Notes under the pieces: generated by a model | Told to the model about the DNA's origin: nothing | Databases searched by the model: none | What the model saw: the letters and a program-made list of their open reading frames with translations, nothing else | In this document: piece after piece, positions 1-64,000 of the stretch | How the letters are laid out: each line of letters begins with the position of its first letter | How positions within the stretch are numbered: the stretch's first letter is position 1 | Translations under genes and position numbers: made by a program | Assembly (NCBI GenBank): GCA_025060455.1 | Contig: JANXBY010000075.1 | Location: forward strand, 1 to 64,000 | Direction: 5' to 3' | DNA: 64,000 nucleotides | Origin: Armatimonadota bacterium | GTDB lineage: Bacteria; Sysuimicrobiota; Sysuimicrobiia; Sysuimicrobiales; Sysuimicrobiaceae

Positions 1-399
1 AGGCGGCCCGACCAGCTCTCGCACCACCCGGTACTCCTGGTAGACGCCCCACAGGCCCAGCAGGAAGAATCCCGCGGTGAGCAGCTCGGCCACGGAGGGG
101 AACGCGGGAGGCTCCCCCAACACCTGGCCGTACCAGAACACTGCCCGGCCCAGGGCCCACAGGAGGCAGGCGGCTCCGAGGCTGGTCCAGACCGTGCGCT
201 CTCGGTCTTTCGGCTTGTAGCTGGCCGCGGCCCCGAAGCTGGCTCCAGCGGCCAACAGGGGGAACAGGACGAGGGCCGCACTCACCAGGTTGTGCTGGCG
301 TTGCACTTCCGCAGCCCGCACAGGCCGCTGTAGGACAACCGCCACGGCCAGGGCCACCAAGACCAAGGCCAGCACCGCCACCCAGAGGACCGTCCGCAC
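1..399 (-). CDS. Putative multi-pass membrane protein, C-terminally truncated by window edge
   Basis: Open minus frame from GTG at 399 with GGAGG 6 nt upstream; hydrophobic helices (VLWVAVLALVLVALAVAVVLQ...). Runs off the window. Confidence 0.5.
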   Translation of the reverse strand, partial: MRTVLWVAVLALVLVALAVAVVLQRPVRAAEVQRQHNLVSAALVLFPLLAAGASFGAAASYKPKDRERTVWTSLGAACLLWALGRAVFWYGQVLGEPPAFPSVAELLTAGFFLLGLWGVYQEYRVVRELVGPP

Positions 400-425
400 C
401 AGCGACCTCCCGTTCTGTGACCTCG

Positions 426-1301
426 CTACGGCTCCAAGAGGGCTTTCACCCTTGCCTCGTCCCGAATCCCCGCGTCGCGGATGGCCACCGCCACGCTCTG
501 CTCCGCGAACGCCTGGCCCGCCATCCCCTTCACGAACCCGACGGCCCGGACCGCCGCCAGCCGTAGGGCCTCAGGGTCTTCCGCCTTACCCTCCACCTTC
601 CCCCGGCCAAGCCGCAGCCCAGAACCTTCCAGGGCCGCGTTGACTTCCGCTTCCAGCCGGCTGGCCGCTGTGGGCCCCCGATACCGTTTGAAGCGCGCCA
701 CCAAGCTCTCCAGCAGCCGCACCCATGCCACCACGTCCACCGTCTCCTCGGCCTTCTGCGCGGGCGGCTGTGGCCCGGCCTGCCCAGCTTCGGCAGGCAC
801 CTCGACCTGCGGGGCGGGTGCTACCTCCGCGGGCGCCTCCGCCACTCCAGACTGCACCGCCCCGGCCGCCTCCGCCTCTTCAACGGCCGCGCGTTCCCCG
901 TAGAGTGGCGCCTCCACCAGCTCCCACGGGATGGGATCCCGATCATCCCACTCCTCGGGGAACAGCTCCTCGGGGAGCTGGTGCACCCACACCTCTCCCT
1001 CCATCCAGCGGCTGTCCGCCACCACGCCCCGCAGCGCCTCGGCACCCACGACCACGCCGTCCTCCACCCGGTAGCGGGCAGCCTGGGGGCGGCCGCGAAA
1101 CAGCAGGACGTGCGCCTCCCGGCCAGGCAGGCTGACCCGCACCAGCCCGGAGAACAGGCGGTCCTCCAGGTACTCCACCAGTCTGCCCACGTCCGTGTAC
1201 TCGGTGGAAAGCCCGCGGTACAGGGCGGGGGCCTCCAGCGCCTCTGCCACCAGGGCCTCTCCCTCCCACGGCTCCACAGCCGTTCCCTCCACCGCGCTCA
1301 C
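426..1301 (-). CDS. Hypothetical protein, weakly DUF4388-like N-terminal region
   Basis: 291 aa ORF; N-terminal pattern resembling DUF4388 (LSGLVRVSLPGREAHVLLFRGRPQAARY). Confidence 0.5.
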   Translation of the reverse strand: MSAVEGTAVEPWEGEALVAEALEAPALYRGLSTEYTDVGRLVEYLEDRLFSGLVRVSLPGREAHVLLFRGRPQAARYRVEDGVVVGAEALRGVVADSRWMEGEVWVHQLPEELFPEEWDDRDPIPWELVEAPLYGERAAVEEAEAAGAVQSGVAEAPAEVAPAPQVEVPAEAGQAGPQPPAQKAEETVDVVAWVRLLESLVARFKRYRGPTAASRLEAEVNAALEGSGLRLGRGKVEGKAEDPEALRLAAVRAVGFVKGMAGQAFAEQSVAVAIRDAGIRDEARVKALLEP

Positions 1302-1648
1302 CGCCCCCGCCGCTCCCCAGCCTCCTCCAGGCGACCCAAAGCGCTGCCCCCCTCGGGGTGGTCCGCGGCCCCCGGACGCGACTCAAGGAGCCGCTTCACC
1401 CCCTGGAGGCTGAGCCCGCGCTCCTCCACCATCTGCTTGATCCACAGCAGCCGTTCCACGTCCTCCTGGCTGAACAGGCGGTGTCCGCCGTCCGTCCGGT
1501 GCGGCCGGATCAGCCCGTAGTCCGTCTCCCAGGCCCGGATCCGCTGCGGTGAAAGCTCGGTCATCTGCGCCACCGTGCGGATGGGGTAGATGGGCGTGCT
1601 CCGATCCACGCGGCTGGCTTTCGACGGCCGGCCGGTCCTCTGCTTCAC
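1298..1648 (-). CDS. MerR-family transcriptional regulator
   Basis: GTG start at 1648; YPIRTVAQMTELSPQRIRAWETDYGLIRPHRTDGGHRLFSQEDVERL is a MerR winged-helix signature. Confidence 0.8.
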   Translation of the reverse strand: MKQRTGRPSKASRVDRSTPIYPIRTVAQMTELSPQRIRAWETDYGLIRPHRTDGGHRLFSQEDVERLLWIKQMVEERGLSLQGVKRLLESRPGAADHPEGGSALGRLEEAGERRGR

Positions 1649-1671
1649 CGCCTCACCGCCCCTTCGAGCCG

Positions 1672-2661
1672 TCAGCGGATCCCCCGCTCGCGGTAGTAGC
1701 GCAGGGCTCCCGCGTGCAACGGGATGGGCATCCCCGCCCGGGCGGACTCCAGCCGGACGTCCCGGCCACGGGCGTGCGCCTGGTGCAACACCACCACGTT
1801 CTCCCACATGGTCTTGGTGAGCTCGTACACCAGGTCTTCCGCCAGATCCGACCGCGTCACCAACATGGCCATCACCGCCACCGTGGGGACGGCCTCCGTC
1901 TGCCCCCGGTAGGTGTTGGGCGGGATCACCACGGGCGTGTAGTACGGGTAGCGCTCCCGGAGCCTGTTCGCCGCCACCTCGGGGACGGGCACGATCTTGA
2001 GATCCCGCGTGGCCGCGATGTCCTGCACCGCCGCGGTGGGGACTCCCGCGGTCAGGAAGGCAGCGTCGATGACCCCGTCCTTCAGCTGGTCCGCGGCCTC
2101 CGCGAAGCTCAAGAAGTCCGCCTGCACCGTGCGCGCCAGCCCGTGGGTCTGGCGGGTCTGGGCGTAGCCGATGTCGTACAGCCGCAGGATCTGCCGGGCG
2201 TTCACCTCGGTGCCGCTGCCAGGCGCGCCCACCGCCACCCGCTTGCCCGCCAGGTCCGCCACGGAGTTGATGTTCTTCTGGCGGAGGGTCACGATCTGAA
2301 TGGTCTCCGGGTACAGCATGGCCATGCCCCGCAGCCGCGTCTGCGGGTCCCGGCTGAACATCTCCACGCCGTTAAACGCGTAGTATACGATGTCATTCTG
2401 AGCCAGGGCCACCTCCACCTCGCCCCGCTGCAGCAGCCGCACGTTGGCCACCGACGCCCCCGTGGCCTGGGCGGTGGCCTGCACCCCCGGAATCCTCTCT
2501 GTCCACAGGCGGGCCAGGGCGCTGCCCAGGGGGAAGTACACCCCCGCGGTGCCGCCCGTGGCCACGTTCACAAACCGGCGGGGCTGCGCGCTGACACCGG
2601 CCGTCACCAGCGCTGCCCCCACGAGTGCCACAACCCACCGACTCCAACCGTGCACGTCCAT
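1672..2661 (-). CDS. TAXI family TRAP transporter solute-binding protein
   Basis: Signal peptide followed by FVNVATGGTAGVYFPLGSALARLW, typical of TAXI/NMT1-like binding proteins. Confidence 0.85.
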   Translation of the reverse strand: MDVHGWSRWVVALVGAALVTAGVSAQPRRFVNVATGGTAGVYFPLGSALARLWTERIPGVQATAQATGASVANVRLLQRGEVEVALAQNDIVYYAFNGVEMFSRDPQTRLRGMAMLYPETIQIVTLRQKNINSVADLAGKRVAVGAPGSGTEVNARQILRLYDIGYAQTRQTHGLARTVQADFLSFAEAADQLKDGVIDAAFLTAGVPTAAVQDIAATRDLKIVPVPEVAANRLRERYPYYTPVVIPPNTYRGQTEAVPTVAVMAMLVTRSDLAEDLVYELTKTMWENVVVLHQAHARGRDVRLESARAGMPIPLHAGALRYYRERGIR

Positions 2662-2888
2662 CCCTCCCCCTCGCAGATTCCGCGGCTCCTGCGGGCCGGT
2701 GCGGTAGGGGTTCCCTTCCTCCCGGAGTCCCCAGGATCCTTCCGCCGAACCTACCTCCGTCTGCGCCGAACCCTCGGCGCAACGTGCACCGATCCTCCGC
2801 CGATCTTATGGAGCAACTTTCAGGCCATCGCGCGGGTCGCCCGCCTCCGCCCGGCTGGCCTGGGGGCCCACCGCGCCCGGAATCCCTT

Positions 2889-4013
2889 CTACGGCAGAAC
2901 CACCAGCTTTCCGCCGTCCACCCGCAGCAGCTGGACGTCCCGGGCCGGGTTCCCGAGGCGGTCGAAGGTGATGGTGCCGGTCACCCCGGGGTAGTCCCGG
3001 GTGCCCGCCAGGGTCTCGCGCAGTTTCTGGCGGTCCACCTGGTCTTGGGCCTTGAACACGCCCGCTCCCAGGCGCTTGACGGCCACCGCCACCAGGCGGA
3101 TCGCGTCGTACGTCTGCGCCGCGAAGGCGTCGGGCGGCCTGCCGTAGCGGGTTCGGAACTCCCGCACGAAAGCCCGCACCCGGGGGAAGGGGCTGTCCGC
3201 GAAGAACACCGAAGCCACCACCGCAGTTCGGCCGCCAAGGGCCGCCGCGGCTTCGTCGTTGGCGAAAGAGTCGGGCACCAGCAGGGGCACGTTCGCGCCC
3301 GCCTGGGCCATCTGTTTGGCGAACACCTCGCCCTCGTCCGGGTATCCGGCGAACAGCACCACCTGCGGCCGCTCCCGCTGCAGGGCCCGCACGACGGACG
3401 AGAAGTCGCGGGTGCCGTCGGTGAACAGGTGCTGGCTGAGCACCGCCCCGCCGCCGGCTCGCAAGGCCTGCGCGAACCCGTCCGCCACCGCGCTGCCGTA
3501 CTCGTTGCTGTCCTGAACCACGGACGCCTGCCCCATCCCCTTGGACAGCGCGTGCTCCGCCAGGGCTCGGCCCTGGACGGCGGAGGGCAGTGCGGTGCGG
3601 AAGAAGTACTGGCCCGCAAACGGGATGGGACCCGTGGCACCGGGACTGATCAACGGGGTCTGGGTGGCAGAGGCCAGGCTGGACAGTTGCACCGCCACCA
3701 TGTCGGTGAGGCCTCCGACCACCGCCGCGACACCTGCGTCTGCGCTCAGCCGCTGGAACAGCTCGATGGACTTCTGCGGCGAGCCGCCGTCGTCGTGGGT
3801 CACCAGCACCAGCCGGACCGCCCGCTCGGCGTTCACCTCGTCCGCGGCCATCTGCGCGCCGCGCAGGGCGCTGGCCGCCGCCGTGGCCACCCCGCTGGAA
3901 AGCGGGAGGATCACCCCGACCCGCACGGTGACGGCCGGGGAGCCCTGCTGCCCGCACGCAGCCACCGCGGCCAGCAGCAGGACAACAGACGCCCACCGCG
4001 CCTTCCGGACCAT
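2889..4013 (-). CDS. Branched-chain amino acid-type ABC transporter substrate-binding lipoprotein
   Basis: Lipobox LAAVAACG; RVGVILPLSSGVATAAASALRGAQMAADEVN (Peripla_BP_6). Confidence 0.85.
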   Translation of the reverse strand: MVRKARWASVVLLLAAVAACGQQGSPAVTVRVGVILPLSSGVATAAASALRGAQMAADEVNAERAVRLVLVTHDDGGSPQKSIELFQRLSADAGVAAVVGGLTDMVAVQLSSLASATQTPLISPGATGPIPFAGQYFFRTALPSAVQGRALAEHALSKGMGQASVVQDSNEYGSAVADGFAQALRAGGGAVLSQHLFTDGTRDFSSVVRALQRERPQVVLFAGYPDEGEVFAKQMAQAGANVPLLVPDSFANDEAAAALGGRTAVVASVFFADSPFPRVRAFVREFRTRYGRPPDAFAAQTYDAIRLVAVAVKRLGAGVFKAQDQVDRQKLRETLAGTRDYPGVTGTITFDRLGNPARDVQLLRVDGGKLVVLP

Positions 4014-4107
4014 ACCAGAATCCCTCCTTTTGCCTGAGGATCTGTCGACGGCGCAGGCGGAGCAACTTCGGGGCCAAACGAGGCCCGACGTCTCGCAGCG
4101 GGGAAGC

Positions 4108-5031
4108 CTACTGGCCCAGGTAGCGCAGGTACAGCCGGCTCACGTGGTACACGTACCAGCGGGTCTCCGCAAACGGGGGGATTCCCCCGTGGCGCCGGAC
4201 GGCTCCCGACCCCGCGTTGTAGGCCGCCAGGGCCAGGTCCACGCGGTGGTAGCCGAACCGCTCCAGGTGGCCCCGCAGCACCCGCACCGTCCCGTAGAGG
4301 TTTTCCTCGATGGAAAACGGGTCCCGCACGCCCACCGCCCGGGCCACTTCGGGCATGAGCTGGCCGAGGCCCAAAGCCCCCGCAGGGGACACCGCGCGAG
4401 GGTTGAACCCAGACTCCACCACCACCAGCGCGCTCACCAGCCGGGGGTCCACGTCGAACCTCTGGCCGTACGCCAGGAGGGCCTGTGCGATGCGCCAAGC
4501 CTCGGAGGCGGTGAGGCGTGGGTTGTGGCGGAGCGCCAGCCGCACATAGGTAGAAGGGTCGAGAGCGCCCAGCGCCTGCTCGGAGCCCTGCTCCGCCGCC
4601 AGGGCGCGCAGTCTCCGGCTGGCCCAGTACGCCGCTTGCGTGCCACCCGCGTGCTGGAGGGCAGCGTGGTAAGCAGCCCGCGCCTGGCCTGCCAATCCCA
4701 GCTGCTCGTACGCCGCACCCCTCCACAGCAGCGCGTACGGCTCCAGCGGCGAGCCCCTCACGCGGGTAAGGGCATTCAGGGCCGCCTCGGGCTCGCCCGC
4801 CAGGACCAGCGCAGCCCCGTACCAAAGCCAGAGAGTGCGGTCGGCCGGTCCCGCCGCCACTGCCCTGCGGAACGCCACCGCGGCCTCCCGGTAGCGGCCT
4901 TGCCGGTACAGCTCCTGCGCCCGCAAAACACCGTCCGGTGTTGCGGCGGCCGGTGGTGCCAGGGTGATCCAAGCGGCCAGGAGGAGGAACGCGCGCCCAG
5001 CGGCGCGGCGCAGTCCGCCGGCGGGGGTCAC
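4108..5031 (-). CDS. Lytic transglycosylase (SLT domain) with TPR-like N-terminal region
   Basis: ALVVVESGFNPRAVSPAGALGLGQLMPEVARAVGV...AAYNAGSGAVRRHGGIPPFAETRWYV is the SLT motif. Confidence 0.88.
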   Translation of the reverse strand: MTPAGGLRRAAGRAFLLLAAWITLAPPAAATPDGVLRAQELYRQGRYREAAVAFRRAVAAGPADRTLWLWYGAALVLAGEPEAALNALTRVRGSPLEPYALLWRGAAYEQLGLAGQARAAYHAALQHAGGTQAAYWASRRLRALAAEQGSEQALGALDPSTYVRLALRHNPRLTASEAWRIAQALLAYGQRFDVDPRLVSALVVVESGFNPRAVSPAGALGLGQLMPEVARAVGVRDPFSIEENLYGTVRVLRGHLERFGYHRVDLALAAYNAGSGAVRRHGGIPPFAETRWYVYHVSRLYLRYLGQ

Positions 5032-5399
5032 GAGACCAGGCTGCGTAGCTGGGCGGCCACCCGCTCCAGGTTCTTCTTCATCTGCAGGCGGGCCTTGCCC
5101 AGGTTTCCCCCCTGCCGCAGGGCGATCACCAGGGCGTAGTCCACCTCCACCGCGGACAGGAGCAGCACGTACTTCTCCGCGGACACCACGGAGTAGTCCA
5201 CGGGTCCGGCACTCAGCTTGCGGGCGGCGTACGCGGACACCTTGGCCAGGATGCCCAGGTCCGGTGCCACCTTCTCGATGCGCAGGCCTCCGTCCAGGGT
5301 GTGGGCGTCCACCACCTCGCCATCCAGGCGAACCACTGCCACGCCCAGGGCGCCTTCTACGCTGGACAGGATCTCCTTCAGCACGTCCCGAAGCGACAT
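5028..5399 (-). CDS. Roadblock/LC7 domain protein
   Basis: ATG at 5399; MSLRDVLKEILSSVEGALGVAVVRLDGEVV...; 4-nt overlap with the SLT gene. Confidence 0.75.
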   Translation of the reverse strand: MSLRDVLKEILSSVEGALGVAVVRLDGEVVDAHTLDGGLRIEKVAPDLGILAKVSAYAARKLSAGPVDYSVVSAEKYVLLLSAVEVDYALVIALRQGGNLGKARLQMKKNLERVAAQLRSLVS

Positions 5400-5434
5400 C
5401 GGCTCTCCGCCGGCCACGGACCTTTTCTGTTGGT

Positions 5435-5968
5435 TCAACCCGGCGGGGCCGGACTCCTGCCCGAGGCTGCCTCCACCAATCGCGCCCGGCCTACTAGGCG
5501 CTCCAGCCAGCGGGCCACCCGGGTGGTCACGAACTCCCGCCGTTCCAGGGGTTCTACCAGCACCGTGAACAGCCCCAGTCGGTTCCCCGGCCAGATGTCC
5601 GTAAACAGCTGGTCGCCCACCAAGGCGGTGGTGCGGGGGTTCGTGCCGAGGACCGCCATGGCCCTGCGGAGCCGGCCGGTGCTGGGCTTGGGCCACCCGG
5701 CCACCGCGGGCCAGCCCAGCCGGTTTGCCAGCCGGCGCGCCCTCCAGGGCAGAGCGTTGGACACCAGCGCGCCGCGCAGCCCGCTGGCCCGGAACGACTC
5801 CAGCCACCGGGCCACGTCCGGCGGTACCTCCTCGCGCCCATACGGGACCAGGGTGTTATCCAGGTCAAACACCACGCCACGGATCCCGCGCCGCGCCAGG
5901 AGGTCGAGGGGGATGTCGCTGACCCGGCGCACCGCCAGCCTGGGAGCCCACCCCTGTCCTGGGCTCAT
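5435..5968 (-). CDS. YqeG family HAD-IIIA phosphatase
   Basis: GIRGVVFDLDNTLVPYGREEVPPDVARWL...VSNALPWRARRLANRLGWPAVAGWPKPS...VGDQLFTDIWPGNRLG. Confidence 0.85.
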   Translation of the reverse strand: MSPGQGWAPRLAVRRVSDIPLDLLARRGIRGVVFDLDNTLVPYGREEVPPDVARWLESFRASGLRGALVSNALPWRARRLANRLGWPAVAGWPKPSTGRLRRAMAVLGTNPRTTALVGDQLFTDIWPGNRLGLFTVLVEPLERREFVTTRVARWLERLVGRARLVEAASGRSPAPPG

Positions 5969-5981
5969 CCGCGCGCACCGG

Positions 5982-6965
5982 CTACCGCTGCAGGGATCTG
6001 CGGGCGCGATCGTGTTCCTGCAGCGTCCTGGTGAACACGTGGGTCCCGTCGGGGCGGGCCACGTAGTACAGGTAGTCGTGGGGTTCCGGCTGCAGGACGG
6101 CGCGCAGGCTCGCCAGGCCTGGGTTGGCGATGGGTCCCGGCGGCAGCCCGGCCCTGCGGTACGTGTTGTAAGGCGAGTCCACCTGCAGGTCCCGGTACAG
6201 GACCCGCTCCTTGTGGTGACCCAGGGCGTACAACACCGTGGCGTCCACCTGCAGCGGCATGCCGCGACGCAGCCGGTTGTACAGCACACCCGCGATCCGT
6301 GGCCGCTCGAAGTCGTGGCGCGCCTCGCGCTCCACCAGAGACGCCAGGGTGACCACCGCGTGGGGTGGCAGCCCGAGCGGCCGGGGCTGCCTCCACAGGG
6401 GCGCGGTGGCCTCCCGGAAGCGCTCCAGCATGGCGGCCACCACCCGGTCGGGCGCATAGCCCCGGGGGAACTGGTAGGTGTCGGGGAAAAGGTACCCCTC
6501 CAGCCTGCCGGTGGTGTTGCCCTCCATTTCGGGAATCCAGTAGCGATCCGCCCGGCCGACCTCGTCCAGGAACGCCTCCGCGTCCACCACCCCGTGCTCT
6601 TCCAGCCGCCGCGCCACCTCCTCCGCGGTCAGCCCCTCGGGAAGCGTCACCCGGTGCCGCACCACGTCCCCCGCGGCCAGCCTGCGCAGGATGACCTCCA
6701 CCCCCTCGGTGGGCGAAAACCGGTACTCGCCCGCCTGGATGCGGCCCTCCAGGCCGCGCCACCGAGCCCACAGCCGGAACACCTGGGGGTTGCGTACCAC
6801 CCCGTGACGGTGCAGCAGCTCCGCCACCCGGGCCGCGTCCGCGCCCGCGGGGATTACCACCACCACCGGCTCACCCCGTGCCGCAGGCGCCGTAGCCCAC
6901 GCTGCGCCCAGAGCGATGCCCGCCACCGCCACGAAGGCCAGCTTCCACAGGAGCCGACGCCCTAC
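5982..6965 (-). CDS. mltG: Endolytic transglycosylase MltG (start uncertain)
   Basis: YLFPDTYQFPRGYAPDRVVAAML...VVTLASLVEREARHDFERPRIAGVLYNRLRRGMPLQVDATVLYALG...GPIANPGLASLRAVLQP. No clear ATG/GTG in the N-terminal part of this frame. Confidence 0.85.
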   Translation of the reverse strand, partial: VGRRLLWKLAFVAVAGIALGAAWATAPAARGEPVVVVIPAGADAARVAELLHRHGVVRNPQVFRLWARWRGLEGRIQAGEYRFSPTEGVEVILRRLAAGDVVRHRVTLPEGLTAEEVARRLEEHGVVDAEAFLDEVGRADRYWIPEMEGNTTGRLEGYLFPDTYQFPRGYAPDRVVAAMLERFREATAPLWRQPRPLGLPPHAVVTLASLVEREARHDFERPRIAGVLYNRLRRGMPLQVDATVLYALGHHKERVLYRDLQVDSPYNTYRRAGLPPGPIANPGLASLRAVLQPEPHDYLYYVARPDGTHVFTRTLQEHDRARRSLQR

Positions 6966-7243
6966 CGCGAATCCTCCTCCACTTCCACGTCGAGGTCCTC
7001 CCGCTCGCTTTCGAGGGCGGCCACCACCCGGTTGAACTCCTCCTCGTCGTCCACGCTGACCAGGGTGTCGCCTTCCACCCGCAGGATCACCGCGGCCTCG
7101 TCCTCCGGCGCCTCCGTGGGGACCACCACCACGTAGCGGCGGTCGTCCAGCTCCACGTACTCCAGCACGGTGAACTCGTGCTCGTGGCCCTCCTCGTCGC
7201 TGACCGTGATCACGTCCAGTTCCGTGCCGTCCGCCAGGCCCAC
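6962..7243 (-). CDS. DUF1292 family protein (YrzB-like)
   Basis: DVITVSDEEGHEHEFTVLEYVELDDRRYVVVVPTE; position next to ruvX/alaS as in Bacillota. Confidence 0.85.
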   Translation of the reverse strand: MGLADGTELDVITVSDEEGHEHEFTVLEYVELDDRRYVVVVPTEAPEDEAAVILRVEGDTLVSVDDEEEFNRVVAALESEREDLDVEVEEDSR

Positions 7244-7376
7244 CTCTCACCTCCGCAGGGTTTCGCAACAGCGGGAGGGCCACCCGTCGCGGCCGCAGCG
7301 CACGGCGCGCAGCACCCCGGGCCGTTGCTCACCGGATATGGTACCTCCCCCAGGCCGGCGCGTCTGCCCGTCTCCG

Positions 7377-7799
7377 CTACGGGTCGGGGTGGGCCTCCAG
7401 GAAGCTCCGCAGCAGCAGCGCCGCCGAGAGGCGGTCGCGCAGCACCCGGCGCCGCTCCCGGCGCACGCCCCCGGCGGTCAGCAGGCGTTCTGCCTGGACA
7501 GAGGTCAGGCGCTCGTCCCACAGGCGCACGGGCACGGCGCAATACTGCTCCACGCGACCGGCGAAGCGGCGCACCGCCTGCGCTTCGGGCCCCTCGGTGC
7601 CGTCCAGGCGCAGGGGCAACCCCACCACGATGGTCTGGGCTCCGTGCCGGCGGGCCAGCTCCGCCACCTCTCGGGCGGCCTGGTCGTCCCCGCGCCGCTG
7701 CACGTTGGGCAACGGCTCGGTGGCGGTCCCCGTGGGGTCACTGATGGCCAGGCCGATGCGGCGGCTGCCGTAGTCCACCGCCAGCACCCGGCCCCTCAC
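7377..7799 (-). CDS. ruvX: Holliday junction resolvase RuvX (YqgF)
   Basis: VLAVDYGSRRIGLAISDPTGTATEPLPNV...VVGLPLRLDGTEG...LWDERLTSVQAERLL. Confidence 0.92.
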   Translation of the reverse strand: MRGRVLAVDYGSRRIGLAISDPTGTATEPLPNVQRRGDDQAAREVAELARRHGAQTIVVGLPLRLDGTEGPEAQAVRRFAGRVEQYCAVPVRLWDERLTSVQAERLLTAGGVRRERRRVLRDRLSAALLLRSFLEAHPDP

Positions 7800-10474
7800 G
7801 CTCCGCGCTCCAGCAGCCGGCGCACGAACTCGGGGACCCGCTCCAGCGCCTCGTCCAGGCGTTGTGGGTCGCGCCCGCCGGCGTGCGCCAGCTCGGGTCG
7901 GCCACCGCCCCGACCGCCCACCAGCTCCGCCACGGGCCGGATGAGGTCAGCCGCCCGCAGGCGGTCGGTGAGATCCTTGGTCACCATGGCCACCAGCGCC
8001 ACACGCCCGTCCGAAGCGCTTCCCAGCACCACCGCGCCGCTGCGCAGCCGGTCCCGCAGCCGGTCTCCGATGGCTCGCAGGGCATCCTCCGAAAGCCCGT
8101 CAAACCGCGCGCTCACCACCCGGACGCCTTCCACGTCCTGGGCGCGCTCCAGCACCCGCTCCAGCTCTGCGGCCCCAACGCCCTTCTGCAGGGCGTCCAC
8201 CTGCCGGTGCAGCTCGCGCAGTTGCTGGAGCAGCCGGTCCACGCGGCCGGGCACCTCCTCCGGGGAAGCCCGCAGCTTCTGCGCCGCGGCCTCCAGCAGC
8301 TCCGCCTGCGTGCGGGCCCAACGGTACGCGGCCCAGCCCGCCACCGCTTCGATCCGCCGCACCCCTGCGGCCACCCCGGTCTCCTGCACGATGCGGAACA
8401 GCCCCACCTCGCTGGTGTTGCGCAGATGTGTGCCGCCGCACAGCTCCCGGCTGTAGTCGGCCACGGACACCATCCGCACCACCTCGCCGTACTTCTCGTC
8501 GAACAGCGCCATCGCACCCAGCTGCCGGGCCCGCTCGTAGGGCAGGAAGTCTACCCGCACCGGCAGGGCTTCCAGGACCTTCTCGTTCACCCGCCGCTCC
8601 ACCTGGTCCAGCTGCTCGCGGGTGAGCGGCTGCAGGTGGAGGAAGTCGAACCGCAGGCGGTCGGGCGCCACCAGGGACCCTGCCTGGCGGGCGTGCTCGC
8701 CCAGAACCTCCCGCAGGGCCTTGTGCAGCAGGTGAGTGGCCGTGTGGTGCCGCATGATCTCCCGCCGACGGAGGGCGTCTACCTCCGCCCGTACCCACTG
8801 ACCCACCCGCAGGGTCCCCTCCTGTACCACCCCGCGGTGCACCACCACCTCGCCCACGGGCCGCTGGGTGTCCTGCACCTCGAACCTTACAGAGGCGGAG
8901 GCAAGCCAGCCGGTGTCCCCCACCTGTCCGCCCGCCTCCGCATAGAAGGGCGTGCGGTCCAGCACCACCTCCACCGCGTCCCCGGGTCCCGCCGACTCCA
9001 CCCCCGCTCCGTCCCGCAGCAGCGCCACCACGGTGGCGGACGCCCGCAGGCGGCGGTAGCCCACGAACTCCGTGCGCACCCCCCGCTCCACCAGGGCCTG
9101 CAGGGACGACGGTACGTGCGCCGCCGCAAACACGGACCGGGCGCGGGCCCGGGCTCGCTGGCGCTCCATCTCCCGCTCGAACCCCTCCCAGTCCACCTCC
9201 AAGCCGGCTTCCCGTGCCACGTCCAGGGTCATCTCCTTTGGGAACCCGTACGTGTCGTAAAGCCGGAACACGTCCTCGCCCCGCAACGCGGTGCGGCCCT
9301 CGGCCCGGGCGGAGGCTACCAGCTCCTCCAGCCGCAGCAGCCCCGACTCCAGGGTACGGGCGAACCGCTCCTCCTCCGCGGTCACCACCTCCCGGATGAA
9401 CCGGCGGTGCTGCACCAGTTCCGGGTAGGCGCGGCCCATGCGGTCCACCACCACGTCCGTGACCTCCGCCAGGAAGGGGCGGACCAGCCCCAGCTTCCGC
9501 CCAAACCGCGCCGCGCGCCGCACCACCATGCGGAGCACGTAGCCGCGTCCCTCGTTGCCGGGGACCACGCCGTCGGCGACCAGGAACGCCGCGGCCCGGC
9601 CGTGGTCCGCGATCACCCGGTACGCCACCACGTCCCGCTCCCGCTCCGCCGCGGACTGCCCGGTCAGCTCCTGCACCCGATCCATCAGGGGCAGGAACAG
9701 GTCGGTGCCGTAGTTGTCCCGGGCGCCCTGCAACACCGCCACCAGGCGTTCGAAGCCCATGCCCGTGTCCACGTGCTTGGCGGGCAGCGGTTCCAGGGTG
9801 GTGGGGCCCGTGCGGTTGTACTGGATGAACACCAGGTTCCACAGCTCGAGGAAGCGGGCGCAGCCCCCGTTGACCCGGCACACATGGCCCGGTTCGTGCT
9901 GCCGGTCACAGAACCCCGGCCCGCGGTCGATGTGGATCTCGCTGTCCGGCCCGCAGGGGCCGACCTCCGCCATCTCCCAGAAGTTCTCCTTGCGGCCGAA
10001 GAACAGCACGTGGGAGGGGTCAAACCCCGGCTGGCGCAGCCAGATCTCCGCGGCCTCGTCATCCCGCGGGATCTCCCCGTACTCGTCCTCGAAGCAGGTA
10101 GCCCACAGCCGCTCGGGCGGCAGACCCCACACCTGGGTGAGTAGCTCCCACGCCCACGCGATGGCCTCCCGCTTGTAGTAGTCCCCGAAAGACCAGTTGC
10201 CCAGCATCTCGAAGAACGTGTGGTGGTAGCCGTCCCGGCCGACGTCCTCCAGGTCGTTGTGCTTTCCCGCCACCCGCATGCACTTCTGCACGTCCACCGC
10301 CCGCCGGTACGGCCGCATGCCCACCCCCAGGAACACGTCCTTGAACTGCACCATCCCGGAGTTGGTGAACAGCAAGGTGGGATCCTGGGGGACCAGGGGC
10401 ATGCTGGGCACCCGCACGTGTCCACGGTCCTCGAAGAACCTCAGGAACGTCTCCCGGATGTCGTCCGACCGCAC
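7796..10474 (-). CDS. alaS: Alanyl-tRNA synthetase
   Basis: 892 aa; VPSMPLVPQDPTLLFTNSGMVQFKDVFLG, KHNDLEDVGRDGYHHTFFEMLGNWSFGDYYK, HTATHLLHKALREVLG, ELCGGTHLRNTSEVGLF. Confidence 0.98.
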   Translation of the reverse strand: MRSDDIRETFLRFFEDRGHVRVPSMPLVPQDPTLLFTNSGMVQFKDVFLGVGMRPYRRAVDVQKCMRVAGKHNDLEDVGRDGYHHTFFEMLGNWSFGDYYKREAIAWAWELLTQVWGLPPERLWATCFEDEYGEIPRDDEAAEIWLRQPGFDPSHVLFFGRKENFWEMAEVGPCGPDSEIHIDRGPGFCDRQHEPGHVCRVNGGCARFLELWNLVFIQYNRTGPTTLEPLPAKHVDTGMGFERLVAVLQGARDNYGTDLFLPLMDRVQELTGQSAAERERDVVAYRVIADHGRAAAFLVADGVVPGNEGRGYVLRMVVRRAARFGRKLGLVRPFLAEVTDVVVDRMGRAYPELVQHRRFIREVVTAEEERFARTLESGLLRLEELVASARAEGRTALRGEDVFRLYDTYGFPKEMTLDVAREAGLEVDWEGFEREMERQRARARARSVFAAAHVPSSLQALVERGVRTEFVGYRRLRASATVVALLRDGAGVESAGPGDAVEVVLDRTPFYAEAGGQVGDTGWLASASVRFEVQDTQRPVGEVVVHRGVVQEGTLRVGQWVRAEVDALRRREIMRHHTATHLLHKALREVLGEHARQAGSLVAPDRLRFDFLHLQPLTREQLDQVERRVNEKVLEALPVRVDFLPYERARQLGAMALFDEKYGEVVRMVSVADYSRELCGGTHLRNTSEVGLFRIVQETGVAAGVRRIEAVAGWAAYRWARTQAELLEAAAQKLRASPEEVPGRVDRLLQQLRELHRQVDALQKGVGAAELERVLERAQDVEGVRVVSARFDGLSEDALRAIGDRLRDRLRSGAVVLGSASDGRVALVAMVTKDLTDRLRAADLIRPVAELVGGRGGGRPELAHAGGRDPQRLDEALERVPEFVRRLLERGA

Positions 10475-10504
10475 GACCAGACCTCCCGCCTGTGGCCGAG
10501 ACGA

Positions 10505-12163
10505 TTATAGCCGTGGCGCGGCGGCCCGAGGCCGACGGTGCGCCCACCACCGGCGCAGGCGCTCCCACCAGCCCCCGGTGCGGGCCCCGGCCTCCGCCCG
10601 CTCCGCTTCCCAGTCCGGCTCCGCGGCCACCTCCAGCACCTCCTCCGGACCCCACCGGTAGGCGGCGACGGAGGCCGCGGGTGCCTCCCCCACCTCCTCC
10701 ACCCTGTTCGCCCCAGCGGTCTCGAACTGCTCCACGTGCAGCCCCTCCTTCGGCACCACCCGCAGGGCCTTGCCCAGCTGCTCCTCCGCGCGGCGCAACC
10801 ACGCCCCGTCCCGCACCAGCTCCGCGTGCACCAAGGGGTGCACCCGCAGGACCACCACCGACTCCGGCCGCGCCGCGCACAGCCTGCGCAGCTCGCGGCG
10901 GATCCGGTTCGCCATGGTTTCCGGGGACAGCACCCGGCCGCGGCCGTCGCAGTACGGGCAGGGCATCCGCAGCACCGCCTCCAGGTCCTGGTGGACCCGC
11001 TTTCGGGTGATCTCCACCAGCCCCAACTGCGTGAGATCGATCACGTGGGTCTTGGACCGGTCCCGGCGCACCGCCTCCTGCAGGGCCCGAAGCACCTGCT
11101 GCCGGTGCCTTTCGTTGTCCATGTCGATGAAGTCCACCAGGATGATCCCGCCAATGTCCCGCAGGCGGATCTGCCGCACCACCTCCCGGGCAGCCTCCAG
11201 GTTGGTGTGCAGGATGGTGGTGGCCAGGTCCCGGTCGCCCACGTACCGGCTGGTGTTCACGTCCACCACGGTGAGCGCCTCCGTCCGGTCCACCACCAGG
11301 GTGCCGCCGGAGGGCAGCCACACCTTCCGCCGCAGGGCGGTCTCGATCTCCTTCTCCACCCCGAAGTGCTCGAAAATGGGCTCGCTGCCCCGGTACAGCT
11401 CCAGGCGGTCCCGCAGGTGGGGCGCGTAGGATCCCACCAGGTCCACCAGCCGCTCGTACTCCCGGGGGGAGTCCACCACGAACCGCTCCACCTCGCCCGT
11501 GAACAGGTCGCGGGCGACCCGCCGCAGCAGGCGGAGGTCCTGGTACAGGAGGGCAGGGGCGCGGCTGGTGCGGGCGCGCTCCACCACGCGGTTCCACACG
11601 CTGAGCAGGTAGCGCAGGTCGTCCTGGAGGTCCTTCTCCGTGGCCCCCTCCGCCGCGGTGCGGACGATCAGCCCCATCCCCTGGGGGCGCAGGCGCTGCG
11701 CTACCTCCCGCAGCCGCCGCCGCTCGCTGTCGCTGTCGATCTTCCGCGAAACCCCCACGTACTGCACCGTGGGCATGAGCACGAGGTAGTGAGCCGGGAT
11801 GGCGATGTAGGTGGTCACCCGGGCCCCCTTGGTGCCCATGGGTTCCTTGGTGACCTGGACCAGGATCTCCTGACCCACCCGCAGCTTCTGCTGGATCCCG
11901 CCCTGACCGATGGCGTCTTCGAGCTCTTCGCCCCCGATCCGCTGGCTGCGCACGTCCCCCACCTGCAGGAAGGCGTTGCGCTCGAGCCCGATGTCCACGA
12001 AGGCGGCATCCATTCCCCGGAGGACGTTGGCCACCCGGGCCTTGTACACGTTGCCCGCCAGGGGCTCGCCACGCTCGATGAACAGGTTCACCACCTGCCC
12101 GTCCTCGAACACCGCCACCCGGGTCTCGAAGGGTTCCACGTTCGCCACGATCTGCCGCCGCAT
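10505..12163 (-). CDS. rng: Ribonuclease G/E family protein
   Basis: ATG 12163; GNVYKARVANVLRGMDAAFVDIGLERNAFL; VVDRTEALTVVDVNTSRYVG; DIGGIILVDFIDM; CPYCDGRGRVLS. Confidence 0.93.
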   Translation of the reverse strand: MRRQIVANVEPFETRVAVFEDGQVVNLFIERGEPLAGNVYKARVANVLRGMDAAFVDIGLERNAFLQVGDVRSQRIGGEELEDAIGQGGIQQKLRVGQEILVQVTKEPMGTKGARVTTYIAIPAHYLVLMPTVQYVGVSRKIDSDSERRRLREVAQRLRPQGMGLIVRTAAEGATEKDLQDDLRYLLSVWNRVVERARTSRAPALLYQDLRLLRRVARDLFTGEVERFVVDSPREYERLVDLVGSYAPHLRDRLELYRGSEPIFEHFGVEKEIETALRRKVWLPSGGTLVVDRTEALTVVDVNTSRYVGDRDLATTILHTNLEAAREVVRQIRLRDIGGIILVDFIDMDNERHRQQVLRALQEAVRRDRSKTHVIDLTQLGLVEITRKRVHQDLEAVLRMPCPYCDGRGRVLSPETMANRIRRELRRLCAARPESVVVLRVHPLVHAELVRDGAWLRRAEEQLGKALRVVPKEGLHVEQFETAGANRVEEVGEAPAASVAAYRWGPEEVLEVAAEPDWEAERAEAGARTGGWWERLRRWWAHRRPRAAAPRL

Positions 12164-12177
12164 GGGCCCTCCGCGTT

Positions 12178-13311
12178 TCAGAACAGGATCTTGGGCCTGC
12201 GCACCGCCACGCTCAGCACCAACCCGACCGCGGCCAGTTGGGTCACCAAGGCAGTCCCCCCGTACGACACGAAGGGCAGGGGGATGCCGGTGGGTGGGGC
12301 CAGGCCCACGGTCATGCCCACGTTCACCAGCACGTGGAACGCCACCATGCCGGCCACCCCCACGCACAGGTAGCTCCCGAACGCGTCCCGGGCGGTGGAG
12401 GCAACCCGGAGCACGCGCAGAAGCCACACCCAGAACAGCACCAGCACCCCCACGGTCCCCACAAAGCCCAGCTCCTCACCGACCACCGAGAACACAAAGT
12501 CCGTGTGCTGCATGGGCAGGAACTGCAGGGTGTTCTGGGTCCCCGCGAACAGGCCCTTGCCCCACATGCCCCCGGAGCCGATGGCGATTTTGGACTGGAT
12601 CAGGTTGTAGCCTGCGCCGAGAGGGTCCTGGTTCGGGTCCAGGAACGCCAAAATCCGGGCCCGTTGGTACGGCTTCAGGAGGGGCCAGGCGGCCGGCGCC
12701 AGCAGGACCCCTACGGTCACGAGTCCCGCCAGGTGTCCGCGTGGCACGCCCGCAGCCCACAGCATCGCCAGGAGGATGGCCACGAACACCAGCGCGCTGC
12801 CGAGGTCGGGCTGCAGGAACACCAGGAGCATAGGGGGCAGGGTCAGCAGCAGGGACGGCGCCAGCTCCAACAACCGCTGAGGCGGGGTCTGGCGGCGGCT
12901 CAACGACCACGCCAGCGCCACCACCAACCCCAGCTTTGCCACCTCCGAAGGCTGCACGCTCACCGGACCCACCGACAGCCACCGCTGGGCACCGAGGGCG
13001 GTGCGGCCCACCAGGTCGGTGAGCGCCAGCAGGGCTAACGCAGCACCGTACACCAGCTTCCACGCCTGCCCCAGGGTCTGGTACGGCACCGCGGACGTAC
13101 CCACCAGCGCCAACATCCCCAGGGCCACGTGCGCCAGCCGTGGCCTCAGCAGGCCCAGCGGCCGGTCGGGCGTGGTGGTGGCGCTCGCCACCGCCACCGT
13201 GCCCAACGCCACCAGCGCCAGGGTGCACCCCACCAGCACCCAGTCCACGTGGCGCAGCCGCCGTCTCAAGGGACGGGGGTCGCCGGTCCCGTACGTCACC
13301 GACCCGCCCAT
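12178..13311 (-). CDS. rodA: Rod shape-determining protein RodA (SEDS)
   Basis: VQPSEVAKLGLVVALAW...LQPDLGSALVFVAILLAM...GLFAGTQNTLQFLPMQHTDFVFSVVGEELGFVG; adjacent to mrdA. Confidence 0.93.
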   Translation of the reverse strand: MGGSVTYGTGDPRPLRRRLRHVDWVLVGCTLALVALGTVAVASATTTPDRPLGLLRPRLAHVALGMLALVGTSAVPYQTLGQAWKLVYGAALALLALTDLVGRTALGAQRWLSVGPVSVQPSEVAKLGLVVALAWSLSRRQTPPQRLLELAPSLLLTLPPMLLVFLQPDLGSALVFVAILLAMLWAAGVPRGHLAGLVTVGVLLAPAAWPLLKPYQRARILAFLDPNQDPLGAGYNLIQSKIAIGSGGMWGKGLFAGTQNTLQFLPMQHTDFVFSVVGEELGFVGTVGVLVLFWVWLLRVLRVASTARDAFGSYLCVGVAGMVAFHVLVNVGMTVGLAPPTGIPLPFVSYGGTALVTQLAAVGLVLSVAVRRPKILF

Positions 13312-15080
13312 CCCGCCTGCGGCCGCGCGGCCTGCTGGCCGGCCCACCACCGGGAAAGGACCGCCTGGGCGATGGGCGCCGCGCTCAGCCCGCCCCGGTA
13401 CCCGTGCTCCACCAGCACCACCACCACGATCCGTGGGTCTTCCGCGGGGGCGTAACCGGCAAACCAGGCGTGCGGCCGGCCCCGGGGCACCTCCGCGCTA
13501 CCCGTCTTGCCTGCCACCCGCAGCCCCTCCACCCGGGCCGCCCTCCCCGTTCCACGCTCCACCACCGCCTCCAGGCTCCTGCGCAGCGCCCGCAGGGCCT
13601 GGCCGGACAGCTGCAGCCGCCCCTGCACCACGGGGGAGAACGTTCGCACCACCTGGCCTTCCGGAGACAGCACCGCCCGAGTCACCCGCGGCTGCAGGAG
13701 GGTGCCGCCGTTGGCCACTGCGCTCATGGCGCGGGCCACCTGAATGGGTGTCGCGAGGACGAACCCCTGCCCGATGGCCATGTTGAGGGTGTCGCCCGGG
13801 TACCACGGCTCGTGCCACACCCGGCGTTTGTAGTCGGCGTCCGGGACCACCCCTGCCGCCTCCGGCGGCAGGTCGATTCCTGTCGGCTGCCCGAAGCCCA
13901 GCTGCCTCGCGTAGCGCGCCAGGGCGTCCGGGCCCAGGCTGCGGCCGAGGGTCCAAAACATGACGTTGCATGACTGTGCCACGCCCGTGGCGAAGTCCAC
14001 CACCCCGTGGGCCTGGAGGTCGCGGAACACCCACCGGCCCAGCTGCAGGGACCCGGTGCACACGAACCGGGAGGAACCGGCGGCGCGGCCCTCCTGAAGT
14101 GCCGCCAGCCCGGTGACCACCTTGAACACGCTTCCCGGCTCGTAGGCACTGGCCGTGGCCCGGTTCATCAGCGGGTTGCGGCGGTCCCGGCTGAGCTGCT
14201 GCCAGTCCCGCTCCGGGATACCCGCCGCGAACGCGTTCGGGTCGAAGGACGGGCTGCTGGCCATGGCCAGCACCTCCCCGGTCCGCGGGTCCATGGCCAC
14301 CACAGCCCCCGGCCGATCCCCGAGCTGCCGCTCCGCCTCCTGTTGCAGCTCCCAGTCCAGGGTGAGCACCAGGGTGTTGCCCGGCCTGCCCGGTTGCTCG
14401 CGCAACACCCGCAGCGGCCGGCCGGCGGCGTCCACCTCCACCACGTGCTCACCGTCATCGCCGCGCAGGACCACGTCGTACGACCGCTCCACGCCCGCCT
14501 TGCCGACCAGGTCTCCCGGGCGGTAACCGCGGGGCCGCAGCGCCTCCAGCTCTTCCTGGCTTACCTCCCCCAGGTAGCCGAGGACGTGAGCGCCCACGCT
14601 CCCGAAGGGGTACACGCGTACCGGCTCCGCCTCTACCTGCACCCCCGGAAGGTCCTCCCGCCGCTCCTCCAGCCACGTGACCACCCGCATCCCCACGTCC
14701 CGCCGCACCCTCACCGGTTCGTAGGGGCGGCGCCGTCCCCGCTCCCACCGTGACCACACCTCCTGCTCCAAAACGCCCAGGGCCCGGGCCAGCTCGGCAG
14801 CCACACGGTGGGGATCCTTCACCTCCATGGGCAGCAGGGACACGGAGAAGGCCGGGCGGTTGACCACCAACGGCGTGCCCCGCCGGTCCAGGACCAAGCC
14901 CCTGGGAGCGGTGACGCGGTGTACCCGCAACCGGTTGCTGTCCGCCAGTTGCGCGTAGTAGTCCGCCTGAAGCACCTGCAGCTGCCACAGCCGCAGCCCC
15001 AGGACGGCCAGGGCCGCGGTCAGAGTCACCGCCAGGGAAGCCAGCCGCGCGGAGAGGTGGACCGGCCTTTCGGGTTCCAT
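13296..15080 (-). CDS. mrdA: Penicillin-binding protein 2
   Basis: TAPRGLVLDRRGTPLVVNRPAFSVSLLP; YEPGSVFKVVTGLAAL; GKTGSAEVPRGRPHAWFAGYAP. Confidence 0.93.
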   Translation of the reverse strand: MEPERPVHLSARLASLAVTLTAALAVLGLRLWQLQVLQADYYAQLADSNRLRVHRVTAPRGLVLDRRGTPLVVNRPAFSVSLLPMEVKDPHRVAAELARALGVLEQEVWSRWERGRRRPYEPVRVRRDVGMRVVTWLEERREDLPGVQVEAEPVRVYPFGSVGAHVLGYLGEVSQEELEALRPRGYRPGDLVGKAGVERSYDVVLRGDDGEHVVEVDAAGRPLRVLREQPGRPGNTLVLTLDWELQQEAERQLGDRPGAVVAMDPRTGEVLAMASSPSFDPNAFAAGIPERDWQQLSRDRRNPLMNRATASAYEPGSVFKVVTGLAALQEGRAAGSSRFVCTGSLQLGRWVFRDLQAHGVVDFATGVAQSCNVMFWTLGRSLGPDALARYARQLGFGQPTGIDLPPEAAGVVPDADYKRRVWHEPWYPGDTLNMAIGQGFVLATPIQVARAMSAVANGGTLLQPRVTRAVLSPEGQVVRTFSPVVQGRLQLSGQALRALRRSLEAVVERGTGRAARVEGLRVAGKTGSAEVPRGRPHAWFAGYAPAEDPRIVVVVLVEHGYRGGLSAAPIAQAVLSRWWAGQQAARPQAGWAGR

Positions 15081-15087
15081 GGCACTC

Positions 15088-15627
15088 CTAGGGCTCCGAC
15101 TGCCGGGCTCGGGCCGGCCGGGCGCGCCAGTTGCCCACTTTCCGGAGGCCCGCGAACACCAGGGGTGCGGTCAGCGCGTTCCACCACGCGGCCACCAGGG
15201 TCCCCTGCGCCCACGTGGCCAGCGGGGGCACGGGCTGCGAGGTGATGGAACCCAGCACCGCTTCCAGGGCCCGGCTCAAGGCGGTCCCAGCTGCCACGAA
15301 CACGGGAGGTCCCCACGTACTGTCCAGGACCACCGTACGGCCCAGGGTGCCCGCCGCGAAGCCTACCCACAGCTTCGCGGTAGCCAGCAGCCCCAGCGGA
15401 CCCCCGCCGAACAGGTCCTGCAGCAGCCCTGCTGTGAACCCCACAGCCGCCGCACCTTCCGGCTCCGTGCGCAGCCCAAGCGCCAGCGCCACGACCAGCA
15501 CCGGCTCCGGGGCCCCGCCCAGCCAGCCCAGCCTCCACCCCCAGGCGCCCTCTACCACCGCCGCGGCCGCCAGGAGCGCCACACAGCCTACTAGCCGGCC
15601 GACTGCCCGCCACCGCATATCCGTCAA
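15088..15627 (-). CDS. mreD: Rod shape-determining protein MreD
   Basis: Multi-pass membrane protein (FTAGLLQDLFGGGPLGLLATAKLWVGFAAG) between mreC and mrdA. Confidence 0.8.
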   Translation of the reverse strand: MTDMRWRAVGRLVGCVALLAAAAVVEGAWGWRLGWLGGAPEPVLVVALALGLRTEPEGAAAVGFTAGLLQDLFGGGPLGLLATAKLWVGFAAGTLGRTVVLDSTWGPPVFVAAGTALSRALEAVLGSITSQPVPPLATWAQGTLVAAWWNALTAPLVFAGLRKVGNWRARPARARQSEP

Positions 15628-15705
15628 CGCGACCCGTCAGCCCGAGCACCGCAGGACCTAGTGGCGCCGGACTGAGGGGTGTTTGCGAACTTCACGGCCA
15701 ATCGC

Positions 15706-16536
15706 TCACCGCGGCGGCGCCTGCCGGACCAACACCAACACCTCCTCCACTCGCGACAGATCGGTGGCAGGCTCCACCTCCGCCTCCTGGAACAGCGCAC
15801 CCACCTTTCGCTCCACCTTCCGCACCACCCCCACCCGGATGCCGCGTGGGAAAACACCCCCGAGCCCCGAGGTGACCAGGACGTCTCCCTCCCCAAGGGG
15901 GGACGACCGCGACAGGTACCGCAGGCGCAGCCGCTCCGTGGCCGTCCCCTCCACCACCCCCGCGTCCCGGGTGCTTTGGACCAGCACTCCCACCGCGCTA
16001 CGCGGGTCGGTGACCAACAGCACGAGCGCAGCGGTGGGGTACACCTCGAACACGCGCCCAACAAGCCCTTCCGCGGTCACCACCGGGTCGCCCCTCGCCA
16101 CCCCGTCGCGGCTCCCACGGTCCACGGTGAGGGTCGTGTACCAGCGGCTGGGATCCCTGGACACCACCCGGGCGGCCAGGGTGGTGTATGGAGCGGGAGC
16201 GCGGAAGCCCAGCAGCCGGCGGAGGCGCTCCGCCTCCACCGACGCCTCCTGCAGCCGCGCCACCTCGCGACGCAGGGCCTCCACCTGCGCCCGCAGCCGG
16301 GCGTTCTCCGCCCGCAGCTGCCCGATCTCGTTGAGCGCACGCCACGAGCGCATCACGGCGTCGGCCGCCCGGGCCAGGGCGACCTGGGCAGGCACCAACA
16401 CCGACAGCACCGTCCGCCCCACAGGGCCCACCTGGCGCCCTTCTGGGGAGCGTACCTGCAACGTCAGCAGCACCCCCGCGACCACCACCAGCGCGGCCAG
16501 CAGCCCCACCCGGCGTCTCGATCCCGCAAGGATCAT
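15706..16536 (-). CDS. mreC: Rod shape-determining protein MreC
   Basis: LRAENARLRAQVEALRREVARLQEASVEAERLRRLLGFR...RVVSRDPSRWYTTLTVDRGSRDGVARGDPVVTAEGLVGRV. Confidence 0.92.
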   Translation of the reverse strand: MILAGSRRRVGLLAALVVVAGVLLTLQVRSPEGRQVGPVGRTVLSVLVPAQVALARAADAVMRSWRALNEIGQLRAENARLRAQVEALRREVARLQEASVEAERLRRLLGFRAPAPYTTLAARVVSRDPSRWYTTLTVDRGSRDGVARGDPVVTAEGLVGRVFEVYPTAALVLLVTDPRSAVGVLVQSTRDAGVVEGTATERLRLRYLSRSSPLGEGDVLVTSGLGGVFPRGIRVGVVRKVERKVGALFQEAEVEPATDLSRVEEVLVLVRQAPPR

Positions 16537-16624
16537 CCGTCCATCCTTTCGGCCCCCGGCGGTGGAGGCTCGGGGCCCGACAGCCCCGGGCCTACGGACG
16601 GCCGGGTCGCCCGCGGAGACCTCG

Positions 16625-17659
16625 TTAGGCCCGCTTGGCGGTCACCAGCACCTTCTTGAGGGTGTCGATCTCCTCCAGGGCGCGTCCGGTGCCCAGCACC
16701 ACCGCCGACAGGGGGTCGTCCGTGAGGGTCACCGGCATCCCGGTCTCCTCTGCCAAAAGACGGTCCAGGCCCCGCAGCAGGGACCCTCCTCCCGCGAGCA
16801 CGATCCCCCGCTCCACGATGTCCGCGGAAAGCTCGGGTGGGGTCCGCTCCAGGGTCTGCTTCACCGCGTCCACGATGGCCAGCACCGGCTCCCGCAGCGC
16901 TTCCCGGATCTCCGCGCTCGTCATGCGCACCGTGCGGGGTAGCCCGGAGACCAGGTCGCGGCCGCGCACGTCCACCGCCTGCTCCTCCCGCAGGGGGTAC
17001 GCGGAGCCGATGGCGATCTTGATCTCCTCCGCGGTCCGCTCCCCGATGAGGAGGTTGTACGCCTTGCGGGCGTACTGGATGATGGCCTCGTCCATCTCGT
17101 CGCCGCCGATGCGGATGGACTTGCTCGCGACGATCCCGCCGAGGGAGATGACCGCCACCTCCGTGGTCCCGCCCCCGATGTCCACCACCATGCTGCCCAC
17201 CGGCTCCGAGACGGGCAGGCCCGCGCCGATGGCCGCGGCCATAGGCTCCTCAATGAGGTAGGCCTCGCGGGCGCCCGCTTGCAGGGTGGCGTCGATTACC
17301 GCCCGCTTCTCCACCTCCGTGACCCCGGAGGGGATGCCCACGATGACCCTAGGCTTGAACAGCGACCGCCCCCGCATCCCTTTCCGGATAAAGTAGCTGA
17401 GCATGGCCGCGGTGGTGTCGAAGTCCGCGATCACCCCGTCGCGCAGGGGGCGCATGGCGTGGATGTCGGACGGCGTCCGGCCGATCATGCGCTTGGCCTC
17501 GTCGCCCACCGCCAGGATCGCCCCGTCGCTGCGCTTGGCCACCACGGAGGGCTCCCGCAGCACGATCCCCTCGTGCCGCACGTACACCAAGGTATTGGCG
17601 GTCCCCAGGTCGATCCCCATGTCCCGTGAAAAGCGGCTGAGGAAACCGTTGCGGATCAT
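16625..17659 (-). CDS. mreB: Rod shape-determining protein MreB
   Basis: [28 protein letters not shown]...[23 protein letters not shown]. Confidence 0.97.
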
Positions 17660-17700
17660 CCCGTCCTCCGAAGACGTGCTGGCTGTGCAAAAGGCAGCCC

Positions 17701-18393
17701 CTAGAATCCTAACCCCCGCTCCCGCAGGCTGACAAACCGGCCGTCACCCACCACCACGTGATCCAACACCGTCACCCCCAGCAACGCCCCTGCCTGGCGC
17801 AGCACCGCGGTGAGCCGGGCGTCGTCGGGGCTGGGCTCCGGGTTGCCCGAAGGGTGGTTGTGCGTCAGCACCACCGCGTGGGCGCCCCGGCGGATGGCCT
17901 CCCGGAACACCTCCCGGGCCTCCACGGAGGCCGCGTTGAGCCCCCCTCGGGACGTCTCCACCACGCCCATGACCTCGTGCCGGGTGTTCAGCAGCACCAC
18001 GCAGAAGTGCTCTTGCTCCCGGTGGGCCAGCCTGGGCGCCACCAGGGCCGCCACATCCTCCGCACCCCTCACCACCGGCCTGGCCGCCGGGTCCGGTCCC
18101 TGCGCCCGCCGGCCCAACTCGAAGGCCGCCACCAGGGTGGTGGCCTTGGCCTCGCCCACACCTGGCACCGCGCTGAGCTCCTCCACCCGCGCCCGGCTGA
18201 GGCCCCTCACCCCTCCAAAACGCCGCAACAGCTCGTCGGCCACGTGCAGGGCGGAGCGGGAACGGGTGCCGGCCCGCAGCAGCACCGCCACCAGCTCCCG
18301 GTCCTGCAGCGCCTCTGGACCAGAGGCCACCAGCCGCTCCCGCGGCCTGGCCTCAGGCGGTAGCTGGCGGATCGTCGGCCCTTGCCTGTCCAT
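17701..18393 (-). CDS. radC: RadC family protein (JAB/MPN)
   Basis: [60 protein letters not shown]. Confidence 0.95.
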
Positions 18394-18477
18394 CCCTTGG
18401 AGTCAACGTGCCCGAGGCGGCGTTTCGACCGGCCCGTGGCACCGCAGTCTCGAGCCACCCCCAGAGGCAGCGCTGGC

Positions 18478-18738
18478 TCAGATCCACCGCCACAGCCAAA
18501 GGGCCAGCACCACCCCCACCACCACCCCGAGGTTCAGGCGCAGGGTGAAACCCAGGGTGAAGGTCGCCAGCCCCAGGTCTAGGTGGAGGGCAGGGTCTAG
18601 GCCGGGCTCCACAGACCGGGAGAGGAACACCAGGGGCGGAAACGAGGAGGCGGCCTCCGCCAAGACGTGTCCCAGCACGCCGCCTGCCAGGATCACCAAC
18701 AGCAGCGGCACCCAAGACCGCCGGGCGCGGCGGGTCAC
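18478..18738 (-). CDS. DUF4321-like small membrane protein
   Basis: 86 aa; WVPLLLVILAGGVLGHVLAE...LDLGLATFTLGFTLRLNLGVVVG downstream of a radC-like gene. Confidence 0.65.
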   Translation of the reverse strand: MTRRARRSWVPLLLVILAGGVLGHVLAEAASSFPPLVFLSRSVEPGLDPALHLDLGLATFTLGFTLRLNLGVVVGVVLALWLWRWI

Positions 18739-18789
18739 CCTCGAGCCTCCGCGCCAAGGACGGGGTTCGATCCCACGCAGCCGCCCGCG

Positions 18790-18957
18790 CTACGTCTTGG
18801 CCGTCTCGTCCGTGTCCTCTTCCTTCACCGACTTCCGGAAGTCCCGAATGGCCTTCCCGAGGGAGCTTCCGATGCCGGCCAGCCGAGACGGGCCGAAGAT
18901 CAGCAGGGCGATGATGAGGATGATGACGAGCTCGGTCGTTCCGATCCCGAAGGGCAT
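18790..18957 (-). CDS. tatA: Sec-independent translocase subunit TatA/E
   Basis: MPFGIGTTELVIILIIALLIFGPSRLAGIGSSLGKAIRDFRKSVKEE; ATG at 18957. Confidence 0.92.
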   Translation of the reverse strand: MPFGIGTTELVIILIIALLIFGPSRLAGIGSSLGKAIRDFRKSVKEEDTDETAKT

Positions 18958-19166
18958 CGGCCACCTCCGGAGGCATTGTACCGCCGTTCCAGCACCGCGC
19001 ACACCAGCGCCACGGCCAGCAGCACCGCGGCGGCCAGCAGGATGGGGCCCGCCGGGGTCGACGCGCCCTGCCACCGCCGGCGCTCGGCCAGGTGCGCCAC
19101 CCTCAAGGCGACCCGGATCCTGGCCGCCCGGAGCTCCGCACGGAGGCGGTCAGCTCGCGAATCCAC
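18900..19166 (-). CDS. Small membrane protein, DUF3618-like
   Basis: GTG 19166 preceded by AGGAGG; VDSRADRLRAELRAARIRVALRVAHL plus one TM helix; 3' end overlaps tatA; paired with a DUF1469-like gene. Confidence 0.5.
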   Translation of the reverse strand: MDSRADRLRAELRAARIRVALRVAHLAERRRWQGASTPAGPILLAAAVLLAVALVCAVLERRYNASGGGRCPSGSERPSSSSSSSSPC

Positions 19167-19513
19167 CGCGCGTCCTCCTGGAGGGCTTCGCGCACGCGGG
19201 CCAGCTTGGGCCGGCGCAGCCTCCGCCAGCCCCACACCCCCACCCCCGCACCCCCGGCTACCACCGCGCACCAGCTCACCAGCCCGGCAGCCCAGGCAGG
19301 CAGCCACTGAGACAGCACCAGCGCCGCCAGCACCGGCAGGAACAGCAGGGCACCTGCCACGGCTGCGGCGCCGGCTAACAGCCCGGCGCCTCCCCGCACC
19401 ACGTCCTGCAGGGCTTCCCGGCCCTCCAGCCGTGCTAGTTCCACGTGGGCCCGCAGGAGGTGCGCGAGATCCTCGGCCAGCCCTTCCCAGCTGTCCCGGC
19501 TGGAAGGCTCCAC
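19103..19513 (-). CDS. Phage holin family / DUF1469-like membrane protein
   Basis: DLAHLLRAHVELARLEGREALQDVVRGGAGLLAGAAAVAGALLFLPVLAALVL. Confidence 0.7.
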   Translation of the reverse strand: MEPSSRDSWEGLAEDLAHLLRAHVELARLEGREALQDVVRGGAGLLAGAAAVAGALLFLPVLAALVLSQWLPAWAAGLVSWCAVVAGGAGVGVWGWRRLRRPKLARVREALQEDARWIRELTASVRSSGRPGSGSP

Positions 19514-20094
19514 TACAGCACCCCGTGGGCGGTCACGATGGCCCGGGCGATCTCCACCAGCTTCTTGTTCTCCTTCTGGCTTTGGACCTGCATCCGGCGG
19601 AACGCCTCCGCCTCGCTGATCCCCAACCGTTTCATGAGGATGCCCTTCGCCCGCTCGATGAGCTTCCGCGCCTCCAGGGCCTCCCGGAGGTCAGCCACCT
19701 CCTTCTGGAGGATCCGGAACTCCTCGAACCGTGCCCGGGCCAGCAGGATGGTGGGAAGCAGGTCCTCCTCGCTGACCGGCTTGACCAGGTACGCGAAGAC
19801 GCCTGCCTCCGTGGCGCGCTCCACCAGCTCCGGCTCGCTGTAGGCGGTCAGCAGGATCACAGGGATGGGCCGGCGGGCGGTGATCTCTCGGGCCGCGGTG
19901 ATGCCGTCCAGCTCCGGCATCTTGATGTCGAGGATGGCCAGGTCCGGCTGGTGGCGCTCGGCCAGCTCCACCGCCTCCCGGCCGTTGGTGGCCTCCGCCA
20001 CCACCTCGAACCCCAGCGACCGCAGCTGGGTCCTCAAGGTCATGACGCGGATGGCCTCGTCGTCCGCGATGAGGATGCGCAGGCGGTCCTTCAC
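19513..20094 (-). CDS. ANTAR-domain response regulator
   Basis: REC domain (ILIADDEAIRVMTLRTQLRSLGFEVV...DLAILDIKMPELDGI) followed by KLIERAKGILMKRLGISEAEAFRRMQVQSQKENKKLVEIARAIV. Confidence 0.92.
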   Translation of the reverse strand: MKDRLRILIADDEAIRVMTLRTQLRSLGFEVVAEATNGREAVELAERHQPDLAILDIKMPELDGITAAREITARRPIPVILLTAYSEPELVERATEAGVFAYLVKPVSEEDLLPTILLARARFEEFRILQKEVADLREALEARKLIERAKGILMKRLGISEAEAFRRMQVQSQKENKKLVEIARAIVTAHGVL

Positions 20095-21299
20095 GCGCTC
20101 ACCTCCCCGGCCGGCTGTGCTGACCCCTCGCCCGCCCCGGCCGCGGGCACAGCAAACCGGACCTCTGCCACGGTGCCCCCCTCCGACCACAGCCGGAAGG
20201 TGCCCCTCAGGTCCCGGCCCACCAGATCCTGAACGATGCGCAGGCCCAGGTGGCCGTGCCGGTCCACGGAGAACCCTGGCGGCAGCCCCACGCCGTCGTC
20301 CCGGACCTGCACCCACACCTCCTGCCCCTGCTGGCCCAGCTGCACGCTCACCCGGCCCCGGCCATCGGGGAACGCGTGCTCCAGGGCGTTGTGGACCAGC
20401 TCGCTCAGCACCAGGGCGAGGGCGGTGGCGTGCTTGCTGGGCAGCCACACCTCGGGACCGCGCACCTCCACCCGCACCGCCCGGCCCGCCCGCGCCAGGT
20501 CGCGGCCGATGGTCTCCCCGATCCGCTCCGCCAGCCGGCGGACTTCCACCGCCTCGATGCGGTCCGCGGACAGCATCTGGTGAACCGCAGCGATGCTCTT
20601 CACCCGCGCGATGCTGTCCAGCAGGCTCTTGCGGGCGGGGCCTTCCGCGTCCACGGTCTCCAGGTACAGGAGGTCCGCCAGGGTCTGGAGGTTGTTCTTG
20701 ATCCGGTGGTGCATCTCCCGGAGCAGGGTCCGGAGCTTCTCGTTGCTCTCCTCCAGGTCCTGCTGCTTCTGGCGGATCACCCGGTCCCGGGCCTCCAGGT
20801 ACGCCTGGCCGATGGCCAGCATCTGCAGGTCGATGGCCTCGTGCACCCGCTCCGTGGCCAGCATCACGTCGGGTGGGAAGGCCACCCACAGCCGCCGGCT
20901 CAACATCACCTGCACCTGGGTGGACAGGCTGCTGCGCAGCAGGCTCAGGGCCTGCAGGATCTCTTCCAGGCTGAAGCCCAGCTCCAGCTGCTCGGTGGCC
21001 ACCCGGTGGGCATGTTCGAACACCCGGTCCCGCGCGTGCAGGTGTTCCGCCTCGTCCCCGGCCCGCATCACCTGGACCAGCAGGTCCACCGTCTGTCGGC
21101 CCCACCGGTCACACAAGGCAGGGTGCTCCGCGTACCGCGCCACCCGGCGGTGCAGGGAGGCCCTCCACCTCCCCACCACCTCCTCCCGGTGCTCCTCCAG
21201 GTGCCGGGAGGTGGTGGCCACCGCGAAGCACACCATGGCCGACCGCACCCGTAACAGGGGGGCGTACAACCCGACCAGCCAGCGTCGCACCGCCTCCAC
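20091..21299 (-). CDS. Sensor histidine kinase, HisKA_2/HWE-like type
   Basis: REMHHRIKNNLQTLADLLYLE phosphoacceptor motif; C-terminal HATPase; 4-nt overlap with the ANTAR regulator. Confidence 0.9.
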   Translation of the reverse strand: MEAVRRWLVGLYAPLLRVRSAMVCFAVATTSRHLEEHREEVVGRWRASLHRRVARYAEHPALCDRWGRQTVDLLVQVMRAGDEAEHLHARDRVFEHAHRVATEQLELGFSLEEILQALSLLRSSLSTQVQVMLSRRLWVAFPPDVMLATERVHEAIDLQMLAIGQAYLEARDRVIRQKQQDLEESNEKLRTLLREMHHRIKNNLQTLADLLYLETVDAEGPARKSLLDSIARVKSIAAVHQMLSADRIEAVEVRRLAERIGETIGRDLARAGRAVRVEVRGPEVWLPSKHATALALVLSELVHNALEHAFPDGRGRVSVQLGQQGQEVWVQVRDDGVGLPPGFSVDRHGHLGLRIVQDLVGRDLRGTFRLWSEGGTVAEVRFAVPAAGAGEGSAQPAGEVSA

Positions 21300-21359
21300 C
21301 GACAGGCAGTGTAGCCGAGGCGGAAGCCCTCAGCCAGGCGCCTACAGAGGCCGGTGCAG

Positions 21360-22340
21360 TCAGTGGCGCCGGGACACCACGAACTCCGTGAGGGCGGCCA
21401 GGCTGTCCCGCTCCGGCCCGGGAGGTAGGGTGTCCAGCAGCTGGAGGGCCCGGTGCGCGTGCTGCCGCGCCACCTCCAGGGCGTAGGCCAAAGACCCAGA
21501 GGCCTCCAGGGCTTGCCGCAGGGGCTCGAGATCCCCTGAGCGGATCCACGCCTCCAGCCGCCGGCGCCCTGCTTCGTCCGCGGTCCGCAGGGCGTGGATC
21601 AACGGCAGCGTGACCTTGCCGCCGCGTACGTCGCTGCCGATGGGCTTGCCGAGGACTTCCGGGTCGCTGGTGAGGTCGAGGGTGTCGTCGGTGATCTGGA
21701 ACGCCACGCCCCAGTGAAGCCCGAACGCTCCCAGCCGCTCCACCAGCTCGCCCTCCGCCCCGCCCACCAGGGCACCCCCGGCGCACGCGGACGACACCAG
21801 CTGCGCGGTCTTGCCCTCCACGATGGCGAAGTAGATGGACTCGTCGGTGTGCGGAGTGTTCCCGTACTTGATCTGCAGGAGCTCCGCCTGGCTCATGCGC
21901 ACGGTGGCGAACGCCACCCGGCTGGCCACGTCGTCCCGGCCCGTACGGGAGAGCAGGTGGAACGCCTTGCTGAACAGGTAGTCTCCGAGCAACACCGCCA
22001 CGTGGTTGCCCCACCGGGCATTGGGGGTGGCGTGTCCCCGCCGGCGATCCGCCTCGTCGATGACGTCGTCGTGGATCAGGCTGGCCACGTGGATGAGCTC
22101 CACCGCGGCGGCCAGCAGGTCCCGGTGCGCTCCGCCTCCTCCGGCAACCCGGGCGCACAGGAACGCCAGGGCCGGGCGCACCATCTTCCCCCGGGTCTGC
22201 AGCACGTGCGACACCAACTCCATCAGGAAGGGGTCGTGGGCAGCCAGCTCCTGGTGCAGGAGGTGCTGGAGGCGGTCCAGGTCCTCCCGTACGGGAGCAT
22301 ACGCGGAGGCCAAGGCCGCGTCCGCGGCCACCAAGGTCAT
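21360..22340 (-). CDS. Polyprenyl synthetase family protein
   Basis: LIHVASLIHDDVIDEADRRRGHATPNARWGNHVAVLLGDYLFSKAF; GVAFQITDDTLDLTSDPEVLGKPIGSDVRGGKVTLPLI. Confidence 0.95.
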   Translation of the reverse strand: MTLVAADAALASAYAPVREDLDRLQHLLHQELAAHDPFLMELVSHVLQTRGKMVRPALAFLCARVAGGGGAHRDLLAAAVELIHVASLIHDDVIDEADRRRGHATPNARWGNHVAVLLGDYLFSKAFHLLSRTGRDDVASRVAFATVRMSQAELLQIKYGNTPHTDESIYFAIVEGKTAQLVSSACAGGALVGGAEGELVERLGAFGLHWGVAFQITDDTLDLTSDPEVLGKPIGSDVRGGKVTLPLIHALRTADEAGRRRLEAWIRSGDLEPLRQALEASGSLAYALEVARQHAHRALQLLDTLPPGPERDSLAALTEFVVSRRH

Positions 22341-22882
22341 GGTCGCCGGCCCAGTCGCCGCACGTACTCCACCAGCGCCCAGATCTGGTCGTCGGGCAGC
22401 TGGCCGAACGCCGGCATCCCGCTCCGCCGGGCGGTGTTTGCGAGGCCGTTCTTGATCACCCAGTGGGTCGCACCTACGGGCATGCGCTCGTGGAAGGCCC
22501 GGTAGTGGAAGTTGAACGGCTTGGGGTTGAGGGCGGCTCCCGCGGGTCCGTCTCCGCGCCCTTCAGGCCCGTGGCACACCGCGCACAAGGTGTCGTACTG
22601 CGTCTTAGCCTGCGCCAGCATGGCGTCGGTGACCGGCCGCGGAGGTTGGTCGTCCCGGGCCTCCTCGGGCACCACCTCGAGGATGGCCAGGACGACCTCC
22701 GACCCGTCCGGAGCTGCCGCAGTGCCCACGGACACGCCCTCCACGTTCCGGGCCACCAGCTGCACCTCCGGCTGCACCAGCCCGCCCGCCACGAACAGGT
22801 AAACCAGCGCCCACACGGGGAGCAGCACGTACAATGCCAGCAACCAACGGGAGGGCCGGACGGACGTGGTTTCTTCGGCCAT
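22337..22882 (-). CDS. Membrane-anchored monoheme cytochrome c
   Basis: N-terminal TM (LLALYVLLPVWALVYLFVAGGL), CAVCH, GMPAFGQLPDDQIWALVEYVRRL. Confidence 0.88.
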   Translation of the reverse strand: MAEETTSVRPSRWLLALYVLLPVWALVYLFVAGGLVQPEVQLVARNVEGVSVGTAAAPDGSEVVLAILEVVPEEARDDQPPRPVTDAMLAQAKTQYDTLCAVCHGPEGRGDGPAGAALNPKPFNFHYRAFHERMPVGATHWVIKNGLANTARRSGMPAFGQLPDDQIWALVEYVRRLGRRP

Positions 22883-22890
22883 AGCGCCTC

Positions 22891-23352
22891 CTACCGCAGC
22901 GTGAGCAGGTATGCCACCAGGTCAGCCACCTCCGCCTCGGACAGGTACCGGTAAGGCGGCATCCCCCCCTTTCCGGAGCGGAGCAGCGTTCGCAGGTCCT
23001 GCGCGGAGGTCCGGGCCGCAACGTGGGTCAGGTCCGGGCCAAGGCGCAACCGGCCCACCAGTGCCGGGTCTTGGCCCGCGTACTGAGCCGGGGAGGAAGC
23101 TTCCCCGATGTCGCCCGCGCCCCGCACCATTCCGAAGCGGGCCTCTACCGCCCGGACTTCCTGCGTGTGGCAGACCGCGCACCCTTCCCGCACGTACACC
23201 CACCGACCCCGCGCGGCTTGGTGCGACAGCGGGGTCGCCCGGGCAGCACGCACCGCGGGATCCAGGGCCGGGAGCAGCACCGAGGCCACGAACCCGCACA
23301 GCACCGCAGCGGTCACCAGCCTCACCACAGCGCCCACGGAGTCCTTCAACAA
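22891..23352 (-). CDS. CcoO-like (cbb3 oxidase subunit II-like) monoheme cytochrome c
   Basis: GRWVYVREGCAVCHTQEVRAVEARFG...LGPDLTHVAARTS matches the CcoO pattern YVREGCYNCHSQ...RTGPDL. Confidence 0.8.
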   Translation of the reverse strand: MLKDSVGAVVRLVTAAVLCGFVASVLLPALDPAVRAARATPLSHQAARGRWVYVREGCAVCHTQEVRAVEARFGMVRGAGDIGEASSPAQYAGQDPALVGRLRLGPDLTHVAARTSAQDLRTLLRSGKGGMPPYRYLSEAEVADLVAYLLTLR

Positions 23353-23379
23353 CCCACCTCCTGCGCGACGCCCACCACG

Positions 23380-24774
23380 CTAGGAACCCGCCACCGCGGC
23401 CAGCTCCTGCTCCGCGGCAGGCACCGGCTGCCCGGAGTCCGCCGTCAGGAAGACGTTCCACCCGAACACCGCGTGCCCCATCCACGCGGCCAGCAGCCCC
23501 GTGAAGCTCAGCGCCACGAGCGGCCGGACGGCCTGCAGTGCGTGCGCGAAGGGGACGGTGCCCGTGGCCCACACCGCCCCCTGGCTCAGGCCTGCCACCA
23601 TCAGGGAGCTCACCGCCAATGTCCACCCGGCCACACCCAACCACAGGTGCCGCCAGGCCAGCCCCCGGCTGGCCAGCGCCCGTCCCAGGGCGTGGGGCAG
23701 GAGGAGGTACGCGCAGCCCACAGCCACCGCACCGCAACCCCCGACGAGCAGGAGGCGCACCGCCTCCTCCCAAAGGGACATGGACACCATCCGGCTTGGA
23801 CCCGCCAGGGACGCCACCGCCTGCGCAACTACACCTCCGAGCAACGCCAGCCACCCGGCCACGGTGAACGCCACGCCCGGGTGGTCTCCGAGGATGCGCC
23901 ACTGCCCCTCCAGGGAGCGCACCGCGCCCGTGACCAGGGTGGCCACGGGCAAGACCAGCAGGCCGCACGCCACCGCTCCTACCGTCTGAACCCAGAAGGG
24001 GACCGGACCCCACACGAACTGCCCGGGCCCCGCGAGGGCCCCGAAGCTGGCGAGCCCGACCACCGCGGCAAATCCCAGCCCCTGCGACAGCCCTGGCCTC
24101 CCCGTCAGCGCCGACAGCACATACAGGGTCACCCCCCCTGCCACGGGGACCGCCCACAGCCACAACAGCCCCGCCTGCAGGAAGGCCTGGCTCAGGGCGT
24201 CCAGCACCCCGGAGTAGGGATTGTCGAAGGGCCAGAACAGCCCCTTCCCCAGGACCAGGACCAAGGGCAGCCCCGCGAAGCCTGAGGCCACCAGGGCCAG
24301 GGCGGGGTCCCTGCGAGGCGCCCGCGCGAGGGTGCTCCGGACTACCCAGTACAGGAGCAGCGCACCCGCCAGCCGCAACAGGTCCACGGGCCAGGGGGCT
24401 TCAGCGAACAGGCGGCCCCGCGTCCAGCCCGCGGAAAGCCACCACCAGCTCAAGAGCTGGGCGGCGGTCCACAGCCACAGGGCCAGGTTGGCGAGCGGCT
24501 CGCTCCACAGCCCCTCCCGGTCGCCCTGACCCACCACGCGCAGCGCCGTCCCCACCAGGAGGTGGGACAACAGGCCGAACACCCACAGGTCGGCGGCCAC
24601 GGCCACCACCCGGCCGTGGGACGCCCACGGGAGGTCCGCCAACAGCGACGGCCACGCCCTCTGCGCCGCCACAAGCCCTTCGTACGCCAGGGCCAAGACT
24701 CCCCACACGGTCCCCGCGTACAGGAACCTCCGCACGGAGCTCCACCGCTCGTCGGTGAACATCCACGCCAGCAC
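23380..24774 (-). CDS. CcoN-like (cbb3 oxidase subunit I homologue) integral membrane protein apparently lacking heme/CuB ligands
   Basis: GTG 24774 or ATG 24762. CcoN-like C-terminal landmarks: YLLLPHALGRALASRGLAWRHLWLGVAGWTLAVSSLMVAGLSQGAVW and VRPLVALSFTGLLAAWMGHAVFGWNVF. No HH pair and no HVH motif. Confidence 0.75.
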   Translation of the reverse strand: MLAWMFTDERWSSVRRFLYAGTVWGVLALAYEGLVAAQRAWPSLLADLPWASHGRVVAVAADLWVFGLLSHLLVGTALRVVGQGDREGLWSEPLANLALWLWTAAQLLSWWWLSAGWTRGRLFAEAPWPVDLLRLAGALLLYWVVRSTLARAPRRDPALALVASGFAGLPLVLVLGKGLFWPFDNPYSGVLDALSQAFLQAGLLWLWAVPVAGGVTLYVLSALTGRPGLSQGLGFAAVVGLASFGALAGPGQFVWGPVPFWVQTVGAVACGLLVLPVATLVTGAVRSLEGQWRILGDHPGVAFTVAGWLALLGGVVAQAVASLAGPSRMVSMSLWEEAVRLLLVGGCGAVAVGCAYLLLPHALGRALASRGLAWRHLWLGVAGWTLAVSSLMVAGLSQGAVWATGTVPFAHALQAVRPLVALSFTGLLAAWMGHAVFGWNVFLTADSGQPVPAAEQELAAVAGS

Positions 24775-24797
24775 GCCGCAGCGCCTCCCCGGAGCCG

Positions 24798-24914
24798 TCA
24801 GGCCTCCGCCACCAGGCCGAAGGCCGCCACGAACAGCAACAGCGCGAAAAACAGCAGGTAAAACAGGGCGTACCACAGGTAGGTCTTCCACCGTCGGGGG
24901 CCGAACCGGGTCAC
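24798..24914 (-). CDS. Tiny single-TM protein (38 aa)
   Basis: GTG overlapping the mvhD-like stop (GTGA); MTRFGPRRWKTYLWYALFYLLFFALLLFVAAFGLVAEA*. Confidence 0.55.
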   Translation of the reverse strand: MTRFGPRRWKTYLWYALFYLLFFALLLFVAAFGLVAEA

Positions 24915-25330
24915 TGTTTCCCTCCAGATCCGCGCAGCCGGTCCACGAAGTCCGCCACCGCTTGGAGGAACTGCTCCCGCTCGTGCAGCCCGTACGCGAA
25001 GAAGGCAATCCGCTCAGGGTCCACCTTCTGCCGGCTCAACCGCTTGCGGAGCTGGTCGATGCGGTCTTCCATGATCCAGTTGCCCTCCCGGTTCAGGCAG
25101 TCGCCCATGGGGCAGCCACACACGAAGGCGCCTGCGGCGCCACTGCGCAGGGCCAGCTCCAACCACCCCGGCTTCACGAACCCCGAGCACGGCACCCGGA
25201 TCACGGTCACGTGGGGCATCCCCACCACGGTGTCGTCCGGGTTCAAAAGCCCCTCACTGCGCACCGCCCAGTCGCACAGGAACCCCACCACCCGGGGCTG
25301 CGTTTCCATCCGCTCCGGTGCTGCCGCCAT
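24911..25330 (-). CDS. MvhD-like hydrogenase iron-sulfur (delta) subunit family protein
   Basis: VVGFLCDWAV...VTVIRVPCSGFVKPGWLELALRSGAAGAFVCGCPMGDCLNREGNW. Confidence 0.9.
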   Translation of the reverse strand: MAAAPERMETQPRVVGFLCDWAVRSEGLLNPDDTVVGMPHVTVIRVPCSGFVKPGWLELALRSGAAGAFVCGCPMGDCLNREGNWIMEDRIDQLRKRLSRQKVDPERIAFFAYGLHEREQFLQAVADFVDRLRGSGGKQ

Positions 25331-25339
25331 GGCTCCTCC

Positions 25340-26515
25340 TCACGAGGCCACAGGGGCCGCGGCCCCTGCGCCCCGCCGGATCCGCTGCTGCACGTCCTTG
25401 TCCAGCATCCTCGGCAACTCCAGGGCCTCGAACGGGCAGGCGCCGATACAGATCCCGCACTCCACGCACCGGGAGTCCACCACCACCGCCAGGAGCTTTC
25501 GGTTGGCCGCCGCCCGGCTCTTTCCCGGGTAGGGGCTCGGCACCATGTAAATGGCGTTGTACGGGCAGTCGTAGTAGCACAGCTCGCAGCCCGTGCAGTT
25601 CTCCTCCACCACCACCGCCTGGCCCAGGGCTCGCAGCCCCCGCTGTTCGGGGGTCTCCCGCAGGGTGTAGGGGATGACCATGCCATACACCACCAGCGCC
25701 ACCACCAGGGCCAGGGCCCAGCCCGGGGCTGTCCACCGGGCCAGCACGTACGGCCACAGGAAGAACCAGTCCACCTGGAACCCTTCTGGGGACGCCCCCG
25801 GCTGCGCGGGCGGGCCGCTGGCGGCCGGGAGCGCACTGGCCAGGATGAACAGGAGCCCCAGGCTGAACAGCACCCACACCGCGGGCGGCCAGATCTTGGG
25901 GTGGCGCAGGCGCACGTAGTGCCACCACAGGAGCACGTACAGGGTCATGGCGGGACCGATGTGGAGGAACAGAAACCGCGGCAGGGTCGTGTCGCTTACC
26001 CCCGGGCCGCCCAGGAACACCCGTTCCAGCCAGCCGCCGATGAGGGGGACCGACCGCAGGGCCTGAGTGGTGAGGCTGGTGAGCAGCTGCGAGCGCTCGT
26101 CCCACACCAGCAGGTAGCCGGTGAACCCCGCGAACCCGGACACCACCAGCAGGAACATCCCGGACAGCCACTGGCTGTCCCGCGCCTCCCGGTAGCGGTC
26201 GGTGAACCAGTTCCTGAACAGGTGCAGCAGGATGGCCACCAGGTAGGCGTCCGCGGCGTACCGGTGGATCCCGCGGAACACCACTCCGTAGGGCACGTGG
26301 TGGGTGAGGAACTCCACGGAGGCGTACGCGCCCTCCAGGCTGGGCTCGTAGTACAAGAAGATGAGGATCCCGGACACCACGAGGATGGTCAGGAACAGGT
26401 TCGCGAGCCCGCCGGTGTAGTAGAGGGGGTTGAAGTCCTGGGGCAGGACGCGGTTGACCCACGTGTCCAACCGCAGGGTGGCGCTCTGCAGGGCCAACAG
26501 CAGCCGCCGGTACAC
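25340..26515 (-). CDS. Cytochrome b fused to C-terminal 2x[4Fe-4S] ferredoxin domain
   Basis: Heme b ligand pairs GIHRYAADAYLVAILLHLF and LFLHIGPAMTLYVLLWWHY; CTGCELCYYDCP and CVECGICIGACP motifs. Confidence 0.92.
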   Translation of the reverse strand: MYRRLLLALQSATLRLDTWVNRVLPQDFNPLYYTGGLANLFLTILVVSGILIFLYYEPSLEGAYASVEFLTHHVPYGVVFRGIHRYAADAYLVAILLHLFRNWFTDRYREARDSQWLSGMFLLVVSGFAGFTGYLLVWDERSQLLTSLTTQALRSVPLIGGWLERVFLGGPGVSDTTLPRFLFLHIGPAMTLYVLLWWHYVRLRHPKIWPPAVWVLFSLGLLFILASALPAASGPPAQPGASPEGFQVDWFFLWPYVLARWTAPGWALALVVALVVYGMVIPYTLRETPEQRGLRALGQAVVVEENCTGCELCYYDCPYNAIYMVPSPYPGKSRAAANRKLLAVVVDSRCVECGICIGACPFEALELPRMLDKDVQQRIRRGAGAAAPVAS

Positions 26516-26516
26516 C

Positions 26517-26717
26517 CTACTCCTCCGCGGTCAGGCGCGCCTTCCGGAACAGCACCACGATGGCCGCGTACAGCACCAGCAACACCCCCATGGCCCCGGA
26601 GGCCACCAGGCGCCGGTCGAACCACTCGCCGTACACCATCAGCGCCACGCACGCCAGGGCCAGCACCGCCAGGAACCCGGCCAGCGCCACATACCAGCTG
26701 CTGCGATCCTCGGTCAC
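26517..26717 (-). CDS. Small two-TM membrane protein (66 aa) in respiratory operon
   Basis: GTG 26717; VTEDRSSWYVALAGFLAVLALACVALMVYGEWFDRRLVASGAMGVLLVLYAAIVVLFRKARLTAEE; overlaps the neighbouring gene end. Confidence 0.6.
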   Translation of the reverse strand: MTEDRSSWYVALAGFLAVLALACVALMVYGEWFDRRLVASGAMGVLLVLYAAIVVLFRKARLTAEE

Positions 26718-26983
26718 GGCCGCCTCCCTCCTCGCTGGGCCGCCAGCCAGCGGTCGTACGCGCGCACGGGCCTGCGCACCCGGCCGGCCTGCCGATCCGC
26801 GGCGTACAGGAGGTAGCCCGCCCACGCCACGGCGCCGGCCAGCACCGCCAGCCAGGCCGCGACCACCGCCCACCGCGCGGGCTCGGGGTCAGCCCAGGCC
26901 AGCCGTGCCCCCTGCCAGGCGCCGTGGAATCCTACCACCGCCAGGGCGAAGGCCAGCCAGAAGCGCACCACCAACGTCTTCAC
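26714..26983 (-). CDS. Small two-TM membrane protein (89 aa) in respiratory operon
   Basis: GTG 26983 overlapping the cytochrome b stop; VKTLVVRFWLAFALAVVGFHGAWQGARLAW...AVVAAWLAVLAGAVAWAGYLLYAADR. Confidence 0.6.
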   Translation of the reverse strand: MKTLVVRFWLAFALAVVGFHGAWQGARLAWADPEPARWAVVAAWLAVLAGAVAWAGYLLYAADRQAGRVRRPVRAYDRWLAAQRGGRRP

Positions 26984-28128
26984 CCCGCCGCCGCCCGGGC
27001 CGGCGCCGCCCGCGGCGCCGGGGCCGGAGCAGCGGCCTCCGCCAGCTTCCTGCGCCGCCGGTACCGGAACTCCAGCACCAGGCCCAGGGCCAGGGTGGCC
27101 GCGGTGACCAGCAGCACCACGTGCGGGTCGCGCCCGATCACCGCGATGTTGAACATGATGAGGGCGGTGAACACCAGGAAGTACACCAGGGCCATGACCC
27201 CCACCACGGTGAAGAAGGGGCGTTCTGCCGGCCGGCGGCCCTTGCTCCGGTCCAGGAAGGGCACCAGCATGCCGTACGCGATCAGCAGCCCGGGCCCCAG
27301 GCCTGCCCACAGGGGCGGCGTGTACTTCACGTACTGGTACAGGGCCAGGAAGTACCAGTCGGAGAGGATCGGAAGGGGCGTACGGTTGGGGTCCGCCCGG
27401 CGCCCCATCTCCGCAGGGAACACGTAGCTGGTAACCACCAGCATTAGGGTCAACACCACCAGGGCGGTGGGGGACAGCACGAATCGCCGCCGCCGGGTGA
27501 AGTAGAAGTAGATCTCTGCCGCCACCAGCAGCAGGGCGGAGATGCCAAAGTGGATGGCGTAGAACCGGGTCAGGGTGCCCTGACCCTCCGCGGGTCCGCC
27601 CAGGAAGGCGAAGGCGATGGCGCTGCCGAACCGCGTCTGCCCGATCACCGGCAGCTCGTCCAGGTACACGGCCACGGTGAGCACCACCTTCGCGGCCCAG
27701 AAGGCCCGCTGGTTCCAGATCAGCAGGTACCCCGTGAGGCCCGAGATCATGGCCAGCACCAGGGACCCGAACAGGATCATCCACGAGAGTTCGTTGGGCC
27801 GCTTATACTCGCCGAGAAAGTACATGCGGTAGATCCGCAGGGTGATGGCGAGGATGAGCATATCCGCGCCGTACTTGTGCACCCCGCGGATCAGCCAGCC
27901 CAGCGGGACCTCCTTCTGAATCCGCAGGATGGAGTTGTACGCGCCGTGGGTCGTGGGCTCGTACCAGATCATGAGGAGAATCCCGCTCACCACCACCGCG
28001 ATCCACGAGAAGTACACGATCTGCCCGAGGATGTAGAGCGGGTTGTCCTGGCGATCCACCTGCGTCTCGTCGAACAGGTCCAGCTTCTCCTTGCGCTCCC
28101 GGAACCACTCCCGCAAGCGGTCCCACAT
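26980..28128 (-). CDS. Cytochrome b (b6/bc-type), apparently single-b-heme variant
   Basis: LIRGVHKYGADMLILAITLRIYRMYFLGEYKRPNELSW; LTRFYAIHFGISALLLVAAEIYFYF; SDWYFLALYQ in place of PEWY. Confidence 0.9.
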   Translation of the reverse strand: MWDRLREWFRERKEKLDLFDETQVDRQDNPLYILGQIVYFSWIAVVVSGILLMIWYEPTTHGAYNSILRIQKEVPLGWLIRGVHKYGADMLILAITLRIYRMYFLGEYKRPNELSWMILFGSLVLAMISGLTGYLLIWNQRAFWAAKVVLTVAVYLDELPVIGQTRFGSAIAFAFLGGPAEGQGTLTRFYAIHFGISALLLVAAEIYFYFTRRRRFVLSPTALVVLTLMLVVTSYVFPAEMGRRADPNRTPLPILSDWYFLALYQYVKYTPPLWAGLGPGLLIAYGMLVPFLDRSKGRRPAERPFFTVVGVMALVYFLVFTALIMFNIAVIGRDPHVVLLVTAATLALGLVLEFRYRRRRKLAEAAAPAPAPRAAPARAAAG

Positions 28129-28140
28129 GACCCGTCTCCC

Positions 28141-28785
28141 TCAGGCGATCCCGCCTGGCTCCGCGCCTGTGACCACAATGACGCCGTCCCGGATCTCGTA
28201 GGTGAAGTAGCGGGGCGGCCGGGGCGCAGGTCCTGAGAGCACCCGGCCGGGCTGCTCTCGGTCCGCGGGGTCGTAGATGGAAAGGTGGCACGGGCAGGCC
28301 ATCAGCCCGTGCCGCCGGTCCTCCGGCGGCACGTACCCCCCGTATCCTGCGGTCACCTCCCGCCAGTTCGGCACGTAGTTGAAGATGCAGCCCAGGTGGG
28401 GGCAGATCCGCGAGAAAATGACGACGTCCGTGGGTTCCCGGCCGCCCTTGTAGCCGGGGAAGGCCAGCTTCCAGGGCAGCTTGATGGCCACCCCGGGAAC
28501 CGTGGCCGCTTTCGCCAGCTCGGGGGTGTACTGCGGGTACTTCTGGGTGAACACGAAGAACTTGCTGGACCACGGCTCCCGCAGTTCCTCCAGGGTGGCG
28601 ATGGGCAGCGGTTCGCCCTTGGGCAGGTCGCCCTCCGCTAGATCCGGCGGCACCTTTCCCTGGGGGACCCCCAACCCTGGTTCCAGGTTGGGCTTGAGGT
28701 AGCGCAACACCGGCGCCAGGAACGCGGCCAATCCGCCCAGCACCGGGACTGCGCTCAAAACCTTGAGGAACGCCCGACGGTCCAC
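28141..28785 (-). CDS. Rieske [2Fe-2S] protein
   Basis: Twin-arginine start MDRRAFLKVLSAVPVLGG; ICPHLGCIFNYV and ACPCHLSIYD cluster motifs. Confidence 0.94.
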   Translation of the reverse strand: MDRRAFLKVLSAVPVLGGLAAFLAPVLRYLKPNLEPGLGVPQGKVPPDLAEGDLPKGEPLPIATLEELREPWSSKFFVFTQKYPQYTPELAKAATVPGVAIKLPWKLAFPGYKGGREPTDVVIFSRICPHLGCIFNYVPNWREVTAGYGGYVPPEDRRHGLMACPCHLSIYDPADREQPGRVLSGPAPRPPRYFTYEIRDGVIVVTGAEPGGIA

Positions 28786-28795
28786 CGGTTGCCTC

Positions 28796-29698
28796 CTACC
28801 GCAGGTCCTGGGGCGGCGTGTACACGAACGTCCACAGGTACTCTACCACGGTCCAGATCTGGTCCGGGGACAGCCTGCTTGCGTACGCGGGCATCAGCTC
28901 CACGCCGCGCCGCTGCACCCCCTCCGCGATCTTCTGGTACAGCTCCGTGGGCTTGCGGTAGGCCATCCAGTCGCGGTCGGTGAAGATCCCCGGCCCCACG
29001 CCCCGCGCCCACGTCCACACCTGTTCCCGGATCCGCGCGGCCTCCGGCCCGTTCCCGTCCCCCTGGACCCCGTGGCAACTGGCGCACATCTGGTTGTAGA
29101 TCCTCCGCCCCTGAGCCAACCGCTCGCGGCTGGTGGTCCGGCTCCACTCCCAGAACAGCACGTCCCAAATCTGTTGGTCAGACAACCGCGGCTCCCCCCC
29201 GTCCACCGCTCCGTACGCCGGGTGCTGGAAGCCCGGCATGGCGGTGTGGGGCCGTCCCCGGGCGATGGTCTCGAACAGGGCAAACGGAGCGTTCAGCCGC
29301 ATCTGGTCCAGGTTGTTAAACCGCGCAGGCCGGCTCGGCAGCGGCTCGGACTTCGGGTGGATGCGGAACAGGCTCAAAAAGTCGGTGTAGGGGTTTTTCT
29401 CCGGTGCCGTGAGCTGCTCGGCCATGGAGCCGTCCCCGCGCCCGTCCGGGCCGTGGCAGACCGCGCAGCGTGCGTCGTAGATCTTCTTACCCTCGTCGGC
29501 GTTGGGCTTGCGGGGCATGAAGTTCATGCGCACCGCAAACCCCTCGAGAGGCTGGTACGCCTCCCGCGTGGGGGTGCTGACCCGCACGTACGGCTGACAG
29601 CCCGTCAGGGCCAGCAGGGCCAACGCCAGGAGCAACCCGCCGCGGCCCGCTGGGGGGGACCGCCGGCCACCGAGAGGCCCGGCTCGGCGTCCGCGCAA
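28796..29698 (-). CDS. Diheme cytochrome c lipoprotein
   Basis: Lipobox LALTGC; two CXXCH motifs (CAVCH, CASCH). Likely TTG start with AAGGAGG upstream. Confidence 0.9.
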   Translation of the reverse strand: MRGRRAGPLGGRRSPPAGRGGLLLALALLALTGCQPYVRVSTPTREAYQPLEGFAVRMNFMPRKPNADEGKKIYDARCAVCHGPDGRGDGSMAEQLTAPEKNPYTDFLSLFRIHPKSEPLPSRPARFNNLDQMRLNAPFALFETIARGRPHTAMPGFQHPAYGAVDGGEPRLSDQQIWDVLFWEWSRTTSRERLAQGRRIYNQMCASCHGVQGDGNGPEAARIREQVWTWARGVGPGIFTDRDWMAYRKPTELYQKIAEGVQRRGVELMPAYASRLSPDQIWTVVEYLWTFVYTPPQDLR

Positions 29699-29779
29699 CC
29701 TGCCTCCTTATACCGGTAAGCTGGCCTGTGTTTTTGACTTCCGGCGGCCGGACTCCTCTCCCGCCCGGCTTCCGGGCAC

Positions 29780-29806
29780 AAAAAACAGGGGCACCCAGGA
29801 GCCCCC
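29780..29806 (-). terminator. Intrinsic terminator-like hairpin in leader of the cytochrome operon
   Basis: Minus strand GGGGGCTCCTGGGTGCCCCTGTTTTTT: G/C stem followed by T6. Confidence 0.55.
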
Positions 29807-29880
29807 GTCGCGAAGGTCCGGCCACGATTTTCCGTGCCCCCGCGCGGCCGCGTCAAGCGGCCGCGACTTCGGGTGGCCTA

Positions 29881-29966
29881 AGAACCTGCCTGTGAAATCC
29901 CTGCGACGTGCCAACCTGCGGCGGCAGACCGGGCCCCAAAATCGCTGGCGCCATTTTTGGGGTCGT
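29881..29966 (-). repeat. Intergenic element copy 1 (directly 3' of ccmE)
   Basis: Shares GAACCTG, GCGACGTGC and a CCCC..AA stem / TTTGGGGT.GT.TAG block, in the same order and orientation, with 47410-47486. Confidence 0.5.
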
Positions 29967-30365
29967 CTAGTCCCGGCGCGGCACGGCGGGCTGCGGCGGC
30001 GCGTACTCCTCGGAGTGCTTCACCACCACGCTGCGGGCGTGGAGGGCTCCGTCTGGACCCAGCTTGCCCTCCACCACCGCGCCCTGCCCTTCTACCAGCA
30101 GCCCCTCCACCTGCCCGCGGAACCGCACGGGAAGCTGCGCTTGGCCATCCGTGAGGGTAAAGCGCAGCTCGTCTGCCTCGCGCCGCAGGGAGCCGGGCAA
30201 CACCTGCCCGCCCACCCGCACCGGCCGGCGCGGGTCCAGGGCGTGCGACCGCAACTCGGTGGGCGTCACGTAGTACACCACCGCCTCCCGAAGGCCTCCG
30301 GCCACCACGTACCCCAGAGAGCCGGCCACCAACACCGCGGCAGCCACCAGACGCAGCCGCCTCAA
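29967..30365 (-). CDS. ccmE: Cytochrome c maturation protein CcmE
   Basis: TTG 30365 after GGAGG; VYYVTPTELRSH...RVGGQVLPGSLRRE...LPVRFRGQVEGLLVEGQGAVVEGKL...VVKHSEEYAPP. Confidence 0.9.
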   Translation of the reverse strand: MRRLRLVAAAVLVAGSLGYVVAGGLREAVVYYVTPTELRSHALDPRRPVRVGGQVLPGSLRREADELRFTLTDGQAQLPVRFRGQVEGLLVEGQGAVVEGKLGPDGALHARSVVVKHSEEYAPPQPAVPRRD

Positions 30366-30499
30366 GGCTCCACCTCCCTGCCCGGTGCTACCGACAGTTC
30401 TCTCCGCCGCCGCCACAGGCGCCACACGTATGCGCCTACCAGCAATCCTGCAGCGCCGTACGCCGCCAGCACCCAGACCCACGGGCTCAACGCTCCCAC
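30362..30499 (-). CDS. ccmD: CcmD-like small protein
   Basis: VGALSPWVWVLAAYGAAGLLVGAYVWRLWRRRRELSV; position between ccmC and ccmE. Confidence 0.7.
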   Translation of the reverse strand: MGALSPWVWVLAAYGAAGLLVGAYVWRLWRRRRELSVAPGREVEP

Positions 30500-31176
30500 T
30501 CCAGCCGTGCCAGCCGCGCCCGCTCGGCCAGGAGCAAGCCCAAAAGGGCCAGGTACGCCAGCGCGTTGACCACCAAGGGCACCAGGAACTCCGGTGCCAC
30601 CTTCACGCCCTGCAAGCTGATGGAGGGCCCCTGGTGCAGGGTTCGGAACCACACTACGGAGTAGTGCACCAGGGGAACGTCCAGGAACGCCACCACGGCC
30701 ACCACCGCGGAGAGCCGACGGCCCCGTTCCGGGTCGTCCGCCAGGCCGCGGACCAGCAGGCAGCCCACGTACAGCAGGAACAGTACCGCGGTGGTCACCA
30801 GCCGCGCGTCCCACGCCCACCATACGCCCCACACCGGTTTTCCCCAAATCATGCCCGTCAGCAGGGTCAGCCCGGAAAACAGCGCCGCCAGCTCCGCGCC
30901 GGCCCGGGCCCAGGCGTCGAACAAGGGCTGGCGCCGCTGCAGGTACAGGGCGCCCGCCCCGCAGGCCACCGCGGCCGCCGCGTAGCTGGCGAGGGCCGCC
31001 GGCACGTGCACGTACATGATCCGGACGTAGTCGCCCTGGTAGGCGTCAGGCGGAGAAGCCCACAGGCCCAGCAGGAGGCCCAGGGCCACCAGCGCCGCCG
31101 TCCCGCCTACGACAAACGCCCGCACCACCGCGTCTTCCCTCCGCGCCCGGCACCGACCCGACGAAGCCTCACCCAC
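30487..31176 (-). CDS. ccmC: Heme exporter CcmC / cytochrome c biogenesis protein (start may be 31128)
   Basis: MYVHVPAALASYAAAAVACGAGALYL...MIWGKPVWGVWWAWDARLVTTAVLFLLYVG (tryptophan-rich WWD motif). Confidence 0.92.
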   Translation of the reverse strand: MGEASSGRCRARREDAVVRAFVVGGTAALVALGLLLGLWASPPDAYQGDYVRIMYVHVPAALASYAAAAVACGAGALYLQRRQPLFDAWARAGAELAALFSGLTLLTGMIWGKPVWGVWWAWDARLVTTAVLFLLYVGCLLVRGLADDPERGRRLSAVVAVVAFLDVPLVHYSVVWFRTLHQGPSISLQGVKVAPEFLVPLVVNALAYLALLGLLLAERARLARLEWER

Positions 31177-31830
31177 CTACCCCTCCACCGCCACCTCGAA
31201 CAGCCCGGGGCCCACCAACAGGAACAGCAGGTCGAAGGCCGCCAGCACTCCCCACCACGGACCTGCGGGCGTCCCAGAGGTCGCGGCCTCGGTGAGCCGC
31301 ACCCCGGCCAGCAGCACGGGGACCGTGGTTGGGAGGAACAACAAGGGAAGCAGCAGACGGCCCGCGCGCACATGCTGCAACAGCGCGGCCAGCAAGGTTC
31401 CCACCGCGCTCAGCCCCACGGCCACGAGCAACCCTACCAGCAGCAGCGTCGTAGAATTGCGGGTGGGCGCGTTGAACAGGAGCACCTGCGCGGCCCACAG
31501 GCCGGCCCCCAACGCGAGAAGGAGCACGCACAAGGCGAGCCACCGTCCCCAGAACAGATCCTCACGGCTCCCAGGGTACAGCACCAGGACTTCCAGGGTG
31601 CCTTCTTCGTCCTCGCGCTCCGCGCTGCGCCCCATGGCCAGCACGGATGCCAGTAACAGGGCCAACCACAACACCGGCGGGGCCGCTTCGGGACTCCCGC
31701 CCCACACCAGCCCCAGCACCACCAGCACCGCCAGGCCAAAGCTGGCCGCGGGCACCAGGGCGTCACGCCCCCGCCACTCCAGCAACAGGTCCTTGCGGGC
31801 CAGGGCTGTCACCCGCCGCCAGGCCCTCAT
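31177..31830 (-). CDS. ccmB: Heme exporter CcmB
   Basis: VTALARKDLLLEWRGRDALVPAASFGLAVLVV...AEREDEEGTLEVLVLYPGSREDLFWGRWLA. Confidence 0.9.
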   Translation of the reverse strand: MRAWRRVTALARKDLLLEWRGRDALVPAASFGLAVLVVLGLVWGGSPEAAPPVLWLALLLASVLAMGRSAEREDEEGTLEVLVLYPGSREDLFWGRWLALCVLLLALGAGLWAAQVLLFNAPTRNSTTLLLVGLLVAVGLSAVGTLLAALLQHVRAGRLLLPLLFLPTTVPVLLAGVRLTEAATSGTPAGPWWGVLAAFDLLFLLVGPGLFEVAVEG

Positions 31831-32498
31831 ATCCGGCCGGCAGCGACGAGCCCCGGGCCCTGGACCAGCTGGCCGGCCTGTAGCTCCGCCACCGCGTCGT
31901 ACAGGCCCCCTGCCCGGTCGCGGTCGTGGGTGGCCAGCACCACCGCGCCTCCCTGTTCCTTTACGCTGGAAACCAGCTCGCGCACCAGGCGGGCTCCTTC
32001 GCTGTCCAGGCCCACGAACGGCTCGTCCAACAGCAGCACCTGCGGTCCCTGCAGGAACAGCCTCGCCAGCGCCAGCCGGCGGCGCATGCCCAGGCTGTAG
32101 GTGGACACCAGCCGGTGGGCGGCCGGCTGCAGGCCGACGCGCTCCACAAGCTCCGGCACCCGCTCCCGCGGCCGGCCGCACAGGTCTGCCGCCAGCTGCA
32201 GGTTTTCCAGGCCCGTCAGGCCTCCGTACACGCCGGAGGAGGCGCCCAGGTACGCGCACACCTCCCGCACCCGGTGGCCTTCGGAGACCACGTCGTGCCC
32301 GCACACCCACGCGCGGCCCCGGGTAGGCCGCAGCGCGGTGGCCAGGATCCTCAGCAGGGTGGTCTTGCCGGACCCGTTGGGGCCGGTCAGCAGCAGGCAG
32401 CTCCCCTCCCTCACCCGAAAGCTCACGTCCTCCAGGGCCACCACCGCGCCAAACCGCCGGCCCAGCCCCTCTGCGGTCACCGGGTCTAGCGGCTGCAC
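31827..32498 (-). CDS. ccmA: Heme exporter ATPase CcmA
   Basis: Walker A GPNGSGKTT, signature YSLGMRRRLALARLFL, LLLDEPFVGLD. Confidence 0.9.
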   Translation of the reverse strand: MQPLDPVTAEGLGRRFGAVVALEDVSFRVREGSCLLLTGPNGSGKTTLLRILATALRPTRGRAWVCGHDVVSEGHRVREVCAYLGASSGVYGGLTGLENLQLAADLCGRPRERVPELVERVGLQPAAHRLVSTYSLGMRRRLALARLFLQGPQVLLLDEPFVGLDSEGARLVRELVSSVKEQGGAVVLATHDRDRAGGLYDAVAELQAGQLVQGPGLVAAGRI

Positions 32499-34030
32499 CG
32501 CACCTCCTCCGTGGTGCGGAAGGGCGCCCGCAGCTGTTCTGGGTCGAACAGGAAGAAGGGGTAGTTGCGGTCTGAGGCCACCTGGTGTTCTTCTACCTCC
32601 CGGCGCAGCGCTTCCAGCTGGGATTCGACCTCCCGGATCCGGTGCTGCAGTGGGGCGCGCAGCGCCTCGTTGAGCGCCCGGATGCGATGGGTGAGTTCGC
32701 GCCGCGCGGACCGTGTGAGGTCTGGGGACTGCAAAGCCCGGATGCACCGCCACTTCTCCTCCGCCAGGGCCCGCGCGGGTTCGCTGGCGGGCAGGTGCCG
32801 GTCGGGGTTGTGCTGCAGGTCCAGCCAGAGCTGGTGGGCCGCCGCGTACGCCTCCTTGGGGTCCGCGTGGCGGGCCAGGGGGAGGTGAAAGGTGGCGGTG
32901 AGGACGGCGAAGGGAGGAGGCTCCAACCCGAAGAACTGCCGCAGGACCTGATCGGTGACCCGGTCGTACCGTGCCCCGCCCAGGCCGTGCACGAACAGGT
33001 CGCACACCAACAGCCGCAGGAAGAGCGTCAGGGTGAGGGCCCGGGGACGCAGACCATCCAGCGGCCCTCCGGAAAGCTCCCCGACAGGTTGCCCGTCGCA
33101 GTACACCACCCGACTTCCGCCGGCGCGGGTGAACACGGGGCGCCTTTGGCCATCCCGGACGAACCAAAACGGCAGCTCCACCCACTCGCCGTCCCGCCGG
33201 AGGTTGGGGAACGGCTGGACGGATGAGCGGACCGCGTGGGCACGGCGGTAGTCGTCCAAGGCTTGGTTGTGGCAGGCCCAGAACCTCTCCGCGTCCTGGG
33301 CCAGCCACGCCGCGAATTGCCCGAAGCTCGGGGTGCGGGAAAGCTCCGACACCGTCACCTCCCAGTAGCGCACCGGGCCACACTCCGCCTCCAGGCGCCT
33401 GCGCAAAGCAGCCCCGAACTCGCCCAGGCTGCGCACCACCGGCAAACAGTGGAGACCGGCTCGCTCCGCCCGCGTCAGCCGCTCCACCAGCTCCGGGACG
33501 TCCAAGGTCGCAACGTCGTCCCGCAGCTGCGCGCAGAATGCCCGCCAGCCCTGCTCAGCAGGAGGGCCCATCGCCTCGAACGGCACGCCCGGCCCGCAAT
33601 GCACCAGTGTCCGCTGCGCGGCCCTGAGAGCCCCGTCCCTACGCGGAACCCGGGCTCCCCAGCCCTCGCACTCGTCGGAGTCCACCACCACATACAGCCC
33701 CACAGCACCCAGGCCCACGCTGGCGTCCAGGGCGTGTGCCTTGATCCAGATGCCCGGATGGTACAGGGAGGGCTGGTGGCCGGTGGCCACCCACGGGCCC
33801 CGGAGCGGCGGTGGTGTCGGAAACCCCCACCGCTCCAGCAGCGCCCAGGCCCGCTCCACGGCCTCGGCCCGCGCCTGCTCCCGTAGGGATCGTAGCGGCT
33901 GCCCGAAGACCCGGCAGGCGTCCAGGTGCCCCGCGGTGGCCGCGGCCACCGACAGCCACCGGGCGAACTCCGGCATCCACAGCACCTCGCCGTGGCGGGT
34001 AGGTAGGGACAGCTCCTCCACGTCCGTCAC
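32486..34030 (-). CDS. bshC: Bacillithiol biosynthesis cysteine-adding enzyme BshC family
   Basis: WVATGHQPSLYHPGIWIKAHAL...; next to bshB1. Recognised by ATGHQP-type motif and context. Confidence 0.85.
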   Translation of the reverse strand: MTDVEELSLPTRHGEVLWMPEFARWLSVAAATAGHLDACRVFGQPLRSLREQARAEAVERAWALLERWGFPTPPPLRGPWVATGHQPSLYHPGIWIKAHALDASVGLGAVGLYVVVDSDECEGWGARVPRRDGALRAAQRTLVHCGPGVPFEAMGPPAEQGWRAFCAQLRDDVATLDVPELVERLTRAERAGLHCLPVVRSLGEFGAALRRRLEAECGPVRYWEVTVSELSRTPSFGQFAAWLAQDAERFWACHNQALDDYRRAHAVRSSVQPFPNLRRDGEWVELPFWFVRDGQRRPVFTRAGGSRVVYCDGQPVGELSGGPLDGLRPRALTLTLFLRLLVCDLFVHGLGGARYDRVTDQVLRQFFGLEPPPFAVLTATFHLPLARHADPKEAYAAAHQLWLDLQHNPDRHLPASEPARALAEEKWRCIRALQSPDLTRSARRELTHRIRALNEALRAPLQHRIREVESQLEALRREVEEHQVASDRNYPFFLFDPEQLRAPFRTTEEVRCSR

Positions 34031-34707
34031 ACCAACGCCTCCAGGCTCCTCACGCCCAGCTCCTCCCTCAGGAGGAAGGGTTCCCCGTAGGAGGTTCCGA
34101 TGAGGGAGCCGAAGTAGCGGGCTGCGTCCCGCACCGCTTCCAGGACCCACTGGTTACCCCGCTCCGGCCCGAACTGGCTTTCGTAGGCCCGGAGGCTGTC
34201 CATCTTGCGGTCCATGGTGTCGGTGACGTCGAACACGAAGCTGGGGCGGCGAACCATGCGGTAGTGGGTGGAGAAGTAGTGCACCACCCGGCGCGGGTAG
34301 TGGGGCTCGCCCGGAATGTCCGTGTGGGTGAGTTTGGCGTAAAACCGGGCCGCCTCGCACAGGGCTGCCGCCTGCACGTGGTCGGGGTGCGCGTCCTCCC
34401 AGTACGGCACGAACAGCCACTGGGGCCGCACCGCCCGGATCACCGCGGCTACCTTCTTCCGGGCCTCGACCCCGTCCAGCAGAAACCGGTTCGGCAGGTC
34501 CAGGATCTGCCGCTCCACCCCCAGCACCCGGGCCGCCTGGTCCGCTTCCCGCCGGCGCCGCTCCGGACTGCCCACCGGGGTCGGCTCGCCGTCCGTGAGG
34601 TCGCACACCACCACCCGCCAGCCTTGGGCCACCAGGGCAGCCATGGTACCGCCCATGGCGATCTCCGCGTCGTCCGGGTGTGGTGCCAGCACCAGGACCG
34701 TCTTCAA
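34027..34707 (-). CDS. bshB1: Bacillithiol biosynthesis deacetylase BshB1 family (LmbE-like)
   Basis: VLVLAPHPDDAEIAMGGTMAALVAQGWRVVVCDLTDGEPTPVGSPERRRREADQAARVLGV...PHYPRRVVHYFSTHYRM. Confidence 0.9.
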   Translation of the reverse strand: MKTVLVLAPHPDDAEIAMGGTMAALVAQGWRVVVCDLTDGEPTPVGSPERRRREADQAARVLGVERQILDLPNRFLLDGVEARKKVAAVIRAVRPQWLFVPYWEDAHPDHVQAAALCEAARFYAKLTHTDIPGEPHYPRRVVHYFSTHYRMVRRPSFVFDVTDTMDRKMDSLRAYESQFGPERGNQWVLEAVRDAARYFGSLIGTSYGEPFLLREELGVRSLEALV

Positions 34708-35444
34708 GGGCCACCCTCCCCGCGGGAGGCAGGCTGGGACAGCCACCGCGCGGCTTCCCGTTCCAGGACGTCCACGTAGTACCGGAGCCGGACCTCCGGA
34801 TCGTCCAGCCCGCCCCAGAACCGCCGGTGCGGGTTCTTGTAGATCCGGCCGATGGGGATCTCCCGCACTCGCAGGCCCCACCGCGCCGCCTGCACCCAAA
34901 CCTGCAGGGGCATGCCGTAGGACGGCTCGTCCAGCTGCAGTCGGCGCAGGGCCTCGGCCCGGTACGCCTTGAACCCGCAGAACGCATCGGTGAGCCGGTA
35001 GCCGGTAAGGCGGTTCACCCGCTCGGTGACCTCTCGGTTGATCCGCAGCCGGTCCGGAGGTGGGTCCTGCCCGCGGGAGGACCCGGGCAGGTAGCGGCTG
35101 CCCGACACGATGTCCGCGTCCTCCAGGGCCGCCAGCAGGTCCGGGATCAGGTACGGCTCGTGCTGCGCGTCGCAGTCCATGGTGACCACCACGTCGTACC
35201 CGTGCTCCAGAGCGTATCGGAACCCGTCGATGAGGGAGGCGCCGTACCCGCGGTTTTCGGGGTGGCGGATGACCCGCACCTGCGGGAAGCGCGCCAGGAT
35301 CTCCGCCGAGCGGTCCGTGGACCCGTCGTCCACCACCAGCACGTCCGCCTGGGGCGGAGCGTAACGCAGCACCGCCTCCAGCACCTCCTGCAGGGTGGCC
35401 TCCTCGTTGTACAGGGGCATCACCACCAGGACGCGCCCGTTCAT
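34704..35444 (-). CDS. Glycosyltransferase family 2 (DPM1-like)
   Basis: [24 protein letters not shown]...[16 protein letters not shown]...[19 protein letters not shown]. Confidence 0.92.
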
Positions 35445-36721
35445 GCCGCCTCCCGGAACGCCTCCCGCGCGGCCCGTAGGATCCAGTCCACCTCCTCCGG
35501 CCCGTGGGCCGCGGACACAAACCACGCCTCAAAGGGCGAGGGCGGTAGGTACACCCCGCGCGCCAGCATACCGTGGAAGAACCGCGCAAACCGGGCCCCA
35601 TCACAGGCGCGGGCGGTGGCGTAGTCGACCACCGGTCCTGGGGTGAAGAAGACCGTGAGCATGGATCCCACCCGGTTCACGCACACCGGTACCCCGGCCC
35701 GGTCCGCCTCCTCCCGGAGTCCCTCCTCCAGGGCCCGGCCGACCTCTTCCAACTGCCGGTACACCGCCCCGTCTTCCAGCACCCGCAGGGTGGCCAGGCC
35801 CGCCCGCACCGCCACGGGGTTGCCCGACAGGGTCCCCGCCTGGTAGACAGGTCCGTCCGGGGCCACCAACCGCATCAAATCCGCCCTTCCGCCGTAGGCG
35901 GCCAGGGGGAAGCCGCCACCGATGACCTTCCCCAGGCACGTGAGGTCCGGCCGCACGCCGAACAGGTCCTGGGCGGCCCCGTAGTGCAGCCGGAACCCCG
36001 TGATTACCTCGTCGAACACCAGCAGGGCGCCGTAGCGCTCCGTCAGTTCTCTCAGGCCCTGGAGGAAGCCGGGCTGCGGGGGGACCGTCCCCATGTTGCC
36101 CGCCACGGGCTCCACCAGCACCGCCGCGATCTCACCCCCGCGGCGTCGGAACAACTCGTGCACCGCCCCCAGGTCGTTGTACGGCAGGGAGTAGGTGGCC
36201 TGCACCGCGGACCGCGCGACGCCCGCGCTGTCTGGCAGGCCGAAGGTGGCTACCCCCGAACCGGCCCGCACCAGCAGCACGTCCGCGTGTCCGTGGTAGC
36301 CACCGTCGAACTTCACCACCCCCTCCCGGCCGGTGGCGGCCCGGGCCACCCGCAGTGCGCTCATCACCGCCTCGGTGCCCGAGTTCACCAGCCGCACCAC
36401 CTCCACGGAGGGAACCGCCGCGCACAGCCGCTCGCAGAACTCCACCTCCCACGGGGTGGGCGCGCCGAAGCTGCTCCCGTCCGCCACCGCCTGCTGGGCC
36501 GCCTGCACCACCACGGGGTGCGCATGTCCCAGAATCAGGGCTCCCCAGGAGCTCACGCAGTCCACGTAACGCCGCCCGTCCGCGTCCGCCACGTACGCCC
36601 CTTCCCCGCGGACGAGAAACGGCGGGCAGCCGCCCACCGCGCGGAAGGCCCGCACGGGGCTGTTCACGCCCCCGGGCATGACGCGCCGCGCCCGCTCGAA
36701 CAGCTCCTCGGAGGCCCTCAC
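35441..36721 (-). CDS. hemL: Glutamate-1-semialdehyde 2,1-aminomutase
   Basis: [69 protein letters not shown]. Confidence 0.97.
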
Positions 36722-37698
36722 CGGAGCAACCGTGCGGCGTCCTTGGCGAAGTACGTGAGGATCCAGTCCGCGCCGGCCCGTCGGATGGCCAGTAACACCT
36801 CCAGCATGGCGGAGGGCAGGTCCAGCCAGCCCCGCTGCGCCGCTGCGTGCACCATGGCGTACTCCCCGCTCACGCAGTACGCCGCCACCGGCACCGCGCA
36901 CCGCTCGCGCACCGCCCTCAGCACGTCCAGGTAGGGCAGGGCCGGCTTGACCATCACCGCGTCCGCGCCCTCCGCCACCTCCTCCTCCACCCGGCGCAGG
37001 GCCGCCCGCAGGTTCGGGGGCGCCAGCTGGTAGCTGCGGCGGTCGCCGAACCGCGGGGCGGACTCCGCGGCGTCGCGGAACGGCCCGTAGAAGCTGGACG
37101 CGAACTTGGCCGCGTAGCTCAAGATGGCGGTGTGCGGGAACCCGGCCGCGTCCAGGGCCCGCCGGATGGCCGCCACCTGGCCGTCCATCACCCCGCTGGG
37201 CGCGATCACGTCCGCCCCCGCCCGGGCCTGGCTCACCGCGATCCGCCCGTACAGTTCCAGGGTGCGGTCGTTGTCCACCGTCTCCGGGCCGTCGGCCAGC
37301 ACCCCGCAGTGCCCGTGGTCCGTGTACTCACAGAGGCACAGGTCCGCCACCAGCACCACGCGATCCCCGAACTCGGACCGCAGGGCCCGAAGGGCGCTCT
37401 GCACCACCCCCTCGTCGTCCCACGCGCCGCTTCCCACCGGGTCCTTGCGCGCGGGGATCCCAAACAGGATCACCGCCCCGACCCCTACCTCCACCAGCTC
37501 CCCCACTTCCTGCACCAGACTCGAGAGGGTGTGCTGCAGCTGGCCAGGCAGGGAAGAGATCGGCACCGGGTCCCGGATTCCCTCCTTGACGAACAGCGGC
37601 GCGATCAGCTGGCGAGCAGAAAGCTCCACCTCCTGAGACAGCCGCCGGAGGGCTTCCGTACGGCGCCAGCGGCGGCTCCGGAAACTCGGGAAGCTCAC
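36718..37698 (-). CDS. hemB: Porphobilinogen synthase
   Basis: [10 protein letters not shown]...[20 protein letters not shown]...[23 protein letters not shown]...[15 protein letters not shown]. Confidence 0.97.
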
Positions 37699-38480
37699 AC
37701 GGATCCCTCCCCTCGCGCGGCGCGGACTACCGCGTCCACCAGGCCCTCCTGGGTGTAGGTATCCGCCACCCCAGCCACCCACAACCCCGCCTGTTGCGCC
37801 GCAGAAGCCGTCACGGGCCCGATGCACACCGCGGGCACACGCCTTAGCAGCTCCGGCCCCCCGCACAGCCGTACCGCCGCGTGCACCGCGGACGGGCTGG
37901 CAAAGGTGGCCAGGTCCACGCCCTGCCGGAGCACCCCGCGCAGCCGCTCGGCTTCATTGTACGCGGGCTCCGTGCGGTACGCGGCCACCACCTCCACCCG
38001 CGCCCCGAGCTCCTCGAGGCCCTGCGGGAGCACGTCCCGCGCCTCCTGGGCGCGGACCACCAGCACGCGGGCACCGCGCACCCCGACGGCGCGGAAGGCG
38101 TCGACCAAGGACTCCGCCACGAACTGAGCGGGTTGCAGGTGCACCGTCCACCCGAGCTCCGCCGCGGCCCGCGCGGTGGCAGGGCCGATGCACGCCACCC
38201 GCGCGCGGGCAGGAAGCCTGCGGTGGCGGGCCGCCAGCGCTTGGCCGAAGCGGTGCACGCCGTTGCGGCTGGTGAACACCACCCAATCGTACGCGTCCAC
38301 CGCTGCCGCCGCCTGAAGCAGAGGCCGCAGGTCCTCCGGAGGAAGCAACCGGATCACAGGGACGGCTTCCACCCGTGCGCCCAGGGCCTCCAGGGCCCGG
38401 CACAGCTCCCGGGCCTGGTCCCCGGGCCGGGTGACCAGCACCGTGCGGCCCCGCAGCGGCTGGACTACCTCCGCGGCCAC
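37695..38480 (-). CDS. hemD: Uroporphyrinogen-III synthase
   Basis: RTVLVTRPGDQARELCRALEALGARVEAVPVIRL...YDWVVFTSRNGVHRF...VATFASPSAVHA-type motifs; next to hemC. Confidence 0.9.
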   Translation of the reverse strand: MAAEVVQPLRGRTVLVTRPGDQARELCRALEALGARVEAVPVIRLLPPEDLRPLLQAAAAVDAYDWVVFTSRNGVHRFGQALAARHRRLPARARVACIGPATARAAAELGWTVHLQPAQFVAESLVDAFRAVGVRGARVLVVRAQEARDVLPQGLEELGARVEVVAAYRTEPAYNEAERLRGVLRQGVDLATFASPSAVHAAVRLCGGPELLRRVPAVCIGPVTASAAQQAGLWVAGVADTYTQEGLVDAVVRAARGEGSV

Positions 38481-39379
38481 GCCGCACCTCCCAGAACCGC
38501 CAGAAACGGCCGTACGGCGTCTGCGGCCTGCCGCCCCACCCGCTCCGGGTCGTCGGGCGCACCCTCCTGCTCCACCGACACCTGGCGGCTACCGTCCTCG
38601 GACAGCACCCGCACCCGCAGCCGCAGCCGCCCTGTCTCCGCGGTCGCCAACGCCCCCACGGGCAGGGTGCAGCCACCGCCCAGGGCGCGCAGGAAGGCTC
38701 TTTCAGCCCGCACCGCGGCGTGCGTGGTCGCGTCGTCGATCCGGCTCGCCAGCTCCACCAACGCCCGGTCGCCTTCCCTCACCTGGACCGCCAACGCTCC
38801 CTGGGCCGGGGCCGGCAGCACCACATCGGGATCCAGCAGCTGGCGGATGCGGTCCTGCCACCCACCGCGGACCAGCCCCGCGGCCGCCAGCACCGCACCG
38901 TCCACCTCGCCGGCCTCCACCTTGCGCAACCGGGTGTCCACGTTGCCCCGGAGGGGCACCACCTGCAGGTCGCGGCGGTACGCCAGCAGCTGGGCCTTCC
39001 TGCGGGGGCTCGTGGTACCCACACGGGCGCCTGCGGGAAGCGCGTCCAGGGTGGGCCAGGGGCCCACCAAGCAGTCCCTGGGATCCTCCCGGGTGGGAAC
39101 CGCGGCCACCACCAGTCCGGGGGTGGGCTCCGTGGGCAGGTCCTTCAGGCTGTGCACCACCAGGTCCACTACACCGTCCGCCAGCGCCCGCTCCAGCTCC
39201 CGGGTGAACCAACCGGCGCCGCCCAGCTCGGGGATGGGGCGGCGGGAGCGGTCGCCCGCGGTGCGCACCGCGACCACCTGGAACTCCAGGCGCGGATCCA
39301 CACCGCGTAGCTGTTTTACCACCCAGTCCGTCTGGCGCCGGCTGAGGGAGCTCGCGCGGGTACCGACTCGCAGGGTCAA
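38465..39379 (-). CDS. hemC: Hydroxymethylbilane synthase
   Basis: LRVGTRASSLSRRQTDWVVKQL...HSLKDLPTEPTPGLVVAAVPTREDPRDCLV...CTLPVGALA. Confidence 0.96.
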   Translation of the reverse strand: MTLRVGTRASSLSRRQTDWVVKQLRGVDPRLEFQVVAVRTAGDRSRRPIPELGGAGWFTRELERALADGVVDLVVHSLKDLPTEPTPGLVVAAVPTREDPRDCLVGPWPTLDALPAGARVGTTSPRRKAQLLAYRRDLQVVPLRGNVDTRLRKVEAGEVDGAVLAAAGLVRGGWQDRIRQLLDPDVVLPAPAQGALAVQVREGDRALVELASRIDDATTHAAVRAERAFLRALGGGCTLPVGALATAETGRLRLRVRVLSEDGSRQVSVEQEGAPDDPERVGRQAADAVRPFLAVLGGAAWPRR

Positions 39380-40668
39380 CGGCCGGCTTCGGACTCCAAC
39401 GCGGCCGGTTCGTCCTCGAAGCCCAGCAGGGTGCGGGCGGCCTCCACGTACACCGTGTCCTCGCGCCGCGCGATCTCCTTCAGGCGAACAATGGGACCGT
39501 GCAGCAGCCGGTTCACCACCGACTGCAACAGGGCGCGCACCGTCTCCCGTTCCTGCTCCGTGAGCCCCTGGAGGCGCGGCAGTGCCCGCCGCCACTCCTC
39601 CTCCGCCACCGCCTCCGCACGGGCCCGGAGGGCGGTGATGAGCGGGACCACCTTCAGCGACCGCAGCCAGGCGCAGAACCGGTCCGTCTCTTCCGCCACG
39701 ATCTTCTCCGCCTGGGCGATCTCCGCCTGCCGCGCCTGCCGGGCGGCCTCGCTCACCGCCTGCAGGTCGTCCACGTTCAGCAGCCGGACGCCGGGCAGCC
39801 CGCCCACTGCAGGGTGTACGTCCCTCGGCACCGCGATGTCCACGATCACGAGGGGCTCGCGGCGGCCCTGCACCGCCTGGGCCACCAGTTCCGGTTCCAC
39901 CACCGGGTGGGGTGCTGCGGTGGAGGTCACCAGGATGTCCACCTCCGACAGGTAACGGCCCAGCTCGTCGAACCGGACCGCTACCCCGCCCAGGCGCTCC
40001 GCCAGGGGCCGGGCGTGCTCCAGGGTGCGGTTGCACACCACCACGCCCCCACAGCCCGACTCCACCAGGTGCCGGACGGTGAGCTCCGCCATCTCCCCGG
40101 CACCCAGGACCAGCACCCGCCGGCCCCCCAGCCCGCCCAGCAGCTGCCGCGCCACCTCCACCGCGGCCCCGGGCACCGAAAGCGAGCCCCGCTCGATGCC
40201 CGTGCGCTGCCGCACCTGGCGGGACGTGGCGATGGCCTGTCGGAACAGGGCGTCCAGCAGCGGCCCCGTGGCCCGGCTCGCGCGGGCCGCGCCGAAGGCC
40301 TCCCGCACCTGGCCCATGATCTGGGTCTCGCCCACCATCATGGAGTCGAGCCCGCTTGCGACCCGGAACAGGTGACGGACCGCGTCCGCGCCCCGGAGGG
40401 CATACACGTACGGCTCCAGCTCCTGCAGCGAAACCCCGTGGTAGTCGCACCAGAACGCCAGCACCGCGTGGGTCCCCGCGGAGGCGTCCTCCGCCACCAC
40501 GTAGGCCTCGGTCCGGTTGCAGGTCGAGAGGAGCACCGCCTCGTGGACGCCGTCCCTTCCCCGCAGGAGCGCAGAGGCCACACCCAGGCGGCTCTCCAGG
40601 AACGCGACCCGCTCCCGGACCTCCACGGGCGCGGTACGGTGGCTGGTGCCCACGCAGAGGATGTCCAT
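39376..40668 (-). CDS. hemA: Glutamyl-tRNA reductase
   Basis: GTSHRTAPVEVRERVAF; LSTCNRTEAYV; VASGLDSMMVGETQIMGQVREAF; VLGAGEMAELTVRHL. Confidence 0.97.
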   Translation of the reverse strand: MDILCVGTSHRTAPVEVRERVAFLESRLGVASALLRGRDGVHEAVLLSTCNRTEAYVVAEDASAGTHAVLAFWCDYHGVSLQELEPYVYALRGADAVRHLFRVASGLDSMMVGETQIMGQVREAFGAARASRATGPLLDALFRQAIATSRQVRQRTGIERGSLSVPGAAVEVARQLLGGLGGRRVLVLGAGEMAELTVRHLVESGCGGVVVCNRTLEHARPLAERLGGVAVRFDELGRYLSEVDILVTSTAAPHPVVEPELVAQAVQGRREPLVIVDIAVPRDVHPAVGGLPGVRLLNVDDLQAVSEAARQARQAEIAQAEKIVAEETDRFCAWLRSLKVVPLITALRARAEAVAEEEWRRALPRLQGLTEQERETVRALLQSVVNRLLHGPIVRLKEIARREDTVYVEAARTLLGFEDEPAALESEAGR

Positions 40669-40716
40669 GGCGGTTCCGGGTCGAGGATAGCCCCCGGGCC
40701 TGGAGCCGTCAAACGC

Positions 40717-41409
40717 TCACAGGAACCGCACCCCGTTGATCTGCAGCTTGAAGGCGCAGCCCAGGTGCTCCGCCGCCCGCCGGCACATCACCATGCGCGA
40801 GAGGAAGATCTCGAAGTACTCCATCACGGGCGCCTTGTCGGTGTTGATGGTGAGCTCCAGGGTGATCTCCTTGGCCCGCTCGTCCACCCGCAGGAAGGAG
40901 TGCTCCACCGCGTAGTTCACCCGGTCGTGGATGTCGAAGGTGGCAGGGTCCGGGTTGCGGACCCGGCTGCGGTGCACGTCCGACTTGTCCGCCAGGATCA
41001 CCGCGGCGCCCACCGCGCTCACGGGCTGGCCATGGGACTCCTCGTGGTTGCCGATGGCGCTCATCACCACCGCCCGCTCCGCGGGGTCCATCCCCAGGCG
41101 CTGGAGGATGGCGCCTGCCAGCAGCGCACCGGTGTGTTCGTGGTTCAGCCGGCTGACGAGGTTGCCGATGTCGTGCAGGTAGGCGGCGATGGCCGCCAGC
41201 TCGCACTCCCGCTCCGGGTAGCCCAGCCGGCGCAGGATGTTGTAGGCGATGCGGCTCGTGAGGGACGCGTGCCGGACCCCGTGCTCCGTGTAGCCCAGGA
41301 CCCCCAGGGACTCGTTGGCCCGCTCCACGTACGCCGCCACCTCCGGGTCCTGGCGGACCACGTCCACCGTGACCCGGGCAGGGGCTAGGGCGGGGGAGGG
41401 CTCAGGCAT
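40717..41409 (-). CDS. HD-domain phosphohydrolase
   Basis: EHGVRHASLTSRIAYNILRRLGYPERECELAAIAAYLHDIGNLVSRLNHEHTGA. Confidence 0.85.
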   Translation of the reverse strand: MPEPSPALAPARVTVDVVRQDPEVAAYVERANESLGVLGYTEHGVRHASLTSRIAYNILRRLGYPERECELAAIAAYLHDIGNLVSRLNHEHTGALLAGAILQRLGMDPAERAVVMSAIGNHEESHGQPVSAVGAAVILADKSDVHRSRVRNPDPATFDIHDRVNYAVEHSFLRVDERAKEITLELTINTDKAPVMEYFEIFLSRMVMCRRAAEHLGCAFKLQINGVRFL

Positions 41410-42667
41410 ACAGCCCCCGGAGGCGGCGGGCCTCCACGATGCGCTGCACGCCGAGGCAGTAGGCGCCCGTGCGCAGGTCCACGCCCACCTGCTCCGAAAA
41501 GTCCAGCACGTCCCGGAAGGCCTGCCGCATCTTGTCCTCCAGGCGCGTCCGCACCTGGTCCTCCCGCCAGAAGTAGCCGTACCGATCCTGGACCCACTCG
41601 AAGTAGCTCACCACCACCCCACCCGCGTTGGCGAGGATGTCGGGGACCACGAACACTCCCCGCCGGCGCAGGATCTCGTCCGCCTGAGGGGTGGTGGGGC
41701 CGTTGGCGCCCTCCACCACCACCTTCGCGCGGATGGCGTGCGCGTTCGCCTTGGTGATCTGGTTCTCGATGGCCGCGGGTACCAGCAGCTCGCAGTCCAG
41801 CTCCAGCAGCTCCGCGTTGGTGAGGGTCCGGGCGCCCGGGTAGCCCACCACGCTGCCCGTGCGGTCCCGGTGCTCCCGCACCAGTCGGGGCACCAGCCCC
41901 TCGGGGTGGAAGATGCCCCCGTGTACGTCGCTCACCGCCACCACCCGGGCGCCCGCCTCATGCAGCAGCCGTGCGGTGTGGAAGCCCACGTTGCCGAAGC
42001 CTTGGACCACCACCCGCGCCCCCTCCACGGGCAGGCCCGCGTGCGCGAAGGCCTCCCGCGCCACCACCAGGATCCCGCGCCCCGTGGCCTCCTCCCGACC
42101 CCGGGAGCCGCCCAGGGGGATGGGCTTCCCGGTCACGGTGCCCGGCTCCAGGTAGCCGCGCTTCATGCAGATGGTGTCCATGACCCACGCCATCACCTGG
42201 GCGTTGGTGCCCACGTCCGGCGCGGGGATGTCCTTGTCGGGGCCGATGATGTCGAAGATCTCCGCGGTGTACCGGCGGGTGATGCGCTCGAGCTCCCGGT
42301 GCGACAGCCGCGCGGGGTCGCAGGCCACCCCGCCTTTCCCACCTCCGAAGGGGATGTCCACCACCGCGCACTTGATGGACATGTAAGCGGCCAGGGCCTT
42401 CATTTCGTCCAGGTTCACGTTGGGGTGGTAGCGCAGCCCACCCTTGCACGGGCCACGGGCGGTGTCGTACTGCACCCGGTAGCCCGTGAACACCTCCACG
42501 CGGCCGTCGTCCATCTCCACGGGCAGGGAGACGATGACGCACCGCCGCGGGTGCTTCAGGGGCCGGCTGGTGGACTCGTCGTACCCGAGGATGGCCGAGG
42601 CCCGGTCGATCCAGCGGCAGACCGACTCGAAGGGGTTCTCCTGCTCCGCCTCCAACACCACCGACAT
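41402..42667 (-). CDS. Glu/Leu/Phe/Val dehydrogenase
   Basis: GPCKGGLRYHPNVNLDEMKALAAYMSIKCAVVDIPFGGGKGGV; VVVQGFGNVGFHTARLLHEAGARVVAVSD. Confidence 0.96.
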   Translation of the reverse strand: MSVVLEAEQENPFESVCRWIDRASAILGYDESTSRPLKHPRRCVIVSLPVEMDDGRVEVFTGYRVQYDTARGPCKGGLRYHPNVNLDEMKALAAYMSIKCAVVDIPFGGGKGGVACDPARLSHRELERITRRYTAEIFDIIGPDKDIPAPDVGTNAQVMAWVMDTICMKRGYLEPGTVTGKPIPLGGSRGREEATGRGILVVAREAFAHAGLPVEGARVVVQGFGNVGFHTARLLHEAGARVVAVSDVHGGIFHPEGLVPRLVREHRDRTGSVVGYPGARTLTNAELLELDCELLVPAAIENQITKANAHAIRAKVVVEGANGPTTPQADEILRRRGVFVVPDILANAGGVVVSYFEWVQDRYGYFWREDQVRTRLEDKMRQAFRDVLDFSEQVGVDLRTGAYCLGVQRIVEARRLRGLYA

Positions 42668-42687
42668 CCCGCACCCCCGCCCGCGCT

Positions 42688-43035
42688 TTACGAACCGGAC
42701 TTGGTCTTCGCCTCCCGTTCTTTGGTCTCCGCCTCCGGACGCCGGCTGCGCACGGACGCCACCGCCGCCCGGTCCGCCCGCACCCGCACGTTGGGCGCCA
42801 GCTCAAGGGTCAACACGTCGTCCTGTACGTCCGTGATGGTGGCGTGCAGCCCGCCTACGGTGACCACCCGGTCTCCCTTCCGGAGCTTGCTGAGCATCTC
42901 CTTCCGCCGCTTCTGCTGCTGCTGCTGGGGGCGGATCAGCAGCACGTAGAACATCACCAGCAGCAGCGCCCACACGATCAGGGTAGGAAGCAGGCTTGCC
43001 TGCCCCTGCGCACCCTGCGCCTGGAGAAGGACCAT
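42688..43035 (-). CDS. yajC: Preprotein translocase subunit YajC
   Basis: MFYVLLIRPQQQQQKRRKEMLSKLRKGDRVVTVGGLHATITDVQDDVLTLELAPNVRVR. Confidence 0.93.
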   Translation of the reverse strand: MVLLQAQGAQGQASLLPTLIVWALLLVMFYVLLIRPQQQQQKRRKEMLSKLRKGDRVVTVGGLHATITDVQDDVLTLELAPNVRVRADRAAVASVRSRRPEAETKEREAKTKSGS

Positions 43036-43174
43036 CGCGCCTCCTTCAGCTCTGGTATCGGCCCCAGCCGTCCTCCTTCCACCCCACGGCGGCCTTTCCC
43101 TCGCTGGCGCCCACCGCCGGACCGGCGTTCGGAGGCCGGCTGCAGTATAGCACGCCTTCCGGGGTTGGCCGGCC

Positions 43175-43202
43175 GCGTGCGTATAATCGCGTGCGTATAA
43201 TC
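43175..43202 (+). repeat. Perfect 2x14-bp tandem repeat, each copy containing TATAAT
   Basis: GCGTGCGTATAATC|GCGTGCGTATAATC upstream of the lone plus-strand ORF. Confidence 0.85.
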
Positions 43203-43232
43203 CCGTTGGAACACCGGAGGCGGGAGGTTGAG

Positions 43233-43748
43233 GTGGCAGAGGAGCGTCCCCGCAGGACAGTCGCGCAAGACCCCCAGAAGGAGGCGGAGCGCAAGCGGCT
43301 CATCGAGGAGGCTAAGGCACGCTGGGCGGCCAAGAAGGCGGAAGGTGGGGGAGCTGCGGCGGCGCCCGCGGCCGCCCGGCCTCAGGAGGCGCGGGCGGCG
43401 GCGCAGGCTCCCACGGTGCCCGTTCCGGTGGCCAGCCACAACCCCGGCGGCAGCCCCATCACCGCACCGGCCAACCCGAACCTGGTAGCCGTCGGGACCG
43501 TCAACCAGGCGGTGGAGATCCAGGCAGACCCCACGGAGGAGGCCAACCTGCGCAAGCTGCTCGGGGGCCTTGGCGCCTACCAGAACCCCTTGCGGCGCGG
43601 CGCGTGGCAGGTGGACTACCGGTACTGGAAGGAGGCACGCCGGCGCCTGGAGGCCGCAGGCTACAAGGTGGAGGGCCGGGATTATATGGGCCGTCCGCTG
43701 GACGAATGGGATCCCCTGACCCGTGGCTGGGTGCGGGTGGAGCCCTGA
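43233..43748 (+). CDS. Hypothetical protein with Ala/Pro-rich middle and conserved-looking C-terminus
   Basis: GTG after a GGAGG-type SD; VAEERPRRTVAQDPQKEAERKRLIEEAKARWAAKKAEGG...YRYWKEARRRLEAAGYKVEGRDYMGRPLDEWDPLTRGWVRVEP. Confidence 0.65.
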   Translation: MAEERPRRTVAQDPQKEAERKRLIEEAKARWAAKKAEGGGAAAAPAAARPQEARAAAQAPTVPVPVASHNPGGSPITAPANPNLVAVGTVNQAVEIQADPTEEANLRKLLGGLGAYQNPLRRGAWQVDYRYWKEARRRLEAAGYKVEGRDYMGRPLDEWDPLTRGWVRVEP

Positions 43749-43751
43749 CCG

Positions 43752-44882
43752 TCAGGGAAGGGCCACCTGTACGCCGGTGTAGTAGTGGCGCAGGATCCGG
43801 ACGAAGTCCCAGCCCCGCAGCGCCATGCCGCGGGCGCCCCACTGGGAGAGCCCGACCCCGTGGCCCCATCCCCGGCCCTCGAAGGTGGCCACCCCGCCTT
43901 CCACCCTCACGGTGAACAGCGTGCTGCGCAGCACGTCCGGTCCGAGGAGGCTCCGCAGCCGGTGGCCCGACAGCTCCCAGGTGCCCTCGTCGCCGGAAAG
44001 CCTCACCCGCAGCGCCCGTCCCGACTCGCTGGTCTCGGCCACCTCTAAGGACCTCAGCCCGCGGACCGGCAGCCCACCCGCGCGGACGGCTTCCTCCACC
44101 CGGGCCAGGGGCAACGAAAGCGTCCACCGCTCGTACGGAGACCCGGCCACGTAGGGGTCGTCCACGCTCCTCAGGTAGGGGTACGCCCTGCCCCACACGT
44201 TCTCGCTGGACTCCGTGCGGCCGCCGGAGTCCGCGTGGTAAACGGCGAGAATCGGCTGCCCGCCGTACTGGAGGACCAGGCCCCGTGTGGCGTCCACCGC
44301 GGCCGTGGCCCGGGGGTCTTCAAAGGTCACACCCCCGTACACCTGGGAGTCGGTGTTGTCCCGGACGTCGTAGCCTTCCCGGGCGAACCGCCCCACGCTG
44401 GCCACTGCCAGCGTGCGGGCCGCCACCGCCTGGGCCTTCACCGCCTCCGGGGGCCACGCGGGGTTGATCTCCATTTTCAGGACCCCGTAGAGGTAGGACT
44501 CCAGGTCCAGCTCGTTGATGACCGTCAGCCCCCCCTCGGTGCGGCGCAGCTCCACCACACCGCGGTAGGCGCGCAGCTTGTCCTCCACCCGCACCGGCCG
44601 GTCGCCCTCCGCGGACACCCGCACCACGGTTCCGTACCGGGCCACCCCCGGGATCTCCACGCCGGCTGCGCCAGCCCTGAACGTCCACGCGCCCACGGAC
44701 AGCTGGTCCTGCCGGTCCGCCTGCACGTCCAGCACCCGCAGCGGGCTGTCCGCGCTCAGGACCACCTCGGGGCGGCCCGCCAGAAGCCCTACCCGCACCA
44801 GCTGGGGGCGCTGGGCGGACGTGGTCCTGCCGCCCGCCGCCACCAGCGCCGCAGCACACGCCACCACCAGGGCTAGCCTCAC
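43752..44882 (-). CDS. SpoIID/LytB domain protein
   Basis: VINELDLESYLYGVLKMEINPAWPPEAVKAQAVAARTLA...YHADSGGRTESSENVWG...GRGWGHGVGLSQWGARGMA. Confidence 0.93.
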   Translation of the reverse strand: MRLALVVACAAALVAAGGRTTSAQRPQLVRVGLLAGRPEVVLSADSPLRVLDVQADRQDQLSVGAWTFRAGAAGVEIPGVARYGTVVRVSAEGDRPVRVEDKLRAYRGVVELRRTEGGLTVINELDLESYLYGVLKMEINPAWPPEAVKAQAVAARTLAVASVGRFAREGYDVRDNTDSQVYGGVTFEDPRATAAVDATRGLVLQYGGQPILAVYHADSGGRTESSENVWGRAYPYLRSVDDPYVAGSPYERWTLSLPLARVEEAVRAGGLPVRGLRSLEVAETSESGRALRVRLSGDEGTWELSGHRLRSLLGPDVLRSTLFTVRVEGGVATFEGRGWGHGVGLSQWGARGMALRGWDFVRILRHYYTGVQVALP

Positions 44883-45097
44883 CGCCTGGCCCACCACAGG
44901 GCGTTCAGGAGCAAGGTGAGGACCACGCTGATCAAGATGCTGGTGACCACGGGGAAGTAGAAGGTGAACCCGTCCCGCTGGATCAGGATGTCCCCCGGAA
45001 GCCGCGGAAGGCTCAGGCGGGGGGCCAGCGACAGCAGCACGCCCACCACCACGAGGACCACGCCGAAGACGATCAGCATCCGTCCCAGCTCGGTCAT
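44879..45097 (-). CDS. DUF2905 family membrane protein
   Basis: MTELGRMLIVFGVVLVVVGVLLSLAPRLSLPRLPGDILIQRDGFTFYFPVVTSILISVVLTLLL. Confidence 0.88.
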   Translation of the reverse strand: MTELGRMLIVFGVVLVVVGVLLSLAPRLSLPRLPGDILIQRDGFTFYFPVVTSILISVVLTLLLNALWWARR

Positions 45098-45181
45098 CGT
45101 ACCCTCCCTTCGGCCCCTCTGGGCCGACCGATGTCTCCAAATAAGAGCCTACCGGAGGAAGGCCCCGCATCCTGCGGGACG

Positions 45182-46219
45182 TCACGTCTCGAACAGGGTG
45201 CCCTGGGAGGCCCGACCGTCGCGGGGCATGGGGATCCCCAGGTGTGCATACGCGGCGGGAGTGATGCGCCTTCCCGCGGGCGTGCGGATAAGGAAGCCGA
45301 TCTTGAGCAGGTAGGGCTCCACCACCTCCACCAGGGTGTCCGCCTCCTCGTTCAGGGTCGCGGCCAGTGCTTCCACCCCCACCGGCCCGCCGCCGTACAC
45401 CTCCGCGATCACGCGCAACAGCTCCCGGTCGAACGCGTCCAGCCCCGCTTCGTCCACGCCCTCGAACTCCAGGGCTTCCCGTGCCACTTCCTCCGTCACC
45501 CGGCCGTCATACCGGACCTCCGCGTAGTCTCGGACCCGACGCAGCAGCCGGTTGGCCACCCGGGGCGTGCCCCGGGACCTGCGGGCGATCTCCCGCGCTC
45601 CCTCGTCCGTGATGGGGACGCCCAGGATCCGCGCGGACCGGCAGACCAGCTGGGTGAGCTCTCCCTCCGAGTAGAAGTCCAAGTGGTAGAAGATGCCGAA
45701 CCGCTCCCGCAGGGGGGAGGTGAGCAGGCCCGCCCGGGTGGTGGCGCCGATGAGGGTGAAGGGCTTCAGGGTGTAGCGGAGGGTGCGGGCATGCAACCCG
45801 CGGTCCAGCACGAAGTGTACGCAGAAGTCCTCCATGGCCGGGTAGAGGAACTCCTCCACCGTCCGCGGCAGACGGTGGATCTCGTCCACGAACAGCACGT
45901 CCCCGTGCTCCAGGTTGGTGAGGATCCCCATGAGGTCCCCACCCCGCTCCAGGGCCGGCCCCGAGGTCTGCACCAGGTTGGCGCCCATCTCCGCGGCCAC
46001 CACGTTGGCCAGGGTGGTCTTCCCCAGGCCTGGCGGCCCGTGCAGGAGGATGTGGTCCAGGGGCTCACCCCTGGACCGGGCGGCCTGAATGGCGATCCGC
46101 AGGCCTTCCCGTACCTTGCCCTGCCCCACGCACTCGTCGAGGGTGCGCGGGCGCAACTGGCGCAGCAGCCGCGCCTCCTCCGGGGGAACCTGCGCGCTGG
46201 AAAACCGCTCCCGGCTCAT
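45182..46219 (-). CDS. ruvB: Holliday junction DNA helicase RuvB
   Basis: [58 protein letters not shown]. Confidence 0.98.
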
Positions 46220-46848
46220 GCCTCCTCCTCACCCGCCGGCTTCCGCTGGCTGCGGTAAACCTCCTGGAACAGCTCCTCCGCGGTGGCCACGTGAGGGTTG
46301 CGCCGCAGCGCCTCCTCGACCATGCGCCTCGCCTCCGCGGCCCGGTGGCCCAGCTGCCGGGTCAGCACCTCCAGCACCTCTTCGCGGAAGTCCGCCGTCG
46401 CCGCGGGTCTGGCCACCGGTCCCTCCTGCAGGAGGGCGTACTTGGCCACCTTCCCACACAGGGCGGCCACCACCTTCTGTGCGGTCCGCTCGCCCAGACC
46501 CGGCAGCCGCTTGAGGAAGTTCACGTCCCGGCGCTCGATGGCGTCCGCGATCTCGTGCACCGGGCGGGCCATGGCCCGCACCGCCCGCGTGGGTCCCATC
46601 CCGTCCACGGTGATGAAGCGCTCGAAGAACTCCCGCTCCGCACGGCGCCGGAAGCCCACCAGCAGCGGCTTGGGGTGGTTGGCGCCTACCTGGTAGGACA
46701 CGTGCAGCTCCACGACTTCACCCTCCTGCGGGCTCCAGTGGTCGGCCAGGTAGGCGGGCAGCGCCACCTCGTAGCCCACTCCGCCACACTCCACCACCAG
46801 GGTTTCAGGCCCCCGCTCCACCACGCGCCCCTTGAGGTACGCGATCAC
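46216..46848 (-). CDS. ruvA: Holliday junction DNA helicase RuvA
   Basis: [31 protein letters not shown]...[23 protein letters not shown] 46848. Confidence 0.95.
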
Positions 46849-47342
46849 GGTACCCCCACCAGTGCCCTCATGGGAAAGCCGGACCGCACCAGGGCCGTAG
46901 CCGCCAACGCCAGGGCGTCCGCCGCGTGGCTGTCCAGGTTGCCCCGCACTCCCAAGAACCGGCACACCGCGGCCTGCACCTGCGACTTCGGAGCCCGGCC
47001 GTTGCCGCACACCGCCCGCTTCACCTCTGCCGGGGTCAGGGCCTGTACCGCGGCGCCGGAGTGGGCGGCGGCCAGGCACAGCACGCTCCGCACGTGCGCC
47101 ATGAGCACCGCGGTCCGGGGGTGACGCGGGTGGCTGAACACGTCCTCCAGGACCACCACCTGCGGCCGGACCTCCTCCAGCAGCCCCATCGCCTCCCGGT
47201 ACAGCTCCTCCAGCCGGCTGGGCAGGTCTGGTGCAGAAGACCGCACCACCCCCACTTCCCGCACCCGAAGCCCGGCAGGGCTCGCGCCCACGACCGCGTA
47301 GCCGGTGTGGCACCACCCGGGGTCTAGGCCCACCGCAACCAT
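46845..47342 (-). CDS. ruvC: Crossover junction endodeoxyribonuclease RuvC
   Basis: VAVGLDPGWCHTGYAVV...VVVLEDVFSHPRHPRTAVLMAHVRSVLCLAA...HAADALALA. Confidence 0.94.
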   Translation of the reverse strand: MVAVGLDPGWCHTGYAVVGASPAGLRVREVGVVRSSAPDLPSRLEELYREAMGLLEEVRPQVVVLEDVFSHPRHPRTAVLMAHVRSVLCLAAAHSGAAVQALTPAEVKRAVCGNGRAPKSQVQAAVCRFLGVRGNLDSHAADALALAATALVRSGFPMRALVGVP

Positions 47343-47409
47343 TTTCGAACGAGGATTCTACACCGGCCCGGCGCATGCCTGCCGCGGGACGAAGGCAGGC
47401 TCCAAGGAA

Positions 47410-47486
47410 CCTGAAACACGGCGACGTGCAAGCGCGTGGCCGCGAACCCTGTCCCCCACAACCGCGCGGTGGTGTTTGGGGTGGTT
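47410..47486 (-). repeat. Intergenic element copy 2 (directly 3' of yebC)
   Basis: Shares ordered blocks with 29881-29966; see that feature. Confidence 0.5.
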
Positions 47487-48233
47487 TTAGCCGACCCGCT
47501 GCAGGATCTCGTCGGGGATGTCGAAGTTGGCGTACACCTGCTGCACGTCGTCCAGCTCCTCCAGGGCTTCCAGCAGCCGCAGGACCCGCTCCGCCTCCGA
47601 CCCGGCGACCGGCACAGTGGTCTTGGGCACCTGCTGGAGCTCCGCGCTGGCCACGGGGATCCCTGCCTTCGCCAGGGCGTCGCGGACCCGGGCCAGGTCC
47701 TCGGGGGCGGTCAGCACGAGGTAGGTGTCCCCTTCCGTGCGCACGTCCTCCGCCCCCGCCTCCAAGGCCTGCAGCATCAGCTCGTCTTCCGACACCGCCG
47801 ACCGCTCCACCTGGATCACGCCCTTGAGGTCGAACATCCACGCCACCGCCCCGGCCTCTGCCATGCTCCCTTCGTGCCGGTGGAACACCGCCCGCACCTC
47901 GGCGGCGGTGCGGTTGCGGTTGTCGGTGGCCGCGCGCACCAGGATGGCCACGCCCCCGGGCCCGTATCCCTCGTACGTGACCTCCTCGTAGTGCTCGCCC
48001 GTCACCGCGCCGGTGCCCCGTGCGATGGCCCGCTGGATGTTCTCGTTGGGCATCCCCGCGTCCCGCGCCCGGTCAATGGCGCTGCGCAGGCGCACGTTGG
48101 TCTCGGGGTTGCCGCCTCCCTCCCGGGCGGCCACGATGATCTCCCGGGTCAGCTTGCTGAACAGCCGGCCCCGGGCTTTGTCCATCTTCTCCTTCTTGAT
48201 GCGGATGTTGTGCCACTTGGAGTGTCCCGCCAT
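47487..48233 (-). CDS. YebC/PmpR family transcriptional/translation regulator
   Basis: MAGHSKWHNIRIKKEKMDKARGRLFSKLTREIIVAAREGGGNPETNVRLRSAIDRAR. Confidence 0.96.
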   Translation of the reverse strand: MAGHSKWHNIRIKKEKMDKARGRLFSKLTREIIVAAREGGGNPETNVRLRSAIDRARDAGMPNENIQRAIARGTGAVTGEHYEEVTYEGYGPGGVAILVRAATDNRNRTAAEVRAVFHRHEGSMAEAGAVAWMFDLKGVIQVERSAVSEDELMLQALEAGAEDVRTEGDTYLVLTAPEDLARVRDALAKAGIPVASAELQQVPKTTVPVAGSEAERVLRLLEALEELDDVQQVYANFDIPDEILQRVG

Positions 48234-48269
48234 GGCTGCCTCACCTCGCCTGTCCCGCCGCCTCCGCCC

Positions 48270-50585
48270 CTACCGCTCCCGGACCGTGACCGTGGCAGTT
48301 CCAACCGCACCGTCCGGACCCCTCGCCTCCACCGTCACCCGGTACCGGGCGCCGGAAAACCGCAGGGGGGACTCCACCGTGTACCCAAAGGAGCCGTCCG
48401 GGCCCACTGCCAGCTGCGCGTCCACCACCTGGACCGCAGACGGTCCGCCCTCCATCACCACCACCAGACGCACCTCCGCTCCTGGTGCAGTACGGCCTTC
48501 CACCACGAAGGGGCTGGTCACCTCGGCCCCATCCCGAGGCTGCAGGAGGGCGACGCCCCCGGGGCGTGAGGCTGCTTCCGCCGGGGGGCTGGTGGCGCGC
48601 CCTTCCGGAGCCGGGGAGGGAGAGGGCTCCGCACCCCGCAGCACCGCCCTCCAGCCCTGCCGCTCGCACGTCCCGTCGGGCGCGTGCTTCACGCACACGG
48701 GCACCTGCAGGAGGCCCTCGGGCACAGGGAAGTCGGAGGGCGGCCGACCCACCAGCGCCCGCTTGACGAACCGAGCCCACAGCCGCGCGGGCACGGACCC
48801 CCCCACCACGCGGTTGGTGGGGCTGTTGTCGTCGTTGCCCACCCACACCGCCACTGCCAGCTCCGGCGTGTAGCCTACGAACCACGCGTTCCGGTAGTCG
48901 TCCGTGGTGCCCGTCTTGCCGGCGGCGGGGCGCCCGACGTCCGCAGCGCGTCCGGTCCCGCGGAGGATCACCCCGCGCAGGAGGTCGGTCATGAGGTACG
49001 CCACCTCCGGCCGCACGGCCACCCGCCGGTGGGGCTGGAAGTCGTCCAACACGCGACCCTTCGCGTCCAGGACCCGCGTGATGGCCACCGGCTCCGCGTA
49101 CACCCCGCCCGCCGCCAGGGTGGCGAAGGCAGCGGCCATCTCCAGGGCCGTCACCTCGGAGGTGCCCAGCGCCAGGGACAGGTTCGGCTGCAGGGGACTG
49201 CGGATCCCCATACGTCGGGCGGTGTCGATCACCGTCTGCGGGCCCAGCTCCACCAGCATGCGGATCGCCGGGATGTTCCGGGAGTGCTCCAGCGCCACCC
49301 GCAGGGGGATGGGGCCCCAGTACGTGCCGTCATAGTTCTTGGGCCGCCAGTAGCCCCAGCCTGCGACCCGGTACTCCACGGGAGCGTCCAGAAGCACCCG
49401 ATCCGGAGAGACGCCGTTTTCCAGAGCCGCGGTATAGATGAAGGGCTTGAAGGCCGAGCCCGGCTGCCGGCGGGCCTGCCAAGCTCGGTTGAACTGGGAC
49501 CGCGAGAAGTCCACCCCGCCCACCATGGCCAGAATCCGCCCTGTGCGAGGCTCCACGGCCACCAGGGCTCCCTGCGTGACCCGCAGCCCGCCCCGGCGGG
49601 CCTCCTCCACCCCCTGGGTGATCACCTGCTGTGCGATGGCCTGCAGACGCGGGTCGACCGTGGTGTAGACCTGCAACCCGCCGTTGTACACCGCGTCCTC
49701 GCCGTAGCGCTCCACGAGGAAGGGCAGCAGGTACGACACGAAGTAGGGGGCCCGTACCCCCACCAACCCCAGGTTCCTGGGTCCGGGGCTCAGGTGAAGT
49801 AGCGCCTTCTTGGCAACCTCCGCCTGGTCGGGCCGCAGGAACCCCAGCTCCACCATGCGGTCCAGCACCACTTCCTGGCGGCGTTTGGCGGCGGCGAAGT
49901 TGTCGAAGGGGGAGTAGCGGGAGGGCGCCTGGATGACCCCTGCCAGCAGGGCCGCCTCCGGGAGGGAGAGGTCGCGGGCGCTTTTTCCGAAGAACAGGCG
50001 GGACGCCATCTCCACGCCGTACGCGCCCCCGCCGAAGTACACCTGGTTGAGGTACCTCTCCAGGATCTCGTCCTTTGTGAGGCGGCGCTCGATCTCCACC
50101 GCCAGGAGAATCTCCTGCAGCTTGCGGTCGAGAGTCCTCCGCGGGGTGAGGAAGAGGTTACGGGCCAGCTGCTGGGTGATGGTGCTGCCGCCCTCCACCA
50201 CGGACTGCCGGGTGAGGTTCCGCCAGGCCGCCCGGAGGATGCCCCGCACGTCAACCCCCCGGTGCTGGTAGAAGCGCTCGTCCTCGATGGCGATCACCGC
50301 CTGCTGCAGCACCGCCGGGATCTCAGAAAGCCTCACGTACGCACGGTTCTCGCGGTACAGGCTCGCGATGAGCTCGCCGTTGGCCGCGTAAATCCGGGTG
50401 GCCTGGCTGGGCGGCCGGTACAGGGTTGCTAGGTCCGGCAGGTTGGCACGCAGGGAGTTCAGGAAGACGGCCAGCGCCACCGACCCCAAGGCCGTCAGTG
50501 CTGCAAGCACCAGCAGCCCTCGGGCTAGCCAGCCCCACCCGCCCGCGCCGGTCCGCCCTCCCCGGGGAGCGCGCCGGTGGCTCAT
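48270..50585 (-). CDS. Penicillin-binding protein 1A family
   Basis: AVIAIEDERFYQHRGVDVRGILRAAWRNL...GGSTITQQLARNLFLTPRRTLDRKLQEILLAVEIERRLTKDEILERYLNQVYFGGGAYGVE; GKTGTTDDYRNAWFVGY. Confidence 0.95.
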   Translation of the reverse strand: MSHRRAPRGGRTGAGGWGWLARGLLVLAALTALGSVALAVFLNSLRANLPDLATLYRPPSQATRIYAANGELIASLYRENRAYVRLSEIPAVLQQAVIAIEDERFYQHRGVDVRGILRAAWRNLTRQSVVEGGSTITQQLARNLFLTPRRTLDRKLQEILLAVEIERRLTKDEILERYLNQVYFGGGAYGVEMASRLFFGKSARDLSLPEAALLAGVIQAPSRYSPFDNFAAAKRRQEVVLDRMVELGFLRPDQAEVAKKALLHLSPGPRNLGLVGVRAPYFVSYLLPFLVERYGEDAVYNGGLQVYTTVDPRLQAIAQQVITQGVEEARRGGLRVTQGALVAVEPRTGRILAMVGGVDFSRSQFNRAWQARRQPGSAFKPFIYTAALENGVSPDRVLLDAPVEYRVAGWGYWRPKNYDGTYWGPIPLRVALEHSRNIPAIRMLVELGPQTVIDTARRMGIRSPLQPNLSLALGTSEVTALEMAAAFATLAAGGVYAEPVAITRVLDAKGRVLDDFQPHRRVAVRPEVAYLMTDLLRGVILRGTGRAADVGRPAAGKTGTTDDYRNAWFVGYTPELAVAVWVGNDDNSPTNRVVGGSVPARLWARFVKRALVGRPPSDFPVPEGLLQVPVCVKHAPDGTCERQGWRAVLRGAEPSPSPAPEGRATSPPAEAASRPGGVALLQPRDGAEVTSPFVVEGRTAPGAEVRLVVVMEGGPSAVQVVDAQLAVGPDGSFGYTVESPLRFSGARYRVTVEARGPDGAVGTATVTVRER

Positions 50586-51058
50586 GGCTTACCGCCTGCC
50601 CCCTCCTGGAGGGCTGTCAGCACCTCCTGCCCGTGCCCGTCAGGCCTGACCCGCCGCCACACCTGCTCCACCTTCCCGTCGGCTCCGATCAGGAACGTGG
50701 TCCGGGCAACGCCCCACCGTTTCCGGCCGTACAAGGTCTTCTGCGCCCACGCGCCGTACGCCTGCGCCACCTTTCCCTCGGGGTCCGAAAGCAGGGGGAA
50801 CGGCAGGCCGTGACGTTCGCGGAACCGGGCGTGGGACTGGGGGGAGTCCGGGCTCACCCCGAGGACCACCACGCCTGCGCGCTGCAGCTCCTGGTGGACG
50901 TCCCGGAACGAGCAGGCCTCCCGGGTGCAGCCCGGGGTGCCGTCCTTGGGGTAGAAGTACAGCACCACCCTCCGACCCCGGAAGTCGCGCAGCCGCACGT
51001 GCTGGCCTTGGTGGTCGACCAGCTCGAAGTCCGGCGCAACAGCGCCTGGTTCCAGCAT
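50582..51058 (-). CDS. bcp: Peroxiredoxin (Bcp/PrxQ type)
   Basis: APDFELVDHQGQHVRLRDFRGRRVVLYFYPKDGTPGCTREACSFRD; ATG 51058. Confidence 0.93.
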   Translation of the reverse strand: MLEPGAVAPDFELVDHQGQHVRLRDFRGRRVVLYFYPKDGTPGCTREACSFRDVHQELQRAGVVVLGVSPDSPQSHARFRERHGLPFPLLSDPEGKVAQAYGAWAQKTLYGRKRWGVARTTFLIGADGKVEQVWRRVRPDGHGQEVLTALQEGAGGKP

Positions 51059-51141
51059 CCGCAGCCTCCTCTTCCGGCTTCCATAATACGAATACGCCGT
51101 GGCGCCGGGGCCCCAAGGCTGTGGTACAATCCTGAACGCGT

Positions 51142-51217
<76 letters not shown>

Positions 51218-51446
51218 AAGCTCCCACGAAGCCACCTGACCACCAGAACCGCCTACGTCCCTGAGCCGGGTCGCCTGGCCTTGGCCAGAAACAAGGCCGT
51301 GGAACCGTCGCGCGCCGTGGATGCCTGGTGCCTGCGCGTGTTCACCCCGACTGGTAGGGCGGCTGGCGGGGACCACGTTCCGCGGCGCGTGAGACCCGGG
51401 ACCCGCAACTCGGCGACGAGCAGCCGTCTTCGGGCCGCCCCTCACC

Positions 51447-51874
51447 TCACCCAGGTCGGTGCTGACCCCGAGACCGCTTCGGGCCCTGCCCCTCATGCCT
51501 CGGGCCGCTCCCGGCCAGCTCTTTACCGCACCTGCTCCACCGCTCGGCTTCGATCTCGTTGTAGAAGGTGTAGCGGGCCACCCGCCGCACCTTCTGGAAA
51601 ACCCCGCTGACCCGCACCCGGATGTCGTCCCGCAGCCCCCGGTGCCCCCCTGCAAACACCGCCACCCCAGACCCGCCCTCTGCCAGCCGGAACGTCGTGT
51701 ACGGGTTGCCGGCTCTCGAGACCCCCTCCCGGTACCCGGAGACCACCCCGGTCACCGTCACCACCTTGCCGTCGTAGCGGTCCGGATCCCCAGCAGCGCA
51801 GCCACCGACACAGCCTGGGCCAGCGAAGGCGCCAAGAGGACCGCAATACCGACGAGCTCAATCAGTCCCGCCAC
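51447..51874 (-). pseudogene. Secreted OB-fold-like protein interrupted by a 1-nt frameshift in a C4 (G4) run
   Basis: GTG 51874 frame gives a signal peptide (LIELVGIAVLLAPSLAQAVSVAALLG); the next frame continues DPDRYDGKVVTVTGVVSGYREGVSRAGNPYTTFRLAEGG. Confidence 0.6.
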
Positions 51875-51917
51875 CCTTCTCCGGCGCACACCCTCACCCC
51901 CTCGCCCGCCGGCCCGG

Positions 51918-52406
51918 CTAGAAGGTGATCCGGGTCCAGGCCAGCCAGTCGACACGCCAATAGACGTTGTCACGGCCCAGGTACGCCGTCTCGACCTGAA
52001 TTTCCCACTCGGAGGTGCGAGGCTGCAAAGCTTCTACCGGCAGGGCCACGTCCACAAACGAGCCGGTCACGGTCACCCGGATGCCCGGCACTTCCCTCGC
52101 GTCGACCCGGTAGATCCGGCGTGCTTCATCGATAACGACGAAGCGACCAAAACCGTGCGCCGGCTGCTCAGGTCCTACCCGAACGCCCAGCTCGGACTTC
52201 CGGCTCCGGGTAACCGCCACCAGCAGCCGGGTCTGGCCGTGGTCGTTCGAAACCACCGCTCCGCCCCCGACCGGCCCACGGTCCGCCTGCTCAGCGACCT
52301 GTCCGGTGCCCCCTGTGAGCCCCTGGAGGTCGACCTGAGAACCGAACCCGCGGAGATCAGCTCTTGGATCTCCGGAAGCCAGCCCACCGGAGTCTGGGCG
52401 TACCAA
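51918..52406 (-). CDS. Hypothetical protein, possibly remnant; start not reliable
   Basis: ORF with TTG-type start; C-terminal part FGRFVVIDEARRIYRVDAREVPGIRVTVTGSFVDVALPVEAL looks coding. Confidence 0.3.
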   Translation of the reverse strand: MVRPDSGGLASGDPRADLRGFGSQVDLQGLTGGTGQVAEQADRGPVGGGAVVSNDHGQTRLLVAVTRSRKSELGVRVGPEQPAHGFGRFVVIDEARRIYRVDAREVPGIRVTVTGSFVDVALPVEALQPRTSEWEIQVETAYLGRDNVYWRVDWLAWTRITF

Positions 52407-52534
52407 ACCGTAAGCGAGGCACCGCTACTCTGCGCCCAAACGGGGCTGCCCTCGGCACGGCGAACTCCGGGTGGCGCGAACAGGATGGATGATCCAGCCT
52501 GCTTGCCCCGCCTTCCCGCGAACGTCACGGTCCG

Positions 52535-53326
52535 TCACGCGGTGCCCCACCGGCGCACGGTGCGGTTCTCCACCTCCCGCATGCCGCGCTCCATGAGCAG
52601 CCCCAGGACCGCGATGGTTGCAAGGCTGGCCAACATGATGTCCGCCCGCAGAAACTCCCGGGCGAGGAAGATGGCCAATCCGAGTCCGAAGTCCGTGGTG
52701 CCGATCATCTCGCCCGCCACCACCGCGCGCCACGACTGCCCCAGGGCCAACCGAAGCCCGGTCATCACGGAGGGCAGCGCGGCGGGTAGCAGCACCCGCC
52801 AGAACCGGTCCACACCCCGGGAGCCCATAACCGTGGCAGCCCGCAGCAGGACTTCAGGGCACTGCCGGATCCCCGACCACACGCTCAGCATCATGGGCAG
52901 GGCAGAGGTGAAGGCGGCCAGGGCGATGGTGGACCGGTTGCCCAGGCCGAGCCAAAGGACCAGCACCGGCAACCACGCGAGGGCCGGGACCGGCAGCAGC
53001 AAGCCTGCGAGGGGGAGGAAGAAGCGTTCCGCGGTCCGAGAGACCCCCATTACGGTGCCCACCACCAGGCCCGCCACACAAGCCAACGCAAGCCCCACCG
53101 CGAGCCGGTAAAGGGTCAGGAATACGTGCTTCCACAGCACACCGGACCGGGCCAGCTCCCACCAGGTATCCACCACCCGGGCCACGCCCGGGAAGATGTT
53201 GGGGTTCAGGTTGAGCCCTCGCGCCAGCAACTCCCAGGCCACGGCCACAGCCAGGAGAGGGGCGAGGCCCGCCGCCGCGTTCCGGACCAGGGAAGGCCAC
53301 CCCGCCAACCGTGCCACCATCACCAA
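52535..53326 (-). CDS. NitT/TauT-type ABC transporter permease
   Basis: LYRLAVGLALACVAGLVVGTVMGVSRTAERFFLPLAGLLLPVPALAWLPVLVLWLGLGNRS; SWRAVVAGEMIGTTDFGLG. Confidence 0.92.
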   Translation of the reverse strand: MVMVARLAGWPSLVRNAAAGLAPLLAVAVAWELLARGLNLNPNIFPGVARVVDTWWELARSGVLWKHVFLTLYRLAVGLALACVAGLVVGTVMGVSRTAERFFLPLAGLLLPVPALAWLPVLVLWLGLGNRSTIALAAFTSALPMMLSVWSGIRQCPEVLLRAATVMGSRGVDRFWRVLLPAALPSVMTGLRLALGQSWRAVVAGEMIGTTDFGLGLAIFLAREFLRADIMLASLATIAVLGLLMERGMREVENRTVRRWGTA

Positions 53327-53348
53327 CCGCCGCGCGTTGTGCGCCTCG

Positions 53349-54374
53349 TCACTGCTTGCGGACTGTGTAGCTGATCCTGCGCACCTGCACCAAACCTCGC
53401 TCCCGCAGAATCTGGGTCGCTACTTCCGTCCGCAAGGACCGCGTCCAGTCGATCCGGCTGCGGATCTGCCCCTGCCGGAACAGGGCCTCCGTCTCCTGGC
53501 CCAGGTAGTCCCGGAGCCCGCCGAGGGGCCCCGGGTACACATCCATCTTGTCCGCCAGCCGGAGCGCCACCTCGGTGCTGAGTGGCGTTCCGCGAGCAGC
53601 GTAGAAGCTCTGCAGGGCCGCGGCGAAGTCCCGGCGGTTGCGCAACCACAGCTCGTAGGCGTCCACCCACGCTTCCAGCAGGCGCCGCAGGGCCTGCGGG
53701 TTGCGGTCAAACCATCCCTGACTGACCACCAAGAACCCCGGGTTGGGGTCGAACTTGGTGTGCTCCACCAGCACCCGCCCGATGCCGAGCCCCTCCGCCA
53801 GGGTGATGAAGGGCTCCACGCCCACAAAGGCGTCCACCAATCCCGCCTGCAGCATCCCCACGTGGTCCGTGTAGCGGGCGTTCACCACCTGCACGTCGCT
53901 GGCGGTCAGCCCGCCCGAGGGCAGGACGAAGTCCTTGAAAGCCAGGTCGGAGCCCGTGCCCACCTGGGAGGCCACTTTCTTGCCCTTCAGGTCCGCCAGC
54001 TGCCGGATGGGGCTGTCGCGCCGGACCACCACCGCGTTCATGTTTCCCCCGTAGATGGTCAGCGCCACCCCCACCGCGGGACCCGCGGCCACCGTGGTCA
54101 GGAAAGGCGTCTTGCCCATGGTCACCGCGTCGAAGTCCCCGGTGAACAGCCCCGTGCGCGCCTCGATGCCGCCCGCCACCGCGACGCCTCGCACGTCGAT
54201 GCCACGGCGGGCGAACAGGTTCCGCTCCAGCCCCACGATGGCGAGCCCGCCGAAGATGTTGATCTGGTACGCCATGCGGAGAACGAGGCGCTCCGGAGCC
54301 TGCCCGTAAGCGGATGTGGCTGCCACCAGCACGGCCACCACCAGGCCCCACCACCGGAACTTCACCTTCTCCAC
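53349..54374 (-). CDS. ABC transporter substrate-binding protein (SsuA/THI5-like)
   Basis: Signal peptide; LVLRMAYQINIFGGLAIVGLERNLFARRGIDVRGVAVAGGIEARTGLFTGDFDAVTMGKTPFL. Confidence 0.88.
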   Translation of the reverse strand: MEKVKFRWWGLVVAVLVAATSAYGQAPERLVLRMAYQINIFGGLAIVGLERNLFARRGIDVRGVAVAGGIEARTGLFTGDFDAVTMGKTPFLTTVAAGPAVGVALTIYGGNMNAVVVRRDSPIRQLADLKGKKVASQVGTGSDLAFKDFVLPSGGLTASDVQVVNARYTDHVGMLQAGLVDAFVGVEPFITLAEGLGIGRVLVEHTKFDPNPGFLVVSQGWFDRNPQALRRLLEAWVDAYELWLRNRRDFAAALQSFYAARGTPLSTEVALRLADKMDVYPGPLGGLRDYLGQETEALFRQGQIRSRIDWTRSLRTEVATQILRERGLVQVRRISYTVRKQ

Positions 54375-54410
54375 CTCCCTCCGAGTTGTTCGCTTACAAT
54401 CTGACTCCCC

Positions 54411-55160
54411 TCATACCTCTTCCTCCGCCTGGGAGGCCACCAGCTCGTACAGCTTACGTTCCACCTCCAGTGTGCCTTCCCCGTGCAGTCCCCGCGGCCG
54501 GGGAAGGTCTACGGGGATCTCTGCCACTACCCGGCCGGGCGACCGCGCCATCACGTACACCACATCTCCAAGGACCGCCGCCTCGCGGAGGTTGTGGGTC
54601 ACGTAGGCCACGGTGAGGCGTCGCTGGGCCAAAAGCTCGTCCAGGAACCTCACCAGCCTCTGCCGCGTCAGCTCGTCTAGGGCTCCGAACGGCTCGTCCA
54701 TGAGCACCAGGTCCGGCTCGTAGATCAGCGCGCGGGCCACCGCCACGCGCTGCTTCATGCCGCCAGAAAGCTGGTAGGGGTAGTAGCCCTCGAACGCCTC
54801 CATGTGCACCAGCTTGAGCCACCTCCGGACCAGCTCGTCCTCCCGGGCGCGGAGCTCGGGCCGCGCCAACCGGCGCAGTCCGAACACCAGGTTTTCCCTT
54901 ACCGTCATCCACGGGAACAGGGCGTAGTCCTGGAATACGTAGCCCAGGCGCGGCCGGTCCCCGTCCCGCCACCGCACCGAGCCCGACGACAGTTGGACGA
55001 ATCCCGCGAGGACGTTCAGGACGGTGGTCTTGCCGCACCCGGAGGGCCCCACCAGACAGGTCACCTGTCCAGGGTAGAACCGCACCGACACGTTTTCCAG
55101 GGCGCGAAACCGCTCGCCCGCCGCCGTGTCGAATTCCACGGTCCCGTTCAGGATCTGCAC
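54411..55160 (-). CDS. NitT/TauT-type ABC transporter ATP-binding protein (start uncertain, frame open to 55286)
   Basis: GPSGCGKTTVLNVLAGF; YPYQLSGGMKQRVAVARAL; VLMDEPFGALDELTR. Confidence 0.92.
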   Translation of the reverse strand: MQILNGTVEFDTAAGERFRALENVSVRFYPGQVTCLVGPSGCGKTTVLNVLAGFVQLSSGSVRWRDGDRPRLGYVFQDYALFPWMTVRENLVFGLRRLARPELRAREDELVRRWLKLVHMEAFEGYYPYQLSGGMKQRVAVARALIYEPDLVLMDEPFGALDELTRQRLVRFLDELLAQRRLTVAYVTHNLREAAVLGDVVYVMARSPGRVVAEIPVDLPRPRGLHGEGTLEVERKLYELVASQAEEEV

Positions 55161-55306
55161 CGCGGGCTCCCCCGCGGCTTCCCGCACCAAGCCCGCAGAC
55201 GCCTCCCGCGGGCCGCCGGCGGCCCCACCACCCGCCCCACCCCAGGTTGCTCTCACCGCACAGCCCCCCGCTCTTTCCGCCCGCACCCGGGCCCGTCGGT
55301 GGCGCG

Positions 55307-56038
55307 TCAGTCAGCCGCTGCCACCGGGTTCCGCAGCGTCCCGACCCCCTCCACGGTGATCTCCACCACGTCCCCGGGGCGCAGAGGACCGACCCCGGGC
55401 GGGGTGCCCGTGGCGATCACGTCTCCCGGCTCCAGCGTCATGTAGCGGGACGCCTCCGCCACCAGCTCGTACACGTCAAAGATCATGTACCGGGTCGAGG
55501 AGTCCTGGCGCACTTCGCCGTTGACCCGAGTGATGATCCGGACGTCCAAGGGATCCAGCTCGGTCTCCACCCACGGACCGTAGGGCGCGGAGCCGTCAAA
55601 GGCCTTGGCCCTCACCCACTGCTTTTCCACCTTCTGGACGTCCCGGGCGGTAACGTCGTTGAGGATGGAGTACCCGAGGATGACCTCCCGCGCCCGTTCC
55701 CGGGAGACACTCCGGCAGCGGCGGGCGATGACCACCGCCAGCTCCCCCTCGTAGTCCAACTGAGCCGTGTGGGCCGGGTACGGGATGGGCTGACCATGGG
55801 CCACCAGGGCGCTGGGAGGTTTGAGGAAGAACAGCGGTTCCTTCGGGATCTCCACCTCCAGCTCCTGCGCATGGTCCCGGTAATTGAACCCCACGCAGAT
55901 CACCTTCGTGGGGGCAGTGGGAGGAAGCAGCCGTACCGTCGACAACTCCAGCCGGTGGCCGGGGGGGAGAACCACCTCCTCCCCCTCCACCCGAACGTCG
56001 AGAGCCTGTCCGTCCAACCAGATCCGTGCCAGCTTCAT
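55307..56038 (-). CDS. Fumarylacetoacetate hydrolase family protein
   Basis: KVICVGFNYRDHAQELEVEIPKEPLFFLKPPSALV...LDYEGELAVVIARR...GYSILNDVTARDVQ. Confidence 0.95.
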   Translation of the reverse strand: MKLARIWLDGQALDVRVEGEEVVLPPGHRLELSTVRLLPPTAPTKVICVGFNYRDHAQELEVEIPKEPLFFLKPPSALVAHGQPIPYPAHTAQLDYEGELAVVIARRCRSVSRERAREVILGYSILNDVTARDVQKVEKQWVRAKAFDGSAPYGPWVETELDPLDVRIITRVNGEVRQDSSTRYMIFDVYELVAEASRYMTLEPGDVIATGTPPGVGPLRPGDVVEITVEGVGTLRNPVAAAD

Positions 56039-56060
56039 CCTGACCTCCGCCTTCTGCCCG

Positions 56061-56774
56061 TCAGAGAGGCTTGATGGGAGTTCCCCCGAACAGATTCCGC
56101 TGGACCCGAAGGAGGTGTGCGCGCATGCGCTCCCGAGCTGACTCCGGGTCCCGCGCCCGCAACGCTCCCAGAATGGCCGCGTGGTCCTCCACGTACGCCT
56201 CCCGGTGTCCGGGGCTTCCCAGGTCCTTGCGCTTGAGCTCGCCCCAGGTGGCCTCGTCCCGAATCCCCTGCAACAGGGCCGAGAAGAACGCCAGCGGGTG
56301 GTTGCCCGCGCTCTGCGCCAGGCGCACGTGGAACTCCCGGTCCTCCTGCTCGAAGGCCGTCAGGCTCTTGGAACGCCGCCCGGCCTCCACACACTCCTCG
56401 AGCCGCTGCCAGTCGGTGGGGCTGGATCGCACCGCAGCCAGGGCTGCGAGCACAGGTTCCAGCGCCAGCCGCGCCTCCAGGATTTCCGCGGGGTTGGCAA
56501 GCCGCGGAAGGTCGGGCAGGGCCAGCTGCAGGGGCAGAGGCCAGGGGTTCACCAAGCGGGTACCCCGGCGCGGCGCGGACTCCACCACCCCCAAGGACCG
56601 CAACAGCCGCAGGGCCTCCCGCAGGGTGGCGCGGCTCGTCTGCAGCTGGGCCGCCAGCTCCCGTTCGGGCGGCAGCCGGCCCTCGGGCAGCTTGCCTTCG
56701 GCCACCAGCTGCTCCAGCCGCCGCAGCACCACCTCAACGGCCGTGGGGCGCGGGAGGACGTTTGGCCTGATCAT
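56061..56774 (-). CDS. GntR/FadR-FCD family transcriptional regulator
   Basis: LPPERELAAQLQTSRATLREALRLLRSLGVVESAPRRGTRLV; C-terminal FCD-like helices. Confidence 0.92.
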   Translation of the reverse strand: MIRPNVLPRPTAVEVVLRRLEQLVAEGKLPEGRLPPERELAAQLQTSRATLREALRLLRSLGVVESAPRRGTRLVNPWPLPLQLALPDLPRLANPAEILEARLALEPVLAALAAVRSSPTDWQRLEECVEAGRRSKSLTAFEQEDREFHVRLAQSAGNHPLAFFSALLQGIRDEATWGELKRKDLGSPGHREAYVEDHAAILGALRARDPESARERMRAHLLRVQRNLFGGTPIKPL

Positions 56775-56852
56775 AAGCTCGACCCTAAGCCTAAGGGCGG
56801 CCGGCCGGTAAGTTCAAGTAGGTGGGTAGCTGGCGCCGGATGCGGTATCTGC

Positions 56853-56882
56853 TTGACCACGGCGGGACGCGGGCCCTAGAAT
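56853..56882 (+). promoter_or_regulatory. Predicted sigma70-type promoter of first TTT module
   Basis: TTGACC (56853-56858), 18-nt spacer, TAGAAT (56877-56882). Confidence 0.6.
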
Positions 56883-56892
56883 CGGCTCGCTA

Positions 56893-56906
56893 TCTGTCCG
56901 ACCAAA
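56893..56906. promoter_or_regulatory. Candidate GntR/FadR-type operator, site 1
   Basis: TCTGTCCGACCAAA (reverse TTTGGTCGGACAGA), 10 nt 3' of the -10 box; related sites at 62200 and 62298. Confidence 0.5.
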
Positions 56907-56925
56907 CGGAAGAGGGGGGGACACC

Positions 56926-57993
56926 ATGCGGGCGCTGGCGGTCAGCCTGTTGGTGGCGGTGGCGCTGGCGGGGACAGCACCCGCGCAGACGCCCTATTAC
57001 GCAGGCAAGGCCATCGAGCTTTTGGTTCCTACCGCGGTGGGCGGTGCCACCGACATCCTGGCACGGTTCTTCGCCCCGTTCCTGGAACGCCACATCCCCG
57101 GCAACCCGAGCATCCGCATCCGCAACATGCCGGGCGGCGGGACCCTGCTGGGCATGAACTGGTTCGCGGCCAACGCCAAAGCCGACGGCACCATGATGCT
57201 GGCCAGCACCGTGTCCTCCCAGGTGGCGTACATCCTCCGAAACCCTGCGGTTCGCTATGAGTTCCGCAAGCTGAAGGCGGTGTTGGTCAACGGCAGCGGG
57301 GCGGTCTTTTACGCCTCGCCACAGACAGGGCTGCGCCGGGCCAGGGACCTTGCGGGCGCCTCGGGGCTCACCTTCGGGAGCCTCACCCCACCTGGTGTGG
57401 AGCTGCCTGCGCTCCTGGCCTTCGAGCTGCTCGGGGTGCAGCCCAAGGTGGTGTTCGGCTTCGAGTCGCGAGGGCCCATCCGGCTGGCCTTCGAGCGCGG
57501 TGAGCTGAACCTTGACTTCCAGGCGACCTTCGTGTACGCCTCCCAGGTCCTGCCCCTGGTGCGTCAGGGGAAAGCCGTGCCGCTTATGACCCTCGGGTTC
57601 ATCGACGAGCGGGGACGCATGGTGAGGGACCCTTCGGTCCCCGACCTGCCCACGGTGTACGAGGTCTACCAGCAGATCCACGGCCTCAAGCCCGACGGCT
57701 TGCTTCGGTGGAAGGCCTACGCGGGGCTGGTGGCCGCCAGCTGGACCTACGGCCGGGCGCTGTGGGTGCCTGAGGGCACGCCCGAAGAAGCCCTCCGCGA
57801 CCTACGGGCTGGGGTGGATCGGATGACCGCGGATCCCGAGTTCCGCCGTCAGGCCGAGCAGGTCCTGGGCCCCTACCCGGTTCTGCGCGGCGACCGGGTG
57901 GAGCAGACCCTCCACCGGAACATGACCATGACCCTGGACGTGGTGAAGTACATCCGGGAGACCATCCGCACCAAGTACAACCAACACATCTAG
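56926..57993 (+). CDS. TTT transporter substrate-binding protein (TctC family), paralogue 1
   Basis: YYAGKAIELLVPTAVGGATDILARFFAPFLERHIPGNPSIRIRNMPGGGTLLG. Confidence 0.92.
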   Translation: MRALAVSLLVAVALAGTAPAQTPYYAGKAIELLVPTAVGGATDILARFFAPFLERHIPGNPSIRIRNMPGGGTLLGMNWFAANAKADGTMMLASTVSSQVAYILRNPAVRYEFRKLKAVLVNGSGAVFYASPQTGLRRARDLAGASGLTFGSLTPPGVELPALLAFELLGVQPKVVFGFESRGPIRLAFERGELNLDFQATFVYASQVLPLVRQGKAVPLMTLGFIDERGRMVRDPSVPDLPTVYEVYQQIHGLKPDGLLRWKAYAGLVAASWTYGRALWVPEGTPEEALRDLRAGVDRMTADPEFRRQAEQVLGPYPVLRGDRVEQTLHRNMTMTLDVVKYIRETIRTKYNQHI

Positions 57994-58007
57994 CACGGGA
58001 GGTGGCA

Positions 58008-59147
58008 GTGGCTACGAGCATCCACAACCTCCGGCTCATCAGCCGCACCCGGTACGGGCCCGTAGGTGCCGGACAGGTGCTCGTCGACCGCGGGTTCGCG
58101 TACATCGCCCCCATGAGGGACGTGGGCACCACCGTCTTGGACGTGCGGGACCCCCGGTCCCCCAAAGTGGTCGCCCAGCTGCCGTGCCCGCCCAACACCC
58201 ACATGCACAAAGTGCAGGTGAGCGGCGACCTCATGCTCGTGAACTACGAGCAGCTGCCGACCTATCAAGGGCCTGACTTCCGGGCGGGCGTGGGGATTTA
58301 CGATGTGCGCGACCCCGCCCAGCCTCGCGAGTTGGCGTTCTTCGAGACCGGTGGGATCGGGGTGCACCGGATGTGGTTCGTGGACGGGCAGTACGCGCAC
58401 GTCCCCGCGGGCGCTCCGGGGTACTCCGACCAGATCTACCGCATCTTGGACCTCACCCACCCGGACCGCCCGCGGGAAGTGGGGCGGTGGTGGATGCCGG
58501 GCCAGTGGACGGAGGGTGGCGAACAGCCGGACTGGCCGGCGGGCTGGCGCGTCCGGGTCCACGGGGCTCCCTTTGTCGTGGGGAACCGCTGCTACGTGGG
58601 GTGCACCGACTGGGGTTGGGCGATCCTCGACGTGACGTCTCTCAGCCAGCCGAAGCTGGTCACCCGGCACACCTTCTACCCGCCCTTCGGGGATATGCTG
58701 CACACCGCCTTGCCCCTCCCTGGGAGGAAGCTCGTGGTCTGCACCCAGGAGGCGCTGCGGCGGTGGTCGGACGGCCGGGACCGTGAGAAGTACATGTGGG
58801 TCGTGGACGTGCGGGAAGAGAAGAACCCCGTTCCGGTCGCTGCCTTTCGCGTGGACCCCGACGGCCTGGCTCACCCGGACCACCGGTTCGGCCCGCACAA
58901 CGTCCACGAGAACCGCCCGGGCAGCTCCCAAAGCGAGGAGCGGATCTTCTTGACCTACTTCGCCGGTGGGCTGCGGGTGGTGGACATCCGGGATCCCTTC
59001 CGGCCCCAGGAGATCGCGTGGTACGTGCCGGACTTCGGGCCGGACAAGGTGCCTCAGTCCAACGACGTGTACGTGGACGCAGACGGCCTCATCTACCTGG
59101 TGGACCGCCGGGAAGGAGTCCTCGACATCCTGGAACTGACCGTCTGA
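58008..59147 (+). CDS. LVIVD-repeat-like beta-propeller protein
   Basis: Repeated blades VLDVRDPRSPKVVAQL, IYDVRDPAQPRELAFF, ILDLTHPDRPREVGRW, ILDVTSLSQPKLVTRH, VVDIRDPFRPQEIAWY. GGGAGG before GTG. Confidence 0.8.
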   Translation: MATSIHNLRLISRTRYGPVGAGQVLVDRGFAYIAPMRDVGTTVLDVRDPRSPKVVAQLPCPPNTHMHKVQVSGDLMLVNYEQLPTYQGPDFRAGVGIYDVRDPAQPRELAFFETGGIGVHRMWFVDGQYAHVPAGAPGYSDQIYRILDLTHPDRPREVGRWWMPGQWTEGGEQPDWPAGWRVRVHGAPFVVGNRCYVGCTDWGWAILDVTSLSQPKLVTRHTFYPPFGDMLHTALPLPGRKLVVCTQEALRRWSDGRDREKYMWVVDVREEKNPVPVAAFRVDPDGLAHPDHRFGPHNVHENRPGSSQSEERIFLTYFAGGLRVVDIRDPFRPQEIAWYVPDFGPDKVPQSNDVYVDADGLIYLVDRREGVLDILELTV

Positions 59148-59179
59148 GGGACCCGCAGCCCGCGAAGGGGGGATCCGAG

Positions 59180-60253
59180 GTGAGGAGAGCAGGAGCGCTG
59201 GTCCTGACCGTCGTGCTCGTGTGGGCTTTGGCGTCTTCCGCAGGGGCGCCATACTACGCGGGCAAAGTGGTGGAGATCGTCGTCCCCACGTCTCCCGGAG
59301 GGCCGTCGGACATCCTGGTCCGGGCCATCGCCCCGTACCTGGAAAAGCACATCGCGGGTAACCCCTCCGTGCGGGTCCGGAACATGCCTGGGGGCGGGAC
59401 CATCCTGGGCAGCAACTGGTTTGCGCTGAACGCCAAGCCGGACGGCCTCACCCTGCTGGCGGCGCCTGTGGGCTCCACCATCGCGTACATCGTGCGCAAC
59501 CCCGCGGTCCGCTACGATTTCCGGAACTTCAAGCTGGTGGCGGTGAGCGGGAGCGGTGCGGTGTTCTATGTCTCCCCGCGCACGGGGGTACGGCGGGCCG
59601 CAGACCTCCCCCAGGCCCGAGACCTGGTCATGGGATCCCCTTCGCCGCCCGGGAACGTGCTCACGGCCATCGTGGCCATGGACCTGCTGGGCGTGAATCC
59701 TAAGGTGGTCTTCGGGTTTGAAGGGGTCGGGCCCGCGCGTCTCGCCTTCGAGCGGGGCGAACTCACCCTGGACTTCCAGTCCACCATCGTATACGTCACG
59801 CAGGTGCAGCCCCTGGTCCGCGCGGGGCGCGCGGTCCCCCTCATGACCCTGGGCTACCTGGACGAGCGGGGGCGGGTTGTCCGGGACCCCGCGGTCCCCG
59901 ACCTGCCCACGGTGTACGAGGTCTACCAGCAGATCCACGGCCGCAAGCCAGACGGCCTGCTGCGGTGGAAGGCATTCCGGGCGCTCTTCGCCGCGGGCTG
60001 GGTCTACGGGCGCGGGCTGTGGGCGCCCGGTGGGACACCGCCCGAGGTTCTGCGCGAGCTGCACGAGGCCGTGGACCGAATGAACCGTGACCCGGACTTC
60101 CAGCGGGACGTGGCGCAGCGCTTGCTGGAAGGCTACGCCCTCCACCGGGGGGACCGGGTGGAGGCGGTGGTGCACCGCAACCTGCAGATCACCCTGGACG
60201 TGGTGAAGTTCATCCGGGACCTCATGCGGGACAAGTACGGACAGGAGATCTGA
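59180..60253 (+). CDS. TTT transporter substrate-binding protein (TctC family), paralogue 2
   Basis: YYAGKVVEIVVPTSPGGPSDILVRAIAPYLEKHIAGNPSVRVRNMPGGGTILG; GTG 59180. Confidence 0.92.
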   Translation: MRRAGALVLTVVLVWALASSAGAPYYAGKVVEIVVPTSPGGPSDILVRAIAPYLEKHIAGNPSVRVRNMPGGGTILGSNWFALNAKPDGLTLLAAPVGSTIAYIVRNPAVRYDFRNFKLVAVSGSGAVFYVSPRTGVRRAADLPQARDLVMGSPSPPGNVLTAIVAMDLLGVNPKVVFGFEGVGPARLAFERGELTLDFQSTIVYVTQVQPLVRAGRAVPLMTLGYLDERGRVVRDPAVPDLPTVYEVYQQIHGRKPDGLLRWKAFRALFAAGWVYGRGLWAPGGTPPEVLRELHEAVDRMNRDPDFQRDVAQRLLEGYALHRGDRVEAVVHRNLQITLDVVKFIRDLMRDKYGQEI

Positions 60254-60258
60254 CCCCC

Positions 60259-62187
60259 GTGGCGGAAGCCGCCCTCCAAGCTCTCCAGGTGTTCGCGAAC
60301 GCGGACCGGCTGGGGCTGCTTCTGGCCGGGATCGTGGGCGGCATCGTCGTAGGGATCCTGCCCGGCATGGGCGGGATCGTGGCGGTGTCCCTGCTCCTGC
60401 CGTATGTGTTCCGGCTGGACGCGGTGGCCGCGGTGGCCGTCCTCACCGGTGCTCTGGCCGTGGTCCACACTTCAGACACCATCACCTCCGTGCTCATCGG
60501 GGCTCCGGGTTCCGCCGCCAGCGCCACCTCCGTCATCGAGGGCCATCCCCTGGCACGTCAGGGACAGGCGGCGCGCGCCCTGTCCGCGGCGTTCCTGTCG
60601 TCCATGATCGGAGGGCTCCTCGGCGCCCTGGGGCTGACCTTGTCCATCCCCATCGCCCGCCCCCTGGTGTTGGCCCTGGGCGCGCCGGAGTTGTTCATGC
60701 TGACCCTTCTGGGAGTCAGCTTCGCGGGCAGCCTGCTGGGCAAGGACGTCCGCAAGGGTCTGCTGTCCGGGCTCATGGGGACGCTGCTGGGGTTGGTGGG
60801 CCCGTCTCCGGCCGCGGCACAGGTCCGCTTCGACTTCGGCTCCCTCTACCTCATGGACGGCATCCCCCTCCCCGTGGTTGCTCTCGGGATCTTCGGGGTC
60901 GCGGAGGTCGTGGACCTTCTGGCCCGGGGCGGCAGCATCGCGCAGGTGGAAGGGTTGGGCCGGGGCTGGCTGGAGGGCGTGCGGGATGTGTTGCGTCACC
61001 GGTGGCTCGTGGTCCGCGGCGCCCTCATCGGCATGTGGGCGGGGATCCTCCCAGCCCTGGGAGCCACCGCGGGCACGTGGATGGCCTACGGCCACGTGGT
61101 GGCCACCAGCCGGGACCGGGAGCGGTTCGGCAAGGGCGACATCCGCGGGATCATCGCGCCAGAGTCCGCCAACAACGCGGTGGCCGCCGGCGACCTGATC
61201 CCCACGCTTCTGTTCATGGTGCCCGGCAGCGCCTCCGCCGCCATCCTGGTGGGGGCCCTGCTCCGCTACGGCATCCTTCCAGGGCCACGGATCCTGACCG
61301 ACCACCTCGACTTGGTTTACGTGATCATCTGGAGCTACGCGCTGGCCAGTGTCATCGGCGCGGGCATCTGCTTCGCCGCCAGCCCCGCTCTCGCGCGACT
61401 CACCCGGGTCCCGTTCGCCAAACTCGGGGCGCCGGTGCTGGTGGCCATGGCTCTCGGAGCGTACCAGGCGTCGCAGGAGATGGGTGACCTAGTGAGCCTG
61501 GTGGCCCTGGGCGCGCTCGGATGGTTCATGAGCGCCGCCGGCTGGCCTCGGGCACCGTTCCTCATCGGCTTCGTGCTGGTCGGGCCCATGGAGCGGTACT
61601 TCGTCATCACCAAGAATCTGTACGGGTGGACCTGGCTGGCTCGTCCCGGGGTGTGGGTGCTGGCAGCGGCGCTCATTGCGCCGTTCGTGTGGGCGAGCAT
61701 CCAGCGGCTGCGGCGTACGCGTCCGGCCTCTGAGGTGCCGAGCCGACAGTCCGGCCGCCGGGTTGCCGTAGACGTCTTCCTCACCGCGTGGGTGACGGCG
61801 GTGTTCGTGGTGGGTGCGGTGCTAGCCGCGCAGCTGGTGCCTGGGGCGCGGGAGCTCCCCCTCCTGGTGGCGGGCGCGGGCATCTTGCTCTCCGTGGCAC
61901 AACTCTTCGCCGTCTTCCGAGGGCACGACGCGCCCGAGGAGGTGCCCGAGCCCGCGCGGGTCCGCGCCAGCCTGTTGCTGCTCGCGGCGCTGGCGGGGTT
62001 CGTCGTCCTCACGGAGTGGGTCGGCTTCCTGCTCACCGCTGCCATGTTCACTCTGTGGGTGTGCCTGCGGCTGGCACGCATGCACCCCGGCTTCGCCGTG
62101 GCGTACACCGCCGTCCTGGCCGTCCTGGTCGGCCGGCTGGCCTCCCTGCTGAGCCTGCACCTGCCCGCGGGCCGGTTGGGCCTGTGA
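60259..62187 (+). CDS. TTT transporter permease, TctA with C-terminal TctB-like domain (fusion)
   Basis: GIVVGILPGMGGIVAVSLLLPYVFRLDAVAAVAVLTGALAVVHTSDTITSVLIGAPGS (TctA); C-terminal VDVFLTAWVTAVFVVGAVLAAQLVPGARELPLLVAGAGILLSVAQL (TctB-like). Confidence 0.88.
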   Translation: MAEAALQALQVFANADRLGLLLAGIVGGIVVGILPGMGGIVAVSLLLPYVFRLDAVAAVAVLTGALAVVHTSDTITSVLIGAPGSAASATSVIEGHPLARQGQAARALSAAFLSSMIGGLLGALGLTLSIPIARPLVLALGAPELFMLTLLGVSFAGSLLGKDVRKGLLSGLMGTLLGLVGPSPAAAQVRFDFGSLYLMDGIPLPVVALGIFGVAEVVDLLARGGSIAQVEGLGRGWLEGVRDVLRHRWLVVRGALIGMWAGILPALGATAGTWMAYGHVVATSRDRERFGKGDIRGIIAPESANNAVAAGDLIPTLLFMVPGSASAAILVGALLRYGILPGPRILTDHLDLVYVIIWSYALASVIGAGICFAASPALARLTRVPFAKLGAPVLVAMALGAYQASQEMGDLVSLVALGALGWFMSAAGWPRAPFLIGFVLVGPMERYFVITKNLYGWTWLARPGVWVLAAALIAPFVWASIQRLRRTRPASEVPSRQSGRRVAVDVFLTAWVTAVFVVGAVLAAQLVPGARELPLLVAGAGILLSVAQLFAVFRGHDAPEEVPEPARVRASLLLLAALAGFVVLTEWVGFLLTAAMFTLWVCLRLARMHPGFAVAYTAVLAVLVGRLASLLSLHLPAGRLGL

Positions 62188-62199
62188 GGCGCAACGGCT

Positions 62200-62213
62200 T
62201 TTGGTCTGGCCAG
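62200..62213. promoter_or_regulatory. Candidate GntR/FadR-type operator, site 2
   Basis: TTTGGTCTGGCCAG, matching TTTGGTCNGRC. Confidence 0.35.
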
Positions 62214-62259
62214 ATGTGACTTCCGCGGCTCCGGGAACATCAGCGTGAAGCGGCCAGGT

Positions 62260-62289
62260 TTGACCCATCGGGTAGTTCGGCCGTACAAT
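62260..62289 (+). promoter_or_regulatory. Predicted sigma70-type promoter of second TTT module
   Basis: TTGACC (62260-62265), 18-nt spacer, TACAAT (62284-62289). Confidence 0.6.
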
Positions 62290-62297
62290 TTCGGAGA

Positions 62298-62311
62298 TCC
62301 GTCTGACCAAA
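62298..62311. promoter_or_regulatory. Candidate GntR/FadR-type operator, site 3
   Basis: TCCGTCTGACCAAA (reverse TTTGGTCAGACGGA), 8 nt 3' of the -10 box. Confidence 0.5.
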
Positions 62312-62325
62312 GGGGGTTGGTCCAC

Positions 62326-63402
62326 GTGCGGGTGCTGGCGGCAATCCTGACGGTGGCGGCAGCGCTGGGGCTCGGTGGGAGCGTTCTCGCCCAGCCTGCC
62401 TACTATGCGGGCAAGACCATCGAGGTCGTCGTGCCCTTCGCCCCCGGGGGGGCCGCGGACGTGGGTGCCCGCTTTGTGGCTCCGTTTCTGGAAAAGCACG
62501 TAGCGGGCAACCCTCGCGTGAGTGTGCGCAACGTGCCGGGTGGGGGTTCCATGCTGGGCGCATCCTTCTTCGCGGCCAACGCGAAGCCCGACGGCCTGAT
62601 GGTCCTCTGCACCACTTCGTCCACGGTCTTCCCGTGGATGTTCGGGCACCCGTCCGCCCGCTACGACCTCAGCAAGATGCGCGTGGCCATGACCCTCGCC
62701 TTCGGGCCGGTGGTATACGTGTCCCCGCGGACCGGGGTGCGCAGGCCCGCGGACCTGCTCAGGCCGGCCGAACCCCTCGTCTACGGCGGGATCGCGGCCA
62801 CCGGCAGCGACCTGCCCGTCCTCATCGCCTTTGAGTTGCTGCGGCTGCCGGTCAAGGTGGTACTGGGCTTTGAGGGTCGGGGTCCCGTGCGGCTGGCCTT
62901 CGAGCGGGGCGAGACGAACCTGGACTTCCAGTTCACGCCGGTGTACCTCACCCAGGTGGTCCCCCTGGTTCGGGACGGAAAGGCCGTTCCTCTGTTCACG
63001 GGCGGAGCCCCGAACGCCCGCGGGGAGCTGGTCCTGCGGGACCCCGTGGTTCCGGACCTGCCGTCTGTGTTCGAGGTGTACCGTGAGCTGTACGGGAGCC
63101 GGCCCGCGGGACCCCGGTGGCGGGCGTATGAGGCTGCCGCGGCCCTGACGTTCAGCTACGGGCTGACCTGGTGGGTTCCGGAGGGGACGCCGGAGGCGGC
63201 GCTGCGGGCCCTGTACGAGTCGGTGGATCGGATCGTGGCGGACCGCGAGTTTCAGGAACGGGCGAAGTCCGTCACGGGTGGTTACCCGCTGCGCCGCGGA
63301 GACCAGGTGGAGGCCGCGGTCCGGAAGGCCATGCAGCCTACCCTGGACGTGAAGAAGTGGATCGCAGACCTGCTGCGGGACAAGTACAACGTGCGCTTCT
63401 GA
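62326..63402 (+). CDS. TTT transporter substrate-binding protein (TctC family), paralogue 3
   Basis: YYAGKTIEVVVPFAPGGAADVGARFVAPFLEKHVAGNPRVSVRNVPGGGSMLG; GTG 62326. Confidence 0.92.
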   Translation: MRVLAAILTVAAALGLGGSVLAQPAYYAGKTIEVVVPFAPGGAADVGARFVAPFLEKHVAGNPRVSVRNVPGGGSMLGASFFAANAKPDGLMVLCTTSSTVFPWMFGHPSARYDLSKMRVAMTLAFGPVVYVSPRTGVRRPADLLRPAEPLVYGGIAATGSDLPVLIAFELLRLPVKVVLGFEGRGPVRLAFERGETNLDFQFTPVYLTQVVPLVRDGKAVPLFTGGAPNARGELVLRDPVVPDLPSVFEVYRELYGSRPAGPRWRAYEAAAALTFSYGLTWWVPEGTPEAALRALYESVDRIVADREFQERAKSVTGGYPLRRGDQVEAAVRKAMQPTLDVKKWIADLLRDKYNVRF

Positions 63403-63444
63403 AGACGCGCCCAGGGATCGCGGCCGCAACCGCCGGAATCCGCC

Positions 63445-64000
63445 GTGGTTGACGCCGCCCTCAACGCGCTGGCCACGTTCGCCAGCCCGCTGCGGCTGGG
63501 GCTGTTGCTGGTCGGGGTCCTAGCCGGCCTGGTGGTGGGCATCCTGCCGGGACTCGGGGGCATCGTGGCCATCTCGCTCCTCCTGCCGCTGATCTTTCGC
63601 CTCGACCCGCCCACCGCCCTGGCCACGCTGACCGGCGCGCTGGCTGTGGTCTACACCGCCGACGTGATCACGTCCGTGCTGGTGGGCACGCCGGGCTCCC
63701 CAGCCGCGGCGCCCACAGCCATGGAGGGACACGCCCTGGCCCGGCAGGGACAGGCCGCTCGGGCGCTGGCAGCCGCGTTCCTCTCCTCGGTGGCGGGCGG
63801 ATTGCTGGGCGTGGTCGGACTCACGTTGTCCATCCCCGTCGCACGGCCCTTGGTGATGCTACTTGGATCGCCGGAGCTGTTCAGTTTCACCGTGCTCGGG
63901 TTGGCGTACGCAGGCAGCCTCCTCGGCCGGTCTCCCCTCCGCGGGCTCCTTTCGGGACTCCTGGGTCTGCTGTTGGGTCTGGTGGGACCTGCGCCCGCCG
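63445..64000 (+). CDS. TTT transporter permease TctA, 3'-truncated by window edge
   Basis: LGLLLVGVLAGLVVGILPGLGGIVAISLLLPLIFRLDPPTALATLTGALAVVYTADVITSVLVGTPGSPAAAPTAMEGHALA. Confidence 0.92.
   Translation, partial: MVDAALNALATFASPLRLGLLLVGVLAGLVVGILPGLGGIVAISLLLPLIFRLDPPTALATLTGALAVVYTADVITSVLVGTPGSPAAAPTAMEGHALARQGQAARALAAAFLSSVAGGLLGVVGLTLSIPVARPLVMLLGSPELFSFTVLGLAYAGSLLGRSPLRGLLSGLLGLLLGLVGPAPA

Follow-up and report, generated by a model that had tools for sequence, protein, structure and literature searches.

The closest described relatives of the locus studied here are the cbb3 oxidases, the C-family of heme-copper oxidases, in which the catalytic subunit CcoN has ligands for heme b, heme b3 and CuB and a cross-linked tyrosine, and in which the heme domains of CcoO and CcoP sit on the periplasmic face. 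Six histidines count as the signature that defines heme-copper oxidases, and a genome with matches to CcoN and CcoO is taken to be cbb3-respiring. Loss of heme ligands from a subunit is known from another terminal-oxidase family, CydAA' of the cytochrome bd-family oxidoreductases, which resembles the case described below in its ligand loss but has an unrelated protein fold. Coupling of a Rieske/cytochrome b (R/b) unit with CcoN and CcoO is found in the solved structures of bc1-cbb3 supercomplexes (PDB 8smr, 6xkw), in which CcoN is an active oxidase. Our search, which covered the open-access literature, found no description of a ligand-free CcoN or of a cluster of R/b, FlpD and CcoN genes.

The window, i.e. 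the whole 64,000-nucleotide stretch of DNA that was analysed, combines features of both systems (Table 1). Its CcoN homologue (CcoN') is followed by a CcoO homologue (CcoO') and a cytochrome c gene in the order known from cbb3 oxidases, and coupling to a Rieske/cytochrome b unit, as in the supercomplexes, is suggested here by gene content. The locus differs from cbb3 operons in that these genes are embedded in an R/b-FlpD operon, that the sole CcoP-like protein is mono-heme and that CcoN' lacks the ligands for heme b, heme b3 and CuB as well as the cross-linked tyrosine. It differs from the supercomplexes in the same absence of cofactor ligands and in that its R/b unit has ferredoxin motifs and an FlpD protein. 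The gene order from the diheme cytochrome c to the polyprenyl synthetase is identical across the orthologous loci, with the order of one locus (L035, family f6) visible only from the cytochrome b-ferredoxin gene on, where its contig begins. In every Sysuimicrobiota-type operon examined, a polyprenyl synthetase gene follows downstream.

Table 1. Features of the operon around CcoN' and codons of the former ligand positions (residue numbers of former ligands as in CcoN of 3mk7).
Feature	Position	Strand	Remarks
Diheme cytochrome c	28796..29698	minus	two Cytochrom_C stretches (Pfam)
Rieske iron-sulfur protein	28141..28785	minus	NCBIfam Rieske models E about 1e-8; no Pfam match
Cytochrome b	26980..28128	minus	
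Small membrane protein of R/b operon	26517..26873	minus	start uncertain; no Pfam match; conserved by synteny
Cytochrome b (N-terminal half) fused to two 4Fe-4S motifs	25340..26515	minus	
FlpD/MvhD-type electron-transfer protein	24911..25330	minus	Pfam FlpD E 2e-24
38-aa single-TM peptide	24798..24914	minus	C-terminal FGLVAEA
CcoN', CcoN homologue without heme/CuB ligands	23380..24774	minus	464 aa; GTG start at 24774, stop at 23380-23382
A60 codon	24595..24597	minus	former low-spin heme ligand H60, helix II
A201 codon	24172..24174	minus	former CuB ligand H207
G245 codon	24040..24042	minus	former cross-linked tyrosine Y251
G251-Q252 codons	24019..24024	minus	former CuB ligands H257-H258
V339-R340 codons	23755..23760	minus	former heme ligands H345/H347 (HxH)
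CcoO', membrane-anchored mono-heme cytochrome c, FixO family	22891..23352	minus	Pfam FixO E 2.9e-12
Mono-heme cytochrome c, membrane-anchored, CcoP/cytochrome 579-like	22337..22882	minus	
Polyprenyl synthetase	21360..22340	minus	

That the gene encodes a CcoN homologue had been proposed in a first-pass annotation by eye, and the profile searches bear this out. CcoN' matches Pfam COX1 with 90.5 bits (cut-off 34.8; E 1.4e-25; 413 residues covered) and the ccoN model TIGR00780 over its full length (85.5 bits; E 3.6e-24), the latter score lying far below the equivalog cut-off of 583 bits that marks a cbb3 CcoN. The solved CcoN chains 9g6b and 3mk7 match almost the entire protein (E about 1e-26 to 1e-24). 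Orthologues begin at the same position, nearly all of them with ATG. An AlphaFold model computed from five input sequences (pLDDT 82, pTM 0.86) has about 12 long membrane helices, and the PDB entries that match it best are CcoN chains of cbb3 oxidases (TM 0.84, to 3mk7; E 5e-18), followed by NO reductases and other heme-copper oxidases. The structure prediction suggested in the annotation thus came out as a CcoN fold; an unrelated fold, which the annotation had named as a possible objection, was rejected on these matches. By sequence homology and predicted fold, then, CcoN' is a member of the superfamily of heme-copper oxidase subunits I in both architecture and descent; judged by the ligand histidines expected of a functional oxidoreductase, it falls outside the superfamily.

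The ligand positions, numbered here as in CcoN of 3mk7, align cleanly apart from a one-residue gap at the HxH motif in the MAFFT alignment. At these positions the window protein has H60 replaced by A, H207 by A, Y251 by G, H257 by G, H258 by Q, H345 by V and H347 by R, so that none of the six ligand histidines is left, as the first reading of the sequence had suggested. The cross-linked tyrosine of C-family oxygen reductases is gone as well. That reading was mistaken in one pairing: the counterpart of the motif WWxGHNAVGF (WWYGHNAVG) is not FWPFDNPYSG, which is the preceding periplasmic loop, but AFLQAGLLW (residues 197-205). Its conclusion of ligand loss is unaffected by this correction. For the window protein alone, the contrast between the ligand and tyrosine columns (0 of 7 kept) and other invariant columns (16 of 34 kept) is modest (Fisher p 0.03), and we therefore place the weight on the loss common to eight orthologues and on an intermediate form described below. 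All seven residues are absent from the window protein and from seven others that are 45-78% identical to it, and all seven are retained by each of 24 reference homologues (among them 3mk7) that come from other bacteria. Position 60, for example, is A, G or S in the eight orthologues and H in the 24 active homologues, and the tyrosine position is occupied by G or A in 8/8. Sequencing or assembly error was rejected as a source of the loss, which recurs in eight separate assemblies, all of them free of frameshifts.

It might be argued that CcoN' still binds heme or copper through unusual ligands, and two histidines, H376 and H411, are indeed present in seven of the eight orthologues. We regard this as barely credible: no histidine or cysteine is invariant among the eight, no conserved pair is positioned to ligate a core heme, and the former ligand positions vary freely between small or unlike residues. 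The window protein has seven histidines, none of them at a ligand position, and a replacement set elsewhere in the fold was rejected since none is invariant across the orthologues. As far as the alignments can tell, CcoN' has lost the residues that would ligate low-spin heme b, heme b3 and CuB, and reduction of O2 or NO by this protein is excluded because no recognisable metal site remains.

The eight ligand-free proteins come from two families (f1 and f3) of one phylum, probably Sysuimicrobiota/CSP1-3; the genus HRBIN32 has been placed in CSP1-3 (PMC12416667), and CSP1-3 has been named Sysuimicrobiota (PMC11604079). Orthologues of CcoN' occur in 9 of 43 genomes of this phylum, including 7/7 of the window's own family f1, and most families of the phylum are without it. 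A protein of family f6 (L014; 39% identical to the window CcoN') is intermediate, having kept two of the seven residues, H60 and H207, along with 29 of 34 other invariant columns, and having lost the remaining five. It is sister to the eight ligand-free proteins with a support of 100/100 in a tree whose program flagged the unusual letter make-up of these eight sequences. In a tree of the cytochrome b-ferredoxin protein, f6 groups with f4 and not with f1 and f3, which, if descent was vertical, means that an ancestor shared by these families already had the module and had undergone the first five losses; horizontal transfer of the module may be an alternative. In a profile search of 384 genomes, none of the best matches outside the phylum whose sequences were compared was a degenerate relative, and a motif scan of the genomes of 85,462 species yielded only four loci (L020, L021, L022 and L023), of which L020 and L021 correspond in identity to the orthologues of genomes G001 and G003 and L022 is that of Bacterium HR32.

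CcoN' is under purifying selection that is less tight than that on the neighbouring genes. Comparison with the closest relatives (Nei-Gojobori) gave dN/dS values of 0.22-0.23 for CcoN' and 0.18-0.21 for CcoO'; the values were lower for the cytochrome c (0.08-0.10) and lowest for cytochrome b and the Rieske protein (0.05-0.06). CcoN' and CcoO' are thus at 2-5 times the values of the R/b subunits. The dN/dS comparison proposed in the first-pass annotation accordingly gave the expected purifying selection (about 0.23). Together with the absence of CcoN' from most families, the faster evolution of CcoN' and CcoO' relative to the R/b subunits implies that CcoN' is dispensable on long time scales. 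One could go further and see in it a decaying relic without important function, on its way to being lost together with CcoO' as in the sister families: the module is absent from 34 of the 43 genomes, CcoN' evolves faster than its neighbours, and its cytoplasmic loops and core are relaxed. This is unlikely in our view, for no copy has a frameshift or an internal stop, the gene is present in all seven f1 genomes examined and spans two families whose copies are 45% identical, its dN/dS is about 0.23, and its periplasmic loops are as conserved as those of active enzymes. The lineage has kept CcoN' and the surrounding gene cluster long after the ligands were lost.

Where the constraint lies is informative. 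When loop classes were assigned by eye from the established topology of CcoN, the degenerate clade had a conservation of 0.66 in periplasmic loops, 0.50 in the helices and the rest and 0.40 in cytoplasmic loops. Shifting the labels in a circle gave a periplasmic contrast as extreme in 3 of 454 cases. The active cbb3 proteins are nearly flat by comparison (0.63 periplasmic, 0.62 transmembrane, 0.57 cytoplasmic). The first-pass annotation had offered two roles for the protein, a scaffold and a proton or quinone module. For the latter, i.e. reuse of CcoN' as a proton/ion channel or quinone-binding module conformationally coupled to the R/b-FlpD complex, one can cite the preserved 12-helix core with a few invariant charged residues (K177, E125, D131, D192) and the FlpD and ferredoxin motifs, which suggest a complex reaching low-potential cytosolic carriers. 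The cytoplasmic loops are, however, the least conserved part of the protein. Moreover, T215, Y223 and Y317, which are assigned to the K-channel as polar membrane residues of a proton path in cbb3 oxidases and are invariant in active homologues, are lost in 8/8. K177 and D192 are located within or beside periplasmic loop 5, which is conserved. We consider a channel or quinone module quite improbable and favour the scaffold. Since the constraint concentrates on the periplasmic face, where the heme domains of CcoO and CcoP sit in cbb3 oxidases, it points to docking of c-type cytochromes as the preserved property, away from the path of protons from the cytoplasm.

The putative docking partners have kept their heme motifs. 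CcoO' combines its FixO match with an N-terminal membrane anchor, CXXCH and a distal methionine (MPPY motif), in line with the earlier claim of an adjoining CcoO-like subunit with an intact heme motif. CXXCH is kept in CcoO' in 9/9 operons examined, the heme methionine in all but one (L036), and the CXXCH of the operon's cytochrome c in every operon examined. In the exception, CcoO' of G008 (L036, 9009-9485), CXXCH is present and RVHGYGFF stands in place of the MPPY motif with the usual distal methionine. CcoN' and CcoO' always occur together in the operons examined, which would also suit a protein that acts mainly as an assembly or stability factor for the membrane-anchored cytochromes c and not as a lasting electron-transfer subunit. 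A protein of 12 helices whose docking face is as conserved as in cbb3 oxidases is easier to explain as a permanent subunit, and we hold a mere assembly role to be highly improbable.

On the other side of CcoN' lies the cytochrome b-ferredoxin gene, which 38 of the 43 genomes of the phylum carry. The single-TM peptide ending in FGLVAEA is conserved with the R/b-FlpD operon of the phylum, also where CcoN' is absent. A second cytochrome b with two 4Fe-4S motifs, together with FlpD, lies in Rieske/cytochrome b operons of two phyla (24911-28785 in the window; 10362-14761 in locus L095). The pair suggests an electron link from the quinone pool to cytosolic low-potential carriers, as judged from the motifs.

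Taking these results together, we propose, at a probability of roughly 65%, that CcoN' is a heme-free pseudo-oxidase kept as a membrane scaffold that docks c-type cytochromes to the Rieske/cytochrome b-FlpD complex. Its 12 helices would hold CcoO' and the cytochrome c on this complex; electrons from quinol would reach the c hemes by way of the Rieske protein and the diheme cytochrome c and would then leave for soluble carriers and a separate CuA-type A-family oxidase or another acceptor, with no O2 reduction inside CcoN'. That CcoN' physically assembles with the R/b subunits we infer from gene order only, and this is the weakest step of the scaffold reading.

Other candidates for O2 reduction are encoded in the genome, among them an A-type COX1 that has its full set of ligands and lies next to a CuA subunit. 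A functional CcoN/CcoO paralogue was not found elsewhere in the genome, in which there is one FixO match in all, and a role of CcoN' as accessory to such a paralogue was rejected for this reason. The other COX1 matches in the genome are two with A-type ligands and a tandem resembling the B/NOR family. The tandem consists of adjacent COX1-superfamily genes behind a CuA-type subunit (G000, contig C69, 40856-42151 and about 42495-43934; L003, L005). The first gene has FAHPSQQ where HPEVY is usual and lacks the cross-link tyrosine; the second has diverged strongly, with a Pfam COX1 score of 32 bits that lies below the cut-off, and has WGAGHALQ and TAHYHA motifs and no HH. The tandem is possibly B-family NO-reductase-like.

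The R/b-ferredoxin-FlpD part of the operon is found in most of the phylum, with varying content in the slot between FlpD and polyprenyl synthetase that CcoN', CcoO' and the cytochrome c occupy in the window. At the loci L088-L094 and L096 this slot holds a cupredoxin (type-1 copper motif C-x4-H-x4-M) or nothing: families f2, f4 and f5 have the cupredoxin, and f7 as well as one genome of f5 have an empty slot. The cupredoxin that takes the place of these genes in sister families agrees with an electron-exit role of the slot. In another phylum, the locus L095 (genome G149) has the same gene set, with CcoN, CcoO(P), diheme cytochrome c, Rieske protein, cytochrome b, the small protein, cytochrome b-ferredoxin and FlpD families, and here the six histidines and the tyrosine of CcoN are all present, unlike in the window. 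It differs further in that CcoO is fused to another cytochrome c and in that the CcoN genes lie upstream of the Rieske gene instead of downstream of FlpD. By gene content, L095 shows that a cluster of active CcoN/CcoO with R/b-FlpD survives, and the window operon would have originated from one that joined an active CcoN/CcoO to this R/b-FlpD complex.

The steps of such a conversion are still visible in the active cluster of the other phylum, the intermediate with two of seven residues, the ligand-free form and the slot with a cupredoxin or nothing. We therefore think it rather probable that a complete catalytic subunit of a heme-copper oxidase was converted stepwise and now serves a Rieske/cytochrome b-FlpD electron-transfer complex as a stable scaffold without cofactors, which makes it a pseudoenzyme of this superfamily. 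The CcoN' family passes the Pfam COX1 cut-off and yet cannot, by its residues, reduce O2 or NO. If the scaffold role is true, the protein body of CcoN would have a structural value in respiratory complexes apart from catalysis, and the graded natural series of intact, two-of-seven, ligand-free and absent genes would trace the passage of a respiratory enzyme into a pseudoenzyme.

Follow-up and report, generated by a model that had tools for sequence, protein, structure and literature searches.

Complexes of the bc1/b6f type combine a Rieske protein, a cytochrome b with bL ligands and a Qo loop, a cytochrome c and small membrane subunits. Engineered asymmetric mutants have served to study whether electrons cross from one half of complex III to the other; in one such bc1 complex, with G158W and H212N placed in opposite halves, one half has a working Qo site without a bH-side path and the other half is the reverse, and bL-to-bL electron transfer is described as taking place on the catalytic time scale (PMC4330944). 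MvhD, for its part, is described as an electron-transferring connector (PMC12350162) that feeds HdrA (PMC12350162, PMC9012536), and relatives of FlpD are described as serving bifurcating HdrA complexes (PMC6085437). In Sporomusa ovata, MvhD is reported mostly (75%) in membranes and is proposed to link Hdr-MetVF to the membrane (PMC9430772).

The window, i.e. the whole 64,000-nucleotide stretch of DNA that we analysed, holds an operon that shares the bc1/b6f components listed above and differs from bc1/b6f in that it encodes two unlike cytochromes b, one of them without bH ligands, in that a ferredoxin and an FlpD are added on the cytoplasmic side, and in that no test run related its small subunits to those of bc1/b6f. 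In order of transcription, its features are the following.

28796..29698 (-): dihaem cytochrome c (PF00034, E 1.6e-23, two stretches)
28141..28785 (-): Rieske-type iron-sulfur protein (CPHLGC ... CPCH; motif in 31/31 loci)
26980..28128 (-): b1, a b6/subunit-IV-like cytochrome b (PF00033, E 7.7e-30; PF00032)
26714..26983 (-): smA, small membrane protein; ORF overlaps the b1 stop; homologues in 25/37 loci
26517..26717 (-): smB, small membrane protein; ORF overlaps the smA stop; homologues in 14/37 loci
25340..26515 (-): bFd, cytochrome b with a C-terminal 2x[4Fe-4S] ferredoxin (391 aa, GTG start)
25565..25597 (-): first [4Fe-4S] motif of bFd, CTGCELCYYDC (residues 307-317)
25436..25468 (-): second [4Fe-4S] motif of bFd, CVECGICIGAC (residues 350-360)
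24911..25330 (-): FlpD, an FlpD/MvhD-like protein (139 aa, ATG start; invariant Cys 19, 48, 73, 78)
24798..24914 (-): smC, small single-helix membrane protein; overlaps the FlpD stop; homologues in 20/37 loci
23380..24771 (-): CcoN homologue with all six metal ligands lost (PF00115, E 2.4e-25)
22891..23352 (-): CcoO/FixO-like monohaem cytochrome c (PF02433, E 2.9e-12)
22337..22882 (-): monohaem cytochrome c (PF00034, E 5.1e-11)

Several of these genes overlap start to stop. After the last cytochrome c, the row ends with what we take from its sequence to be a polyprenyl synthase, just past which (19513-21299, minus strand) lie what are presumably a sensor kinase-like ORF and an ANTAR-like response regulator. 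The dihaem cytochrome c has two CXXCH motifs in 30/31 loci. The Rieske-type protein gave no Pfam match at 1e-3 and matched TIGR01416 at E 1.7e-8, under the model cut-off; the stretch between the two halves of its motif is unusually long for such a protein. Nine proteins were compared with NCBIfam, and no model scored above its cut-off among the matches listed. A genome-wide profile search with bFd returned bFd and b1 as the only cytochromes b, the third match being a NuoI-like ferredoxin region; the operon therefore probably encodes the one complex III, and so the sole quinol:cytochrome c reductase, that this bacterium has.

The downstream end recalls cbb3 oxidase clusters, with CcoN- and CcoO-like genes following in 9/37 loci, but the CcoN homologue of the window lacks the metal ligands: alignment to CcoN of 3mk7 and 9g6b places none of the six ligand histidines in it (numbering partly from PMC3578206). 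Ligand-less CcoN is conserved in the family, and one locus (L043, in G012) keeps the first His and an H207-like His only. The decay of CcoN seems stepwise, since L043 keeps two histidines and the CcoN of G359, a genome of another phylum discussed below, retains its ligands.

Turning to bFd and FlpD themselves, profile matches identify bFd through PF00033 (E 6.3e-30) plus Fer4 domains, and its nearest solved structure is cytochrome b6 1q90_B (E 5.3e-28). FlpD matches PF02662 across the whole domain (E 2e-24; 86.4 bits vs a cut-off of 22.3), and its nearest solved relative is MvhD of 5odc (E 3e-17). A first-pass annotation of this DNA had proposed that the second cytochrome b of the operon keeps both heme ligand pairs, ends in two [4Fe-4S] motifs and is followed 9 nt later by an MvhD-like gene whose VPCSG and CGCPMGDC cysteines are kept. 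These proposals hold. H-x13-H occurs twice in bFd (residues 84/98 and 185/199), which gives both heme ligand pairs; the ferredoxin motifs CTGCELCYYDCP and CVECGICIGACP are both found; and the gap is indeed 9 nt, with GGAGGAG preceding the FlpD ATG and FlpD sharing the reading frame of bFd. Both cysteine motifs of FlpD are present as well, and the second Cys of the MvhD CxxC is gone (CDWA).

How well is this arrangement kept in Sysuimicrobiota (CSP1-3), the phylum to which the compared genomes probably belong? We compared the window with 36 relatives, one per genome (n=37), mostly from draft assemblies. FlpD lies directly after bFd in 37/37 loci and its start overlaps the upstream stop in 21 of them (a gap value of -229 at L038 is a frame-extension artefact); this adjacency is far beyond chance. 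The order cytochrome c, Rieske, b1, small transmembrane proteins, bFd, FlpD is kept wherever the contig permits. Full-length bFd is found in 37 of the 43 genomes of the phylum, the matches in G016 and G021 being partial or in two pieces. Contig ends cut the module in two genomes (G004, G019) just after b1; true absence was rejected for these two, in which the operon reaches the contig end past b1. Four genomes of one genus (G008-G011) have no bFd, and the same four have no COX1; among bFd-bearing genomes only G031, which is 64% complete, is without a COX1 match. The FlpD family as a whole occurs in 42/43 genomes, some copies being HdrA-linked.

The two cytochromes b of the operon are not equivalent. 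In bFd, the four histidines are kept in 37/37 loci, as are seven of the eight ferredoxin cysteines, the eighth (C313) being kept in 36/37. In b1, the bL ligands H84 and H193 are found in 36/37 aligned rows; the remaining row is a gap, and 4 rows are misplaced bFd sequences. Once those four rows (L041, L043, L049, L056) are omitted from the b1 column counts, and with L062 spanning the second ligand position only, position 98 is R in 32/32 (R98 in the window) and position 207 never holds His, the residues there being F, Y, L, M or W in 33/33 (Y207 in the window). Four apparent histidines at position 98 were rejected, as they are bFd sequences aligned where b1 is cut off. Both bH ligands are thus lost from b1 throughout the readable copies, a loss read from the alignment, and another residue might bind heme. 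In other words, two bis-His hemes per cytochrome b are provided for in bFd (37/37) and not in b1 (0/32).

The Qo site shows the reverse distribution. PEWY is the Qo motif, and b1 has a PEWY-like Qo ef loop, invariant as SDWYFL (32/32); the loop of bFd is variable, with 13 variants, 34/37 fitting a loose pattern and 3 not, two of these misfits (L049, L052) being shortened proteins for which the wrong stretch was compared. With the Qo loop in b1 and both hemes in bFd, Qo function and the cytoplasm-side path seem to be split between the two proteins. AlphaFold models, built for a read-through pair and for a natural fusion, gave the ferredoxin region low confidence (pLDDT 52-63), and Foldseek on the model confirmed the cytochrome bc1 fold and nothing beyond.

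Relatives outside the phylum show the same parts in a different arrangement. A scan of genome contigs returned 52 loci, namely 22 of this phylum, 18 near full-length relatives, including MAGs named Deltaproteobacteria, and 12 matching in the ferredoxin part only. Most of the 18 encode cytochrome b, ferredoxin and FlpD as a single chain of ∼500-530 aa (L110 is frameshifted), and 14/14 aligned fusions keep the four histidines, eight ferredoxin cysteines and four FlpD cysteines. A 198-genome sample of one outside phylum gave 10 matches passing E 1e-40, 9 with the ferredoxin part. Among 386 genomes drawn around the source, the E 1e-55 threshold is passed by 47; this phylum accounts for 37 of them, and of the 10 from elsewhere, G420 seems to repeat genome G070. 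Nine of these 10 outside matches are long single chains, with FlpD recognised by tblastn in 8 and not in L197; in the tenth, G359, bFd and FlpD are split as in the window. In that second phylum, represented by four genomes, G359, G594 and G595 carry b1 beside bFd and FlpD; in their b1 the first bH position is R and the second is Y or W. The fourth genome, G495, gave no match.

The fusions commonly adjoin coxB-, coxA- and SCO-like genes, as read from translations. For example, in Defluviimonas sp. SAOS-178_SWC the fusion is plasmid-borne, lies beside genes annotated as oxidase subunit I, SCO and heme o synthase, and itself bears no annotation beyond cytochrome b N-terminal domain protein. A recurring set, coxB-coxA-(cyoE)-SCO-[cytochrome b-Fd-FlpD]-small periplasmic protein, is seen in several phyla (L095, L103, L108, L177-L181, L195-L201, L208; L198 excepted). 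One MAG holds tandem fusion copies (L100, 1366-2880 and 3626-5206), and some fusions (L173-L176, L199-L201) reach ∼680-710 aa, with an extra C-terminal part beyond FlpD.

That a membrane cytochrome b carries an MvhD-like subunit is strongly supported by this conservation across 37 loci and by the covalent fusion in other lineages. What, then, would the module do? We think it probable, with confidence a little above even, that the Rieske/cytochrome b complex is asymmetric, with bFd and FlpD forming its half on the cytoplasmic side and Fd-FlpD serving as a port. In this proposal b1 and bFd would pair as one heterodimer; the Qo site of b1 would oxidise quinol and pass one electron through the Rieske protein and cytochrome c to oxidases; the other electron would move from bL of b1 to bL and then bH of bFd; and a soluble redox partner would be joined to bH of bFd by way of the Fd-FlpD tail. 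The bL-to-bL step would be obligatory in such a heterodimer because the Qo half has no bH.

The relatives also bear on whether the operon might instead encode two separate membrane enzymes, a Rieske-b1 enzyme and a bFd-FlpD enzyme acting as a cytoplasmic donor:quinone reductase. Stand-alone b-Fd-FlpD chains do occur in other phyla without b1, and a tree of 63 cytochromes b places the b1 of both phyla with canonical ones and bFd with the fusions (support 98), b1 forming one clade (93) on long branches. A lone b1, however, without bH, would have no evident route for its second electron; bH-less b1 stands beside bFd in 35/35 cases (32 + 3), every b1 copy having been reached via bFd or FlpD; and there is a single Rieske gene in a single operon. 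We regard two separate enzymes as unlikely. The company of coxB-, coxA- and SCO-like genes, together with a CcmE gene and a CcmC-like gene upstream in the window, would suit yet another role, in which b-Fd-FlpD serves the assembly or reductive activation (copper, heme, thiol) of oxidases or cytochromes c and not the main electron flow. In Sysuimicrobiota, however, the module is part of the Rieske operon, where no other partner for the bH-less b1 is visible, and we rate an assembly role as quite unlikely, below the two-enzyme reading.

The Fd-FlpD tail has a counterpart in HdrA2 of methanogens. The tail of the single chain L095 (residues 298-506) is collinear with the end of HdrA2 (residues 572-769, E 2.9e-34), and bFd and FlpD of the window separately match the corresponding parts of HdrA2. 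Unlike in HdrA2, the cassette is carried here on a membrane cytochrome b and not on a flavin module, and FlpD is without the second Cys of the CxxC, which is A or S in 37/37 loci. The same Cys is present in 0/62 cytochrome-b-linked rows vs 11/12 HdrA-type rows, and the twelfth HdrA-type row, without the counted Cys, starts CCFYC. A tree of FlpD gives three groups, with no reliable root and with long branches. Could the loss of this Cys mean that the tail is a vestige without a redox role? We find this very improbable, far more so than the readings above: the ferredoxin cysteines persist at the counts given earlier, no readable locus has lost any of the other four FlpD cysteines (C48 is seen in 36 loci, and the last one reads N there), and the distant fusions retain all twelve. 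One locus, L050, has a run of N within FlpD. A [2Fe-2S] cluster on the four remaining cysteines of FlpD is plausible.

If electrons do pass through an Fd-FlpD port of the asymmetric complex, in which direction would they move? The direction of electron flow is argued here from thermodynamics, and there is a precedent in the proposal that, in cyclic flow through b6f, each side gives a quinone one electron. Entry at the port, in which the quinone of a single Qi site would be reduced by an electron from quinol together with one of cytoplasmic origin, is the more probable direction, at close to an even chance; exit, in which quinol oxidation would push electrons to a low-potential acceptor, is less probable and on its own unlikely, the remainder falling to other roles. 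We prefer entry because the loci of the single-chain relatives were seen without a Rieske gene, so that quinol could not drive a low-potential acceptor there, and because MvhD is described as a connector that feeds HdrA (PMC12350162, PMC9012536).

An outward bifurcation reading develops the opposite direction: the low-potential electron from the Qo site of b1 would run through bFd and Fd-FlpD to a soluble acceptor, with O2 respiration pulling the other electron. The asymmetry would indeed leave bFd as the sole exit for low-potential electrons, all 4 genomes truly without bFd are also without COX1, and the FlpD relatives named at the outset serve HdrA complexes that bifurcate. At the single-chain loci, however, with no Rieske gene seen, Qo bifurcation would be impossible. 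Additionally, electrons sent to the negative side would move against the membrane potential, a direction that this potential opposes. We consider outward bifurcation improbable. Returning to the asymmetric complex with electron entry, its fullest version, a natural asymmetric complex III with obligatory bL-to-bL transfer, Fd-FlpD wiring and a single Qi fed by quinol and a soluble donor, is possible, though we hold it tentatively and at somewhat less than an even chance.

Which soluble partner might use the port? The first-pass annotation had predicted that a soluble low-potential partner docks to a membrane cytochrome b through MvhD, and had stated that the window lacks hydrogenase and HdrA genes. 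The latter is correct, no PF00374 or HdrA match falling within the window; of the prediction, the part that stands firmly is the membrane cytochrome b with its MvhD-like subunit, and that FlpD docks a soluble partner may fairly be inferred from MvhD. HdrA itself fails as the partner, since the source genome gave no match anywhere at E 1e-20 and only 12/43 genomes of the phylum gave one. Several HdrA-FlpD systems occur in some relatives (L067-L070), among them HdrA-like ORFs that are very long (1133 and 1736 aa). A NiFe hydrogenase-like large subunit is encoded at G000:C33:20465-21601; the source genome has one further PF00374 match, weak and NuoD-like, on C22. At E 1e-3 the NiFe hydrogenase family is found in 28/43 genomes of the phylum, many of the matches weak. 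Hydrogenase was rejected as a candidate, a match of the strength of that on C33 being absent from three genus mates and the module present in all four, and it is probably not the FlpD partner. With HdrA absent here and hydrogenase patchy, the usual partners of MvhD do not explain the module. Searches of the 43 genomes for NuoF (40/43, one in the source genome) and for the POR domain (42/43, four in the source genome) found both to be near-universal, and they single out no partner. It is COX1 that tracks the module across the phylum, which HdrA, hydrogenase, NuoF and POR do not.

Against the described systems, the comparison can now be made more exactly. The engineered bc1 complex of PMC4330944 was built, whereas the pair described here is natural, is conserved across two phyla and has an added Fd-FlpD port. 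In Sporomusa ovata, HdrA is present and the membrane partner of MvhD is open (PMC9430772), whereas here FlpD has a cytochrome b as its membrane partner and the genome is without HdrA. In the open-licence literature, covered mostly as titles and abstracts, we found neither an operon that combines a Rieske gene with two differing cytochromes b nor a cytochrome b-Fd-FlpD protein, and in the main text of the paper on the phylum (PMC11604079), the terms cytochrome, Rieske and complex III do not occur.

If the asymmetric complex is as proposed, a natural and conserved enzyme would seem to need the crossing of electrons between its halves, and inter-half transfer would become directly testable in it. 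The module would also tie an MvhD-like protein to a definite partner in the membrane, a matter described as open in the acetogen Sporomusa (PMC9430772). Through such a layout, electrons might be exchanged between membrane and cytoplasm, and it would, if true, represent a new meeting point of soluble low-potential electrons and the aerobic chain.
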